Below, one piece after another: positions 1-64,000 of a stretch of DNA of 64,000 bases. Where the stretch lies: NCBI GenBank assembly GCA_002989075.1, contig PSQN01000004.1, forward strand, positions 1,116,001 through 1,180,000, in the 5' to 3' direction. The notes beneath the pieces are model-generated. The model saw only the letters and a list, made by a program, of their open reading frames with translations, made no database searches and was not told the DNA's origin. The stretch's first letter is position 1, and each line of letters starts with the position of its first letter. A program made the translations under genes and the position numbers. The stretch is from Arthonia radiata (taxonomy: Eukaryota; Ascomycota; Arthoniomycetes; Arthoniales; Arthoniaceae).

Positions 1-1220
1 GTCCTTGTTGACTAGTACAAGAGCTTTAGAGATTCTCTCTCTAGAAGCGCTGCTAAATGTCCCGAGATCTGGCACAGTCCACTGGGTATAGAACACGCCG
101 TGAGTGCTGGTGACGCGGTATAGACCGTACGCTCGGAGGAATGAGTTGCATAGAAAGCAGGCACCCTTGCTAGACCCGATCACTCTGGGCCGTGGTATGT
201 TTACATTCAGCTCGAAATGCGCGACGAGCTGGACTTCGCCATGAACATGTAGATTCAACTGAGGCTGGACGACGCCTTTGCATTTCTTGTAGGCAGGAAC
301 AGATGCAATCACGATGTTGGAGAAGAGAGAAGGACGGCTGCGGGCTAGCTTCGTCAGTGTGCGGCAGACCCCTACATACCGGGCAATCTGGCCAATCTCA
401 TGAAGTTGGCGACTTCCAGCGTTGTTGTGCGGACAATTGAAATCTCGAAGCTTGCTCAAAAAGTCGGCGAACTCTTCATGAACGGCACACGTGGTCGCGA
501 TGAGGACTTTAAGCGCATAGATGTCTTCGTGTCTTGGCAGAGTCTCGAAAGAAACTAGATGTTCGCGCAGCGTCGCGATGCAGGCTTTCAATGCCGACAT
601 TTTTGACTGAGGAACCTCCGCTCCGCAGCGCCACTCCCGAATACGATCGACCAACCACGGTTGGGAAGCCTTGTTCTGTCCAAGCTGAAGACGAGTAGTG
701 ACTTTGCATTTGCGCGATCGCAGCCGTCCGTACAGCTTGTCTATGTTCATACGAATGACACGATCAAGCAACAACTCTTCGCATTTTTGACGCGCAATAT
801 CTATGTCAGGTTTGAGTGTGAGTTCTGCAAGCAGGCATACAACTCACCACCAACAGCACAATCCGAAAGACTTGTCGACATGGCCATAAACGTGCTCATA
901 ACAATTTTAGGAACACCCTCGTTGGAAGCAAGCGTGATGTTAAGTCGATCTGGTTGCGATAACGCTTGTACTGTTGCTGCCCTGACAGCGTCAGGGCCGC
1001 TTTTGCAGATTGCCAGGAACGCGAAATCGTTAGCAAGTTGCTCTTCCAAGGCAAGGTTGAAAACCGGGTCTGCTTCCTCCGTTGGTTTCGCATTGCAAGT
1101 GCCGGCGGCGCCAGGGATCTTATATTTGTTCTTGATCGTCCTCACGTTGCCCTCAAAGGTAGCTCGACCTACTCTCTTGAAAACGGAAACCTTAGCTGCT
1201 GCTGTGTGCGGGTTGGCCAT
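1..1220 (-). CDS. OTT_1508-like nucleic-acid deaminase family protein, 3' end beyond window
   Basis: Starts at ATG 1220 (MANPHTAAAKVSVFKRVGRA) and stays open to the window edge if the frame shifts near 825-847. The C-terminal half shows HGEVQL followed by PRPRVIGSSKGACFLCNSF and a THGVFYTQWTVPDL-like segment. In fungal OTT_1508-type deaminases the same places hold HAE and CxxC zinc/catalytic motifs; here HAE has become HGE, with the H and E kept. The join is unclear: a strong GTGAGT donor and a CAG acceptor delimit only 23 nt (825-847), which restores the frame but is shorter than usual fungal introns. A 47-nt intron with a weak GTCTTT donor would also work. It could instead be a frameshifted pseudogene. 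The substrate is unknown. The gene starts 330 bp from a decayed transposon. Confidence 0.6.
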
Positions 1221-1550
1221 GCTTCAAAAAAGAAGCGCAGATGGGCATTGTAAGTAATTCTAGACTCTTGAATACTCTTGAAGATGGCATTAGGGAAACG
1301 AATGATCGCGGAAGGGTGATATCGTGAATCTTGCGGCAATTATGCGTTGCCTTGTGTACCCGCAGAAGCTGCATGCTGTGTAACACCAAACGTGGCTGGG
1401 CGGACAAGGTCCTTCGATGCTCAGCATGCGAACAACAAACGGACCTTCACCGCGCACCGTCCCGCGTATCAAATATGCATCGATGCAAAGACATCGTTCA
1501 ATAGGGTTGAGGGAAAAGACGCGCACTGGTTTGGCATCAAAACTTCGACC
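1221..1550. other. Intergenic, promoter side of the deaminase gene
   Basis: No convincing gene. Short open frames here on both strands run into the transposon end and have no family resemblance. This is the presumed promoter of the minus-strand deaminase gene. Confidence 0.4.
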
Positions 1551-1642
1551 CGGTAGCCTCAGTCCACTCAGGCCCGTGCGCTCGGCTGATATATTACCCG
1601 ATAAGGAAATGCTCGCCCCACGGGCCTGAGGCCCGATAGCAG
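1551..1642 (+). repeat. Left terminal inverted repeat with internal hairpin
   Basis: Bases 1625-1642 (CCTGAGGCCCGATAGCAG) are, apart from one transition, the reverse complement of 7843-7860. Outer segment 1551-1575 matches the complement of 7920-7946 with transitions only. Inside the repeat, CTCAGGCCCGTG (1567-1578) and CACGGGCCTGAG (1619-1630) are perfect inverted 12-mers, so this end can fold on itself. Confidence 0.8.
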
Positions 1643-3189
1643 TCTTGGCGGGGTTTTGCATTTCTTAGCATTTTTTTACACCCAAAACTCGCCTTCGCCG
1701 GTACAGGATTTTATAGCCAAATTAACAGGTATTGATCTAAAAAAAACTACAGTAGAAAGAGTATCTTAAGATCTAGAGCCCTTTTTTTTCTTTCCTTCTC
1801 TAACAGCAAAATAGGCCGTATAGAGTCATTAAAGAGCGTATATAATACATTATTATATATTTAACAACTTTATAATAAGGAAGAATAAATTAAACAAAAA
1901 GAACTTAAATATAAGCGATAGTTAATAAAAGATAAAGAGAAGAAGGTTAATTAGCTTCTTTTTAAGCTTTAATAGCAGCGTACAACCTTTTATACCGCTC
2001 TTTTATCTCTTATATGCTTAAATTAACCTAGTTATTGAGCATCCTTTAGTAAGTTTACGGAGGCCTTATACAACAATTAAGACCTACTTAATTGTTTTTA
2101 AGCTTTAATATAAGTTAACAGAGGCTATATTGTTCCTAATAAAGATTTAAAAAGAAGCAGCAAGGCTTTTAAGACAGCTAATGTTTAGAGAGTATAAAAT
2201 TAATTAAGTTTAGAAGCTTAATGTAGTTCCTAGCTGTACAGACATTAAGCAGACGTACTACCGAAAGGCTCTAAACTTAACTTAACTGCTACTTAGTTTA
2301 TCGTAGTAGAAGTGTGTTAATTAACCTCGAAGCGAGGAGCACGTCCTATCTCTCTACTAGCGTATATACCTTATCCTTTTAATACTATTATATACTTCTT
2401 AACTACATAAGTACAATCTTCTTTCCGGTGTTCTTAGGCTTTCGATACACAATTATAGAGTATTTATAGACTTAATAATACAATTTAACCGCCTTAGACT
2501 ATACTTAAGCTATAAGATATATATAAAGAACTACTAGAATTTTAAAACTCGAGCTAATTAAGTACCGCGTTAACTTATAATATAAAGTAGGCTTATTATC
2601 TATAGCTACAATAACTTAGAGTAATTAACTAAATTAACGTACTAAATATTAAGGCTTTAAAAGAGTATATACTCTAAGACGATTACGCTTTTATACTAGC
2701 TAAAGGATCTTCTAACCTATCTACCGACCTAGCAGATAATCTATAAGAAGACGCCGCTAAGTATAATAGCCGTTATAAGCTTCTTCGACGTACTAGCATA
2801 AACGACCTACCGCCTTGCTACTTAGAGCTTTAAAGCGCTGTACGTAGGGTTTTTTAAGGCTGTTAACGACCTTTTAAGTAATATTAAAGACGTTACAATC
2901 TACTGTCAACTAGTTAACGTCCTGCCTCCTTTTAAGTTTAATTTCCTTCTACTTCTCCTAATAAATATTAACGAGAGCACAAATAAGGGGAACATTAAGA
3001 TTTAACATAAGATTAATAAGATACTCAGCTTTTTTAACGAGCATTTTGATACCGAGCCCGTTTATATTATCTTTAAGGACTAAAAAACCCTTTAGCGAGT
3101 CTATTTAATTGTTATAATATATACCGAGAACGTCTATAAGCGGGACTAATTTTGGTATCTATTTCTAATGCTTAGCCTCTTTTATTTAC

Positions 3190-3860
3190 AAATAAACCTT
3201 GCTCGCAACCTAATAAAGATATATTACGGCCTAAATTCAATCTCTAACTCTCTTTGACGCCTACGGTAGGTCCGAGAGAAGCTTAAATACAAAGGCGTCT
3301 CTAGTAAGGAGAGTAACTACCGGGCGCTTAAGAACTTCTTAACGGACACCTAAAATAGGCAATTTCTTATATACTAGCTAGTTAATTAAGGGCTTAATTA
3401 ATTAACAACAATATAGTAAATCTTAAGCTTAATTTAAAGTCTTAGAGTTAAGCGGTTTAAACATTTAATTAAATTAACGGTAAAGTATATCGATAACCGA
3501 GTTCGCAGCAAAGGTACTAATTAAGAGCTCTAATACTTTATAGGCTTCTTTCGGGACGCCAAGACGTTTCTTAATCTACGGTAGGCTATTAAGTATAGCG
3601 ACGTTAGAATAATTGTTAAATATATACGCCGCTGCTACGTCCTCTTCTACGGCGCCGGCGCGTACAACTATACGATTAAATTACTTTACTTTCTTTGTAT
3701 CTTTACTACTAAGTATATTAATTTGCCTATACGAGACCTCCTACTTTTAGTAATGCTTATTAATATTGAAGGGCGTGTTAATAGCTTCTTTTCGGTTAAT
3801 CTTATAAATAAGCACTTTAACGGCCTTATTAAGCAGATCTAGCTTAATAGACGTAACAGC
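3190..3860 (+). pseudogene. Degraded transposon coding region, possibly DUF6589-like
   Basis: Read conceptually through stops, this stretch gives protein-like text: NLARNLIKIYYGLNS, then RDAKTFLNLR, IKYSDVRIIVKYIRRC, FYGAGAYNYTIKLLY and INIEGRVNSFFSVNLINKHF. The order (charged DAK.FL.LR segment, Y..LFYG.G..NY motif, then N.EG...SFF..D-like segment) resembles the fungal DUF6589 family found on repeats. I recall this pattern and have not searched it. Stops and the AT skew show it is dead. Confidence 0.4.
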
Positions 3861-6800
3861 CGCTAGACGTTTAAAGACGTTATAAAGTATAGAACTATTA
3901 AGAAGCTATTTCTTAATCCGCTTAACGAGCGGCTTATAAAGCAGCTGTTACTATACCGGTCTAATATATATTCTTCTACGTATAGAGACTAGAATATCTT
4001 TCTTATAGCTATTAGATCTTTGCTGGCAGTACGGAATAGTCTAGAGGCTAATTTAATAGTCTTAAACAAGCCTCTAGACTATATTTAACTAGGTCTCTAG
4101 CGCCTTAGCGATAAGATTGCGTAGTTTAATAGACTCTTAATACGTCTTAAGCTAGCTTATATTAAGAACGAAGCTATACTTAAGAACCTCGCTTAACAGG
4201 CAGATAAAGATACTACGGAGGACTGTAAGTTCTTTCGGCGTACCGAGCAAAGCTTTCAGGACGTTAAGTCTACTTTAGATCCGCTGTAATATAGCTTGCA
4301 GCATAAGTTTTAATAGAAGTTAAACAGTACTTTTAAATAAAACATTAAAGATAAAGATAAGCAGGTATATAGCAACATATATATTAATTATATTGTTAAA
4401 GTAAAAGTAGCTCTATACAGGCGTTAAGTACTTATTAACTGTCTATTAACTATATATTAAGTAGTACGGTTATTAAAATTGTTATTGTTCCGCCTAACTT
4501 AAGAACGAAGACGGTTACTATTATTGAGCTGCTACTTAAAGAAGTCGATTCTACGCCGAGCCTACTGAATCTATACCTAAGTATCGTTGTTAAACTATAT
4601 TAACTTACTTTCTTCGCTAGAGTTAATGTTGCTAGCAATAGTTAGGTTAACTAGGATACGGATGTTAACCGGACTCGGCTACAGTCCGTATTAGAACTAT
4701 AGGTAGGTACCTTGCTGGCGCTAAATAGACGGAATTAGAGAAGGAATAACTATAATAGAGCTAGCAGGTAGTTAAGCGAAAGCTATTTTAATATATATTA
4801 GTATTAAGTTAAAGCAAGGTTAAATTGTTAATATACCTTAAGGACTAGGAGCAATAGAAGCAATAGAAGCAATTAGGGCAGTAGAGACAGTAGGACTAGG
4901 ACTACTAGGAGTAGAGCTAGTACTAGTATTGAGACTACACTAGGTAGGATAGCTAGAGGCAGTATAAGGACCGTAGTAGCGCCGGTAGATAAGAGCGATT
5001 CTTCCTGTTACAAACTTGCTTAAATTCTGTTAGCAGCGAATATATATACAGATAATAAATTTGTTAGCAGCTTAAATTATAAAAGACTTAAATATATAGT
5101 TGTTTAAGTTAAAACGGACAGAAGGAGCTACATTAGCGTTAATTTAGAGTCGAACGTCGTTATTAACGGTAGAAAGGGTAAGAACGCGCTATTAAATAGC
5201 CTAAGTAATGCGACTAGAGATACTAAAATACGGGCCGTTGTCGTCTTAAATATAGACGTAGATTCTACGAACACAAGCTATAGTTTATAGAACGTCTACG
5301 TTAACTGTATAGTATTAGCTCAATGTTAAGTTTCTAAGTTTTAACGTATAGCAAACTTACGAAAAGCGTTCTAAGTAGTACGATCGGCGAACAACTATAC
5401 TTGTACGGCTATATTAACGTTAATATTAATGTTAAAAAAGGTTTATAGAGATTAAAAGAAGAGTTTAAAGGTTAAAGAAAGATTAAGATAGTAAAGAAGG
5501 ATATTGAAAGAAAGACAAGTAAGGGTAGAAAACGTTTAAGTATAAGTAGCTATACAGCTAAGCAGATACGCTATATACTGCCTTATTAGTATCTACTTAA
5601 TTAAGCTATAGTACCTATAAGGCAGCTATATAGGGTTAAAGCTCTAACAATAATTATAGCTAGCATTAACTAGCAGCGTCTTTGTTGTTTTAATAAGCGT
5701 TCGCTACTTAATTCCTTAGATACAGAGCGTACTAGCGTTCTCTACTTAGTCTGAATCTCGTTGTTTACTTATATATTTAGCAATAAAGATTATAGCTCGC
5801 GTAGGATAGGCTGTACTAGAGTTAATAGGAGTTAAGATGCCTAAGTAGGTTAAATAGCAGACGTTAATAGTAGTTAATATAATTTCTAAGTAAGAATATA
5901 TTTCGTAATAGCGGAGACTTTAGTACCGTACTTAATTGCCTACGCTTAGCCGTTAAACTAACCTTTAGCAACAGTATAGATTAATAATACTAGGCTATTT
6001 ATCTACTTTTTAAGAAGCACTAGCTTATTATATAAACCTTTAACGAGGTTAAATATAGACCCCTGCAGCCGGGCGAGAACCGTCTGCCGCCAAACCTTAA
6101 GCTGTTTAATAAATTAAGCTTGTATGTTAGCGGGTACATTACGGTGCTATATATCGTATACTTTTAGAAGCTTAAGTAGCCGAGAATTGCAATAAGAATA
6201 CGTTAAATTACACTGCTCTTAATAAAGTCTTTTGTTAAAGTAGCCCAGCATACCTATACGTACGTAGAAGCTATTCTAAACCCGATATTTCTAAGAATTA
6301 GCCTTAAAAAGCCGCTGTCGAAATACAAAATCGTTCTTTATCAACTTTAAGGGCTGTTATTAATTAGTTAAATTAACCTACTCGTTATCTTAGCTCGATT
6401 GCTCGCTATTAGTATCGCTTAGAGTATCTTAAAAGACCTCAATAGCTAGACTTAACTGCCCGCGTTGCTGCTTACAGAGTTTTATTAACTTCTACCGCTG
6501 CTATTTATTAAGGTCTTTAAGCCGCGGTCTAACTAACTTAGCCTCAGTAACCGTATAAAAGTAGCCTGTACGCCCGTTATAGCCTATTCGACCGAGCTTC
6601 TGCTAAATATTGACTAAGCTATTTCGTCTAACTTAGAAAATATAGTTAACGTCGTAAGGATTGACGCTAAAGCTAAATACAACCGTTGTACAGATTATTA
6701 AGCATTAATTGCTGTTAAATATAGTTAAAATAGCCTCCTGCGTATTGTCCTATAGTTAGCTGTAATATAGCCGAATAATGCTACTTATTAACTAAACTAG

Positions 6801-7640
6801 CAATTTAAGCTATATTAACTACGCTTAGATTCGAGCAACAAGAACAATAACTTCTAATACCTTCTGTATATAAATAATTGTCTTTAATAGCTACTTGTTA
6901 GCTCGTTGTTGAGCTATATTGTATAGTAGTTAAATAACGCGCCGCTAGATAGTTAAAAGGCTTATATTAGGCTTCTCCTTAAAGAATAGATTAATATTAC
7001 TTAAATTAATTAACGTTTAAATAGTATATATACTGTTCTTAAACGCAAGCTTAAGCTTTAACTTATAAAATATTAAAATTAGGAGTATAGCTATAGTTAT
7101 AAAGAGAACAACGTAGTTTAGCAACGAACGTCGAAGCGTACTAAGTTTAAGAAACTTAAAACAAAAGGACTCTCTCTATTCGCTATAAACATACAGTTTG
7201 TTAATAATAAGAAGACAGACAGCTTTGCGGAAAGAAGGCTATTTAATTACGTCTTAAAAGAAGATATTACTTAATATAATTTTAGAACTAAGCTATATAT
7301 ATATATACTCTCTATCTATAATCTGTTAACGGCTCTTTTCGCTGTTAGTTAAACTATTTAATATAAACAGCCGTACCTCTTAAAGCTACTATGTCGCCTT
7401 ATACTAATTATTCTTAATCGCCTTTAAGGAGCTAATAATTAGTATAATGCTTAAGTTTAGTATATAAAGTAGGTTAAATACTTAAAAGATAAGTGTTTTC
7501 CTAAACTTACATTTTGTAACTAATATAACGTCTTACTAAGCTTTTAATGTCTTTAAAGCTTTAAGCTGCTTAACTCTTACCTGTTAAATACTAAACAGCT
7601 GTTCAATTAACTGTGCGAAGGCAGAAGACAGGCGGGTTGG

Positions 7641-7766
7641 TTAAATAGTATTGGTAGCAGACGCTGTATTAGCGTCCTTAGCGTGCATACGCGTTGCTGT
7701 ACGCGACTGAGGCAGTTCTTGAGCCTTTTTGGTCGGAATTTTTGTACGCTTAGAAACGCGAGGCAT
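7641..7766 (-). pseudogene. Decayed N-terminal remnant of a second transposon gene
   Basis: ATG at 7766 opens a basic peptide, MPRVSKRTKIPTKKAQ, that stops after 41 codons at 7641. Beyond it, protein-like text continues between stops. Such lysine/arginine-rich starts are common in transposon proteins that bind DNA. This gene would run opposite to the plus-strand remnant. Family not recognised. Confidence 0.3.
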
Positions 7767-7842
7767 TGTTAACTTAGTTGACACGCTTTTTTGATCAAAT
7801 TTCAACGATTAGAATAATGTTTGGTTGATGAGACTAAAAAAG

Positions 7843-7947
7843 CTGCTATCGGGCCTCAGACCCTTCAGGCGTCTACTTCCTAAAGGGGAATAGCGTGGTA
7901 AACACGCACGGGCGCCCAAGGGTCTGAGCGGGCTGAGACTATCGACC
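7843..7947 (-). repeat. Right terminal inverted repeat with internal hairpin
   Basis: Complement of the left end, differing mainly by transitions. It has its own inner palindrome: CTCAGACCCTT (7855-7865) against AAGGGTCTGAG (7918-7928). Both ends thus keep the same fold although the arm sequences differ by compensating transitions. Confidence 0.75.
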
Positions 7948-8289
7948 CGGGCAGAATAAGGCCTTACCGCAACAGCACTAGCGTCAGGGGTCGTAGTCAA
8001 ATTTCATGTCGAGATGTATGAAATTTGAGAGACGTTGACATTTCAAGCTGCAGCATGAACAGCGATGTTGACTAGACACGGCAAAATTGGCACAGTGAGA
8101 CCCCTCCCCGCCCGTTCGCCAGTACTCAGGCTGCTCCCAGTCTCAGACATCCTCGCGGCGGCTTTCTGTTCAGCATCAACATCCCTGTGCTAAGCTCATC
8201 CGCGCCGCCATTTCTTGCATCATCCGGCTGATGTCAATGGTATCGGTGGTGTTGCGCAAACACTCTGGCCCATCATGCCAAGGGGGACA

Positions 8290-8997
8290 TTAAAGGTCGA
8301 ACTCGGTCTGCAGGCAATAGATACGCGCGCCCTCTGGCGTCTTTGCGTCAAACTTGACACTCCACAATCCCTAGACAACTTGATGAGCTCTCAGAACCAA
8401 TCGTGGTTATCGTAGAGTACATACGGGCGCGACAAGAAAGTCCGCAAACCACGCTGCGTAGTCGATAAAGACGGGACCCTTGCTGGGAGGACACGCTTTC
8501 TCAGGCGTGCTCGAGTTGGGAGGTTGGTGCATCTTCTCGAGCCAGTCGCAGATGTGGTACGTGCCATTGTAGGAACCAGAGTCCCCAGTATTGGCCGTGG
8601 CGTTGAACTGGGTCTCAAGTGTGGAGTTTACGGGAATGTCGCGCGTGAAGTTGCCTGATGTATGTTCATGGTAAGTAAGTCGTCCCGTCAGATTTGGGGG
8701 CACAGCATGATAGTCACCCCATATGAATACATCCTGTTCCTCATTGCTATGTATAGGTCAACTCCACGGCGAGTGTCATATCGTGAGGCAAGCTTACAGG
8801 TACGGTGTCTGAGGCTCGTTCACAATGCGTTCGATCGCCAGAAGGTCATCACTGCGCGACTCCGGGCATAGCTTGACGATCGAACCGCCTGGCACATCTT
8901 GAGGGCTGCTTCCGAGCACCAGAGGAGTCTGTAGTACTTCGCCGACTGCACTACGGGAGAGTCCGCCTCAGAGCAGATAAGTCGCTACGAGCAACAT
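8290..8997 (-). CDS. ML (MD-2-related lipid-recognition) domain secreted protein, start doubtful
   Basis: Three exons join cleanly: 8798-8997, 8425-8746, 8290-8370 (introns 8747-8797 and 8371-8424, GT-AG). The product reads LQTPLVLGSSPQDVPGGSIV, KLCPESRSDDLLAIERIV, then NGTYHICDWLEK, KACPPSKGPVF and ends KFDAKTPEGARIYCLQTEFD. Paired cysteines and the final K.DA.T..G..IYC.. strand are typical of fungal ML-domain proteins, small secreted beta-sandwiches that bind lipids. The likely signal peptide MLLVATYLL starts at 8997 but is followed by an in-frame TGA at 8968-8970. So either the gene is a pseudogene by one nonsense change, or the true 5' exon lies elsewhere. No upstream exon with a signal peptide was found. 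Confidence 0.6.
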
Positions 8998-9686
8998 GAC
9001 TTTGTAGCTGCGTGGATGCATGCCCTTGGATCAACAACCACTCTTGTCAGGTACTTTTGTGGAGGAGACGGCGACCTCATGAGCATGTCTGGAACACCTC
9101 GTCTCGTTCAGAACCCATGATCATTGTGCTTACTACAATGAGGCTGGTACTGATAATAACAATGTACTTCCTAGAATTGTTGTGGCGCAAGAATGGGACT
9201 CCAAGATGGAGGGGATCAACCCGAGGAGATTCGGGAGATTAGATATCATTGTCTTCCCGAAGAAGAGATTTTCCCAGCTTGGCAGCCCCTTACTTCTAGG
9301 ATGCTAGCGCAAACCAACACGGGCGTGGCGAAGTCCAACGTGAATGCCTCCGTACCACAGGATGCATATTTAACATAGCCCGGCATCTTCAATCCTGGCG
9401 ACTCTACCCTTTTCTACTTACAGTATGAAGCGGGAATGTGGGGAAGAGCGTAACGAGCCGAGATGACCTCGCCAATGAAAGCTGCCTAGCTGAAGCTGCA
9501 GCCTGTCCGCTTCTCCGGGCAACTCGCGTGTGTATGGTGCTGTTCGGTCTTGGAAACCCAGACCCACCCTCGAATGGAATCAGTATCTTTCAAGAGTCGA
9601 CATTTGTTCACCAGCGTCCATTGGCTTGCTGGTCCAAACTCCTTCGCTCACGCTGTTTCGTCTGCAGCTGTCCATCCATTCACATC
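8998..9686. other. Intergenic between two divergent genes
   Basis: Separates the ML-domain gene (minus) from the membrane protein gene (plus). Open frames here have no family resemblance. One, 9438-9716, is simply in frame with the first exon of the membrane protein; its earlier ATG was not chosen because the hydrophobic start begins at 9687. Confidence 0.4.
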
Positions 9687-10647
9687 ATGTTCCTGATCAA
9701 TGTCGCTAGCATGTAAGCTCACTGTAATACAATACAATCACACCGCTGGCACTAACAAGCAACGACGTGCAGTCTGCTTGTCTTCATGACAGCCATCTCA
9801 TACGTTCCACAATATCGCCGCATGCTCGCTCTGCGCTCCTCAGCCGGCCTTTCAGTCCCAGGCGTGCTTCTCAATGTAATTGTCGCGCAAGCCCAAGTCG
9901 CCAACATGTGGCTTCTCTGCGGATTCGCCCCGGCAATGGACTACGACGTTCCCGTTGCCACGCCGCTTATACTCCGCGATTGGGTCAATCTCACGCAGCT
10001 TCTGGTCCAGTGGGCTTGCTCGCTCGTTCTGTGAGACACCCAGTATCTCTCGCAACTAGAATTCCGTCTAACACCGCGATAGTTTCGCTCTAGTATGCAA
10101 AATGCCTTCTTCAAGCCATGCTCTGCCACCTGGGCGCTTAGCATCCTCTGGCGACGACTTCTGGCTCAAACAAGTTGCCCTCATTATTTGGATCGCGCAC
10201 GCGTTCACGATCTTTTTGCTCATTCCAGCTCTCACGTACGGCGCATTCGGGTTTATGTACATCATGTTCGGCCTCGACATGGCCGGCCTCTGCTTCTTCA
10301 ATTTCCTTGTCACCTTGCTAGCCGTTGCGTCTTTCATATTCCAGCTCTCTGAGACAAGCGCAGCCGATGATATTGGCGCATTGAGCAAGTCAGCGATCGC
10401 TCGTCAGATCGCTACGTTCTTGCTTCTTGCGGTCCTTTGGCCGTTCAGATTGATCATTCCTAGCGGCATCTGGGAACACGGACCCCGGCCAGCTCTGCTG
10501 ACGCAGTGGCTCCCCTGGGTGGGATGGGCTTGTGTCAACAATGCCATTTTCGCGGCTGGCCAGGGAGCAATGCTCTATACCGTCAAAGGAAAAGATGAAG
10601 ACAACGGCGCCCTGGTCGGCGAAGCGCAGCCTCTATTTGATCCCTAA
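9687..10647 (+). CDS. Multi-pass membrane protein, PQ-loop-like, function unknown
   Basis: Exons 9687-9712, 9773-10030 and 10116-10647 give 271 aa. The first intron is canonical. The second uses donor GTGAGA and acceptor CAAG at 10115, chosen because it alone restores frame. Residues 1-20 (MFLINVASILLVFMTAISYV) form a hydrophobic helix followed by PQYRRM and a RSSAGLSVPGVLLN segment, which recalls the P-Q turn and S-x-G/S-S..G of PQ-loop transporters. About six more hydrophobic segments follow (for example VALIIWIAHAFTIFLLIPAL and ATFLLLAVLWPF). The tail is acidic. The similarity covers only the start, so a transporter role is a guess. Confidence 0.6.
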
Positions 10648-10756
10648 AATCATGCAGGAGAATATGAAACGTCTCTTATGCATCTATCTGATGCACGCAA
10701 TCGCGCAGTCACTACATGCATGATACCTACCTATGGCATTTCTGCTCAACACGTCG

Positions 10757-11137
10757 TCACGGTATACAACTTCTATAGAGGTGTCGTACTGACGGCATTT
10801 TGATGATGCTCCGAGATAGAGACTCACTGACAAACCTTCGGCTCTTTCCTACTAGCAACACGGCATGAACAGGAGCGCCATCATCAACGGACTCCGGTCG
10901 AAGCAGACTACCGTTGATGGCCGCACCAACAGTCCAGATACTGTCGAAGTTCGGCACGGAGCTCAAATTGAGGTCGGGAAGGGGAAGCGGGCTATAGATG
11001 CCTCTATGTCTAACTTTTAGCGCATATTGTTGCGCTTCACGTCTTCGTTCAATAAGGGGAAACAAATTAGATGGAAGTAAAGACGAGGAAGAGGAAGACT
11101 TTGGATCATCCACCGTCCTCGTACCACCAAAGAACAT
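10757..11137 (-). CDS. Hypothetical protein, weak candidate
   Basis: An uninterrupted 126-codon frame with a serine-rich start and a middle segment (HRGIYSPLPLPDLNLSSVP, then SIWTVGAAINGSLLRPES) that reads like real protein. No family recognised, no clear splice sites, no signal peptide. The 3' third (SRSIIKMPSVRHLY) looks less protein-like, so the true end may be earlier or spliced. Confidence 0.25.
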   Translation of the reverse strand: MFFGGTRTVDDPKSSSSSSLLPSNLFPLIERRREAQQYALKVRHRGIYSPLPLPDLNLSSVPNFDSIWTVGAAINGSLLRPESVDDGAPVHAVLLVGKSRRFVSESLSRSIIKMPSVRHLYRSCIP

Positions 11138-11214
11138 TCATCCAAAAATCAAAGACACTCGCATACAAGAATTGACAGCTCAAACTCATCACACCAACTC
11201 AGCAGCCCGCCCGT

Positions 11215-11655
11215 TCAAGGGCACGCAACACTTTCCTGCAACAAACAATAGCTCGCCGCAGTCTTGCTTCCAGGCTGATGCAGCCCCTCAATGGCATTGA
11301 TGCTCGCGTTCTGGCAACCTTCGAAATCCAAATGGAGGGTGGTGCCAGCACCGGTGCAGCCCGCACCAGCGTAGATGACCATCTGGTGGATGTTGACGGG
11401 ATGATTGGTGAAGGATTGGACGGGAGCCGGGAAGTTCTGGCAGCCGAGGCCGGCGTCGAAGGTGGTGCTGGTGAACTTGCATTGGTCGGAAGCGAAGAAA
11501 CCGGTTAGGCTGATGCCGGAGTCTGAGGCTGTTAAGACTGGTGCGGGGGCTGCGGCTGCGAGTGCAAGTAGCGCTGCGACGGGGAGGATCTTGAAATTGT
11601 TAGCAAGTTGGAGACAACAAGAATACAGAAGAGCAGGTCTTACGGTGTACTGCAT
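11215..11655 (-). CDS. Small secreted cysteine-rich protein
   Basis: Exons 11644-11655 and 11215-11589, with an intron at 11590-11643 (GTAAGA donor, GCTAAC branch-like site, CAAG acceptor). The product is 128 aa. It starts MQYTILPVAALLALAAAAP, a clear signal peptide with cleavage likely after the alanine run. The mature part has six cysteines (SDQC, GLGC, GAGC, FEGC, ASYC, SVAC), enough for three disulphides, and no transmembrane segment. Small size, even cysteine number and secretion match the usual profile of a fungal effector or surface protein, but I recognise no family. The unspliced frame is also open, so the intron rests on the restored signal peptide. Confidence 0.65.
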   Translation of the reverse strand: MQYTVRPALLYSCCLQLANNFKILPVAALLALAAAAPAPVLTASDSGISLTGFFASDQCKFTSTTFDAGLGCQNFPAPVQSFTNHPVNIHQMVIYAGAGCTGAGTTLHLDFEGCQNASINAIEGLHQPGSKTAASYCLLQESVACP

Positions 11656-12598
11656 CTTGATGGCTTCTCGAAGGCTGGGTTCTGATGTTTGAGAACGTTT
11701 GGTGGCTGGTATGCTGGGCTTAGTGATGTTTTGCTGTTTTCTGTGATGTAGAATTCAAGCTTCACGAAAGTTTTTTGGCTGTTTTTATATCATATCGTCA
11801 TTACAGTACTGCTTACAAAACTTGCCTCCAAGTCAGCATCGGACGTAAGCGACGCGAGAGCCAACAACTCAATGTTACATTGCCACAATAAGCAGCGCCC
11901 TTAGAGCTCAAATATGCTATGTTTGTAGTCCTCGCCATCATGCAAGCATGGATCAGTCCTACCATCTGGAGTAAGCGGTAGAATGATTTCCAGTAGATAT
12001 GAGGTGCTCGGCTTATTGATGATTAAGCTGGCGAGGCAACAAAGGCCGCGCATCTGTTCCGCTACTGACACTGACGATGAGGTCGCCAAAAGACTGTGAG
12101 ATTCTAGGGAGTTGACAAGGCCAGACTTCCAGCATGCTTACACTATCAATCATCATGGCAACATTGCCATTAGGCTGATGATTGAAGCACTCCGTGGTGG
12201 TTTGTAACCGATCGTTGGTTGCAGGCACACCGCTGATTAAGGGTCCAGAAGCAGGCAAAGGCAGACAAAGACGTCGCAATACAGTCAGAAAGGGATGAAA
12301 CCGCACGACCTGCGCATGTAGTGAGGCATAAAGCGCGGTAAGTTTCAAGATATCTTCGTCACGTGCTTGGCGGTGGTGATTCGCAGAAGTTTTGTTGGCC
12401 TTGGTCAATTCTAGACCCCGATGAAACAAAGCGGCAGCAAACTTCTGATTACCAGACCCGCCAAAGCGCTGCTCGAAGTGACGTGCCCCTCAAAGTACGT
12501 ACCTGAGACGTCCTTCACCATTACTTGTCCCTGACTTCCTACGAAGATAAAAGTGCTCAGCAAAAGCTTGCGAGAAGTTGCGACACGACCGATCGACC
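11656..12598. other. Intergenic, one weak minus-strand frame at 12013-12429
   Basis: Probably the promoters of the flanking genes. A 138-codon minus-strand frame (12429 to 12013, starting MFHRGLELTKANKTSANHH) is open but resembles no family and has no signal peptide. I treat it as doubtful. Confidence 0.3.
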
Positions 12599-13620
12599 AT
12601 GATGCTTGGTAAGTCTAGTGTAAAGCTGTCTTTATTTTTGTTTGTTGATGTCATACAGACTCAACGGAGGCCCGAGCGCTTGCAATCGAGCTTGCAAACA
12701 AAAGAGACGAGCAAGGCATGCGTGACCTGATTAATCTGTGGCAAACAGGTCGCGAACGCCCAATCCGTCCTTTCTACAAAGCATTAGAAATAACCATTAT
12801 AAACGATCACGCTGCGATGGCGGGCCTTCTTGTTCAACATGGTGCTGAAGTTAGGGAACGTAAGCTAAATTATTAAACATATTATATGACGCCGATAGTA
12901 AGTCAAACTATAGAGAACGTAGCGGCCATTCTTAACAGAAGGCACCTGGCTACGCTTCAAGCTATTATCAATGCTGGCTTTAACGTTAACTTTGACTTTG
13001 ATTTAATGGGCGATGCCTTGATGTAAGTTGACTATCTTACCTGTCTACCTAGCATTAATATACGATCGCTTCTCCTAGCTCAAGCTAGGAAAACACTTTT
13101 ATACCACAGATCATGTTGTACTCACAATAGTATTAGCATGGCAGTAAGCCGCAACTACATTGAGGCTGTCAGTCTGATTCTCAACAACGGCGCAAATCCA
13201 AATCTGGGTCTGCACTTTGGTAGGAATACTGCGGTAGAGCTAGCTGCCATGGTAGGTGGGCCCGAGGTTATCGACGCGCTTATAAACTATGGTGCCGAGA
13301 TAGCTCATCGACGGGCACTGGGTTACGCAGCGTACTGGGGGAAGTCAAAAAATATTGAGGCATTACTAAAGCGAGGGGTCGACATCAACAGTATTCCAGA
13401 GGTTAATGAGAGGTCTGTAAGCGACCAAAGGCTGGGCGTTGGAACCGCGCTACACGAGGCTGTGAGAGGCGGTCAGGTTCAGATGGTGGAGCTACTGTTC
13501 AAGCGCGGAGCTGATGGTGACGTGAAAGACAGCCGGGGACTGACGGCTCTCGAGCTCGCCTGCGCAGATCACCCAGTGATTGCGGAAGTACTGAGGCAAC
13601 ACCGTGAAGGTAACCCATGA
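12599..13620 (+). CDS. Ankyrin-repeat protein
   Basis: Four exons (12599-12608, 12659-12859, 12914-13022, 13131-13620) with GT-AG introns sum to 810 nt, 269 aa. Recognisable ankyrin repeats include LEITIINDHAAMAGLLVQHG, AVSRNYIEAVSLILNNGANP, AAYWGKSKNIEALLKRGVDI, GTALHEAVRGGQVQMVELLF with KRGAD, and a final GLTALELACADHPVIAEVLR. No signal peptide, membrane segment or catalytic domain is seen, so this looks like a stand-alone intracellular scaffold of about seven repeats. The tiny 10-nt first exon is supported by frame and by the ATG ATG start at 12599. Partner unknown. Confidence 0.75.
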
Positions 13621-13942
13621 GTTGATGCGGAAACCGGACTCTCAGCGTGTCAAAGCCTGCTACATGAAGTATGAGCACTGTTATACTATTTCATATTTCG
13701 AAGTCCACTACAAAAGTTTATGGTTCTTCCACCGTGCACATACAGCTTCGAAAATCATCCGGTTTCTAAATAGCACGAAGCTCCAGAGCCGTCGCAAGCC
13801 AAGGAGGTAAGCAATAATGAGTACACTCGAGATTCTTCTCATGCGATAGATTGCGCAATAGATCTCAGGGGAAGGACGCTAATTCCTCTAGCGTGATGCT
13901 AAGAAAAGCTTGGCCTAGGCCAAATAATATCTAGCGTTGGCC
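13621..13942. other. Intergenic
   Basis: Between the ankyrin gene and TRM10. Somewhat AT-rich, no gene seen. Confidence 0.4.
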
Positions 13943-15208
13943 ATGTCTCTCGAGAAAAAGAGAAGTGCATCTGAGCGCACAATGTATCTACCCGCGCAGA
14001 TTATTGAAGCAAACGAGTATTATACCGATATCGCAGATCAATTGCACGACAACGTAGTGCGTGGTAGCCCCAAGGAAGCTCAAGCGGAGCCGAGCACAGC
14101 GCCAGCAGAAGATGAAAAGGAGAAGCCGGATGATGCAAGCCCGACTAATGACCAGCCAGAGCTGTCAAAGAATCAGCGAAAGAAGCTACGACGAAGACAG
14201 CAATGGGAGGAAGAGCGGCCCGCGAGAAAGGCTCTTCGGAAGGAGAAGCGAGTGCAGATAAAAGAGCGCAAGCGAGAGAAGATTCGCAATGGCGAGCTGC
14301 CGGCTGATGCTTTGAGACCTGTATGCTGATCGTGCTTCTAGCAATTTGTAGTCATTGCTAACAGCTAATGCTTGTGCCAGGCTAGGATAGAGTCCGAGCA
14401 AGTACCAATTACGGTGCTCATTGACTGTCAATTTGAGAAGCAAATGACTTTGGAGGAGCTCATCTCGATGGGCAGCCAGCTGACCAAATGCTATTCCGAC
14501 CATCGCAAGGCTCGATACAGGACTCATCTTGCGGTCAGTTCGTTTGATGGAGCGCTGAGAAAACGCTTTGAAGGTATACTAAACAATCAGCACAAGTCTT
14601 GGGATGTCAAGTTTCGAGAGAGCCATTTCGTGGACGTTGCTAGGGAAGCAAGGAAATGGATGTCCGGACCTGACAGTGGCAAGATGCCTTCTCCGCCATC
14701 ATTGGATTACGGTGATGAGGCTGCTGCTGATGCAACTAAAGACCCACCACATATCGAGCAAAGCACAGAAAACGACCCAGCCGCCGGCGAAGTCATCTAC
14801 CTAACAAGTGACAGCCCCAACACCTTACAAACCCTGAATCCACACACCACCTACATCATCGGCGGCATCGTCGACAAGAACCGCCACAAAGGCATCTGCT
14901 ACCAGCGCGCGTGCGACCACAACGTCACAACCGCGAAACTACCCATCGGCGACTACCTCATGCTATCAAGCCGACACGTACTGACCACAAATCACGTCCA
15001 CGAGATCATGCTGAAATGGCTCGAGTACCAAGACTGGGCCAAGGCATTCATGGCGGTGATTCCACAGCGCAAAGGAGGAACGTTGAAGACGCCTGAGCAG
15101 CCTACACCTGGACCTAGGGACGAACGACCAAGTTCGGCGGTAGCTGCTGAGGACGAAAGTCGAGAGCGTTTCAGGGAAGCGGAAGCATCAGAGCAAGAAG
15201 CGCGCTAG
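13943..15208 (+). CDS. TRM10: tRNA (guanine(9)-N1)-methyltransferase Trm10
   Basis: Exons 13943-14320 and 14381-15208 (intron GTATGC...GCCAG) give 401 aa. A lysine/arginine-rich N-terminal part (KNQRKKLRRRQQWEEERPAR) leads into the SPOUT methyltransferase domain: PITVLIDCQFEKQMTLEEL, SMGSQLTKCYSDHR, then VIYLTSDSPNTL, YIIGGIVDKNRHKGICYQRA and AKLPIGDYLMLSSRHVLTTN. These are the S-adenosylmethionine-binding segments of the Trm10 family, which methylates N1 of guanine 9 in tRNAs. The C-terminal tail is charged and low-complexity. ATG 13943 is the first in-frame methionine. Confidence 0.92.
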
Positions 15209-15599
15209 GCCTGAATTAGCGAACAGTTGACAGGGGCGGCCAGAAACTACCAGAAAGAGCTCGTCGTGATGGTTGTTTCGTCTGGTCGCAACTGGTCGCA
15301 CGCGCCCGGGCGTCTTCATCCCATCTCTCCCGTGCATACCCGCCGACGTGCAGGCGAGCTTTGCAGAGTTCCAGACTAAGCCCGCTTGTTGCTGACCCCG
15401 CCCCATCGCGGGACATGTTATGGATGGCCTTAAGGTTGGCCACGCTTCCTTTCCGTTGTTTTTGTGGGTGCATTCCTTCGTTTGTGTTGTGGTGCTTGGT
15501 TGTGTATTGGAAAGGCAGTAGCAACATCTCTATCTTATAATATCCAGGATTCAAGAATCTTCCTATTTAATCCTTCACGATACTTGAGTGTTGGGCGCA
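15209..15599. other. Intergenic
   Basis: Between TRM10 and a secreted orphan on the same strand. No gene seen. Confidence 0.4.
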
Positions 15600-16255
15600 A
15601 TGTTTTCGTCATTCCTTGCGATCACTCTCGTCTTTCTCTTAGAACTGCGCAGCGCGCTCACAGTACCCACTGTACTGAGCGAGTCGCAAATCGCGCTCGT
15701 GCATGATCCCCAACTTGTGCCGCAGGATGTGGTCAAGACTGTCGGCATAGCCTTTGATGCACCATCATTAGACGCGACCGAATACGTAGAAATACCTATG
15801 GGCAAGCGCGTCTCGATACGTGAGTTCACATTACCCTTCTCAGCCGCACATGGAACATCACGAAGCATCATAGCAACAGCATAGGCTTACAACAACCAGG
15901 CAACTTCCCCGACCTCCCCAAACATCCCTCACGCGGCAAGACCGTCGGAGTCTACCTCACGCAAACTGGTTCCGCAGGGACCTACCGTCAAGCGCTGGAC
16001 GCAATGCAAGAGAACCCATTGTGTATGGCATTCCTGAAGCCACAGTCGGAATATGAAGACAGACTAGTGTGGAGACGAGGCATTGACCACGCAGAAAGGA
16101 CGCCATCTGGGAAGGCGCTGTTGAAGCAGAGTAGGGATAAGGCACCAGCAGCACCCGTGTGGTGGAGAGCCGCTGATGGGTGGGTGGACTTTGAGAGTGC
16201 GAAGGGACGGTGGTGGCTGAAGGGGCTGGAGGTGGAGGCGTTGGAGTGTATGTGA
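15600..16255 (+). CDS. Secreted or lumenal orphan protein
   Basis: Exons 15600-15819 and 15885-16255 (intron GTGAGT...CATAG, 65 nt) give 196 aa. It begins MFSSFLAITLVFLLELRSAL, a clear signal peptide. The mature part reads as globular protein: SLDATEYVEIPMGKRVSIR, then KTVGVYLTQTGSAGTYRQAL and a Trp-rich end (PVWWRAADGWVDF, GRWWLKGLEVE). There is a single cysteine near the middle and one near the C-terminus. Family not recognised. The intron is well supported because only the spliced frame continues. Confidence 0.6.
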
Positions 16256-16505
16256 GGGGAGTGGTGTATAATGGCCTGATAATGGTATTACGACTGAAGG
16301 AATGGAACCCTGGAAGAGCAGAATCCCATTGAAGATGTGACGTGTCCCAGTCGAGGAGTCCGATTGAACTTAAACAGCTCTATCAGTATTCGCTAGCTTG
16401 TCTCGCGCCCTGCAGCTCTAGGATGTAATGGGTTCTGCAGTGCATCCTCGTACTTGCGTAATCTTCAGATCGCGCATGTTGCTGCAACCATTCGCGCAGC
16501 ATCAT

Positions 16506-16928
16506 CTACGCGGCGATCGTAACCTCAACCTCCACACCCGCCTCGATATTGATGATAATCTGCTTGACAACCTCGGTAGGCGCATTAAGACTACAACCGT
16601 CAGCACACACTCTCTCACAATTCACCCCACCCCCACCACGCGCAGGCGTTACTCACTCAATCAAACGCTTATGAATCCTCATCTCATACGTATCCCACGT
16701 CTTGCTCCCCTCGCCACACGGCGTCTTCCTCGTCGTGACCTTCAGGTTCTTCGTCGGCAGGCGCACAGGCCCGCGCACACGCAGATCCTTGCTCTTCGCG
16801 CGCTCGATCAGCTCCGTGCACACCTTCTCCAACGACCCGACCTTGCGCGACGTGAGCGTGATGCGGATCTTGTGGATCTTGGGGCCTTCGCCGAGGTCGC
16901 CCTTGGCGTCTTTGGTGGGGTAGGACAT
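16506..16928 (-). CDS. RPS20: 40S ribosomal protein S20 (uS10)
   Basis: Exons 16657-16928 and 16506-16590 (intron 16591-16656, GTGAGT...TTGTAG) give 118 aa, the normal length for eukaryotic uS10. Sequence is unmistakable: [56 protein letters not shown] and [11 protein letters not shown]. It is a small-subunit head protein. A further 5' untranslated intron is possible, as often in fungal ribosomal protein genes, but cannot be proven here. Confidence 0.95.
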
Positions 16929-17239
16929 TTTGGTTGTGGGTTGTTGATGGCGGTGATGGTGGTGTGTGTTGTTTGTGGGTGTGTGGGCTTTGTGAAGGAG
17001 GAGGTTCCAGTCACGACTCGGGCGTCTCAGTCAAGAGCCCACGGCAAAGTGATGATTGGTGTGGTGAGTGTGTGTAGATGATGGATTGTGTGGGGGGGAA
17101 TTTGCAGAGTGTGGACAAAATCGACTAGGCTGAATGGGGAAAGGTGCGGCTTTCTGAGATTGAGTTTAGAAGCTGCCACTGCCCTTCTCTGGACACGCTC
17201 TCCTACTTTCAGCTTCTTTTTCGCGATGGACCCTAAATC
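16929..17239. other. Divergent promoter region between RPS20 and an SGNH hydrolase
   Basis: About 310 bp shared by the minus-strand ribosomal protein gene and the plus-strand hydrolase gene. It contains one CACTGCCCT (17177) that lacks the paired CACGTGA at the usual distance. Confidence 0.4.
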
Positions 17240-18138
17240 ATGCATAAATTCAAATCACAAGTGCAGGACTTCCTGGGTTGTAGCGGAGATGCAGAGTTCC
17301 ACAGATCGACCCTTGAGATCCTGCCCCTGGGCGACTCGATAACATTCGGGATCGAAAGCCCAGAGGGCAATGGATACCGAAAGCAATTGCAGAAGCTGCT
17401 AGAGCGTGACAAACATGTCAATGTCACCTTTAAGGGCACAGAGCGCAATGGCAACATGCCGAACAATCACATGGCTGGGTGGTCGGCCAAGACGATTGAA
17501 GAAGTGCAGGGCATGATGGGACCAAGCTTGCAGCAGGGCGCGGATGCGGTACTCGTGCATATTGGCACCAATGACTGGTGTGTACTATGATAAGAAGCGT
17601 TGTCGGCGAGAGATATGTCATAAATACTGGGTCGAGTGCTGACGCTTCTGCGCAGCAACCCCGACTCAGGTATCTCACGTCAGGGCACAGACGCAAAAGC
17701 CGCTGCAGCCCGACTTGGCGTGTTCGTAGATGCTGTGATAGAGCAGTGCCCTAAGGCTACGATCTTGGTCGCGCAGATAGTTGGCACTGTAGACGACAAG
17801 GATCGAAAGCCACAGCAGCAGCTCATCGATGTCTTCAATGCTCTGATTCCGAACCTGGTGTCAGACAAGGCAAAGGCGAGGAAGCATATCAAGCTTGTAG
17901 ATATGCGAAGAGTTGTTGGCTCAGTCAGTGATGTCATGAAGTGTGCAAAGATCAATGGGTTTGCTGACATCCGCTGCAGAAGTTCATCTCGCCCGTCATT
18001 GGAGGTGTGCATCCAAACGGAAGGGGGTACGAAGAGATGGCAAAGATCTGGGCGGAAGCATTGCATGATGTGTCGTCTGCTCTGTCTGAAGTTGCTATTG
18101 CGAGCCCACCTGGCCCCACTTCATCCACATTGCCTTGA
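17240..18138 (+). CDS. SGNH/GDSL-type hydrolase
   Basis: Exons 17240-17577, 17656-17923 and 17980-18138 give 254 aa. Block I is ILPLGDSITFG (catalytic Ser in GDS), block III is VLVHIGTNDC (Asn in GTND) and block V is GGVHPNGRGYEEMAKIW (catalytic His in HPN). Together these define the SGNH superfamily of esterases/lipases that deacylate carbohydrates or lipids. No signal peptide at this start, so it is cytosolic unless a 5' exon is missing; an in-frame stop lies just upstream of 17240. The tail is Ser/Pro-rich. The last intron starts at GTCAGT (17924), chosen to join VVGS to KFISPVIGG. Confidence 0.82.
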
Positions 18139-18236
18139 ACAAGGGCTAGCATGTTTATGAACGCCAACACAGACACAAAGAGTGGAAAGGCTACTGTCGC
18201 AGATATTTTGGAGTCAAACACGAATGCAAAGCAATG

Positions 18237-18285
18237 TCACGTGCATCAGTGCCTGTCTCTTCCGTTGAAGCATGGGAGGGCAGTG
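18237..18285 (-). repeat. Bipartite element copy A (inverted)
   Basis: TCACGTG at 18237-18243 and AGGGCAGTG at 18277-18285, 33 bp apart. This is the reverse orientation relative to all other cluster 1 copies and lies 99 bp past the SGNH hydrolase stop codon. Confidence 0.85.
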
Positions 18286-18365
18286 CTGGCAAGGACGCAG
18301 CTAGGTCAATAGCGCCTGGAACTAGTCTCAAAGATAAATGGCCACCCGACCCGGAAGCGAGAATA

Positions 18366-18413
18366 CACTGCCCTCTACAATATGCTTAGCATAGGTAATG
18401 TCCCGACACGTGA
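18366..18413 (+). repeat. Bipartite element copy B
   Basis: CACTGCCCT, 32-bp spacer, CACGTGA followed by T. Confidence 0.85.
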
Positions 18414-18596
18414 TATGTCTAACTTAATCGACAGAGCTCTGATGCCGATGATGTTTGCCTCGCAGGCAACTAGGCAGTCTACTTCAAGTCAGCGTAAGGC
18501 AAACCCTCTCCAATTTCGACAACCCATGATAGCATTTGCCTTGTCTGTAGATCAATAAAGCTCGGGCCAACCAGTTGTCACCGCCCGGTGAACTGG

Positions 18597-18644
18597 CACT
18601 GCCCGGTGCAATTGGTGTGATGCCAGCCAGGTCTAAACACGTGA
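18597..18644 (+). repeat. Bipartite element copy C
   Basis: CACTGCCCG (one change in the last base of box 1), 32-bp spacer ending in AAA, CACGTGA followed by C. Just upstream is a partial echo, CCGCCCGGTG, of its own first box. Confidence 0.8.
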
Positions 18645-18890
18645 CTCTTACTGATATACATCGTTTGTCTCACGTGGAGGTCTCTTACTAAACACTACCT
18701 CCAGGCTGTGAATTTGAGTCTACGGTAGCGGCAACAAACGCGCGGCACGCATGAACTTGCTACAATCGCTGGGGCCTGAGAAAGTTCCGTCTGCATGCAA
18801 GCTCCCTGTGCGCGTATCTCCGGACTCATTCTATCGGAAAAAGCCAGCCACTTGTTCGCGCCATCATGTGACGATGACCTTCGTGTCTTA

Positions 18891-18939
18891 CACTGCCCTC
18901 AGATGTCCATTCAATGCAGGCCAAGCGTCCACCACGTGA
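18891..18939 (+). repeat. Bipartite element copy D
   Basis: CACTGCCCT, 33-bp spacer starting CAGATGT (shared with copy F), CACGTGA followed by C. Confidence 0.85.
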
Positions 18940-19086
18940 CATGCCGCGCGTCTCCCTCCAGATAGTAGGAAAAGCAGAATCGGGGTTTGTCATCAAATGG
19001 CAATTATACCCGTTTAACAACTGGGACTGCCCGTATAGCAATTGTGCAGAGCTCTATCACAAGTCAATTGTCCAAGTTGGGAGATA

Positions 19087-19135
19087 CACTGCCCTGTGAA
19101 TGAGAATTTGCGGCGGCCACACTTCAAACACGTGA
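19087..19135 (+). repeat. Bipartite element copy E
   Basis: CACTGCCCT, 33-bp spacer ending AAA, CACGTGA followed by C. Confidence 0.85.
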
Positions 19136-19339
19136 CATTCTTGAACAATGATAGTTTGTGGATGCGGGCGCCAGTGATCTTGTCAGCGTAAAGCCTGTGT
19201 AAGCTATCAGAAGCACCCAATTGGTTTCTCGAGCAGTCGTCATTCCTGAGGAAGGCACCCGTTCGCTCGGGTTGCTCGAAAAGACGAGGCGCTGACTGGG
19301 CCGACACTTAGTGACTTGGTGGGTTGTGCTGGCTCATTT

Positions 19340-19388
19340 CACTGCCCTCAGATGTGCGTGCGATGCCAGCGGAGCACTAAACACGTGA
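19340..19388 (+). repeat. Bipartite element copy F
   Basis: CACTGCCCT, 33-bp spacer starting CAGATGT (shared with copy D) and ending AAA, CACGTGA followed by T. Confidence 0.85.
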
Positions 19389-19635
19389 TCCACGCTGTAG
19401 CGTTTTCTGCAAGTATTGGGAAAGGATGAAATGGGTGTTCAATTACGCAAATATTGCTACGTGGACCAATAGAACCCTCATGCTGATAAGGTAGGCAAAC
19501 GTCCGTCGCGCATACCCTGGGTTCAATCAGACCATTTTGTGCTGATGCAAGAAGACGCATCTCTGCACATTTTGCCGCCGGGAAGCGTCCAATCATGGGC
19601 GGATGCTTGGGCTATATGCGGTGACTCCGGCGCGG

Positions 19636-19684
19636 CACTGCCCTTCCGATTCCACCTGCAGACACATAGGCTTTCAACACGTGA
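19636..19684 (+). repeat. Bipartite element copy G
   Basis: CACTGCCCT, 33-bp spacer, CACGTGA followed by C. Last copy before the 3' end of the NACHT gene. Confidence 0.85.
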
Positions 19685-19922
19685 CGCCCATCAAGTTTGT
19701 ATGGTACAGACTTAAGGCACCATCTTTTGAAGTCTGCTGATGTCGAGAAGGCTGCATCTCCGGGTGCTCAAAAAGTGAAATGCCTGCACAGATGAAGCAT
19801 ACGTCGAAGGACACTTGCTTCGCACGAGGGCGCACCTAAGACAGGTACGTTCCTCTTTTGAACCCACGACGGCTGACAGCAATCGTCAAGAAATGACGCT
19901 CTCGATTCTAGGAATGCCCGTC

Positions 19923-22900
19923 TCACATCCCCCACGTTCGCTTGGTGCCGCGCGGAGCCAAAGCTTGGCGCTGATGCGCATCCAACGAGTTCGCACCCGT
20001 TGGAGGATTGTAGTATTGCCTGTAGTCTTCATAAGAGTGAGTCTGCAAAGGTGGCAACTCATTCCAAGAGTTGCCAAAGGCTTGAGTCTCTGTGGTATTG
20101 CCGTCAATGTAGCCAAAGTCCGCTCCAACATCGAAAGGCTCGGCACGGGCCCACGCAGACGTCGCAGGGTCTTCATGTAAAAACCGCCTGGACAGAAGGT
20201 CCTCGATGGACGGCAGTGGGACGTACGCTGCTTCATCTGCAGCTCTGCCATCGTCCCGTCTTGGGGATTTCCCCGAGGGTTCGAACGTACCAGAGGTTGG
20301 ACGCTCGTCAGGCCCAGAGTCTGCCGGAAGATTTTCTCGTCCTTCGAGTATGCGTTTGAGGCAGATCGTCCGCCCTTTCTTGCTTTTCCAATGCTTTTTC
20401 AGGGTCTCAGATGTCCGAAACTCCTTCTCACACCCCCACACTATTCTCTCCTGCTGGTCTCTCGATGGATCGACGTATTTTAATTCGCCCGTGCATTTGT
20501 ACTGGGATCGACCGTGGACGAAACGACACTGATCTACAAGCAGACCAATGCAAGCGCCAGAGCTTGTACCATCGGGGTTGATGTAATGTTGTGACAATTT
20601 GTCGCTCCGGGGGAAGCGCCTACCACAGCCCCATTCCTCACCATCGTACAGTTTTGAGCCAAGCTTCCCCTTGCACACGAAAGGGTACACGTCACGGTGA
20701 TACCCGTGCTCGTGTCGACTGCGATCACTAATCCTACTAAATACTGTAGGACAGTACGCACATCGATGCGGCTTTGCACCCTTGTGATAGGAGTTGATGT
20801 GATCGTCCAGGTTCATTTTCCTGGTGAAGGCCTTCGAACACAGGTCACAAGCAAACTTCGAACTCGATATTCCGGCGTTATCTTCAGCTGCAGATTCTTC
20901 ATCACTACTTCCAGCTGCTTGCATTAGCTTGAATCGCTTGCGTGGGGGGAAGTCATCGTATTCGAGAGGAAGCTTTTCCCCATGGACGGCTTGGAGATGC
21001 TCTCGTAGGTCTTTTTCAGAGCCAAATCCATGCTCTGCATTTGAACAATCGGCCCAAGTGCAGCGCCAAGGCTTTTCGTGATTCTCAAGATGGGCTTGTC
21101 GACGGTCGGCGCTTGTAAAGCCCTCAACAAAATCTACGCAACCGATTCGGGGGCATTTGAAAAGGTCCCTACCATAGAACTTTTCAAGAACCTTGTTCGG
21201 AGTGCGACCGAGTCTCTCCACGACACTTCTGATAGCTTGCAGCTTCTCAGCTAAATTCGTCGTATTGTTCACAATATTGTTCGACTCGTTCGACTGCCTT
21301 TGGTGCTCAGCTGCACTCACAGCCACCATGATGTCTTTCAAGCGTGGCCATCTGCACACCTTTATCCACCGCAGCTCTTGGAGTGTGTTGTTCACCATTA
21401 AACGTTTGACAGATGAAACGCAATTGTGCTGCATGAAGGCGTCAAGGTTCTCGCCGAGCAAGCTCATCGTATCTTCGGCCGCTGGATGTCTGAGACATTC
21501 CTCAACGTGGAAGGCCCAGAAAACGGTAGCATAATCGGCGAACGCGTAGTATCCCGAATAGGCGTGCACCTCGATCTCAGCCTCGTTCTTGGGCAAAGCT
21601 GCATCAAATCCGGGCCCTGTGAGCAGCGAAAGGCATACATCAGCAAGATGGAAATGTAGACTTTGCAAAATGATCCTGCCTTCGGTGTAAAGATGCTCCT
21701 TGGCCGTTGAATGGACAAACTCAATATTGCCATTTGGCGCGATGTCGATCAAGGAGCTGCAGAGGTGCCTGGCGCTTTGCAGTAGACCTAAGCGCTCATA
21801 GTCAACTCTGCGATTATCTGTGACTGTCGCCAAAGCTCCTTGGATCTCTCGCCACTTTAGCGGTCTTCGAGCTGCAGCGAGAATGCCGAGTACCTGTAGT
21901 ACACGCTCGCGTCGTCGCGGGACTTCGCTGTCCACAACACGATGTAAGATGCGCTTGTAAGCTTCGCCAACTCCTAGCCGACGCGATTAGTATAAGATAC
22001 TTTCCCAAATGTATCAGGATGTCATGCCTGGATGCAGCGGAGCTGTGAAATTTAAAGCAGCCATCAGGCTGCACCTGGAGAAACTTACCTGTGGGAAGGT
22101 GCATATTTACTTCATTCTCCAAGCTCTGGCGATCAGTCTGGTGCCTGAGGTTTCGCATGACAAGAACAGCGTAAAGAAACATCCCTTTAGCATGAGAGGT
22201 GACAAACATCACGATCCTGTCGGTTTGTTGATCATCCAGATCGAAAATGGCCCGAAGACGGGCGCATTCTTTTTGAACAAACTCTAGTATGTCGCCTCTG
22301 TTGTCTTGCTCCGTGATTGTGATGGTAGGGTAGCGCGACAGCAACGGAGGGCAGATATTGTCGCTTTGACTGACGAGTAGACAACGTAATGACATATTTT
22401 CACCCTCCGACGACCTGTCCAGAAATGATCGGAAGAAATTGATGACCTTTCTCGGCTCGTTGCTGTCGTTACGCTCCAGCTCGTTAACGCAACATTCGTC
22501 CACCCCGTCCACCACGAGATACACACTGTCCATGTTCTCGAAAGCTGTCTTCAGAATGTCTCTGCATCGCTTTTCTGTCAAGGCTGCCTGGCCAAACCTG
22601 AAGGCTTCCTCGTAGAGCCAGTCGAGGAGTGTAGGCTTTTGGAGGTAGATTTGCCAAATGAGCGAGCGAGCGACGGACAATAGGCTATCTCGAGCTTGAT
22701 CACCATTTTTGCAGTAGAAGCGAAGGACTGCAATACCTTCTTCCTTTTCAAATTGTTCTTCGCAGTGTTGGACCACGAGAGAAGCTAAAATTGTCTTCCC
22801 GGCGCCTGGCTGACCTGTCATCCACACAATTTTTGAACCACTCCGGTCTGAGCTGAGCCAATTTTTCATCTCTACTTTCTGCAGCAACCATTGCCCGCCG

Positions 22901-24008
22901 GAGGCATGCGAGCCTCTTCTCTCGTTGTACGTTATCTGCTCCTGATCGAGACTGTCGTCGACGGAGAGCCATTGTTTCAAGAACCCCTGCCTTCTGTCCC
23001 TTTCAGCCTGCTGGTAATCGCGTTCATGCAACTTTTGCTGCTCAAATCGTTCGCGTTGGTCCGCGAAATACGCTCGAAGCTCGTTGAATTGTTGTTGAGA
23101 TTCCCTGTAGTGCTCCAGTTCTGCATGCCTTTTGACCACTTCGAAATTGTCCTGGAGGCTCTTGAAATAAGGCTTAAATTGAGTCTTGAACGTGCTCCAA
23201 ACGGCGTGAAATAGCTACAACAAGACTGTCAGTCAAGCAGAGCTTGTAGGGTGCGCAGGTTCTGCACGTCAGATAGTGATATTGACCGTTCTGGGAGAAC
23301 CATTCTACTTTCTCCTCCACGTAGCCTTCGTAGGCTGATGTGTGCATGCTGTCGACTTACCTTCTTCCACGCTTTCTCTCGAAAGCAATCCATAGCTCGA
23401 AGATGGAATTCCAAGATTGTTTTGAAAATGTCAACAAGTGCGTCCCTTAAATATGGCGTATGCTTGAACAAAATCTCATACTGTTCCAGCATTGGTATGG
23501 TCCGCCCAATGTCGCTGTACATCTCCAGCATCGCGTCGAAGGCGTTGGCAAAATTACTAGCTACCTCAAGCAAAAACTTCATCGGACCCCACACGAAGCC
23601 CAGATAGTCTGTAGAGTTCAAGAACACTTTTACGACCCTGTCCTACATGGGAGCCATCAGTAGAAGATCTTTGCTGGCGGCAGCTATACGCTGCTTGAGC
23701 CGACGCGCCAACTATTTCCAGATGGCTTGATGGCTTTGCCGCCGGTAAGATGCCAATTTACGAACGCTTGGACGCCATGAACTTACAAGCGATTGCATGG
23801 CTTCGAGGAAGCTTTTTATGCGCGGTAAATTTCTCAACAGTCCTTTCTTTGCTTGGGTCTGCTGTATGTTGTATAACGCGTTTTCGAGCTCATGCAAATT
23901 TGTGAATCGGAACTGACGTTGTTGATCGATAGATAGGCGATGTTTGAATTCAGCTCGGAAGCTATCGAGAGCCTTCTTGAGCGCCTCAGATTCAAAGGCA
24001 CGCGCCAT
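19923..24008 (-). CDS. STAND/NACHT NTPase with N-terminal DUF7708-like region and C-terminal C2H2 zinc fingers
   Basis: Exons 23787-24008, 23361-23642, 22089-23214 and 19923-21973 (introns 144, 146 and 115 nt) give 1226 aa. Residues 1-190 (for example DYLGFVWGPMKFLLEVASNF, helical) look like the DUF7708 region seen at the start of fungal NACHT proteins. Residues 190-250 are a charged coiled coil. The NTPase follows: Walker A MTGQPGAGKT near 300, Walker B VYLVVDGVDE near 400, then a winged-helix-like segment (RPLKWREIQGALATV). The region after about 815 has C2H2 fingers, the clearest being FACDLCSKAFTRKMNLDDH and HRCAYCPTVFSRISDRSRH, plus CCHH variants such as CTWADCSNAEHGFG. STAND proteins act as signal-sensing switches in fungal non-self recognition. 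The usual C-terminal sensor is WD40, ankyrin or TPR repeats; here fingers take that place. Target unknown. Confidence 0.8.
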
Positions 24009-24983
24009 AGCGTGTAGGTGCTACTGAGCCTAGATGCGGAGGCCGAACTGAACCATGTGAACAAAGCCTTCACACGTTACGATGCAAAGTGCAACTAGGT
24101 AGAGAGCAAGTGAAGGAGCTCGGACGCGAGAATTTGGAGCCACAATGGCTTACAGAAGGATCCTCTGAAAACAATGTTGATACTATGGCTACGCACGGGC
24201 CTTTCCAAGTGAGAACAGTCTTGGGCGACAGCCACCGCACATGTCTTTTGGAGGATATTTCCTCCCAAAGACGTGAGTCGGAAGGCAGCGAAGCCTCAAG
24301 GTGGCTGAGGGGGGTGATGCAGGCGAATGCTGTGGTCAATCAGATTGCGCAGCCCTGCTGCAGGAGCGACGCGAGGCATCCACTAGTGGTTTGCATCCTG
24401 AGACGCTGACACCAGACCCGCTGACACCAGATCCGCTGATACATTTCACTTTTGAGCGCCATGCTGGAGCTCGTCGAAGCGTGACACTTGGGCGTTCGAC
24501 AACGCAGCTCACAGCGATGGGGTGGTTGTGAAGGAGATGGGTTAGAAAAACGGCAGCTATTGACGCTAGTCCCAGAAGGTATTGGCGTATAATTGCCCGA
24601 GGTGGCTTGGCATCTCGCCTGTTTGCCCTCTGTTCATCCTCCATGTGTCGCTCATCCGTATGCGCAGCAGTAATGATCAAGCCGAAGCCTTCTGAGGGCA
24701 CTGCTTTTAATGCCGCTGGCAAGCAGCCGAGCATTACGTTGCCGATAACATGCGCCTGACTGGCTTGTACCTGCTCGACCTTGATCTTATATCAGTTGTG
24801 CTGTCAAGCAGCCCACACTGAAGGTGCCGCGCTTTTGCTTTCCTGCATCCCGTGCTTTGAGCTGTAGTGGCGCAGAAAGATTGACACTGTGTGCAATGTA
24901 CATCCTGCAACTTGTTGCAAGCCGCTGGCTGGACTGCCCCTCTCTACTCCCAGCGGTCTCAGGCGCTATTGACAGCACGCACG
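24009..24983. other. Divergent intergenic region; weak minus-strand frame 24336-24734
   Basis: Lies between the divergent NACHT and SNF2 genes. A minus-strand frame (24734 to 24336) has one hydrophobic stretch (YLLGLASIAAVFLTHLLH) but no family and a low-complexity GSGVSGSGVSVSG tail. The tail comes from a short tandem repeat near 24405-24440 (about 2.5 copies of a 15-16 bp unit containing CTGACACCAGA). I do not call it a gene. Confidence 0.35.
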
Positions 24984-27900
24984 ATGGCTGAAGATGAATC
25001 TTGGAGGACCTTGAGTCTTTGCGCAGACTGGCAATGGCCTAACGAAGGGCGTCCGCTGGGTACCGATTCGCTGAGCGGTTTCCAATCTCTCGAAGAAGAC
25101 TATGGTGTCGAGGGCAACGTGGAGCCGTCGACCAGTTGCCCGGCATTGACTCCCGGGTACTCGACGACACCGGAAACAAGCTCCTTCGATACGCACCCCC
25201 GGAACCTCAATGTCGACCAGCGGCCGCTCTACTCTCTTGACCACGCGCAAGCATACAGTTTCTGTGACACTTTGACTCCTTCACAGACACAATTACAACC
25301 TGGCAATCAGCTGGTATCAATGGACTCTGATGCCGGTGACGCGATGGTGTGCTATGGACGTCTACCTAACATTAAAGCTCGCCTTGAGACCAATCCCAGC
25401 AACGTGCGTACCCTCTCAAAAGGGAACTTCGTATATTTCCTGATAGCATCCCACAAAGACTACTTCTATTTGAATGACAAAGTTCAGAACTTCGCCTTTA
25501 TCAGTCTGCGTGTATGCAATACTCTGCAAAAGCTCCAGGATCGTCAATTGTTGTATAAAGCATACGTTCTAGCAGACTCCTGGACCAAGATCGTGAAGGC
25601 TTGGAGGCCATCTGCAAAGACTGGAAGGGAGTTCACTTTCAGCGTTGTGGTATGCGGCTCTAGGAACAGGGCCATGGAGGTTGGTAATATCTTTTCAGAT
25701 GCAAAGCTCTTCCTGCAACAGCTAGAAGAGTTTCGCCCGGATCATTCTCTTGACTTGGTTAACCCGCACTGGCTACATCTCCCTAGTTTCTCGAAGTTTG
25801 AAAAGTCTTTCGAAGATGGTAGCGAGCAACAAGCTGAAGAAAGTCCTCTATTGTTGCAGTCTGTCTTCGACGCGACCTCACAGCATGACGCGTTAGATGA
25901 GGCTTCGATCGACGCTCGCGTCTCAAGCAATCTCCACAGGCACCAAAGAACTGCTGTTTCGTTCATACTGAGAAAAGAGAAGGGCACGTTGCCGGACTCA
26001 ATGAGTCCGTGGCAAGGTCGCCAAACTCAGGGCGGGCACTGCTACTATGAGCACGCAATTACCGGCGATCACGAAACCAACCCGATGAAGTCAGAGACTC
26101 CCGGTGGCATTCTCGCTGATGAAATGGGCGGGGGTAAGACTGCCAGCCTTCTGGCGGTCATTGTTGCAACGCTTGACGAAGCTCGGTCTCTCTCAAAGAA
26201 CACCGGAAACACAAATCTGAGGACTGCAGAAGCCTTGCCCGGTTGTCCCGCAACGTTGGTGATTGTTCCCTCGGAGCTGCTTCTAGCGGCTTGGGAGTCA
26301 GAAATCCGCCGCCACATCCGCCCTGACACACTGCGAATCCACAGGTTCCATGGCGCCAAAAAGGAAATCGATCCCGGCCGGCTGCAGAACATCGATCTCG
26401 TCCTCACGACGTATGCAACGGTGGAGTCCGACGCCCGGGGCTACAAGTGTTTGAGCAAGGTGTGTTGGTATCGGATGGTGCTCGATGAAGGTAAGACCAA
26501 GCACTCGATCCACCTGTTGGACTTCTCTCTTCATGCTGATTTCACGTATATGAAGCGCATGTAATTCGGTCAGACACCACCAAGCAGCACGCATCAGTAA
26601 GAGTGATTTCGGCGCGCTCCAGATGGTGCCTCACGGGGACACCCATGCAGAATAAGCTTGAAGATTTTGGATCTCTCCTTCGATTCCTGCAAGTATCTCA
26701 ACTCGAGGACCGTGCCAACTTCCGAAAACACATTTTGTTACCCATTGAGCATCATAAAGACACCACCAGCCTGCAGAAGCTGCTTCCCTGGGTCTATCTC
26801 CGTCGGCGTCGCGCTGCATTCGGAGTGCCGGAGCCCGCAGTTATCCTCAAGCGGCTACGGTTGTCCAAGGAAGAACGCGGTCGATATGAGCAGATCAAAA
26901 GTGCGTGTAGCGACGCGATCAAACTTGCTCAAAGTCGTGAATCGCTGGGTGACAAACGACGGTACGTTCCCAAAGACGGCTTTGTCCGTCCACCCCTCTC
27001 GAACCACTGGATGGTAGGGGCTGCATCGCGAGTGCGGTGACTTTTGGTCAAAAGGGCAGTCGTCATCAGATCTACTTCTTCAACCTCAGCGCACGAATAA
27101 CTGACATCCGCACCAACAGGTCAACTTTACGCCAAAGCCTAAGGCTGCGCATCACCTGCAACAACGGCACCTTCGAAAAGCCACCGCCAGAATTCGCTAA
27201 GGACCCGTTCTCGCTGCGGGACACTGAAGGTGCGCCTTCCGGAAAGGGAGACTGCCCATCGTGTTCGAAAGAGATATGGACAATCAAGGAAGAGAAAAGT
27301 TCGTATCATCACATTTGTGGAGCTTGCGCCTCGAACCTGTGCGAGCAGTGCTTGCCAGAGTACGCCATTAGCATTGCGATGAACTGCAGCAAGGCGAACA
27401 GACTCTGCCAGCATTGCCAGAAGACTTTCAAGCCCCGTACATACGACGGCGTCGCATCGGCGTCGCATTTTGAGAAGCTTACCGACCTAGAACTCGACGC
27501 GAACACCAGCACGAAACTTGACGCTGTCGCGAGGGACATCGTAGAAAACAAAGCGACATGCAATAAGTAAGTTCCAGGCCATAGTGCAGGCTGCATAGCG
27601 ATTGCTAACAAGCTTGAAGCCTTGTTTTCTCGACCTGGCGAAACACGCTTGAGCTACTACTACGACTGCTTCGTCGTAAAGGCATACCCGCCAAGCTCAT
27701 CCACGGCCAGACGTCTGTAAGCGAGCGCACCGCAGTGCTGAAGTCGTTTGAGGAGCATGCAGCGGGCGCTGTGTTGCTCATGACAATCGGTACTGGCGGT
27801 GTCGGTCTCAACATCTTCTCCGCCAACCGCATCCATCTCGTCGAGCCTCAATGGAATCCTGCGAATGAAGAGCAGGCATACAGCCGCGCTGTTCGCCTTG

Positions 27901-28040
27901 GTCAAGACAAGCAAGTGACCGTCATCAAATATGTGATGGACGACACTGTCGAGATCGAAGCCGTGCAGCGGAAACAAGCTACCAAGAGAAAGCTTGCGGA
28001 GTCATTCAAGCATGAACACGAAATGATTTCGAAACGCTGA
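24984..28040 (+). CDS. SNF2-family ATPase with degenerate RING (Rad5/HLTF/Rad16-like)
   Basis: Exons 24984-26490, 26556-26961, 27120-27566 and 27620-28040 give 926 aa. Helicase motif I is DEMGGGKTAS (about 380), motif II DEAH is created across the first intron, motif III region is WCLTGTPMQNK. A cysteine/histidine cluster at about 680-735 (CPSCSKEIW, HHICGACASNLCEQC, LCQHCQKTF) is a RING-like domain inserted between the helicase lobes. The C-lobe shows LVFSTWRNTLELL, IGTGGVGLNIFSANRIHLVE and motif VI QAYSRAVRLGQ. This arrangement is typical of Rad5/Rad16-type translocases with ubiquitin ligase activity, but the RING has unusual spacing and there is no HIRAN domain, so it may be one of the expanded fungal paralogues rather than Rad5 itself. 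First in-frame ATG is 24984. Confidence 0.85.
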
Positions 28041-28187
28041 AGCGTATTGCTAGAGAATAAGTTCTGAAAGACAATCGAGTCACAATTTTTGTTGGGCGTT
28101 CCTTTTGGCGTCTTGTTGCGTGGAAGAAGAGTCAGCGAAATTCTGATGCACAATATTGGCATCGCCAAGAAAGCCGATGATGAGCAG

Positions 28188-28235
28188 TCACGTGTTAGGA
28201 CGCCCGGCCCTGTGCATGACGGTCGGAGGGCAGTG
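28188..28235 (-). repeat. Bipartite element copy H (inverted)
   Basis: TCACGTG, 32 bp, AGGGCAGTG. It is the only inverted copy of cluster 2 and lies 148 bp past the SNF2 stop codon, mirroring copy A after the SGNH gene. Confidence 0.85.
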
Positions 28236-28373
28236 CAGACGCGGGAGACTGAGGGAAACGATGATGCTGAAATTGATCTGAAACGATGATGCGAGCAGGC
28301 ATCGATTTGCCTTGCGATCGCCTTGCATCCTATCTGACAAGGATAGCCAAACTCAGTAGCATTTGCTTGGTAG

Positions 28374-28374
28374 G

Positions 28375-28410
<36 letters not shown>

Positions 28411-28413
28411 GCA
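28374..28413 (+). repeat. CAA trinucleotide microsatellite
   Basis: About 12 uninterrupted CAA units followed by CAGCAG. No coding frame is supported across it. Confidence 0.9.
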
Positions 28414-28716
28414 GCACCGTCATTGCAAGAGATTACTCGAACCATCATCGCCCAAACCCCCCCTTTGATAAGGTGTTAGACTCTTTGCGTGAGGGGTAGA
28501 AGCGCTCCCAATGTCATATCAATTAGCCATTGGCTCTGAGCTGTGACGAGAACAGCGAAATCTCAGCACATGGCGATTCTTCGTGACACAGAAGGTCATT
28601 CGTCACACTAGCATCTTGATAGGCCGTAGCCTTGCCCCTCGAGATCTGTATAGGTCTAGCTCGCTGCATTATGCAATGCGGCCAACAAAATGAGGCCGGG
28701 TGCGAGAGGGTAGTAG

Positions 28717-28765
28717 CACTGCCCTTTATATTTCGACACAAGACGCGGAGTCCCCGAACACGTGA
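28717..28765 (+). repeat. Bipartite element copy I
   Basis: CACTGCCCT, 33-bp spacer, CACGTGA followed by T. Its spacer shares TTCGACACAAG with copy J. Confidence 0.85.
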
Positions 28766-29189
28766 TTATAGTACCTCCCTTTCGTACCACGAACACTAGA
28801 ACATCTCGGTGTCCGCGAACATAGGAGGCGCTCAAATGTCACAACGAATCAAATCTGCCCACTGATTTTGTAACTGCGTGAGTGAAGGTCTCAGCTTGGC
28901 CGAAAAGCGGGTGCCGCAGGCATAGAGGACAAGTCATTGCACTCGAAATGCGATCGGCCGTTGTACTGCCTTGCGAGGTCTGTGCGAGCTGCGGGCCACC
29001 TTTGATAAGGTATATGGCTTTTATCACATTCCGACTAACATGGTAGGAAGGTAGGTACAGGAGGATGAGACGGAAGATATGAGTGCGTCCATCACGTGAT
29101 CCCAATATATGCCTATTCAGGCAATTCTCCACCAGGCATCCCGTGTCTTGGCATGGCCATCTGGACTGGGCGATCCTGCACCCTTCCTA

Positions 29190-29238
29190 CACTGCCCTCC
29201 GATATTCGACACAAGCAAGGGAGCCTCTGTGCACGTGA
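29190..29238 (+). repeat. Bipartite element copy J
   Basis: CACTGCCCT, 33-bp spacer with ATTCGACACAAG at the same offset as in copy I, CACGTGA followed by T. Confidence 0.85.
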
Positions 29239-29673
29239 TCATCTCATTTCTCATCGCATGAACCGCACGAGTGTTTCGCTGCATGTCGCTCCATAGAACC
29301 CCTTCAGGACCTGTCCAGAGTTTCAGACACCAAGCCCTGCCAGATTATCGAACGATATTGTAACACACCCTTGCGCTTGTGGACTGCGATGTCTGCTTGA
29401 ACTACCTATGTGCCCTCTAAGATGCACGTCCGAATGGACTGCCTTAGTCACCGTCGTGACTGCGATGTTCAGACGTTTGTCCAGAGGGTGAAGAGCGCAG
29501 GCGTGACGTGCGACGAGTCTTGCGACGCCAGTAAAACGTTGCATGCGACACAGGTATTCTAATGAGCGCTACTGTTCACCATCGGGTAAGTTGTCGGGCA
29601 TGGATGAGTGAATGTGTAAGGAACCCTTTGGCTGGCTGGCCGACTGGCAATTGGCTGCCTCCATTGGTGTTTG

Positions 29674-29722
29674 CACTGCCCTTTATAACAGTCCGCAGCA
29701 CACAGCGCGTCCAAACACGTGA
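29674..29722 (+). repeat. Bipartite element copy K
   Basis: CACTGCCCT, 33-bp spacer starting TTATA like copy I and ending AAA, CACGTGA followed by C. Confidence 0.85.
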
Positions 29723-29817
29723 CTTTGCTGCCTGTAAAAGCCTATTGATGCGATTAGTTGGCGACATGAGGTGAGTTTCGTGCAGTAGATGGGGCTGAGC
29801 CAGACTGTTAAGACTTG

Positions 29818-29866
29818 CACTGCCCTCTCATCTTTGGAACGAAAGTGTGGGAGTTGAATCACGTGA
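29818..29866 (+). repeat. Bipartite element copy L
   Basis: CACTGCCCT, 33-bp spacer, CACGTGA followed by G. The only copy in which the flanking base breaks the RTCACRTG consensus. Confidence 0.85.
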
Positions 29867-30168
29867 GCAGAGTGTCGCATGCTTGGAAGTAGCATCAGCC
29901 TCTTCTGTACCGACGGTCCAGAGCCGTCGCATAACTTACACTTGGACATCTCATATAAGCTAATGACAGCAAAGTCCAAGTTTCTTTGATTAGTGCTGTG
30001 GTTCTTGGAATTAGCGAGCAGACAGGATATGTTTCAAGTCTCTGTAAGTTGAAGGTGTAGATATTGAAGTCGAGGTGATCCCAGGAGTAGTAAATGTTAT
30101 TATGTGCAGGATCGTCACGGAAGTAAAGCACAACGAAAAGAAAATCAAAGAGCACACACGGAGTAGAG

Positions 30169-30217
30169 CACTGCCCTTCAAATCTATAGCTGCCGGCTGG
30201 AGGGTGCCAACACGTGA
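30169..30217 (+). repeat. Bipartite element copy M
   Basis: CACTGCCCT, 33-bp spacer ending CAA, CACGTGA followed by C. Confidence 0.85.
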
Positions 30218-31270
30218 CTGTGAAGCGGCCCTGCTTCCCTCATACGACTTTGAATGAGTTGCCACGCTTACTTTGGGAGCGACGTGGGCGTCCATGCTAT
30301 GGAGTTTGTGGAGCCTTGATTTTCCTCCTTTAAAGGATATAGGAAGAGATGGTCTGCGATGTCTCCAGTGCTTGTTGATGGCAGAAGGGTTGAGGGGGGA
30401 TGGGCGGGCTTTTGGGGGCGAAACCCCTGCCAACAGAGTATCTCAGGGGTTTGAGAGGAGGCGGATTTGCGCACAATACCGCCAAGTCTTTTGCCAGCCA
30501 TTCTCTATTTCAACATTGGTTGCATATTATTAGGTACGTAGATGGCCGATCTACCTAGCGAGCGCAACATTAGCCGACGACTGTTCTTGAGAGGAGCAAA
30601 AATATACGCTCTCACACGCGCGCGTAAGAGGGGTGGAGGGTCAGCGTAACAGCAGGCGCGCACGTTGGACACGCAAGTACGAACGACTAGGGCGTTTACG
30701 AAGAAGCTTACAGACACGGAATGGCGGATGTAAGTTAAATACGATGACACATCGACGCTACACCATCTCGACTCTCGAGGCGTTCATAGCTGCGTTCGCC
30801 GTGAGCACGCAGAAGTAAGTTCAACCACTTCCCAGCTCTTGGCCGCGGTTATATTCATTACACAGAGTACGAACGTTGGTGCGTGGCGCTGCTATCAGGG
30901 AGCAAGCTACTAGTAGGTGTCCACGGTTCGCAAGCTTCAGTTCGACAACGCCTTCGAGCATACAAAGCGGGCCGATTTCCAACATATCCAGAATCTGGTG
31001 TCTCATGTGCTCGTATATCTTCTCACCAATTGAGCTGCTTATCATGCTCGCATTTGAAAACTTTTGAAACCCGACAAAAGCCAGCGTGACCTTTACCGGA
31101 TACGTCCACGATGGCTTTCTCCTTCGCAAATAAGTATCGCGTTAATGCTATTACTTGATGGTCTTCATCAGAATCCTCACAGCATTGAAAACCATCTCTA
31201 TTACTTTGCCAGCGCTACTTCATTACTTTGTTACACACCAAAGTCTTCTACCACCAATCGTGTCTTCAGT

Positions 31271-31680
31271 ATGACTAGTGTTTCAGGTAAATTCTACAAC
31301 AATGGCCGAAACATCGAGTTCCACGTCGACGCTGCGTCTCATCGGCAAATGAAGGAGCACCACCCCCTTCATTCAGCTGAAAAGACCGCGGAACGGGTTA
31401 TAATGCTGGCACAAGCGCGAGATACATCCGCGACCGTGTCCTGCGGCGCAGTCATGATTGTTCATGATTCAGGGTGAGTTGACTTTGTTCTCCAACCTCC
31501 TTCCCTATCTGGTGATATCAAGTGCGCATCAAGGACACTGACTGTTCCCGTAGCGCGACGGTCAAAGTCTGGTTCTTTGAGAACAAGGACCACATGGAAA
31601 AGGGTCAGGACTTGAAACATGCCGACAAGATCGATGTGCGGACCGTGGACCCGAACCATCTTTCGCAGACTTTGACATGA
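31271..31680 (+). CDS. Small orphan protein, 109 aa
   Basis: Exons 31271-31473 and 31554-31680 (intron GTGAGT...CCGTAG, 80 nt) join in frame. The product reads MTSVSGKFYNNGRNIEFHVD, AEKTAERVIMLAQARD, SCGAVMIVHDSGATVKVWFF, EKGQDLKHADKIDVRTVDP. The even mix of residues, clean splice and in-frame join argue for a real gene. No signal peptide, membrane segment or known domain; probably a small cytosolic alpha/beta protein. It stands alone in a region otherwise empty of genes. Confidence 0.55.
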
Positions 31681-33720
31681 TCTGTCCTTGATTACACGGT
31701 GGACAATATGTCGCGCAGTAGTTCAATCGACGATTCATAAGACCGCCGTCTCGTTTGGACTGGCAGCCGAGTTTCTGCATTATTCGGCTGACGCATCGCG
31801 TACACGAAGAACCTCTGTGCGTGAGCTATGATACTGCATACGATTGCTCCTTCACCCCTTTGCTGCGCGAGTTTCGAATTGAGATTACAGTGCTTTGCAA
31901 GGCGTGAGTGGTCGCTGTTGAGATAAAAGGAGTTAAAGGAGGTGATGACAAAATACGCGCATACGACCCATCCTTAGAATCATAAGGAATAAGGTCTGCA
32001 GGTAGATGGCCCTGCCGAGACACCTCCCATGTCCTTCGCTCGCAGGAATTACTGTCTGAAGCTAAACGAAGGGAACCCTACCACAGAGCCAACTATGCCA
32101 TGGAAGACACCAAGCAGGCCACTCCTTTCTGATACGAGCTGTGTATGACGAGCAGCCCAGCTTACCATTGCTACCAAGCTTATCGAGCACCCACCCTACG
32201 GCACTCTCGATATTCGCGACGCGCTCGATTAGTCCCACGATCTGCACTTCGAGCAGTGCGACTAGACTATCCCGGGAGTCGTTAGGAGAGCAGCAGCGTC
32301 TTTGGTGAAAGACTTCCGCCTTGAACCCGACTCACCCCGGCTTCGCGTGGAAAGGAAACAAAAGCTGAAAGCCAGGCGAAGCGAGCAAATGCAAGTCATT
32401 TCCGGTGCCTCAACCGACGACAGACCAAGCAATCCAGGACTGCAAAGCCTACCCAGTGCTATTCGAGGGCTTGCACTATTGCCCAGGGCTGACTGTTGCA
32501 CAGAGTCAAGGGGCTACTGAGTACTCCTTGCAACATCGTGGCTGCATTCGTCAGCTTAGGTATGCACGAGCCGAAGCAGACCTTGGAGCTTGTTCACGGT
32601 CGTCCACTCCCTGCCAAGACGGGTTGTCTCCTAATCTTGTTGCTTCCTTGAGAAAAATTAGATTGATGAAATGGCACAGATGTCCTTACGAGATTAATAG
32701 CGCCCCAGTACAAATCGTACTAGCTTCTCCGCACGGACCATATAGATGACGACCGGTGGGAGCTAGGCCAAAACAAGTCGAATCCACGATCGCAAATGGA
32801 TCAACTCTCGCATTCATCTCCTTTTGCAGAGCGACGAACCCCCATCGATGGCCAACTCTCTTCCGACAAGTTTGACACCTGTTTCGTATCTTACTCAGCT
32901 CGTCTAGATGTACCCACACCGACGCATCTACTGACTGCTTCTGTAATTCACAACAACGGCACGTCAACGGCCACCTATTCCTCTGTCGTTGGATCAACGC
33001 ATCGCAACAGTCGTGACTCTCGGAGAAAGCTACCTGTCTAGAAAGTCTTTAAAGCTTGTGTAGCTGACAGCTTGCGTAAGGCCTGTGAGCCTTACAACCG
33101 TACCACATCATACGCCCCATTCGACCATCCAAAATTCGTCCCCACACCACATCCAAGACTACTTGCGACATGCCGCGAATACTCTACGCTGTTGTAGCCG
33201 CGGACTAGTCTTTAAGCAAACCCATAAGCTGATTCAGACTGAGAGCGGCTGGCCGTCAAACCCATTGCCTTGGGAACACCTAGGTGACCTTGGGGGGCAG
33301 GAGAAAGAATGCCTTGCCCGAATAATGCTATTCTTTCATATATATCGTCGCGCAATATACCAACTGCGTGCGCGAGGAGTGTACGGATTATCGCCCCTAC
33401 CTAGATGACTCCGTCCGCGGATATCGGGCGACCAGTCAGCTAGTACGTGTCAGCATGAAGCGAGACACGAAGTAGGGTAAGACAAGACACGTAGCTACCC
33501 TACTATTAGCACAGGAGACGTGGTCTAGCACGTAACTTCGTATAGGAGACGTATATGCTTCGTTGCTTAGCGTTCGATTGTGGAACAAGGCAAGAACGAA
33601 TATAGAGGGGCCGTCTCCTTGGGCATTCTAGCGTTTCCCATTCTTCCTGACAATCACCATAGCTGAGGCTTCTCCAAACGATCTCGTATCCTTTCACACT
33701 TGAGCGCTAAACCCTTCACG
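31681..33720. other. Intergenic, no gene seen
   Basis: About 2 kb. Several short frames, none with protein-like composition or family resemblance. No copy of the bipartite element. Confidence 0.4.
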
Positions 33721-34835
33721 ATGCCGTCGTTGAAGTTTTGGAAGGGGAAAAAAGACAAACAACAAGCCGATGACTTCACCCAGAGCCTCCGCGATCATGG
33801 CTCAAGTCCAGATTCTAACCAATACAGAAATACAGTTAGGCTATAATCTATCCGCGATAAGGGCATGTCCAAGCACGACTTGGACTGATCATGCAAACTA
33901 TAGGCAATGCCAATCCTTTCGGTGATCAACCACCAGAGTATAGCACTGTGGCCGGGTCATCAACACAAGCATCTTCGTCGACCCACCACCAGGCGCCGTC
34001 CCATATTCCCTCTAAGAAGTCCGGACTTGAACTAGATGAACTAGCAACACCAGAAGACCCATACGCTTTCCTCTACTCGTTCGATACCGTTTTCGTGATT
34101 GATGATTCGTGGTCAATGTTGTTTCCCGAATCTCGTTGGCATGATGCTCGTCATGTCCTGAAGGCCATCACGGAAATCTGTGTCGATCACGATGAGGACG
34201 GCATTGATGTGCACTTTCTTAACACGAAACATCATCATACCCGTAAGCATCCGGAGCGACCCTCTCACTTCCCGCAAAGCAAGCTTGCTGACATGAATGA
34301 CCAGACAGCAATATCAAGCAGCCGCGCATTCTCGACGACATATTTAAATCCGCAAAACCCCCTCACAACAGATATACTACTCATACTGGAAGGGCGCTGA
34401 GGAAAATCTGGGATGCGTATGAGCCCGGGCTGAAGGCCAATATGAAGAAAACGAAGCCAATGAATGTCATTGTTATTACTGACGGCGAACCCTCCGATGA
34501 TCCCGAACCCGAAATTATACGTATCGCGAAGGCGCTTGATAAGCTAGACGCCCCGTCGTATCAGTAAGTGTCCAAAGCACGTAATTCTTACTTACGTGAG
34601 GTGAGAACTAACAAATTCAACTAGGTTTGGTATCCAGTTCATCCAGGTTGGGGACGACGCAAAAGCCACGAAGCATTTAACAGAGTTGGACGATGAACTG
34701 AAAGAACAGGGCGGCGGCTGTCGCGATATTGTAGACACTACTCCATATAAGCAGGGCCAAGAGTTCACGTCTGACATGATCTTGAAGGCCGTACTGGGCG
34801 GTGTCCACAAGCGATACGATCGGAAGAAGAATTAG
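33721..34835 (+). CDS. von Willebrand factor A domain protein
   Basis: Supported exons are about 33904-34242, 34305-34563 and 34625-34835. The first exon probably begins at ATG 33721 (MPSLKFWKGKKDKQQADD), but its donor is not certain: GT at 33806 restores frame with a weak site. The vWA domain shows the metal-ion-dependent adhesion site DxSxS in FVIDDSWSM, then RWHDARHVLKAITEI, THTGRALRKIWDAYEPG and MNVIVITDGEPSDDP. Short basic N-terminus plus NPFGDQPPEYS precedes it. Fungal intracellular vWA proteins of this build are common; the partner is not known. It ends with a basic KRYDRKKN tail. Confidence 0.75.
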
Positions 34836-35778
34836 TAGCGAACACTGGAAATGACCTTGATACTGTAGATATAGCAACATAACATCCCTTTTTGCGTGGC
34901 GAGAAGGCTCCCGTACCAAAGAATACATTATTTGATTATCCTAACTTCTGTCACGCAAGTCTATAGGGCTTCAGTAATCATCCAAAATTTCTTCAACCAT
35001 TTATCATTAGACAAGCAGCGTGCATTGTGTTAGTCTGCTATTAACCGTCCTGTTTACCTCATTAGGAACCAACTCGACACCAAACCCCTGTTATGCCACG
35101 GACGCTGGCACATCTTCGTATTCAGAGCACTAGAAGAACAGTACCTTCACCGAAGGTGGAAGCCCAAAGCTTTCGAGATGGCTAGCCTATAGACGCATAC
35201 AAGTCTGACGAACCAGTTTCCACTGGCCGCGATCATCTTGAAGCTGACGGCGAGCATCAGAGCGCGTAGCATCGACGTGATGGGGCCTTGGGTTGTTGCG
35301 GGATCTCGAGGTGAGTAGCTATGATTAGCTGCACAGGTGCGCTGCTTGCGCAATTCGCTGAGGCGAGGCGTAGCCACTGTACGACGGCTACCCGCAGCCC
35401 TACCCTCACATGTACATATGCTGGATTGACATGACGGACTGGGTGCGCCGTCTCTTCCAGAATTCCAAGTTCGCGGGTAACACAAGAGAGGTGCGAACTT
35501 TCTTCACCGCCGCCCTCGCGTTGTGGGAACAAACATCTACTGCGTGAGGAAGCGCTACTGCTGCGCTCGCGACAGCAATTGCGATGAGTCCTAGGAGCTT
35601 ACCTTGGGTCAACGGCTTCAGTTGTTGCAGCATTTCATTGTGTCTATGGTATCACGGTCCTGCGTTACAAGAGCCAATGCACGAGACGAACTGTGTCCAC
35701 TCATGTCGTATCAATCAAAAGTTCGCGTCTTTCACGAAGCCTTGGCGCTGGTTGCCTTGTCTTTGTAGGCATGCCAGC

Positions 35779-35827
35779 ACTGCCCTTCGTACTGGTATCT
35801 GCGGGAGAGCATGTGCACACACGTGAC
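35779..35827 (+). repeat. Bipartite element copy N
   Basis: CACTGCCCT, 33-bp spacer, CACGTGA followed by C. Confidence 0.85.
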
Positions 35828-36180
35828 TTTTGAGCACTGTACTTCCTGAAAACCTTCCCCACACAAGCTCGATGCTTTGTGCTACCTCTGAAGGCTGTTT
35901 CCGTTTCGACGATATTGTTCTTAATATTGCATCCCCGGGCCAGCTGCCGTGCCGATGAATCTTCCGGTGCTAGGATGTTCATCGCGCCGTGTATAAATCA
36001 CTGGCCTTGCGGCAGCCGGCCAACGGGCGGTGTTCCTTGTTCATCGCGATACAAGATCAAACTCAGTATGTTGGAAGCTGAGACTGAGATGCGAAGGCGT
36101 GCCAAGACCGTTGTCTATACCAGGTATCGGGATACGTGAAGAATGACAAGGGGTACCGAAGCTAGTGCACGAAAGCATTA

Positions 36181-36228
36181 CACTGCTCTCTTGTATTTAC
36201 ACAAGCGTGCGAGTGTCTCGCCATGTGA
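36181..36228 (+). repeat. Bipartite element copy O (degenerate)
   Basis: CACTGCTCT, 32-bp spacer, CATGTGA followed by T. One transition in each box; both are C-to-T. The second box still fits RTCACRTG on the other strand. It lies 240 bp upstream of the CUE3 start codon. Confidence 0.7.
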
Positions 36229-36467
36229 TTTCGACGGACTGCCCCCTGCCTCAAGGGTGCAAGGCTAGACCGAGAAATTACGCCAGGCTTAAAAGGGAAA
36301 GGCGCATTCTGCAAAGTAGATCTGCTTGCACCATCAAGTCATGATTCACGACGCTGCTTCATAGCTTCTTGCGCATGCATATGGCAGGAAACCGTTGAGC
36401 TAAGCAAAATAATTCAGCCAGCTTGAGTGCTTCAGTACAGAAATATCACCAAAAGTAAAAGACAGAA

Positions 36468-38486
36468 ATGGCATCGTCCTCGACCGTACCTTTACCCCCC
36501 ATCGTCCCATATCCGCCTTGTGAAGTACGAGAACACATATCACTAGAAAACTGGCAGACTTGTCTAGATGCATGGCTGTTGTTGATTAGAGCATATCTTC
36601 TCGTCCCACAGGAAAGGTTCAGCGACAATGTCGGGCCGTCTTCCTCCTTGACGACCTTTTTGATATCATACGTCACGGAAAATGCTCAAGATGCCGCTCT
36701 GGCCAGAAGTTTAAGCGAAGGCAAGCCAAGAGAGTTGCATGAGACAATATTTCTCATCATTCATCGAGTCTTCCTTGAAGCTCGCGACGTGCCCAGAGGC
36801 TTGACGGACTGGAAGCTTCTGGCCGATTTCGCAAAGCTATACGGCCACCATGAGGCAACGTCGAAGCTACTTTTGCAGGCTTGGGGTAGACATCCGACGA
36901 GTATGGAGAAGTCACTTCAGAGCTTGAAAGCCTCCATAATCGCTGCGTCCGCGCCTCAGAGCCTCGACGCCTGGCAGGAAATATCACGCTTGACGTTTCT
37001 CGTAAGGCAGTTGCCGCCAGCAGGAGAACTGCTCATGACGGGGACTGATTTCTTGGACTCACTCATCGCAGCTCACGCAGTAGTATCATCTACTGTGGCA
37101 CTGGAGATCATCGCTCTGGTATACACGTGCCTGTTCGCCCTCCTCAAACTGGCCAAGCCCAACATCTCTCTCCTGATCGAGCAACTCTACAGCCTCAAAG
37201 CATCTGGGGAAACGACCCATCCAAAATCCGAACCTCTAACGATCACCTTGATCTCCGACACACCTCTCCTCCCAAAACTCAAGCGCTCACTCTTCAACAC
37301 CGACGCCGCCCGCGCCCAACCCATCCTCGACCAACTCACCCAGCTCACGCGCCCCTCAAAAGCCCCACGCAGGAAAACCAAACCCAAACCCAACAAAGGC
37401 AAAGCACGCGCCCCGAACTCCAGCTACGCCGCCTTCACCCCCAACCTGCACCCTCACCGCTCCTCCCTCATTACCTCAATCCAAGACGTCTTCCCCGACC
37501 TCGGCTCCGCCTTCCTCCTCCACCTCCTCGACCACTACGGTTCCAACCAAGAAACTGTCATCGCCGCTTTTCTCGAAGACTCGCTACCACCGCACCTCTC
37601 CACCCTCGACCGCTCCGAGCAACTCCCGCCCACCACAACCGCCAATGACGACCCAATGCACCGCGACGACCTCATTCCCCGCTCGCCCTCGCCGCCTACC
37701 GCACCTAGAACTCAAACACTCCCCGAGCGCAGAAATAAATACGACAACGACGCCTTCGACCGGCTCGCTGTCTCCTCTTCGCAGATCCACCGCGGTCGCT
37801 CTACCAATGACAAAGCTGACGCCCTCCTCTCTACCCGCAACACAACCGAGCACAGCAAAGCCAAAGCAGCCATCTTCTCGGCCCTCTCGTCCTTCGACCC
37901 CGACGACGACGAGCGCGACGACACGTATGACGTCGAGGACGTGGGGGGCACGGTCGATACGTCACGGCCTGGCGATGACGCTGAGAAGCGCGACGCCGAG
38001 AAAAAGGATTCAGGGACTGTGAATGAAGAGACATTGTGGCGGGCCTACAAGAGCACGCCTGCGCTGTTCGAGCGGGAGGCGAGACGCGGGCAGGCGAGGC
38101 AGGCGCTGAAGAGCGAGACGGGGATGACGGATGAGGGGGTGGAGGGGTGGGCTGTTATGCTGCGGCGGGAGCCGGGGCGGGTGAGGGCGTTGGAGGGGAG
38201 GTTTGAGGGGTTGGCGGGGCAGCAGAGTTTGGTGGAGAGGACAGCGTGGAGAGGTGGTGGGGATGGAGAGGACGAAAGTGGGGACATAGGTGAGGGTGGG
38301 AGAGGAAGAGGTGGGTTCAGGGGAAGAGGGAGGGGTAGGGGGAGAGCGCCGGTAGCGGGGCCGGCGAATGAGAGGGGGACGCAGATTGCGAGGGAGAGGA
38401 AAGAGGCGAATAAGGGGAGTAGTGGTAATCATAATCGGAGGGATCAGAGGGCGAGGAAGATGGGGAGGGGTGGGTTTCCTGGCTAG
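36468..38486 (+). CDS. CUE3: CUE-domain protein, Cue3/ASCC2 homologue (ribosome quality-control trigger complex)
   Basis: Intronless, 672 aa. The first 270 residues are helical (SLENWQTCLDAWLLLIRAYL, RELHETIFLIIHRVFLEARD) as in ASCC2/Cue3. The ubiquitin-binding CUE domain is at about 325-370 (SLITSIQDVFPDLGSAFLLH, then GSNQETVIAAFLEDSLPPHL). The C-terminus is an arginine/glycine-rich tail (GFRGRGRGRGRAP). In yeast, Cue3 is part of the RQT complex that splits collided ribosomes after Hel2 ubiquitination; its human counterpart is ASCC2. Third-position G/C use rises sharply in the second half. Convergent with the acyl-CoA dehydrogenase gene. Confidence 0.8.
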   Translation: MASSSTVPLPPIVPYPPCEVREHISLENWQTCLDAWLLLIRAYLLVPQERFSDNVGPSSSLTTFLISYVTENAQDAALARSLSEGKPRELHETIFLIIHRVFLEARDVPRGLTDWKLLADFAKLYGHHEATSKLLLQAWGRHPTSMEKSLQSLKASIIAASAPQSLDAWQEISRLTFLVRQLPPAGELLMTGTDFLDSLIAAHAVVSSTVALEIIALVYTCLFALLKLAKPNISLLIEQLYSLKASGETTHPKSEPLTITLISDTPLLPKLKRSLFNTDAARAQPILDQLTQLTRPSKAPRRKTKPKPNKGKARAPNSSYAAFTPNLHPHRSSLITSIQDVFPDLGSAFLLHLLDHYGSNQETVIAAFLEDSLPPHLSTLDRSEQLPPTTTANDDPMHRDDLIPRSPSPPTAPRTQTLPERRNKYDNDAFDRLAVSSSQIHRGRSTNDKADALLSTRNTTEHSKAKAAIFSALSSFDPDDDERDDTYDVEDVGGTVDTSRPGDDAEKRDAEKKDSGTVNEETLWRAYKSTPALFEREARRGQARQALKSETGMTDEGVEGWAVMLRREPGRVRALEGRFEGLAGQQSLVERTAWRGGGDGEDESGDIGEGGRGRGGFRGRGRGRGRAPVAGPANERGTQIARERKEANKGSSGNHNRRDQRARKMGRGGFPG

Positions 38487-38931
38487 GATCTGGAGAGCTT
38501 CGTGGGCTGGGATCGAAACGTGAACAAATATCATCATTTGTTCTACCTGTGGGCTTAGAGGGCTAGCAGCAGGAAGACGGCGGATGAGACGAGAGAGCCA
38601 GCGACCTCAATGATTGTCAGCTACGTCAGCTCTTCGCTTTCTCATTTCAACAGTACAAAGCACCATTTCTAGGGAGGTTCCAAACTTGGCACCAAAATCC
38701 CTGGACGTCGTAGACATACAGACGTGAACGCGACAGGCATGTCATCTACCAACAGTCAGAATCGGATCAACAGGCTTCAAGTGAATGTTTATTCATCATC
38801 TATGATTGTCATCCGGATACCCATATGTACAGCTATACATAAAGCAACATCTGGCCACACCTCAGCCAGCGTCTGACCACACATTCGCCACCAGCTGGTC
38901 GTATCGTACCTCCGCCACAACTCAGCCTCAC
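38487..38931. other. Intergenic between convergent genes
   Basis: Tail-to-tail region between CUE3 and the cytochrome b5-dehydrogenase gene. No gene seen. Confidence 0.4.
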
Positions 38932-40612
38932 CTACAGCATCGCCTTCGGCATCTGTCTACTAGCCTGCCTCACTCCAAGATCACTTAGCACCTCTTCAGT
39001 TCCCTAAAGACAAGATGTCAGCACAGCAATAACGAGACGGAATGTATAGGTGGTCAATTCCTACCCCGAGTATGGCATCGAATTTATACGTCCGATGGAA
39101 CTGCTCCACCAAACTTCCCATCCCACCTTGCGTCAGCCCCCGTCCCCCAAATACATTCGTCGCGTCATCCGCAATCTCATGCGCACACCTCGTCGCGTAC
39201 GCCTTCAGCAGCCCGATCGGGCCGCCCAGCACCTTGCTCTGCTGTGCATATGACAGCTGGCTCATCTGGTACGTGATGTGCTCGAGATACGCTTGTAAAG
39301 CCTCGGTATGCTGGATCATGCGCGCCAGCTTGGCTCGAATGACTTGTTGCTGGACGAGGGGCTTGCCGGAGACGATGCGCTGGTGGGACCACTTGAGGCA
39401 TTCTTCGGTGATGGTGCGGCACCAGCGGGCTACTAGGGCTGTCATCTGGTTTGTGTGAGTATACTTGATCTCCAGATGGAAGGAGGAGGTGAGGGATGGG
39501 ACACGTACGCTCCACCTTTCGTGGTTGAAATTGCTCATTATCACGTAAAATCCCTTGTCTTCCTCGCCCAGCAAGTGATCCACCGGCACCTCTACATTAT
39601 CAAATTCAATATACGCGGTAGCGGCCGCTTTCGAGTAACTCGTCGTGATCGGCTTCGTCTCCACGCCCTCTGTGCGTGGCACGAGTATCACCGAGAAGCC
39701 TTTGGAGGTCTTGCATCCGGTAACGAAGTAGTCACTAAACATGCCGTTCGTAATCCATTTCTTAGTCCCGTTGATCACGTATCTCTTCCCGTCTGCGGTC
39801 TTCTCGGCGGTCGTCCGTAGGCCAGCAACGTCCGAGCCTGCGAACGCTTCGGTGATGGCAAGGGACATGAATTTCTTTCCACTTAAGCACTCTTGCGTCA
39901 CGCGCTCTTTCAGTTCGTCGTTGTTGAGCCACTGCCGCACAGCGGTCAGGGAGATCATGAGACCAGCCATATTTCCGTCTTGGTAGCCTCGGGCATTGGC
40001 GCGCGCGAGTTCCTGTGCAGTCACGAGGTCGTGAAATGCGTCGAAGTCCTCGCCTTTGACGCCGCCGAGCAGCGTGCGGCCTTTGAGGTGGGCGCCGGGG
40101 CCGAGGCGCATCGCCAGGATGTTTGTCTCGGCCATGCGGTCGACCATGTGTTGGGATATCCACGTGCCGTCTTTCTCTTTCTCCTCGGCTTCGGGGCGCA
40201 GTTCTGCGTCGACGAATTTGCGGAGCTCTTTGCGGAGGGCATGGTGTGATTTAGTGAAGTAAGGTGATTTGAGCGTGGGCGTGAGCCAGGCGGGCTCGGC
40301 GTAGGGCACGGGGGAGAGATCGCCGGGTTGCGGATCGAAGACTTCAGGAGTCTCGTTCTCGAGTGTGCCAATGCAAAGGGTGTCGTACTTCTGCAGGATG
40401 TTGTGGCGGTGAAGGTTGTAGAAGGCGGTGGTGGCGTCTTGGCCGGCGACTTGTTGGAGGACGACAGTGCCGCCGGGGTGGGCGTCGGCGAAGTCTGTGA
40501 GGTCGTAGACTTTATGGTCGACTATTAGCCAGAGGTCGTCGAGGTTGTTGTGTTGGGAGACTGCGTCTCTTTTGAGAGGATCGTTCTGCTCGGAAACCTT
40601 TTCGGCGGACAT
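38932..40612 (-). CDS. Acyl-CoA dehydrogenase with N-terminal cytochrome b5 domain
   Basis: Exons 39509-40612, 39065-39445 and 38932-39003 give 518 aa. The middle intron (63 nt) is a multiple of three without stops, and the last exon restores the family's C-terminal GGTEEVLSDLGVRQ. Residues 1-90 form a cytochrome b5 domain with heme-ligand HPGG and the second His in YNLHRHN. The rest is an acyl-CoA dehydrogenase: ITEAFAGSDVAGLRTTAE (flavin-binding), KKWITNGMFSDYF, VFGGRGLTQGGMGSLVEQF. This fusion is known in fungi; the b5 domain presumably passes electrons from the flavin. An alternative ATG at 40660 would add MYSTPPFRPPHLFPAA. Subcellular site not clear (no obvious C-terminal SKL). Confidence 0.88.
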
Positions 40613-41060
40613 GGCGGCGGGGAAAAGGTGGGGTGGTCGAAACGGAGGTGTGGAGTACACTGAACGTTGTGTAAGGCGTAAAAAGGATGAAACTTGAATG
40701 CTCTTAGTGAGTCGTCTGGGGAGTGTAGAACAGGTCCTTCATCGAATTATGAATTGCTGCACGTCTTCGAGCCTGTCCATCTGTTCCAGAAGACGGGGAC
40801 TCACCTCGGCTTGCGGCGCCAATCACATGCGCCCCAATGATCAACCCGATCCCGCGCTATCAGCCCTACGATCTGGTAAATTGAATGGATGACAGCATGT
40901 GCAGCTTCTCTCAGAACGCTTCCATCTCAATCCATTGCAGCCTGATAACGCTCCCATGCGCTTGCAAGACCTTCATCAAAACTAGATGCGGCCACAATCA
41001 CACCAGTAATCCCACTAAAACCTCCCATCACTCCCTCCTACCACCCACGGCCGCCTCACA
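40613..41060. promoter_or_regulatory. Divergent promoter region
   Basis: 448 bp shared by the minus-strand dehydrogenase gene and the plus-strand Cbp6-like gene. The part just upstream of 41061 is rich in CA and CC on the plus strand. No specific site identified. Confidence 0.4.
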
Positions 41061-41609
41061 ATGTCCACCCCAAAGCTCACCTCCCACACCCAAACCCTCC
41101 TCAAACACTACACTCGCCTCTTCCGCCAATGGCCCGTCGACAACCTCCGCCCCATCTCCTTCCAAGACTCCATGCGCAAACGCCTGCAAGCGCGCTTTCT
41201 CGCGCCCACCGCCGCCGCCAGCCCCAGCGACACCGTCTCCTCCCCGACCTCAAAACCCAACACCGGCACGTCCTCTGCGCGCGCGAAAGCCGAAGAAACA
41301 GCGGCGAATATCCAGGGCGCCGGTAGACCCGCTGACGTCTCCACGGTGCCTGTGACGGAGAAGGCGGAAAGGGTGGGAAAGATGACGAGTGTGGAGAAGG
41401 AGAAGGATGAGATGGAGCAGGTGAATGCGCTGTATAGTTTGTTGGAGAATCGGTATGCGAATACGTATGCGTGTAGTGAGCGGTTGTTGCGGCCGGGGTT
41501 TAAGGAGAGTTATTATGAGGATTTGGAGAGGGAGATGGAGGTTGCGCCGGGGAGGAGTTGGTGGATGCAGAAGTGGTTGCGGTGGAGGGGGATTGTGAGG
41601 TTGACGTAA
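41061..41609 (+). CDS. Mitochondrial complex III assembly factor, Cbp6/UQCC2-like
   Basis: Intronless, 182 aa. Begins MSTPKLTSHTQTLLKHYTRL followed by FRQWPVDNLRPISFQDSMRK, the pattern of the UQCC2/Cbp6 family: a short helical protein that with Cbp3/UQCC1 binds newly made cytochrome b. After a low-complexity linker, MEQVNALYSLLENRYANTY and a basic, Trp-rich end (SWWMQKWLRWRG). The family is small and poorly conserved, so assignment rests on the N-terminal motif, helix pattern and length. No cleavable presequence is obvious. Confidence 0.6.
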   Translation: MSTPKLTSHTQTLLKHYTRLFRQWPVDNLRPISFQDSMRKRLQARFLAPTAAASPSDTVSSPTSKPNTGTSSARAKAEETAANIQGAGRPADVSTVPVTEKAERVGKMTSVEKEKDEMEQVNALYSLLENRYANTYACSERLLRPGFKESYYEDLEREMEVAPGRSWWMQKWLRWRGIVRLT

Positions 41610-41996
41610 GGGGTGGATTGGTGGGACGAGCGACGATGGCCACGGGTTTGCTGGGGTTCGGTATTTTCGAACAGAGACTGTGTCTGTGAAAGCACGTGGT
41701 GGACGAGAGGAAGGCCGCCTTGAGCACAGAGTATAGAATTCGATGACAATATCTGTTCATTCAACACAGGTCTACACGCTTTCCGTCACTCTCCGTGACA
41801 GTAGAGAGCCATATACTACAGCGTAGCCCTTGTTTCCGACACACGACGTGGTGACGATCTTTTCCGACACATCTTGTTCTTGGGATCTAATGCCCCCTAT
41901 GCCCTCACAAGATCCCTGCGCCTGACATATGCTCATTATGTGCTGTTCATACACCCCAGTTAACATATCCATACCCGAACGCCGCTCATGCTTACT
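41610..41996. other. Intergenic between convergent genes
   Basis: Tail-to-tail region between the Cbp6-like and Hpc2-like genes. No gene seen. Confidence 0.4.
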
Positions 41997-43706
41997 TCAC
42001 ATGGTACCTGGATATAACACCGGCTTCGCCGCCGATGACCCCATCTTCTCTCGTTCTGCCTTCTCTGCCTCCATCCTCGCACGGTCGGCCTTAGTAACGC
42101 GAGGCTTGCGAACTGTTTGGCCTCCTCTAGAGCCAGGCCCGCCACCGCGGGTGCCTCTGGTCTTCGTCTCCCCGCGCGTCGCACCGCCTCTAGCGCCTCC
42201 ACGACCACCACGCGGACCTCGCTTGACGGTGCCATCAGCACGCTCGATCGTCGGCTTCTCACCCTCCCGGATTAACGGTCCACTCCATACAAAATATCCG
42301 TCTTTGCTGGCCAGCGCCTGCTCCTCAAAGATCATCTCCGAGTCATCGATAAAGTCATCATCGAGATTATACTTCTCATTGACCTTGCGACTCTTCTTTG
42401 CGCCTTCTGAATTGCTGCCTTCGTTCTTACCGTCCATCTCAGCGTCGGTGTCGGGCTCAGAGACGTCGAGATTCATCTCATCTGCGGAGCCTGGGACTGA
42501 TTCAAGCGCTGCACCGGCGGCAGCAACCTCTTTCATGCGGCGACGATGTTCCGCTAAGCGTGGGTGGGCGACGTCGAAGCCATACTTGCTCTCAACCTCT
42601 CTAAGGAAGTTGATGTAGTTGCCATTTTCGTCTTTCTTAATTGGAACGTCGATGACGATGCAGTCATTAGGCACTTCCTCGTACTTCTTCTCACGGTTGA
42701 TGGGCTTTCCCATATCTCCATTAGTGAGTTGAGCTGACGGATGGCTGCCTGGCAGCGGCGGTGGCGGTTGCACTTCCTTGTCTTTGGCCTTTGCTCCTTT
42801 CGGCGACGGCTTTCGCTGGGGCGAGTCGACCTTTTTAGTGGATGACAATAATGTCTCCCTCGCGGCGGGGCTGTCAGTCATTTTGAGTGTTGACGGCACT
42901 GACGACTTTGGGTTACTGGAAGATGCGACGCCATTAGGCACCGACGTATAGACTGTGGAGGGCGTGCTCCGTGGTGGGACTGAAGGTGAAGGCGCATGAG
43001 TCGACGAAGGTGAGTGATCAATCAGGCTGGCAATGGAATGCGATTGGCGGACGGGGCTTTTGAGGCCAACCGGGCCATATGCATTAGATGACGAAGGGCG
43101 TTCGCTCGGAATGTCAACAGACACTCCTCGGACCGGATCATAGCGTTGCCCACTTGACTGCGGCCGCGGAGGCGCGCGGAATTGGTCAGCTTGGGGCGTA
43201 ACTAGACTTGCATGCTCCCTGGAAGGCACAGCGCTCGATGGCACGACAGGCGTGGAAGATGCAGCACTACTAGGAGGATACATTGCGCTGTACTCAGATG
43301 CCTTGGCGCCGACTGAAGTTTTGGGAGGGTTCTCCTCCTTTTTGACGCGCTTGCGTGGAGGTGGCGGGGGCGCATTGGGGTCCTTAAGCTTGCGTTGACG
43401 TTTTTGTTTGCCATCAGAATCAGCCTTGGTACCTTCTTCAGCGACAGCCTTCTTGCGACCCTTTCTGGGCTTGGCGGGCACGTCTTCAATGTGGTTTGAC
43501 GCCGGTAAGGCCGAAGCAGAGAGGCCGAGGACCTTTTCCTGACTGTTTGAATATCCATGTGTCGGGCTGGCGTGCTGTGCAGAGGCATCGTTATTGCTTG
43601 CGGGGCCGTAAGATGGAGGGTACAAGGAACTAGGGTGTTGCGGTGGTGATATTGGTGGGGAGTGGTGGTGTCCCGTGTTCGGGGCACCACCTGTCAGAGA
43701 GGTCAT
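41997..43706 (-). CDS. HPC2: Hpc2/ubinuclein family subunit of the HIR histone chaperone complex
   Basis: 569 aa from ATG 43706 (MTSLTGGAPNTGHHHSPPIS). A longer in-frame start at 43916 would add an unlikely N-terminus. Most of the protein is disordered and Ser/Pro/Lys-rich. The diagnostic part is the HUN domain at about residues 430-480: KVNEKYNLDDDFIDDSEMIF followed by EEQALASKDGYFVWSGPLI. The tail is Arg/Gly-rich (GPRGGRGGARGGATRGETK). Hpc2/ubinuclein binds H3.3-type histone H3 and the HIR complex deposits H3-H4 independently of replication. Confidence 0.8.
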   Translation of the reverse strand: MTSLTGGAPNTGHHHSPPISPPQHPSSLYPPSYGPASNNDASAQHASPTHGYSNSQEKVLGLSASALPASNHIEDVPAKPRKGRKKAVAEEGTKADSDGKQKRQRKLKDPNAPPPPPRKRVKKEENPPKTSVGAKASEYSAMYPPSSAASSTPVVPSSAVPSREHASLVTPQADQFRAPPRPQSSGQRYDPVRGVSVDIPSERPSSSNAYGPVGLKSPVRQSHSIASLIDHSPSSTHAPSPSVPPRSTPSTVYTSVPNGVASSSNPKSSVPSTLKMTDSPAARETLLSSTKKVDSPQRKPSPKGAKAKDKEVQPPPPLPGSHPSAQLTNGDMGKPINREKKYEEVPNDCIVIDVPIKKDENGNYINFLREVESKYGFDVAHPRLAEHRRRMKEVAAAGAALESVPGSADEMNLDVSEPDTDAEMDGKNEGSNSEGAKKSRKVNEKYNLDDDFIDDSEMIFEEQALASKDGYFVWSGPLIREGEKPTIERADGTVKRGPRGGRGGARGGATRGETKTRGTRGGGPGSRGGQTVRKPRVTKADRARMEAEKAEREKMGSSAAKPVLYPGTM

Positions 43707-44794
43707 CCTCACAAATCCGTCTGTTCGTAATTTTGTACGGCGACGGCGACAAGGTTGAAGTATTGATGCTAGTATGACAAGAAGCTGTTGCTGAGCTGAC
43801 TGTGATTGACAATGTTTAGCGTAATTGTTTGTTTGGTGGTTGTGGTGTGGACCTGAGGGAAACGACTGCGGCGTTGAGCACCCGACAAGGGCGACAACAA
43901 GGGCGGATGAGGCCAAAGAACGTCAAAGATGCGCGTATCGCGGTCTGAGATTAGTAGGCGAAGCTTCAAGGGCCAGAAAGCTGATGAAACTCGACTTTTT
44001 GGGCGAAAATGCGATGAACGAAGGGAACAGGAGATGGAGTGCAAATTGCGAAGATACGACAAGAAAAAGAAGAAGAGAACACGAAGATAAAAGAGGGGGG
44101 AAGGAGGGGATAATACTACGACAAGCGACGAAGCAAGTAGGCAGGCATAGCGCATCCCCCAAAGAAGCGGGAGCGCAACGAGCGCTCAAACGCTATTCTG
44201 GCACAAGGACTTATTTGAGCAAGGGCCGAGAAGGTACAGAAATGCCGGGGGGAAAGCGATCATTTGCTGCGCGACGTTGCCTGCCATGAACGACCTCCTC
44301 CGATCACGACGCACTAGCGCCCACCCTCTCCTACTCCATACGGTCATATTTTGGATCGGCAACAATCTTCTCGTTCTGAAGCAAGATATTGTGCTGATAT
44401 TGAGCAACGAGGGATTATACGAGAGTAGCACCTTACGCAGCCTTGCACCTCGCTCATTGTCGACGAGTGCTGCGCTCAGCTGGGCGACCGAGTCATACAG
44501 CCGCCATCCGTGACCACTCTGGCGCACGAGCATCAAACAACATACCTAACCGAGATGCCTTGCACTAGCAAAGAATTGTATGATATATGTTGCGCCAGAC
44601 TTCTTGCCCTAATGAAGAGGAAGACATGCCATGGTGGCAGGAGGCAGAGCTTGAAACACAACTGTGAGAGTTCGAGGTGCACGGGCCGATCATATGCGGC
44701 CTTGCGCGCTTCTACCCGCCGCTAGTAGCCGCCATGCAGATGACCTCGTCTCAAACAGGAAGAAACCGTGATCGCTGATCCACGCTTCACCGAC
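43707..44794. promoter_or_regulatory. Divergent promoter region of HPC2 and RBA50
   Basis: About 1.1 kb. Several short frames on both strands, none convincing. The purine-rich segment 44060-44110 on the plus strand (GAAGAAGAG-like) may be 5' leader of HPC2 on the other strand. Confidence 0.35.
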
Positions 44795-46066
44795 ATGGCG
44801 CTCAGAGGCGAAAGATTTCACATCGATCTGCCAGAGGCTCTCGATGGCATCGAAAGCGAGCGTGAGCATGAAGATGTGAATAGTGGGGAAGTGACAGAGA
44901 ACGGCGCTCCTGTGGTGCCCGTGAAGGATGTTTTGGAACGCCCTATTGGTGCCGCAAAGCCACCGACTGCTCCGACGGCAAAGTCACATCCCAGAGGATT
45001 TCCGGAGCACAGAAAGCGCTTCAATGGGTCTTCGTTCAAGCAGCAAAAAGATGCAGAGAAGAGTCACATTGGAGATGTTGCAGAGTACATCGGTCGGCAG
45101 TCAGGTAGTGCGGCGCACCAGACCCCTGATGAGTCCGCGTCGATAGATGAGGAGAATAGACAGAGGCTTGCTTCGATGTCCCCTACCGAGATCGAGAATG
45201 AACGTAAGGAATTGCTCGAACATCTGAGCCCATCTTTAGTAGGCCGGCTGCTCCGACATTCCAACAAAGAACCCCACGGCGTGCTCAACGAACCCCAGCC
45301 TGGACCTGAGGAAGATACCGCGAGGCCGCAAGCTGCGGATGGCGTCGCGAATGACGTTCACAAGGTTTCAAAAAAGCGAGTGCAATTCAAGGATGACGAG
45401 TTCCTTGTAGAGCAGCAAGTTGGTCCAGCTGGCAACGTCAGGGCTAATGCAGTTCAACCAGAAGCGGACCAAGAGGACCAGCCATCTTTTCACTTCCCCA
45501 AGCCCGACCAGCCACCTTCGCTCGACCCATCATCTCCGTCGTTTTTTGACGATCTGCACGAAAAGTACTTCGCGTCGCTGCCAGCTGACCCTTCAAAACT
45601 TGCCTGGATGCAGCAGCCCAAGGCTGATACGTCCTACAACCTGGACTCAGAAAGCGTGCAAGTCAACAATTTGCGCTTCAATTTCAGTGGCACTCTGATC
45701 ACGCCGCGACAAGCTGAGAAGATATCTGTAACGGAGGGTCTCCATCATCATGAGGACGCGCCCTCAAGCGCTGGCTACACACTGCCAGAGCTTGCACGCC
45801 TAGCTCACAGCGCGGTTGCTAGTCAACGATGCATAGCTTTTCAAACGCTGGGTCGGGTGTTGTATCGCTTAGGCATTCGCGAGTTTGGCGGCTTTGACGA
45901 CAAGATACCTCAAGGCCTGTGGATGGTGATCAGAGACGGGGCTGTCATTGAGACAATGCAGAAGGAGAAAGAGCGAGCGTCGGGTCATATGAGTGCTAAG
46001 GCATATGCTATTGAGGCACTTTGGCTCTGGCACAAAGGAGGCGGTCGTCAGCTCAAAGCCGAATGA
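44795..46066 (+). CDS. RBA50: RNA polymerase II-associated protein Rba50/RPAP1 homologue
   Basis: Intronless, 423 aa. ATG 44795 (MALRGERFHIDLPEALDGIE) is the first in-frame methionine and matches the family's MxLxGERF-like start. Residues about 105-150 (IDEENRQRLASMSPTEIENE, RKELLEHLSPSLVGRLLRHS) are the RPAP1 N-terminal domain. The C-terminal domain begins near NNLRFNFSGTLI and continues YTLPELARLAHSAVASQRCI, GRVLYRLGIREFG. RPAP1/Rba50 helps assemble RNA polymerase II from its subcomplexes. Ends 131 bp from the convergent TBCC gene. Confidence 0.85.
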   Translation: MALRGERFHIDLPEALDGIESEREHEDVNSGEVTENGAPVVPVKDVLERPIGAAKPPTAPTAKSHPRGFPEHRKRFNGSSFKQQKDAEKSHIGDVAEYIGRQSGSAAHQTPDESASIDEENRQRLASMSPTEIENERKELLEHLSPSLVGRLLRHSNKEPHGVLNEPQPGPEEDTARPQAADGVANDVHKVSKKRVQFKDDEFLVEQQVGPAGNVRANAVQPEADQEDQPSFHFPKPDQPPSLDPSSPSFFDDLHEKYFASLPADPSKLAWMQQPKADTSYNLDSESVQVNNLRFNFSGTLITPRQAEKISVTEGLHHHEDAPSSAGYTLPELARLAHSAVASQRCIAFQTLGRVLYRLGIREFGGFDDKIPQGLWMVIRDGAVIETMQKEKERASGHMSAKAYAIEALWLWHKGGGRQLKAE

Positions 46067-46197
46067 TTGCTAATAGTACAAGTTGACATTGTCGTTATGA
46101 AGTTTGGCTCAGCATGAGCACCTCAAGACCAGGCCGGCAAGGCGGCGAGGATCTTGGTGGCTTGCATGGCCCGTGGAGGATCCAGTAGAGCTCTCGC

Positions 46198-47365
46198 TCA
46201 CGGCTCCACCGCGACAGCCTTCAAGATGTCCTCCAGACCGTGATTCGGCCCACCTGGAACCATGTCCGTCCAGATACTCTCCTCGACTCGCTGCTGTGAA
46301 GGCAGCACCGCCCAATGAGGGCTCCGCTCAGACTTCTGCCAGTTGAAGTCCTCCACTTGGTGCCACTTGTCCTCGACAGTTGAACCAGCATCGGTGTAGC
46401 ACTTTGGCAAGGGCGCAAAGCGTATGCCTTTGCAATGCTCGATGATTGGCTTGCTGGTGGACTGCAAGTACACGTCGCAGTTCTGACAGTCATGCATGCG
46501 GAACTGGTGGCACCTAACCACCAAGACCGTAGCCGTCAAGCCAGTCATGTGGACGGGTCCTGCGACTTGCCCACAGACCATCAAGCAGCGCTCAATGTTC
46601 TTCAGTGTCAACCCCGCGAAGGGTCGCCCATGCGCCGTTGGAACCGACGTGTCGACAATGCAGTGTTTCAGTCTCGAGAGCGTGCCAGAGGTCATAGCGT
46701 GAGCAGCTGACGATGGTAGGATGATGTGCAGGTTGGTGTGGTTGGAGATCTTGACACTCTGAGCTTGTGAGAATGAGGGCTTGCGCACGGAGGCTGCTAG
46801 CGTCATGTCATCCAGGGCTGGGTACTGCTCCGAGTCTGCATCGATCGCATCGTCATCTTCAGCTTTCGGTGTCTCTGAGCGTGAGCTTGGCCCTGTGCTG
46901 GCTGCCTGATCGTCTCCGAGCTGCAGAGCCTTCTGACGATCCAGTTCAGCAGCTCCAGCTAACGAAAGAGCCGAGTTGTTCTTTGCCCGAGACTTGAAGG
47001 AGAACTTGGGCTTGGGCTGGGTGGTGGCGCGGACTTCATCGAGGCGGGTCTTCAGAGCCTTGACGGTCTCGGAGTAGCTACGCTGATCGTGTGCCGGAAG
47101 GCTGTCCACGGCCTCGTTGACCTGTTTTGATAGACGGGCTACCCCCGCAAGGCAATGCTCGGTTGCATCAATACGCTCAGCGCCTATTACCGAAGTTGAA
47201 GCTAGACGGTCGATCTGCTGCTGCAGAGCTAGGAACTCATAACGTTAATGCTGTGGCCAATATGCAGACTCCACGCTAAGGCGTAAGCTCACCATTGGCC
47301 TCTGTTTGGAAGTGCTCATAGAACTTCTTCTGCACCTCCGATTTGCTCCCATGCTCATAGGCCAT
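46198..47365 (-). CDS. Tubulin-folding cofactor C (TBCC)
   Basis: Exons 47293-47365 and 46198-47228 give 367 aa. Acceptor at 47229 (TCCTAG) keeps the frame, joining KKFYEHFQTEAN to ALQQQIDRLAS. The N-terminal region is the helical tubulin-binding spectrin-like part. Residues from about 200 form the C-CAP/cofactor C beta-helix: HTNLHIILPSSAAHAM, HCIVDTSVPTAHGRPFAGLT, NIERCLMVCGQVAGPVHMTG, VVRCHQFRMHDCQNCDVYLQ, including the QFR motif with the catalytic arginine used to stimulate tubulin GTPase. C-terminal Trp-rich segment matches the family. Yeast counterpart is CIN2. Confidence 0.88.
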
Positions 47366-47876
47366 TTTTGACCAGTGGGCATTTACGTACTTGTGTTGTG
47401 GTTTTCAAGGAACGGAAATGCACAATGGAGAAAAGCAATAAGCCAGGATTCTGGCACATGATCAAATACCTATTGAGAAGTGCGGCTCGCAAAGGTGAAG
47501 AAGTGCCCCTCAAACGTAGGCGAGGGGCAACTTCCTAACGAGATTGCGATAGTGCGTTTCCAGGCAGTCGCAAGACAAGTATCAGCACCACCTGAAGAAG
47601 ACTTATACGCGCAATTGCACAGCTGTCGCACTGGTTTAAGTCGCTTGGTGGGCTCCATGCCGATCTTAGGCCATGTTCCCCAAAGCTCTGATATCTATAC
47701 AACAATGCCCGACAGATTCCAAAGACTCGCTGCTCCGTTGCAGTACTCGTGGAGACTCAATAGCATCTTCTACGATGATCAGGATGACCAGCTGTTCCGC
47801 ACTCTGCGGCCAACGTGACGTTCCAGACGCTGTGTCGTCCCCTTGGCAGCCAAAGATGACTGAAACACGACCACGA
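47366..47876. other. Intergenic
   Basis: Holds the promoter of the TBCC gene and the 3' flank of the complex I gene. A plus-strand frame at 47480-47818 has no family resemblance and is not called. Confidence 0.35.
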
Positions 47877-48589
47877 TCATGAGGGGCGCTCCACCTCAAT
47901 GCCATAATTCTGCTTTATCCGCTCTTTCCTCCTCTCCTCATAGCCGGGCCCATATATGCCTCTACCTTCGCCCAACTCCGATAGCGTCTCCCCAATCGGT
48001 CTTCGCTTGTTCGCTCGCAACGCTTCCTTTCGCTCGTACTCGTCGACTCTCGCATCCTGCGCGTATCCGTTCAATCGGCCACCAGTATATGTGAAAGCCG
48101 CGAGGATGATCGATAAGCTGGCGCCGTATCCAAGGACGGCGGGTATGGATCGTGCTGAGGCGGTCAGTACGTGATCCTGTGGAGCTTGCTAACGCCGGTC
48201 GCAAGCCGTCGACGGTTCACGACATACCTCTCATACCGACCACCGAGCCACTGAAAAAGCCACCGATGGCCTCGTTGATCGTATCGTCCTTCTGCCGTAA
48301 GTTCGCGGACGCCGTCTTGAAGAACTCGTAGAAGCCTCCCATGGCAGCTGTCAATGCACCGTCAGCTCTCACAGCCCTCAACGCCTTTTGAACAATGCCG
48401 CTGCATACTGAATGTCGCTATCGTCCCTCCGTAGTGCGTGAATGTGCCCATTGCGCCAATGTTTCGTCTCGTAAGGGTCGCCTGGATGGATGCGACAAAG
48501 GTACCCGCAAAACCAGTGATACCGGCCGCCTTGACTGCTGGAGAGATGGCATCTCGAGCATGGTAATCCTCGTCATCGTGCGCCGACAT
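47877..48589 (-). CDS. Mitochondrial complex I accessory subunit, NDUFA11/B14.7-like
   Basis: Exons 48409-48589, 48228-48347 and 47877-48154 give 192 aa. It begins MSAHDDEDYHARDAISPAVK then AAGITGFAGTFVASIQATL, a Tim17-like membrane segment; two further small-residue-rich segments follow (EAIGGFFSGSVVGMRG and LGYGASLSIILAAFTYTGG). The C-terminus (RRPIGETLSELGEGRGIYGP, GYEERRKERIKQNYGIE) is typical of the fungal 21-kDa NADH:ubiquinone oxidoreductase subunit related to NDUFA11. It sits in the inner membrane arm of complex I. Head-to-head with the deubiquitinase gene, sharing 352 bp. Confidence 0.75.
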
Positions 48590-48941
48590 GTTTCGTAGGT
48601 GTTATGGCTGTTCAACGCGAATCTGCACTCTGGTATTAAAGGTGAAGCTGGGAGCTTCAGGCTCCGGAATATCGTTGCGCCGGTCTGCAGCATCTAACTC
48701 CGCAAGTCCGTCTCGAAATCAGATGAAGATCATAGGTTTGCATACCATCTTCCCAACTTTACGACTCTCTGCATCGCGACGGCTTGGAATAGCGTCTTTT
48801 TCACGCACGATCATAAGATCTATAGAATTAAACTACAGCTCTGGTGATTGAACCGAGAGCGATCAATCACAGCAAGATCTCAATGAGCTTTCTAAGATAG
48901 AGCACCGAGGATTGTACCTCTCAGCCGAGAAGGCATCTTCC
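48590..48941. promoter_or_regulatory. Divergent promoter region
   Basis: 352 bp between the complex I subunit (minus) and the Ubp2-like protease (plus). No specific site identified. Confidence 0.4.
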
Positions 48942-51900
48942 ATGGGCACCAAACCACAGAGTGCGCCGCTCCTACTCCACGAGCTTATCAAATTTACACC
49001 TCCGGACCTCAAGGGATTCGAAGTCCCGTTCAAGAGCCACTGCCAACATGTCTACTCCACGATCCGAGAGCGGAGCACACTTCCAGAGCTCGACGAACGC
49101 CCGAGCAAAGGTCGCACTTGGAGGACGGAGAGCATTTGCCAACAATGCCGTACACATCTCGCAATCAGCATCGCATTCCATGACACCGAAGAAGCTTGTC
49201 CATGCTCCGAGTTCCCTCTGCACCATTTCAACCTAGAAGAGCAGAAACAGAATGAGCACGTGGATGCCTTTGCGTTCGAGTTCAAGTGTGGCTCGCCAAA
49301 ATGCAACGCGAAGCTCTTGACACAATTTCGAGCGCCTAGACTAACGCCTATGAACGTCTGGACACTCACAGCTGAAGCGGTGTTAAAGCAGAACTTCGAA
49401 GATTGTGCGGACCCGCCGCAGCCGAAGCCGTATTCGCCTCTTCAAGCGTTCAACACATTCCAGTCATACGTAACAGGCGCCTTACAAAGCGAGGTTCCCA
49501 AGAAAATACCGTTGTTGAACAAACGTTTCCAGCTAGCATTAGGTAGTGAGGCCGCGAAGACGCTGCTCATGAGGTTGGGATTCGTCTATGAGCCGCCTGA
49601 GGATGGATCTCGGCTTGCTCACTGGCGTCTACCTGGCCCAGCACCCTTCCTCACTGCAGATCAGAGATTGCTACTGCAAGACACATATGACGAGTTGACG
49701 GTACTCAGTGAAGGCCGGCCCGATGCTGAGAAACTGAAGGAAGGCGCAAAAGTACCTATGTATCGACCGCCGCCAGGAACTAAAGATATGGAGCGAACTT
49801 TGGGGTGTCTTGACTGTAAGCTTTTCTCCATTTGCTGTCTGATTCTGTCCCCTTGTTTTTGGCGACGGCCTCAAGGCAAGGTGTGTACTTCACGGCGACG
49901 ATCAGCGTGAGCTTGCTGGCCGTTGTTTGTAGAGGAGCAATTGCAAGGTACATGAGCGGGCAAATGCAAGATGGTTGCATGCTCAGATCCATTGACAGCG
50001 CAGCATTCAAGAGCGGATACTTGCAGATGCTCCTGAAGCACCCATGCTATACGAAGCATGCGCTGACTTGTCTTCTCCACAGACGACAAGTACTTTGCTG
50101 GGACACGCGGCATGCAGAATCAACCAAAGGATCTCCAGTACGTCAACTTCTGTGCGTGTAGCGCGACCGCCCGGTCTGACCTTTGTACGATGAATACTGA
50201 CTATAAAAAGGGCATACTTCACTCTCGGTTCTCTGCCAGACTTTTCGGACAAGTTGGTTGCGTTTTGTTTCGACAGGCTGCTTATGTATGACCCCGACAA
50301 CATCCCGTTCTATTTCCAGAGTTTGCGGGATATTGCAGCCTTAAGACAAAGCGAGACCCTGGTAGCAAAGACGAGCTTGCTTGAATCGCAAGGAATTGTA
50401 TCACAGAGCGAAGTCGAACAATCGCTCCAATACTTTGGATTCACGATAGAGACGGGAGCCGGCGTCTCAGACCAGCGTTTGCTCGACGCTTACCGGTCGC
50501 GCATTCCCGATGTGGGTGCGGACGAGCGGTCAAGAGCGAAGCAAGCACTTTCCAAGATTGCCCAAGTGCGGAACAGTCAACTGCTCAAAAATGCCTTGTC
50601 AGACAGTAAGTCTTCTTTTCCTCTGAATTACATCACTTATTCTGTCCATCCCATTTTGGCTCTGCCTTCATGGTTGAAAGTGACTTCTACATGGCGGACT
50701 ACATCGATGTGGAAGAAATTGACCGCCTCGTTGCAGAAATGGAAAATGTGGACCAAGCACTGGCATACCTTGGAACAGTTCCTGATGTCCCGGATGATTC
50801 CCTTCTCGCCGCTGCTACCGTGAAGCGAAATGAGGATGATTCAGCTCCCCAGCTCGTCTCAAAGGCCCTCCAGATCATCGGTGATGCCCGCAACAGTGAC
50901 GTACTGCGTGCCGAAGCTCGTGCTGGTGGTTCGGGACACCGCATGTCACCGCAGCAAGCCTACGCCATTCTGGGCGTTGAGAATGCGGAGCTGGTTGACG
51001 ACGACACAGTCGCTGCTGGACACGCTAACCAGCTACAGGATGCGCCTGGCCGGGCTGGCGAGCTCAATGAAGCCCTCGCAGCCATTGCAGAAGAGCGAAA
51101 CAGCGCCCATCTTCGCGCCATCGTCTCCTCGCTGACTGGAAACGCGGTGCATGTCGGAGCCGGTAGTGGCTGGTCGAGCAGTGTCCCCATTACCGAGCCG
51201 CGAGGCTTGAACAACATCGGTAACACTTGCTATCTGAATAGTTTACTGCAGTACCTCTTCACGATTAAGCCAGTCAGAGATATGGTTGAGAATTTCGAAG
51301 AGTACAGGGAGGTTCTGCCTGAGGATGCTCAGCCTTTCGAAAAGAAAGTGGCCGACATGAAAGTAGACAGAGCTGGCGTGCAACGGACGCAGGCGTGTGG
51401 GTATTCTGACTGGCAGCATGTAAGCTATTGCTGACGTTTACATACGCAGTCATTAACGAGCTTGGCAAGCTGTTTCAGACGCTCACGACCACCCGTGCGA
51501 CATGTGCAGCACCCGAAGTGGAACTTGCCAGACTCACACTCGAGAAGGCTCTTGCTGCGAAAGCCGATGAAACAGCTGAGCCGCCATCGCCTCTGATGAG
51601 CGAGACAATGAGACGAAGGTCAACTTTGTCCGGCACCGGGCTGCCACTTTCCAGAATGCGGTCCAGTTCATCTGGAACTGCCTTGAACAGTCCCACTCTC
51701 GAGCGTCGAGAGATGTCACACCATGAGGCGTCAGCTTCGCCACCAAAGAAAGCTCGCACACAGTCAACGGTCAGCGCTGCCACTACGCTCATCGCCGAAG
51801 AAGATGAATCACAGACAACGGATGGTAACCTTGCGAGTTCGCCAGCATCAAGCACCGTTCCGCCGTTGAATGGCGGGCAGCAATCGAACGCCAATCAGAT

Positions 51901-53218
51901 GGATATTGATCAAGCAAAGACCGGATTGAGTGAGCAAGTCTCGGGCACTGTCGATTCTAAAGGCAATACACTTGAGCCACCCAAAGATAAACCTCCACCA
52001 GTACCTCCGCGGCCAACCAACAAGGCACAGATCGAGGAGTATGCAATGCAGCAAGACGTTCAAGAGGTGATGGGCAATGTCTTCCACCAGCTGCAGTGGG
52101 CGATCAAGCCACAAAACAAGACCAAGCTTGGCAATCAGCAAGACATCATCTCCGAGACCTTGTGGGGCAGGATCACTGAGTACAGCATCACAGCGGAAGG
52201 GAAGCAAGAGTTTAAATCACAGGACACTCACGTCATCCCAGGCTATGCCAATGAGCCTTGTAATATCTACGAAGCATTGAGCGTCTTTTTCGATAGAGAC
52301 ATCTGGGATGGGCGAACCTCGTACTGGACGATCGACAAAGCACCTCCGATCGTTCATGTCCAAATACCAAGGATCCATTACAACATCGAGAAGCAGACTG
52401 ATGAACGCAATGTCAATCAGTGCCAGCTGCCTCAGCACATCTACTTGGATCGCTTCATGGCAAACGATGAGATTCTTAGAAAGCGGGAACTATTCTGGCG
52501 GTATCGTGACGAACTTAGGAAACGAAAAACTTCTAGAGATCATTTGAAGCCACCTGGCCATGACCAGAATATTGCTGAGTCCTTGACAAGCCTCAGCGAC
52601 TGGCTGAAGAGCCTAAAAGAGAATGATGAGGAGCTAGATATTGGCCTACCCATTGACGACGTTCCACTGCATGAGTCTCTCAACACTGAAGCGCAGCGGG
52701 CGAAATCTGAGATTGAGCGCCTGGACAGAGAGATCGGTGATTTGCAAGATAGGATGAACGAGGTGTTCTCCAGCGAGCAAGGGCATTTCAAGTACGGCTT
52801 GCAAGCTGTCTTCGTGCACCGAGGTAGCACTCGATCAGGTCACTGGTACACATACATGTACGACGCGCGTGGTGACAAGTGGCGGAAGTACAATGACGAG
52901 GACGTGGAGATCATCAGCGCCTCGCGCGTTCAGGACGAGATCTACACGCCAAACGAGGCTGTTCGGGGCACAACAGCCATAGCCGTCTATGCCTTTGAGA
53001 AGGATTGGGACAAGCTCTTCGAGCCGGTACACCGCGATCCAGAACCAGAGCCAGAACCTCAACCGTCGGCTGCCTGGGTGGATGGCGCAAACATCGGGAG
53101 ATCTCAGATCAGGGAGATGCCGCCGGCCAACGTGCCTTATGAAGGTGCGTGGGCCAAAGAGCGACGAGAGGAGTGGGACTTTGACAGACAGGTTGCTGAC
53201 TCTGCCGTGAAATGGTAA
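48942..53218 (+). CDS. UBP2: Ubiquitin carboxyl-terminal hydrolase, Ubp2-like
   Basis: Exons 48942-49815, 50083-50155, 50211-50609, 50681-51396 and 51450-53218 sum to 3831 nt, 1276 aa. The first ATG is 48942 ([20 protein letters not shown]). The first 600 residues are the Ubp2-type N-terminal region. The catalytic domain starts with the Cys box [19 protein letters not shown] (about 620) and ends with the His box [11 protein letters not shown] (about 1150). A long low-complexity insert separates them. The first intron is unusually long for this window (267 nt). The third intron is the weak point: a strong GTAAGT at 50606 is out of frame and a poorer GTCTTC at 50610 keeps it. Ubp2 trims K63-linked chains and opposes Rsp5 in yeast. 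Confidence 0.85.
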
Positions 53219-53603
53219 AGATTCGAGGCTTTAGAGCGACATGTATCCTGAGTTCCGGTGACATCCGAGATGTATGATTGATACCCTTTGCATCAACCGA
53301 TCTTGTATGGTACTTTGTTTGTGAGTCGTTGTTCCAACCTTGAAGCCCAAAGCTTGTCTTCTGGATCGTCCTTGTTCTCATACTTATGACCGCGCAGGAC
53401 CTCCATCCCGCTAATCCGCGCGCTCTATCACGCCGACGAAGCCTTTAGAATGCTGCCGAAGAGTGTGCGGGTACAGCATCAGTCCCCTTGAACAAGGTGG
53501 AAGTTTTTGGAGTGACGAGACCGCCAGTCTTCGATTCCGCATATTCGTACACACCGTCTGTATTATATGTACAATTCTTCAAACCCTCAGAGCGCGCCGA
53601 AGC
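53219..53603. other. Intergenic between convergent genes
   Basis: Tail-to-tail between the Ubp2-like and COA6 genes. No gene seen. Confidence 0.4.
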
Positions 53604-54150
53604 TCACCACACCTGATACCACGGCTTCTGTGCCTGCTGCGCCGGCACCGCGCCATCCGCTTCTAACCGCCTCATCTTCTGGTCTTTCTCATACTCGGCG
53701 ACGCGTTTTTGCTTGAAGTATTTGACCTGCGTTTGCTGTTAGCCCATATCCTCTCGAGATGTTCCACTGCCCCAGCACCCGGCGCACTGTGTGTGCTTCC
53801 TCACTCTTGCGCAGACCCCGCGTCATCGCCTCCTCCTAACGATCATCACGATCATCGCGCCCCTCTTCCATCTCCCCAATTCACCACCATCCGAGGTCAG
53901 GCAATCAACTCACCCAACTCGCCGCACAATCCCTCTCATACATCTCGTTCTCCCGCCCGCACTTCCGTTTCGCCTCGCCCTCGTTCTTCACCGCGTCCAC
54001 GATCCCGTTTCTGTCTAGGCACGCGAAGAAGGCGTCGCGCCCGTCCCAGCACGCTTGGCGCTCGTTGCGGTCTAGGGGCTTGTACTCGCCGGACTCGGTT
54101 TGGGAGGGGTCTCTTTGGGGGGTGGAGGGCGTGGTGCGGAACCAGGACAT
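53604..54150 (-). CDS. COA6: Cytochrome c oxidase assembly factor 6 (COA6)
   Basis: Exons 53914-54150 and 53604-53726 give 119 aa. The hallmark is a CX9C-CX10C pair: CWDGRDAFFAC and CGRENEMYERDC, which forms a disulphide hairpin imported into the intermembrane space by Mia40. DRNERQACWDGRDAFFACLD is diagnostic of COA6, which acts in copper delivery to Cox2. After the intron: WVKYFKQKRVAEYEKDQKM, family-typical. Length is somewhat above the yeast protein because of the N- and C-terminal tails. Confidence 0.9.
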
Positions 54151-54848
54151 TGTTTTGCAGGCGTTTGGCTGTATCGTTGTGGTTGTGGTTTATGGGGGCT
54201 TGTTGGAGGTGAGATGGTGTGCTGATGGAGGGTTGGAGGGGTGGATGAGGTATTTGGATGTAAGTGGGTGGATCGGAGTAAATCAAGCCGTGAAAAAATT
54301 TCAAGAAGTAGTGGAAAAGTAAAGTGAACCGCAAATGTCGTTTGGAAGCTGGAGACGAAGAATATTCGCCGCACGTCAATGATCCGATGGCAGGTGTGGC
54401 TTGTGCTACGTCACATGCCGGTGCGCCACAGGGTATTCAAGGAGTTTAGATGAAGTGTCAATGCATTGTTCAAGTGTCTGTGCTGCTTATTGAACACTTA
54501 CACATTCCATCCCAACCTCCATTGCGCAGAGACTTGATCCGGCTATATCAGCATCTAGCAGCGGACGAGACTGACACAACACCACAGTACCAGTGAACAA
54601 CAGGCAGCCTCCTGACCACCTCACGGGAGCTTCTGCAAGGCACCCGTATACCATTTGAGCGCCGCGCAATACCATTTGCGGAGGCTACAGCAGAATTTCA
54701 AGGCGCTGCGCGCATCAACAGCGTAGCAAGATGACCGCCACACCCCCACTGCGGCGAGGAAGATAAAGCTGTACATCCCAGTCACCACCGCATCTCCTAC
54801 CACCGTCACCACTACGACATCCTCTTCACAGACACAACACACAAAACA
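54151..54848. promoter_or_regulatory. Divergent promoter region of COA6 and SYS1
   Basis: About 700 bp. No gene seen; short frames on the minus strand near 54590-54840 lack support. Confidence 0.4.
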
Positions 54849-55592
54849 ATGTCCACCTCAATAGCCCAACCGCGCCGCCGCCGCCCGCCGCGCCCCGGCG
54901 CACTCACAGACCTGTCTCCATTGCGGATAGCCACGCAAATCGCGATCCTGCAATGCGCGTTCTATGCCTCCGCACTCATCCTCATTACATTCAGCGCGCT
55001 GGCGGCAGGAAAACACATGAACACAGGCTTGGTACTGGGCTGGGAGCAGATCAGAGGCGACGTCAGTGAAGGGTGGATGTGGGGAGTTGTTTGGGTGCTT
55101 GTGGGGGGTGTGATGTAAGTCCGCTATTATTCCATCCTTGTCCTTCCCTGACGCGTCGTCGAAAGCGGACACAGCGCTACTGAAGACGCCATAAAGGAAG
55201 AAGTCAACGCTAACACCCACAGGTCGATCCTCATCCTCCTCCTCATCGCGCGCTCCAAACTCGTCCCCGACTTCGCGCTCACAATCTACACGCTGCACCT
55301 CATTCTCACCTCTTTGTACACGCATTCCCTCCCGCGAAACCTCTTCTGGTGGCTCGTAATGGCTTCGTCAGCGGCGTTGACGACGGCGCTCGGCGTGTGG
55401 AGTTGCCGGTGGAGGGAGCTGCAGCCGATTAGTTTTGGGGGACGCGGGGAGGAGGGTGTGGGGACGGCGCTGGGGAGTTTGTTGGGGAGGGGTGCGGACG
55501 TAGGAAATGGGGTTGGTGGTGGTGGGAATGGGGAAGAGGAGGGGGGGTATGAGATGGAGGCGGGGAAGGGGGTGAATGGGGGTGCGCGGTGA
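54849..55592 (+). CDS. SYS1: Golgi membrane protein SYS1
   Basis: Exons 54849-55114 and 55223-55592 give 211 aa. Four membrane segments: QIAILQCAFYASALILITFS, VWVLVGGVMSILILLLIARS, FALTIYTLHLILTSLYTHSL and WLVMASSAALTTALGVWSCR. The TLHLILTSLYT..PRN.FWW segment and WRELQPISFG end are characteristic of SYS1, the late-Golgi receptor for the Arf-like GTPase Arl3. The tail is Gly/Glu-rich low complexity, longer than in yeast. Confidence 0.85.
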
Positions 55593-56009
55593 GGCTTTCA
55601 CGGGAGCGGAGGTGGTGAAGGTGGTGTGGGAGGGGGATACAGCGTCGAACATGATGAGGCGTACACGTGAAAGACGGTTTTGATTTGCATTGCGAAGGCG
55701 TTGAGTCTACTTATGGTATCTATGGAAAAGCTGGAATTGGCAGAAATGGATCGTATAAGTATCACTGATATGACACGTGCAAATGACACCGCGCAGTCCT
55801 CGAAGCTGGGCACCCTCTCCATGTACATTGGGTGGACCATCAGTCCTGTTAAGTCACATCCCATATGTAGCATTCGCAGTAATCCTCCCATGCTCGATCT
55901 ACTGGGCATCATCACGACGCCAGCGGACTGCTCGCTCCCAAGGCCACGTGAAGCAAGCATAGATGCTCAGCATATTCAGCAGTCAATCCTTCCGCGCACC
56001 AGGATGCTT
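55593..56009. other. Intergenic 3' of SYS1
   Basis: A minus-strand frame (55960 to 55598) is open but ends in a Pro/Ser-rich run without family resemblance. Not called. Confidence 0.35.
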
Positions 56010-56640
56010 GCCAGCGACCAGAGCTGCGCGGACGTACTGCTCATCCAAACTACAGCAAGAAGGAATGTGAGAACTTGGAAACGCTGACGAGCAACCCAGA
56101 ATTTCCCTCACCTGAGCAAGCAGTGAGATTTTGCGCCACGCCGGCGTACTGCTCGTCCAAACGACAGCAAGGAGACAGTTTAGAATGCCGAAGAGCTGTT
56201 CAGCAGCCGCACGCAGAGGTCTGTTGCAGATAACAATTTCTGCGACGCCGGCGTACTGTCCATTATACTGAGAAGAGGTTAGACAGGTGTAAATGCTGAA
56301 GAATAGCTGAGCAGGTGCTGTGGACTGTCGCTTGAGTAAGACTTGAGGATTCACGTCACGCTGGAGTACTAATTTAGAAGTAAGAGGAGGTGGGCGGGTG
56401 CAGAGACTGAAGAGTAGCTGAGCACTTGCTCCAGACTGTGACTTGTGCAGACAGTAAGAGTTGGTGCGACGCCGGCGTCTCAATTCAGGAAGTGAGAAGA
56501 CGTGGACAAGTAGAACAGCTGAAGTAGTCCCCAGCAGCTACACTGAAATTTCGGTCAAGCGCGAAGCAGAAAACCGTGCGACGCCGGCATATTGTTTGCC
56601 ACTGAACGGGCAGACGTGGAGGCTCATCTGGCCACGAGCA
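56010..56640. repeat. Minisatellite, six diverged units of about 110 bp
   Basis: A marker resembling GCGACGCCGGCGTACTG recurs near 56025, 56139, 56242, 56353, 56466 and 56577, so unit lengths are about 103-114 bp. Other parts recur too (GCTGAAGAATAGCTGAGCA; GCTCATCCAAACTACAGCAA against GCTCGTCCAAACGACAGCAA). On the minus strand a frame of 166 codons (56483 to 55983) crosses four units without a stop, and the common period of 111 equals 37 codons. That frame repeats AQLFFSIYTCLTSS / EQLFGILNCLLAVVWTSS. Whether it is translated is unknown. Confidence 0.7.
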
Positions 56641-57183
56641 GCTCCAGCGTCCTGCCCCTTGATGAGAAATTGACGAGGGAAGGGAATGGGAGACTTGAGC
56701 AAGAGTAGCGGAAAATAGACATAAAGATGCTAATCTTTATTCAAGGATGAATCTACATACGAAGTGTACTCACCATTGCTAGCCGGGGTTACTGGCAGTA
56801 GGAGAAGGTATGTGTATCGACACCGACAACTGATTATGTGCTTCCAACAGCTCCTCCCTCACACGGTTTCTTTTGAGTCTTTCCTCTCCTCCACACCTTC
56901 TTTATCTTAGACACACCAATGCTCAAACACAACGCCACGCTAAAGGCCGCCCTTCCACAGGACGGCCAGACAGTCAGTCAAGGAGTGTGTTGTCAGAATG
57001 TGAATGACCATCGCTCTCTCTCTCTGGCCCGGTTCTTGCGCCCGTCCCATGGACGAGCAGTCTTCAGTATATCTTACACCACAGCCGCCATCTTTCTCAG
57101 CGCATAAGGAGTGTCGTAAAAAATGTCGTGACGCCGTCATAACCCCAGCCCATCCAACCATAGGCTAGACAACCAAAAGCCGA
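56641..57183. other. Intergenic 3' of the WSC gene
   Basis: No gene seen. Contains a run of CT dinucleotides near 57012-57022. Confidence 0.4.
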
Positions 57184-58317
57184 CTAGTTCGTCACCTTCA
57201 GCACCTTCCTGCTGTAGTCTTCGCTGTCGTCGAATATGCTGCCCACGCTGCCTCTTCTCGTATCGACCATGCCTGGATCTAGTCTTGAATCGTTGACACT
57301 TCCGTTCCTGCCGTAGCCGCCTGGTGTCGTGCCACTGCCTGCAAAGCCGCCGCTCGTCGAGAAGCTGTGGGCAGTGTTGTTTCGGGCCAGTCCGCCGGGC
57401 GTCGGTGAGCCAGCTGCTCCGGAGCCGGCGTAGTCGGCGCGCTTCTTCTTCAGGTAATAGAAAACGCCGAAGCCCAGGCCTGTTGCGAGCACTAGGACGG
57501 CGGCGATGGCGCCAACCGCGATGCCGACCTTTGTGCCTGTGCTAGTTCCACTGGCGGCTGTGGGCGAGGGACCAGTGGGGTTCTCGCTTTGTTGGGCACC
57601 GGCAACAGGTAAGGTGGCAGTGGGCTCCATCGTAATGACCTGGGTCGCACCGCCTCCAACGGTCACGACGGAAGGTGGGATAGTGGTGGACTGACCAGAT
57701 GCAGTCACGGTCTCTGGCTCAAGAGTCTTGGTGATCGGAGGACCTTGTGAGACGATTGTCGAGACGACAGGAGGTGCGCTGTCTATCACGCTGCTAACAG
57801 AAGCAGGTGCTACCACTGGTGGTGGTGCATTGTTGCCGTTGTTGTTATTGTTGTTGTTATTGTTCGAGGTATCTTGGGCAGAGCCAACGCTCGGCTGCGT
57901 GCCCGTGAGGAATACTTGAAAGGTGCCATCACCACCGCCTGGCTAGTGTCAGTATCGGGGTCGAATAACGATAGAAGGTGAAGACTTACACGTCTGTGCT
58001 GGCCATCCGAGACACTTAGTGCCACACTGAGAATCGGAGACCTTGGCGCCTCCAGGCGGTGTGAGATTCCCGCACCAGCAGTCGCCGCCTTGCGTGAGAC
58101 CCATGACGGGCTGATTCATACTGACGCATTGCTGCTGGCAGTAGTCTTGTGATTGGTATAGCCAGTGTCCTTGTAGCGTGAGGCCATTGCTGGAGGAGAA
58201 ACACCCCTGGGCGACTTTAGCATTTATGGCGGCTGCTTGTGTCCATAACGAAGTCAGGGCGATGGCTGTGAGAGATATTGAAGAGGCAGTCACGCCTGTG
58301 GGATATCTGGCGATCAT
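57184..58317 (-). CDS. WSC-domain transmembrane cell-wall sensor
   Basis: Exons 57990-58317 and 57184-57938 give 360 aa. Signal peptide within residues 1-32 (SLTAIALTSLWTQAAAINA). The WSC domain follows with its cysteine pattern: GCFSSSNGLTLQGHWLYQSQ, YCQQQCVSMNQPVMGLTQ, GGDCWCGNLTPP, QCGTKCLGWPAQTCGG. Then an Asn run, a Ser/Thr-rich stalk that is probably O-mannosylated, one membrane helix (VGIAVGAIAAVLVLATGLGF) with a KKKR stop-transfer and a cytosolic tail (GSIFDDSEDYSRKVLKVTN). This is the layout of yeast Wsc sensors that signal wall stress through Rho1 and the cell-integrity MAP kinases. Start 58317 gives the signal peptide; the frame is open further upstream. Confidence 0.85.
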
Positions 58318-59550
58318 TTTGTGCTTTGTGCCGGAAAGGATTGCTCTTTTAGAATTCGAGTGCCGCAGGCACGACCCCTTTGAAGGTTCGTACAATGATT
58401 GCTGACGAAAACGCAATGGTATCGTATGGCTGCTGAAAAGACAGTCGATGATGTCCAAGCGTTGGACGACTGATGATTCGTTCTTGGCTGCAAAGACAGA
58501 CTGTACGGGTGCCCTCTCGAATTGCTTGGACGACCTCACAACCTCCTCGCTTGATCACGGTCGACGATTGACAATGAAAGGTCGAGCAAAGGTGTAAACG
58601 CGGTGGTGAGGGGTTGCCAACACAGAAACGAGCTGTGGTGGTCCAGAATTGGTTCGGGTGTAGCGAAGGGGAGGCCTGAAACAAGCCGGAATGCAACGGC
58701 ACAATTTGCGCGTCGCAGACAAGGAATGCGAAGTTCTTAGACGCGAGGCGAGCGCTGAGAAGAGGCTTGTCCAAACGAATGGGCAGTCTTCGTGATGGCG
58801 ATGAAGACCGAGAGGTTTGTTGTAAGCAAGCGGCGGTGATTAGTGTGGAGGGATCGGATGGAGTGGAGGATCGAACGAGGGCGGAGAGTAGGAAGAGAAC
58901 AGGCGAAAGTGAATGTTGAGAGACAATTAAGGGGGAGCGCATGTGATTGGCTGCGCCGAGGAAGAGCCCTGCTCGACCCGTCTCGATCGGGAAAGAGTTG
59001 ATGACGACTGAAACACCTACTAGATTCTACGTGGCACTTGAAAGCCTGTCGACAACACTCAAGAAATATTTACGAAAAACTAAAGTGCCCTGCTCGAGGG
59101 AAGAATTCATAAAGGCTACCTGGTTGCACCGTGATGATCGCGCGGTTGTACTTTGCATGCAACGCTCATCTTCCTCGCACACAACTTCCGCAACTCGTCT
59201 TGCTTGTCGCTTCGTCTCGAGCAGGCCTTTCGATCATCGGCGGATGATGATTTTGTCAGACTGCTCAGTACTCTCCGCAAGCACCGTTTCTCTGTGATGA
59301 TATATCGACGGAAGAAACGTATCCACTTCTCGTAGGGCTGACCAGGAACGTTGTCCCCTTTGGGATTTGCCTTGGCTTGTTTCCGTGCCACCCGACCGCT
59401 TTCGGACTCACCATCTTCCGTGTGCCTGACCCCGTGCGCTTGCTCACCTAAGCTCGCGAGGCTCTGATCCACAAAGGTTTGGCGTTTTGTCATCCAATAA
59501 AAGACTTGATGATTGTGTATCAAGTAGATCGTTGCGAGAGCCACTTCGTC
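58318..59550. other. Intergenic, promoter of the WSC gene
   Basis: A minus-strand frame at 59544-59116 (142 codons) and others at 58942-58349 are open, but have skewed composition and no family resemblance. Not called. Confidence 0.35.
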
Positions 59551-60933
59551 TCATATCACGGCTGTGCTGCCGTCAACAAGCCGGACAGTTGTTCCGTCGA
59601 ACTCTAGACCTGCCGTGAAGAAAGCTCGCACTCCTCCGATGGTGGTGTTGACCCGCCCGTGCAGAGCTAGCTTCCAAGAGCCAAGCGTGCTATCGCCCGT
59701 GGTGCCCTCCGGAGACAGGTTCGGTGCATCATGTGCAAAGCGTATGGTTGCACTGCCCGGCGCAGTAAGGCCAAGATCCTTAGTCGCGAGAAAGGCAGGC
59801 TCGGCTCTCGTGTAAGGTCCGCCAAGGCTTGATGCGTATGCGTAACGCAACGAGTAATCCGGAAAGCGGGTACAACCGCTGCTGTAGAATAAGAAGTAGT
59901 TCGTGTCCGCTTTAATAAGGGTGGGTGCTTCAATCAAAGGTCCGTCCTCTGCAATGCGATCCAGCAGCGTCTGAGGTGCGAAGTCCCGGTCCACTGTAAC
60001 CCCGTCGTCCTCCATTCGTTGCAGCATGAGAGGTGTTGGCACGATAGGCTCCTTCATGTTGTTGCACTCTCCGCCGTGACCTCGAATATCGCCGTCAACT
60101 TTGTAGACAAGATAGATTGCATTGTTGTCGCTCTCGTCGATAAAGACGGCGGGATCGATTGCGCCTCCGTCGACCCTAGGGCATATGATCGCTTGTTCGC
60201 CTGGCTCGAACGGCCCTTCAGGCGATGGGGAGACCGCAGCACCGATGCAATGAACTCCCCCCGTTCCGTTCGCAGCGGCGTAATACAATACCCAACTGCC
60301 ATCAGACGGTCGATGCAGCAACTCAGGAGACCACACGTTCGCTCGTGGGACATTGAGATTGACCTGGGAGTGAGTCGTATCATTGGACTTCTCCCCATCG
60401 TGATACGGGAGGCTTGACAGATCCGTCGTCCCTTGTCTTGTCCATGCTCCAGGATGAGGCAGCGGATCACTGGTGGCATCAGCCAGCTTCCAGGTTACAA
60501 AGTCGGCCGATTTGGCTAATTGCACATTGTCTAACGACAGGTGGGATAAGTCCTGAGCGCTTCTTTCCAGATCTAGTATGCCTGCAGCCTGGTTCGTTGC
60601 GTATGCATACCATATCTTCGAGGCCGTATCATAGTACAGGGCAGGGTCTGGAAAGTTCGTGAGAAGCCCCAACTTTACTGGTGGGTCAGAGAATTCAGAG
60701 GCGGTGGCGTTATCTGTCTGTCCATCGCCAGCAATTGACGGTAAATGCTGCTTTGGTCGAGGTCGAAATACAACGGCCAAGCTGACAATGAGAGCGACTA
60801 CGATAGCTAGAAACAAGATGAGAGTCGCAAGAATAATGCGCCGCCAGCGTGTTGACAGGCTCTGCCATCGGCGTTGAAAGGGCGAGGTTGGCTTCTTGAG
60901 AGGCTCGTCCAAGGTGAAAGAGCCGGTAGGCAT
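59551..60933 (-). CDS. Membrane-anchored glycoside hydrolase family 43
   Basis: Intronless, 460 aa from ATG 60933 (MPTGSFTLDEPLKKP); 60990 is an alternative start. After a short basic cytosolic region there is one membrane helix (IILATLILFLAIVVALIVSL, about 32-55), giving a type II membrane protein. The rest is a five-bladed propeller with the GH43 acids: Asp in LTNFPDPALYY (base), Asp in GGAIDPAVFID (pKa modulator) and Glu in GPLIEAPTLIK (acid). GH43 enzymes are arabinofuranosidases, xylosidases or arabinanases. The anchor suggests it works at the surface or in the secretory pathway. Several N-glycosylation sequons (NGT, NDT, NTT). Confidence 0.8.
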   Translation of the reverse strand: MPTGSFTLDEPLKKPTSPFQRRWQSLSTRWRRIILATLILFLAIVVALIVSLAVVFRPRPKQHLPSIAGDGQTDNATASEFSDPPVKLGLLTNFPDPALYYDTASKIWYAYATNQAAGILDLERSAQDLSHLSLDNVQLAKSADFVTWKLADATSDPLPHPGAWTRQGTTDLSSLPYHDGEKSNDTTHSQVNLNVPRANVWSPELLHRPSDGSWVLYYAAANGTGGVHCIGAAVSPSPEGPFEPGEQAIICPRVDGGAIDPAVFIDESDNNAIYLVYKVDGDIRGHGGECNNMKEPIVPTPLMLQRMEDDGVTVDRDFAPQTLLDRIAEDGPLIEAPTLIKADTNYFLFYSSGCTRFPDYSLRYAYASSLGGPYTRAEPAFLATKDLGLTAPGSATIRFAHDAPNLSPEGTTGDSTLGSWKLALHGRVNTTIGGVRAFFTAGLEFDGTTVRLVDGSTAVI

Positions 60934-62153
60934 GGTATCTAATAGACCAAAGAATGCAGAATCAGGTCGGGTACTCCGGAATTGCCTCATTGCATGGCTG
61001 ACGACGGAACCTATGAATGCTCCTTCGACTCAATGCCACCGAAGAGCACTCACTAAGGTCACCTAGTATGCAAAGTTCTGATCATATCTGATAGTGTCGG
61101 CTCGTTCGCGAAAATGCAGGCTCGAAACATAGAGGAAAAAGGCTGGAGGGAAGCTGAGCGGTATGAGAGCGTCCAGACGAAGCCTTCGATCACCCTTGCA
61201 AAGTGACGCGTGGAGAAACTGCACTAGCGCGCGGCAGGTAGACGGGATCATCCGCGACGACAAAGCTTGAGTCTGGCGCTAAGCCACATTAGCGTCGACG
61301 AAGTCCAGATGAGCTTTACTCGACACTTCTTCCTGTCACGGCACGCATGGGAGTGACTCGGTATGACACGTGAGAAGTTGCTGGAGTGTCGCAGCTAGAA
61401 TCATCAGCAGAATCTGAGGTATTTGACTTCAATATTTCGGACGAACTCCCTGCGCGCACCACGTTTCTAAGCAGGTCCAGCTGTTCTGACATTTGCGGTA
61501 TACACTGAATTTAAGCAAGATTGTATCAAAGCATCAAAGCAGTGCTGCAACATATCGCGCTCTATCAGAAGTAGTGCGCTCCGAGCATTCGCGTAGAAGA
61601 TGCCCTGATGGCGACAGCGACAATGCTGGTATCTAGAAGCTCAGCAAGACAGCAACACCCTTTCCCTTCCCAGCTTTCATCGTGTCGGTAGTGGGCACCC
61701 CAAGCAAAGTGATGCGCATCATCACTTCTCATTCCACATTCACTTCCTAATCGAGTTTGCTGCCATCCATCAGCATGCCCTCACTTCACCTCCCTGCTTC
61801 AAATGCCTCACCACCACCTCCCCATCTCCCATTCACCCCACCTCACCTTGTTCAAGGCTCCAGCCACGCTCATTCCCATTCAGCCTACTGAGCAGCGACA
61901 CAATACGCTCCAGAATACGATCAACAGCCCATTCAGCCCAGCCATCCACATTTCCACACCCTCACCACATAAAACCATGCTTCTCCCTCTCTCTCTCTCC
62001 CTCCTCCTTCCCTTCAGCCATCCACATACCTTCATTCACACTCTTCGCTTCTGCAATCGCTGCTGCGCACGCCTTTTTGCACACCACCATAGCTTCAATC
62101 CTCCACACCAACAATCACCCCACTCTTCGCCAGCATCACCACCATCAAGCGCA
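60934..62153. other. Intergenic
   Basis: About 1.2 kb between divergent genes. No gene seen. The last 350 bp is strongly C/T and C/A-rich on the plus strand, with a CT run at 61986-62000, a common feature of fungal promoters and 5' leaders. Confidence 0.45.
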
Positions 62154-62728
62154 ATGGCCGCCTCCTTCCCATACATCTCCATCTCCACCCTCCTCGCCGA
62201 CTCTGTCCCGGACTACGACGTCCCCCTCAGCAAGACCGCCCGCTGCGCGCCCGGTGCGCCCCCCTCACAGCCCTCGACTACCTCATCGCGGCCGACCTCC
62301 CGCGACTCCTCCAGCGCGGCGACTTCGCTCTTCTCCGCCGGCAATATCGACGACGCGCAGCTGCCTGAGCGCAAGCGCGTCAAGCTCGCTATGAAAGGCC
62401 TCTTCTACAAGATCCCGATGTGGTGGGTGGTGGAGCTGTGCGCGTGTTTTGGGGGTGCGCGGGATGTCACGGTGTACAGTGAGTTCGCTCTTTCTGGTTC
62501 TTGCTTTTGCGCAGCATTTCTTACGTCTCGGCTCGTGCTGTGGCATGGGTGATGCGAGAGTCCAGGTTGTGATATGTGCTGACTTTTTATGACCCAGACG
62601 CTGGCGAAGCTACGGTCCTACTGGGCTCTGAAGGAGCAGCGGAGGCGTTCAAGAACTTCTTCGAGATGCAGCCGGAGACGCCAGGTGGAGTGTTCGACGG
62701 GTTGCGGGTGCGGTTGTGTCGTGGTTAG
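62154..62728 (+). CDS. Orphan protein, 151 aa
   Basis: Exons 62154-62478 and 62598-62728 (intron GTGAGT...CCCAG, 119 nt) join in frame. It starts MAASFPYISISTLLADSVPD, then a disordered Ser/Thr/Pro/Arg stretch, then a folded-looking part: KRVKLAMKGLFYKIPMWWVV, ELCACFGGARDVTVYNAGEA, SEGAAEAFKNFFEMQPETPG, GVFDGLRVRLCRG. The frame is open far upstream in C-rich leader, but ATG 62154 gives a sensible N-terminus. Family not recognised. Confidence 0.6.
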
Positions 62729-63122
62729 ATAGCTGTTAGCGCGTTTTGCTTCAGCAGAGCAAAGGTCACTTGGACGTGCGGGTGGAGGAAGGAGAGGCAA
62801 TACGCCGGCGTGCTGCCTCAAAGGCGTATTTACGAACATCACGAAACACGAAGCTGGGCTCTGCATCTTCATATTCGTCTATGCACATCCAACATCTCTT
62901 CGTCTCCGCATGGGCGGTCGTGCCCTTTCCATGCTGTCGTAAAGTCGTAAGGTGTCATTCAGTAGATCTCTCAATGCTGAGGTGTGATCCTGACGAAGGC
63001 TATTGTGGACTCTCCTAACATGAGCAGCCGACGTTGTGAATGACAAAAAACTTTTCCACGGGCTTCGTGTGCCGTGGCTACTATCTTGAACTGAAAACGC
63101 TGACAAAGGCCTCCCTACCTGC
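62729..63122. other. Intergenic between convergent genes
   Basis: No gene seen. Confidence 0.4.
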
Positions 63123-64000
63123 TCATGACACTCTTATGTCGATCATGAAGGGCTTGAACATGCTGTTTGCGCTGTTGCATTTCGGACACCGCGACCCGCC
63201 GCGCTCGGCCATGCCCTGCAGCACCTCCGCGCAGTCGCGACAGACGCCGCAGATGCAGTCGGTACATGCGAAGCTCTGCTGGAGCGGCGTGGACTTGTGA
63301 CAGGCCGCGCAGTAGTGTTGGACGCTGTGCACTGTCGACTGCTGAATCATACCTGCGTGGGTCTGTGTCGGAAACGAGGGCTGCGAGTACGAGTGGCCGT
63401 GCATTTGGCGACCGTAGGAGACGGCGGTGGCGGACAAAGGATCGTTAGGCGACGATGACAGGCCTGTAGGCTGTATGTGGAAGTTCGAACTTGACGAGGA
63501 CTGCGGCTGATGCGTGCGCGGATGATATCCAAATGCGTTCGAGAGCGATGAGTCTGCGGATGAGTTGTGCTGATGCTGGTACGCGGCCTGCGCATTCACC
63601 TGACTGTAATCGGATGATTCCACAGAAGGAAAGGCTTCCAGCGACGGTTCGCCGAATCCGGTCTCTGGACCCTGATCGTCAGGGGAGTGCTGCAATATTG
63701 TCTGTCCTAACGGTGATGTATTGTACGAGTGGTATGTATTATGATTCTGGCCTTGATAGGGAGGCATCGATCCCCGAGGTGAGCCAGGCATCTGTTTTGC
63801 GATAAATATCGATGACACTGTCAATGGGAAAGAAGGGTGGGCTTACCGGTGTCAGGTCGCGGCTTTCCTCCTCCGTTGCTGAAGCTGCCGCATCTAGTAA
63901 ATCTTCCCACTTGTTGCCAGCGCCTAGCGATCCTAACTTCCGACCACTGCTCAGTCTTTTCTCATCCTTCGACCGCTGCCGCTCATGCTTCGGCTTGCGC
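63123..64000 (-). CDS. Zinc-binding (RING-like) regulatory protein, 5' part beyond window
   Basis: 3' end of a gene that continues past base 64000. Exon 63847-64000 (KPKHERQRSKDEKRLSSGRK, GAGNKWEDLLDAAASATEEE) joins exon 63123-63791 at LTP/MPGSPRG through an intron with GTAAGC donor. The middle is Gln/Ser/His-rich and disordered. The C-terminal 70 residues hold a zinc cluster: YCAACHKSTPLQQSFACTDC, ICGVCRDC, SRCPKCNSANSMFKPFMIDI, with cysteine pairs spaced like a RING or RING-like finger. A role in ubiquitination or transcription is possible. Family name not known to me. Confidence 0.7.

Follow-up and report, generated by a model that had tools for sequence, protein, structure and literature searches.

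Why should a short two-part DNA word recur fifteen times within a single 18-kb locus? The window analyzed here is a stretch of 64,000 nucleotides from Arthonia radiata, a filamentous ascomycete; one protein pointed to Arthoniomycetes as the nearest group. The element consists of CACTGCCCT (box 1) followed, after a gap of 32 or 33 bp, by CACGTGA (box 2), and its 15 copies are distributed over three gene-poor stretches. Since the 15 copies are located at this single locus and the exact form was not found in the rest of the genome searched, the elements probably serve as docking sites for DNA-binding proteins dedicated to it.

Structure and genomic distribution of the element

Array 1 comprises elements A (18237-18285, minus strand), B (18366-18413), C (18597-18644), D (18891-18939), E (19087-19135), F (19340-19388), and G (19636-19684). 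Array 2 comprises elements H (28188-28235, minus strand), I (28717-28765), J (29190-29238), K (29674-29722), L (29818-29866), and M (30169-30217). Array 3 contains two elements, N (35778-35826) and O (36181-36228). Except for A and H, all copies are on the plus strand and point rightward (13 of 15), and the spacing between elements within arrays ranges from 129 to 529 bp. Both boxes are exact in 13 of the 15 copies, and no match was obtained in 100 dinucleotide shuffles. Element C has one change in box 1, its last base being G, and element O carries a single C-to-T substitution per box, its box 2 being CATGTGA, a variant permitted by the CDEI motif. Eleven copies have a gap of 33 bp, and the other four (B, C, H, and O) have a gap of 32 bp; the element is about 49 bp long, with box starts 41-42 bp apart. 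A purine precedes box 1 in 14 of the 15 copies. The initial annotation had reported the same copies (13 perfect, C and O near-perfect) and the same distribution of gaps, and only the start of copy N, given as 35779, had to be displaced by 1 bp.

A search for gaps of 15 to 60 bp, with up to three changes allowed, returned 11 occurrences at a gap of 33 bp, four at 32 bp, and zero to two at each other gap. Scanning of the 33.5-Mb genome for the perfect pattern with gaps of 25 to 45 bp returned 13 matches, all of them in the locus and thus on one contig out of 16, for about 0.4 expected from simple base composition and none with the reversed pattern used as a control. In a first relaxed scan, 14 of 15 matches were inside the locus (two matches in the control); in a second and a third scan, 14 of 16 matches were inside the locus in each case (one control match each). 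Matches outside the locus were present at chance-level numbers only. The predominance of the 32-33 bp spacing over other spacings was therefore borne out by the genome scan, exact pairs being found only in the locus. Box 1 alone was found at 258 places in the genome, for 286 expected from base composition and only 168 in the reversed control. The pattern TGCCCT-N26-40-CAYGTGAY was found at 29 places, including 12 of the elements; base composition predicted 16 for the 17 other places and the reversed control returned two, and a gap of 32-33 bp was present in four of these 17 places for about 2.3 expected, which is not a clear excess. A de novo scan for gapped pairs detected 68 recurrent pairs between 17 and 37 kb of the window and none in each of six control stretches (0-17, 37-50.5, and 50.5-64 kb of the window, L009-L010, L019-L020, and L037-L038). 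As the element is private to one locus, the idea that it represents origins, insulators, or promoters used throughout the genome is not supported. Searches for the element in one open-access library brought up no description of it among the titles listed; those of papers containing both strings were on other subjects.

Genes of the locus and sequences surrounding the elements

The gene located between arrays 1 and 2 (19926-24008, minus strand) encodes a protein combining a NACHT (NPHP3_N) domain, C2H2 zinc fingers, and a DUF7708 stretch, as deduced from Pfam, translations, and a family alignment; its start codon was picked by eye, the ATG being confirmed, and its coordinates cover the whole span, any introns included. 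A winged-helix match in this gene was below the Pfam cut-off. The divergent gene (24984-28040, plus strand) encodes an SNF2-type helicase identified by Pfam, with start and stop codons located and coordinates that again include any introns; array 2 starts about 150 bp past its stop codon. The divergent promoter, delimited by the starts of the NACHT gene (24008) and of the SNF2 gene (24984), contains no complete element. Array 1 is located between convergent genes. A VWA-domain gene (33721-34836, plus strand; Pfam E-value of 8.5e-8) is located between arrays 2 and 3; its splice model covers 33861-34836 and its 5' end was placed by eye. Immediately to the right of array 3, which is 5' of it, is a CUE-domain gene of the CUE3/ASCC2 type (36468-38486, plus strand) identified by Pfam and homologues. 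Array 2 is 5' of a possible small gene. In agreement with the original claim that none of the copies lies in an exon, no copy was found inside the exons of the nameable genes of the locus. Four minus-strand open frames of at least 100 residues overlap elements H, K, L, and M; the only one of the four tried against Pfam (30014-30442) had no match.

Local alignments of 150-bp flanks remained within the range of shuffled sequences and revealed no homology between copies, a result opposed to recent duplication of one long repeat. A profile scan of 264 kb attributed scores of 34.6 to 46.2 bits to the 15 copies, and the best match sharing no box with the elements reached 20.2 bits, providing no decayed copy. 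A long repeat or transposon family was rejected on the basis of these observations, together with the finding of exact copies at this locus only. Within the arrays but outside the elements, a CAA microsatellite was the only strongly enriched word, and three further words reached about 0.05 after correction. RIP targets long, similar repeats. RIP-like AT-rich blocks are present nearby and the arrays have no RIP signature, indicating that the elements did not recently spread as long repeats.

Weak conservation extends beyond the boxes. Inside the element, the 16 bp adjacent to each box show a likeness greater than in 2000 of 2000 shuffles, and the summed information of the eleven 33-bp spacers amounts to 14.8 bits, against 7.5 ± 1.0 bits in shuffles. 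Taken one by one, the spacer columns all remained within the 95% level of the shuffles, and the central third did not rise above background. A slight likeness was also seen in the 16 bp adjoining box 1 on its outer side, with a value reached by 10 of 500 shuffles. The description of the element as constrained ends with a free middle therefore holds for the ends and not for the middle, about 16 bp by each box being weakly conserved. Sites of transcription factors are as a rule dispersed over the genome and subject to drift. Here, a two-part word of 16 bases is near letter-perfect at 15 places, whereas the surrounding DNA has no detectable likeness.

Candidate readers of the boxes and alternative explanations

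Box 2 is CACGTGA in 14 of the 15 copies and CATGTGA in one, and the next base is C in nine copies, T in five, and G in one. Together, they read CAYGTGAY in 14 of the 15 copies, and the full CA[C/T]GTGAC in nine. The Cbf1 motif is given as gtCAC[A/G]TG, the reverse complement of which is CA[C/T]GTGac (PMC10381965). Box 2 agrees with the Cbf1/CDEI sequence in reverse, and copy O departs from it by a C/T change tolerated in CDEI. An HLH open frame on C16 encodes a Cbf1-like protein (E-value of 4.9e-22 to yeast Cbf1), which is identical to yeast Cbf1 through the DNA-contact stretch HKEVERRRR. Since there are many other CACGTG sites for Cbf1, locus specificity, if Cbf1 acts, must come from box 1 or from the pairing of the boxes.

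We favor, with a probability of about one half, the interpretation that the 15 elements represent a single composite site of about 49 bp for protein docking, reused in three arrays and having a function of the silencer, boundary, or locus-control type. Box 2 (CAYGTGAY) would be read by a Cbf1-type bHLH-zipper protein, or by a bHLH protein of like specificity, and box 1 by a second sequence-specific factor. Since the boxes are four helical turns apart, they would be exposed on the same face of the DNA and could be gripped by one complex, and the weak spacer preferences suggest that parts of the spacer may also be contacted or bent. As each box alone is not rare and the pair is found only here, the pair would work as the address of the locus. 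Rather than serving the genes one by one as promoter sites, the arrays would determine the state of the block in chromatin or expression, because array 1 is between convergent genes, array 2 is at the 3' flank of a gene, and the NACHT/SNF2 promoter is element-free. Arrays 2 and 3 may nevertheless have an upstream activating role, owing to their positions 5' of the possible small gene and of the CUE gene, respectively. The original suggestion of a two-site protein target is supported by the rigid spacing of 41-42 bp, the Cbf1/CDEI type of box 2, and the unrelated flanks, and was contradicted neither by the genome scan nor by the flank alignments. A more elaborate version is put forward tentatively: a Cbf1-type protein and a dedicated second factor, possibly the NACHT-C2H2 protein of the block, might share a private docking word in 15 copies that holds an immune-type gene and a chromatin remodeler in a distinct chromatin state. 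If the elements are a protein address, they provide a natural example in which one locus is targeted by pairing a common factor with another, together with a means of assaying directly the evolution of locus-specific chromatin control in fungi.

Oligomerization is a trait of NACHT proteins, and the NACHT-C2H2 protein could bind the elements by its fingers, oligomerize, and mark or regulate its own locus. This self-addressing is unlikely. In its favor, no other zinc-finger gene was seen in the locus, the NACHT-C2H2 gene is flanked by arrays 1 and 2, and six finger-like motifs were recognized by eye, a first pair being separated from the following four by a linker of about 45 residues, with Cys and His residues of fingers 1-4 largely invariant across 12 aligned fungal relatives. 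Fingers 3-5 are predicted by the recognition code to prefer approximately NGG-GCG-NAG, in part like AGGGCAGTG (box 1 reversed), but this match is partial and post hoc. Only one finger stretch passes Pfam on its own, and fingers 5-6, read by eye, are absent from some relatives. Fingers 3-4 have core contact residues that are widespread in the NACHT-C2H2 family and cannot, as such, explain a locus-private site, and no recurrent gapped pair or comparable array was found in the 20 kb examined around a paralogue on C5 (41% identical). A term search of PMC4986451 returned no mention of C2H2. Less likely again, the elements would be directional starts of small non-coding transcripts, each driving a short, mostly rightward RNA. 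The rightward orientation of 13 of the 15 copies and their within-array spacing would suit short units; downstream of the elements, however, no conserved block or homology was found. The related suggestion of a core promoter of non-coding units was likewise not sustained, as no other conserved block is present within 60 bp of the elements and the 150-bp flanks are not homologous. Known structured RNA genes were rejected in the absence of Rfam matches at gathering threshold over the window, of Rfam matches at E≤1 over 18000-36500, and of tRNAs. Spliced non-coding transcripts were also rejected since the arrays have no intron-like signal, a weak test as the pattern used finds few introns even inside genes. 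Short unspliced transcripts are compatible with all of these negative results. A bacterial-type promoter scan is meaningless for a fungus.

It is very unlikely that the elements are functionless relics of local duplications, left by a short repeat of old date that multiplied at this locus alone. Fifteen matches of sixteen bases could hardly have arisen de novo, so copying must have contributed, and residual spacer likeness persists between D and F (20 of 33 positions) and between I and J (18 of 33). However, 13 copies retain 16 of 16 box bases within flanks at background, no half-decayed copy was found in the 264 kb, and the arrays lack the RIP signature in spite of the neighboring RIP-like blocks. 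Of the earlier proposal that the element is the conserved core of an old repeat family, old local copying is thus likely to stand (D/F and I/J), whereas the family itself is opposed by the lack of decayed copies and of exact copies elsewhere. Least likely of all, the elements would belong to a mobile or selfish block, as sites for its recombinase, transposase, or replication initiator. The fixed two-box layout of about 50 bp would be suitable, and the clusters bracket a NACHT-C2H2, SNF2, and VWA block that is, in our judgement, accessory in appearance. However, no recombinase, transposase, or replication-initiator domain was detected in the 43 open frames scanned among 153 of at least 100 residues, and the elements of the arrays mostly point the same way rather than forming inverted ends, with no exact copies elsewhere.

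Comparison with known systems

Box 2 and its next base correspond, in 14 of the 15 copies, to the reversed motif of the Cbf1/CDEI site, a bHLH-zipper E-box of yeast centromere DNA element I and CDEI promoters, and a Cbf1-like protein is likewise encoded in this genome. In contrast to Cbf1/CDEI sites, the predicted site is always paired here with a 9-bp box at 41-42 bp, in one locus only. Budding-yeast point centromeres, which have the layout CDEI-CDEII-CDEIII, similarly combine a Cbf1-type site with another conserved box at a defined distance. The elements differ from these by a 33-bp gap that is not AT-rich and by the absence of a CDEIII-like box. A point centromere, present in one copy per chromosome, was rejected because the 15 elements are confined to one contig, without exact ones on others.

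TFIIIA occupies on the 5S gene a long C2H2 site of about 50 bp with two end boxes. The elements have a similar length, two end boxes, and a weakly read middle, but no Rfam match, and no long finger array was identified as a reader. Pathway-specific transcription-factor motifs of fungal gene clusters, which underlie motif methods such as CASSIS, also occur densely in one cluster and rarely outside it. These motifs are short and located in the promoters of cluster genes. Here, elements N and O are 5' of the CUE gene, but the NACHT/SNF2 promoter contains no complete element and array 1 is flanked by convergent genes; the open frames scanned included no biosynthetic core gene.

Yeast HM silencers combine ORC, Rap1, and Abf1 sites. 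The putative control array described here differs from HM silencers by elements that are far more numerous, near-perfect, and built as a single rigid two-box unit. It would resemble these composite silencers and locus-control arrays in assembling several specific sites into a locus-restricted control element located outside promoters.

Copies of the two-part word in the window and in the genome

Searching the window for CACTGCCCT (box 1) followed by CACGTGA (box 2) at a gap of 32 or 33 bp recovered 13 perfect copies, versus none in 100 shuffles. The two imperfect copies carried the changes reported in the initial annotation, and the gap was indeed 33 bp in 11 copies and 32 bp in four. All listed start positions were exact except one, which was shifted by 1 bp (correct start, 35778). 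The copies, lettered A to O, form array 1 (A to G, 18237-19684), array 2 (H to M, 28188-30217), and array 3 (N and O, 35778-36228). Four minus-strand open frames of at least 100 amino acids overlap H, K, L, and M; the one compared to Pfam had no match. CACGTG sites lacking box 1 were also present in array 1 (TCACGTGG, 18670-18677) and array 2 (TCACGTGA, 29092-29099). Apart from the elements, strong enrichment in the arrays was limited to a CAA microsatellite in array 2 (28376-28408).

The genome comprises 33.5 Mb in 16 contigs, of which the 2.01-Mb contig C14 contains the window at positions 1116001-1180000. Scanning it with gaps of 25 to 45 bp returned the same 13 copies as the sole perfect matches, in agreement with the fixed spacing initially proposed, and the reversed-pattern control returned none. 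Omission of the last base of box 1, with gaps of 20 to 50 bp, yielded 15 matches, 14 in the locus (2.3 expected from composition, two in the reversed control). Sixteen matches, 14 in the locus, were obtained both with CACTGCC-N33-35-CACGTG (3.6 expected from composition, one in the control) and with CACTGC-N35-36-CAYGTGAY (2.1 and one, respectively). TGCCCT-N26-40-CAYGTGAY matched 29 times (two in the control), including 12 elements; the other 17 matches, versus 16 expected, displayed no clear gap preference, with four at 32-33 bp versus approximately 2.3 expected. Since exact and relaxed matches concentrate in the locus while box 1 alone occurs 258 times, versus 286 expected from composition and 168 in the reversed control, the special feature is the pairing of the boxes, at this spacing only and in this locus only. 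These genome scans apply to sequence that does not read N, and the search for more degenerate copies, based on a profile, covered 264 kb.

Constraint on boxes, spacer, and flanks

The flanks showed little sign of common descent from a long repeat, as local alignments of 150-bp flanks scored no higher than shuffles. Ten blocks of 16 bp were compared outside the element. The block directly 5' of box 1 was slightly alike between copies (reached by 10 of 500 shuffles); the other nine were reached by 68 to 393 of 500. The proposal that the middle sequence is free was not upheld: within the spacer, the 16 bp adjoining either box were more alike than in 2000 of 2000 shuffles. Summed spacer information was 14.8 bits, versus 7.5 ± 1.0 in shuffles, although no single column rose above the 95% level of the shuffles and its middle third was at background (3.7 versus 3.3 ± 0.5). 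In the 264-kb profile scan, the 15 copies scored 34.6-46.2 bits, values that are high by construction because the profile was made from these copies; the gap separating them from the best match not sharing a box with them (20.2 bits) is informative. Spacers remain alike in two pairs, D/F (20 of 33 positions) and I/J (18 of 33), which suggests that elements were copied locally long ago. RIP targets long, similar repeats, and no RIP signature was found in the arrays, which are therefore not recent long duplications.

Gene setting of the arrays

The coding genes of the window are of the filamentous ascomycete type. For the CUE-domain protein (36468..38486, plus strand), the closest among the matches listed was a protein of Coniocarpon cinnabarinum, class Arthoniomycetes (57% identity); of the remaining matches listed, one was at 54% and the others at 46% or less. 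From left to right, the locus contains a GDSL-lipase gene (assigned by Pfam, 3' end provisional), array 1, the NACHT-C2H2 gene (19926..24008, minus strand), the divergent SNF2 gene (24984..28040, plus strand), array 2, a possible small gene, the VWA gene (33721..34836, plus strand), array 3, and the CUE gene. The CUE gene has array 3 on its 5' side, and the possible small gene has array 2 on its 5' side. Promoter-by-promoter regulation accounts for part of this arrangement only, because the genes on either side of array 1 are convergent and no element occurs in the divergent promoter of the NACHT and SNF2 genes.

In the nearest element, box 2 faces the 3' end of the adjoining gene for A (after GDSL), G (after NACHT-C2H2), and H (after SNF2), the remaining elements of arrays 1 and 2 pointing rightward; with three cases and a provisional GDSL 3' end, this orientation could be due to chance. 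About 3 kb (30600-33700) are nearly devoid of recognisable genes and may be eroded coding DNA; a possible two-exon open reading frame of 109 amino acids in this stretch (31.27-31.68 kb) had no Pfam match. AT-rich blocks (30-41% GC) occupy window positions 2001-8000 and C14 positions ~1066000-1080000, 1086000-1098000, and 1208000-1220000; dinucleotide ratios were RIP-like, by the usual thresholds, in the three blocks tested (window 2001-8000, C14 ~1066000-1080000 and ~1208000-1220000).

Candidate readers of the two boxes

Box 2 and the next base read CAYGTGAY in 14 of the 15 copies. The Cbf1 motif, as given in PMC10381965, is gtCAC[A/G]TG (reverse, CA[C/T]GTGac), and copy O departs from the other copies exactly at the base that this motif tolerates. 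Contig C16 encodes a Cbf1-like protein (E 4.9e-22 to yeast Cbf1), identical through HKEVERRRR, taken to be residues 227-235, which hold the contacts named in PMC10381965. Neurospora CBF-1 modulates recruitment of the White Collar complex to the frq locus, as described in PMC6152987. With five HLH matches in the genome, box 2 may possibly be read by another bHLH protein of the same specificity. The distance of 41-42 bp between box starts amounts to four helical turns, an arithmetic that predicts both boxes on one face of the DNA.

The NACHT-C2H2 protein of the locus is an unlikely reader of the element. It contains six finger-like motifs by eye, of which one stretch scored alone by Pfam, and the site predicted from the C2H2 finger recognition code partly resembles box 1 in reverse. 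However, an alignment of the protein with 12 relatives indicates that fingers 3-4 have their core contact residues in common across this fungal family (at least 22 relatives listed, among them some environmental proteins and one opossum zinc-finger protein). Furthermore, a paralogue on contig C5 (41% identical, C-terminal half of NACHT-C2H2) has no comparable array in the 20 kb examined around it (C5:1472001-1492000).

Of the initial alternatives, a two-site protein target or an old repeat core, we favor the former: the element would be a composite site at which a Cbf1-type protein docks together with a putative second factor. This site would have been multiplied inside one locus and retained by selection, presumably across species, and the arrays would influence the chromatin or expression state of the entire block. 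No described element of this kind was found in the open-access literature searched, which is weak evidence of absence. Composite binding-site arrays are a known kind; to our knowledge, an array in which a two-part word recurs letter-perfect, 15 times within a single locus and not elsewhere, represents an unusual variant of it.
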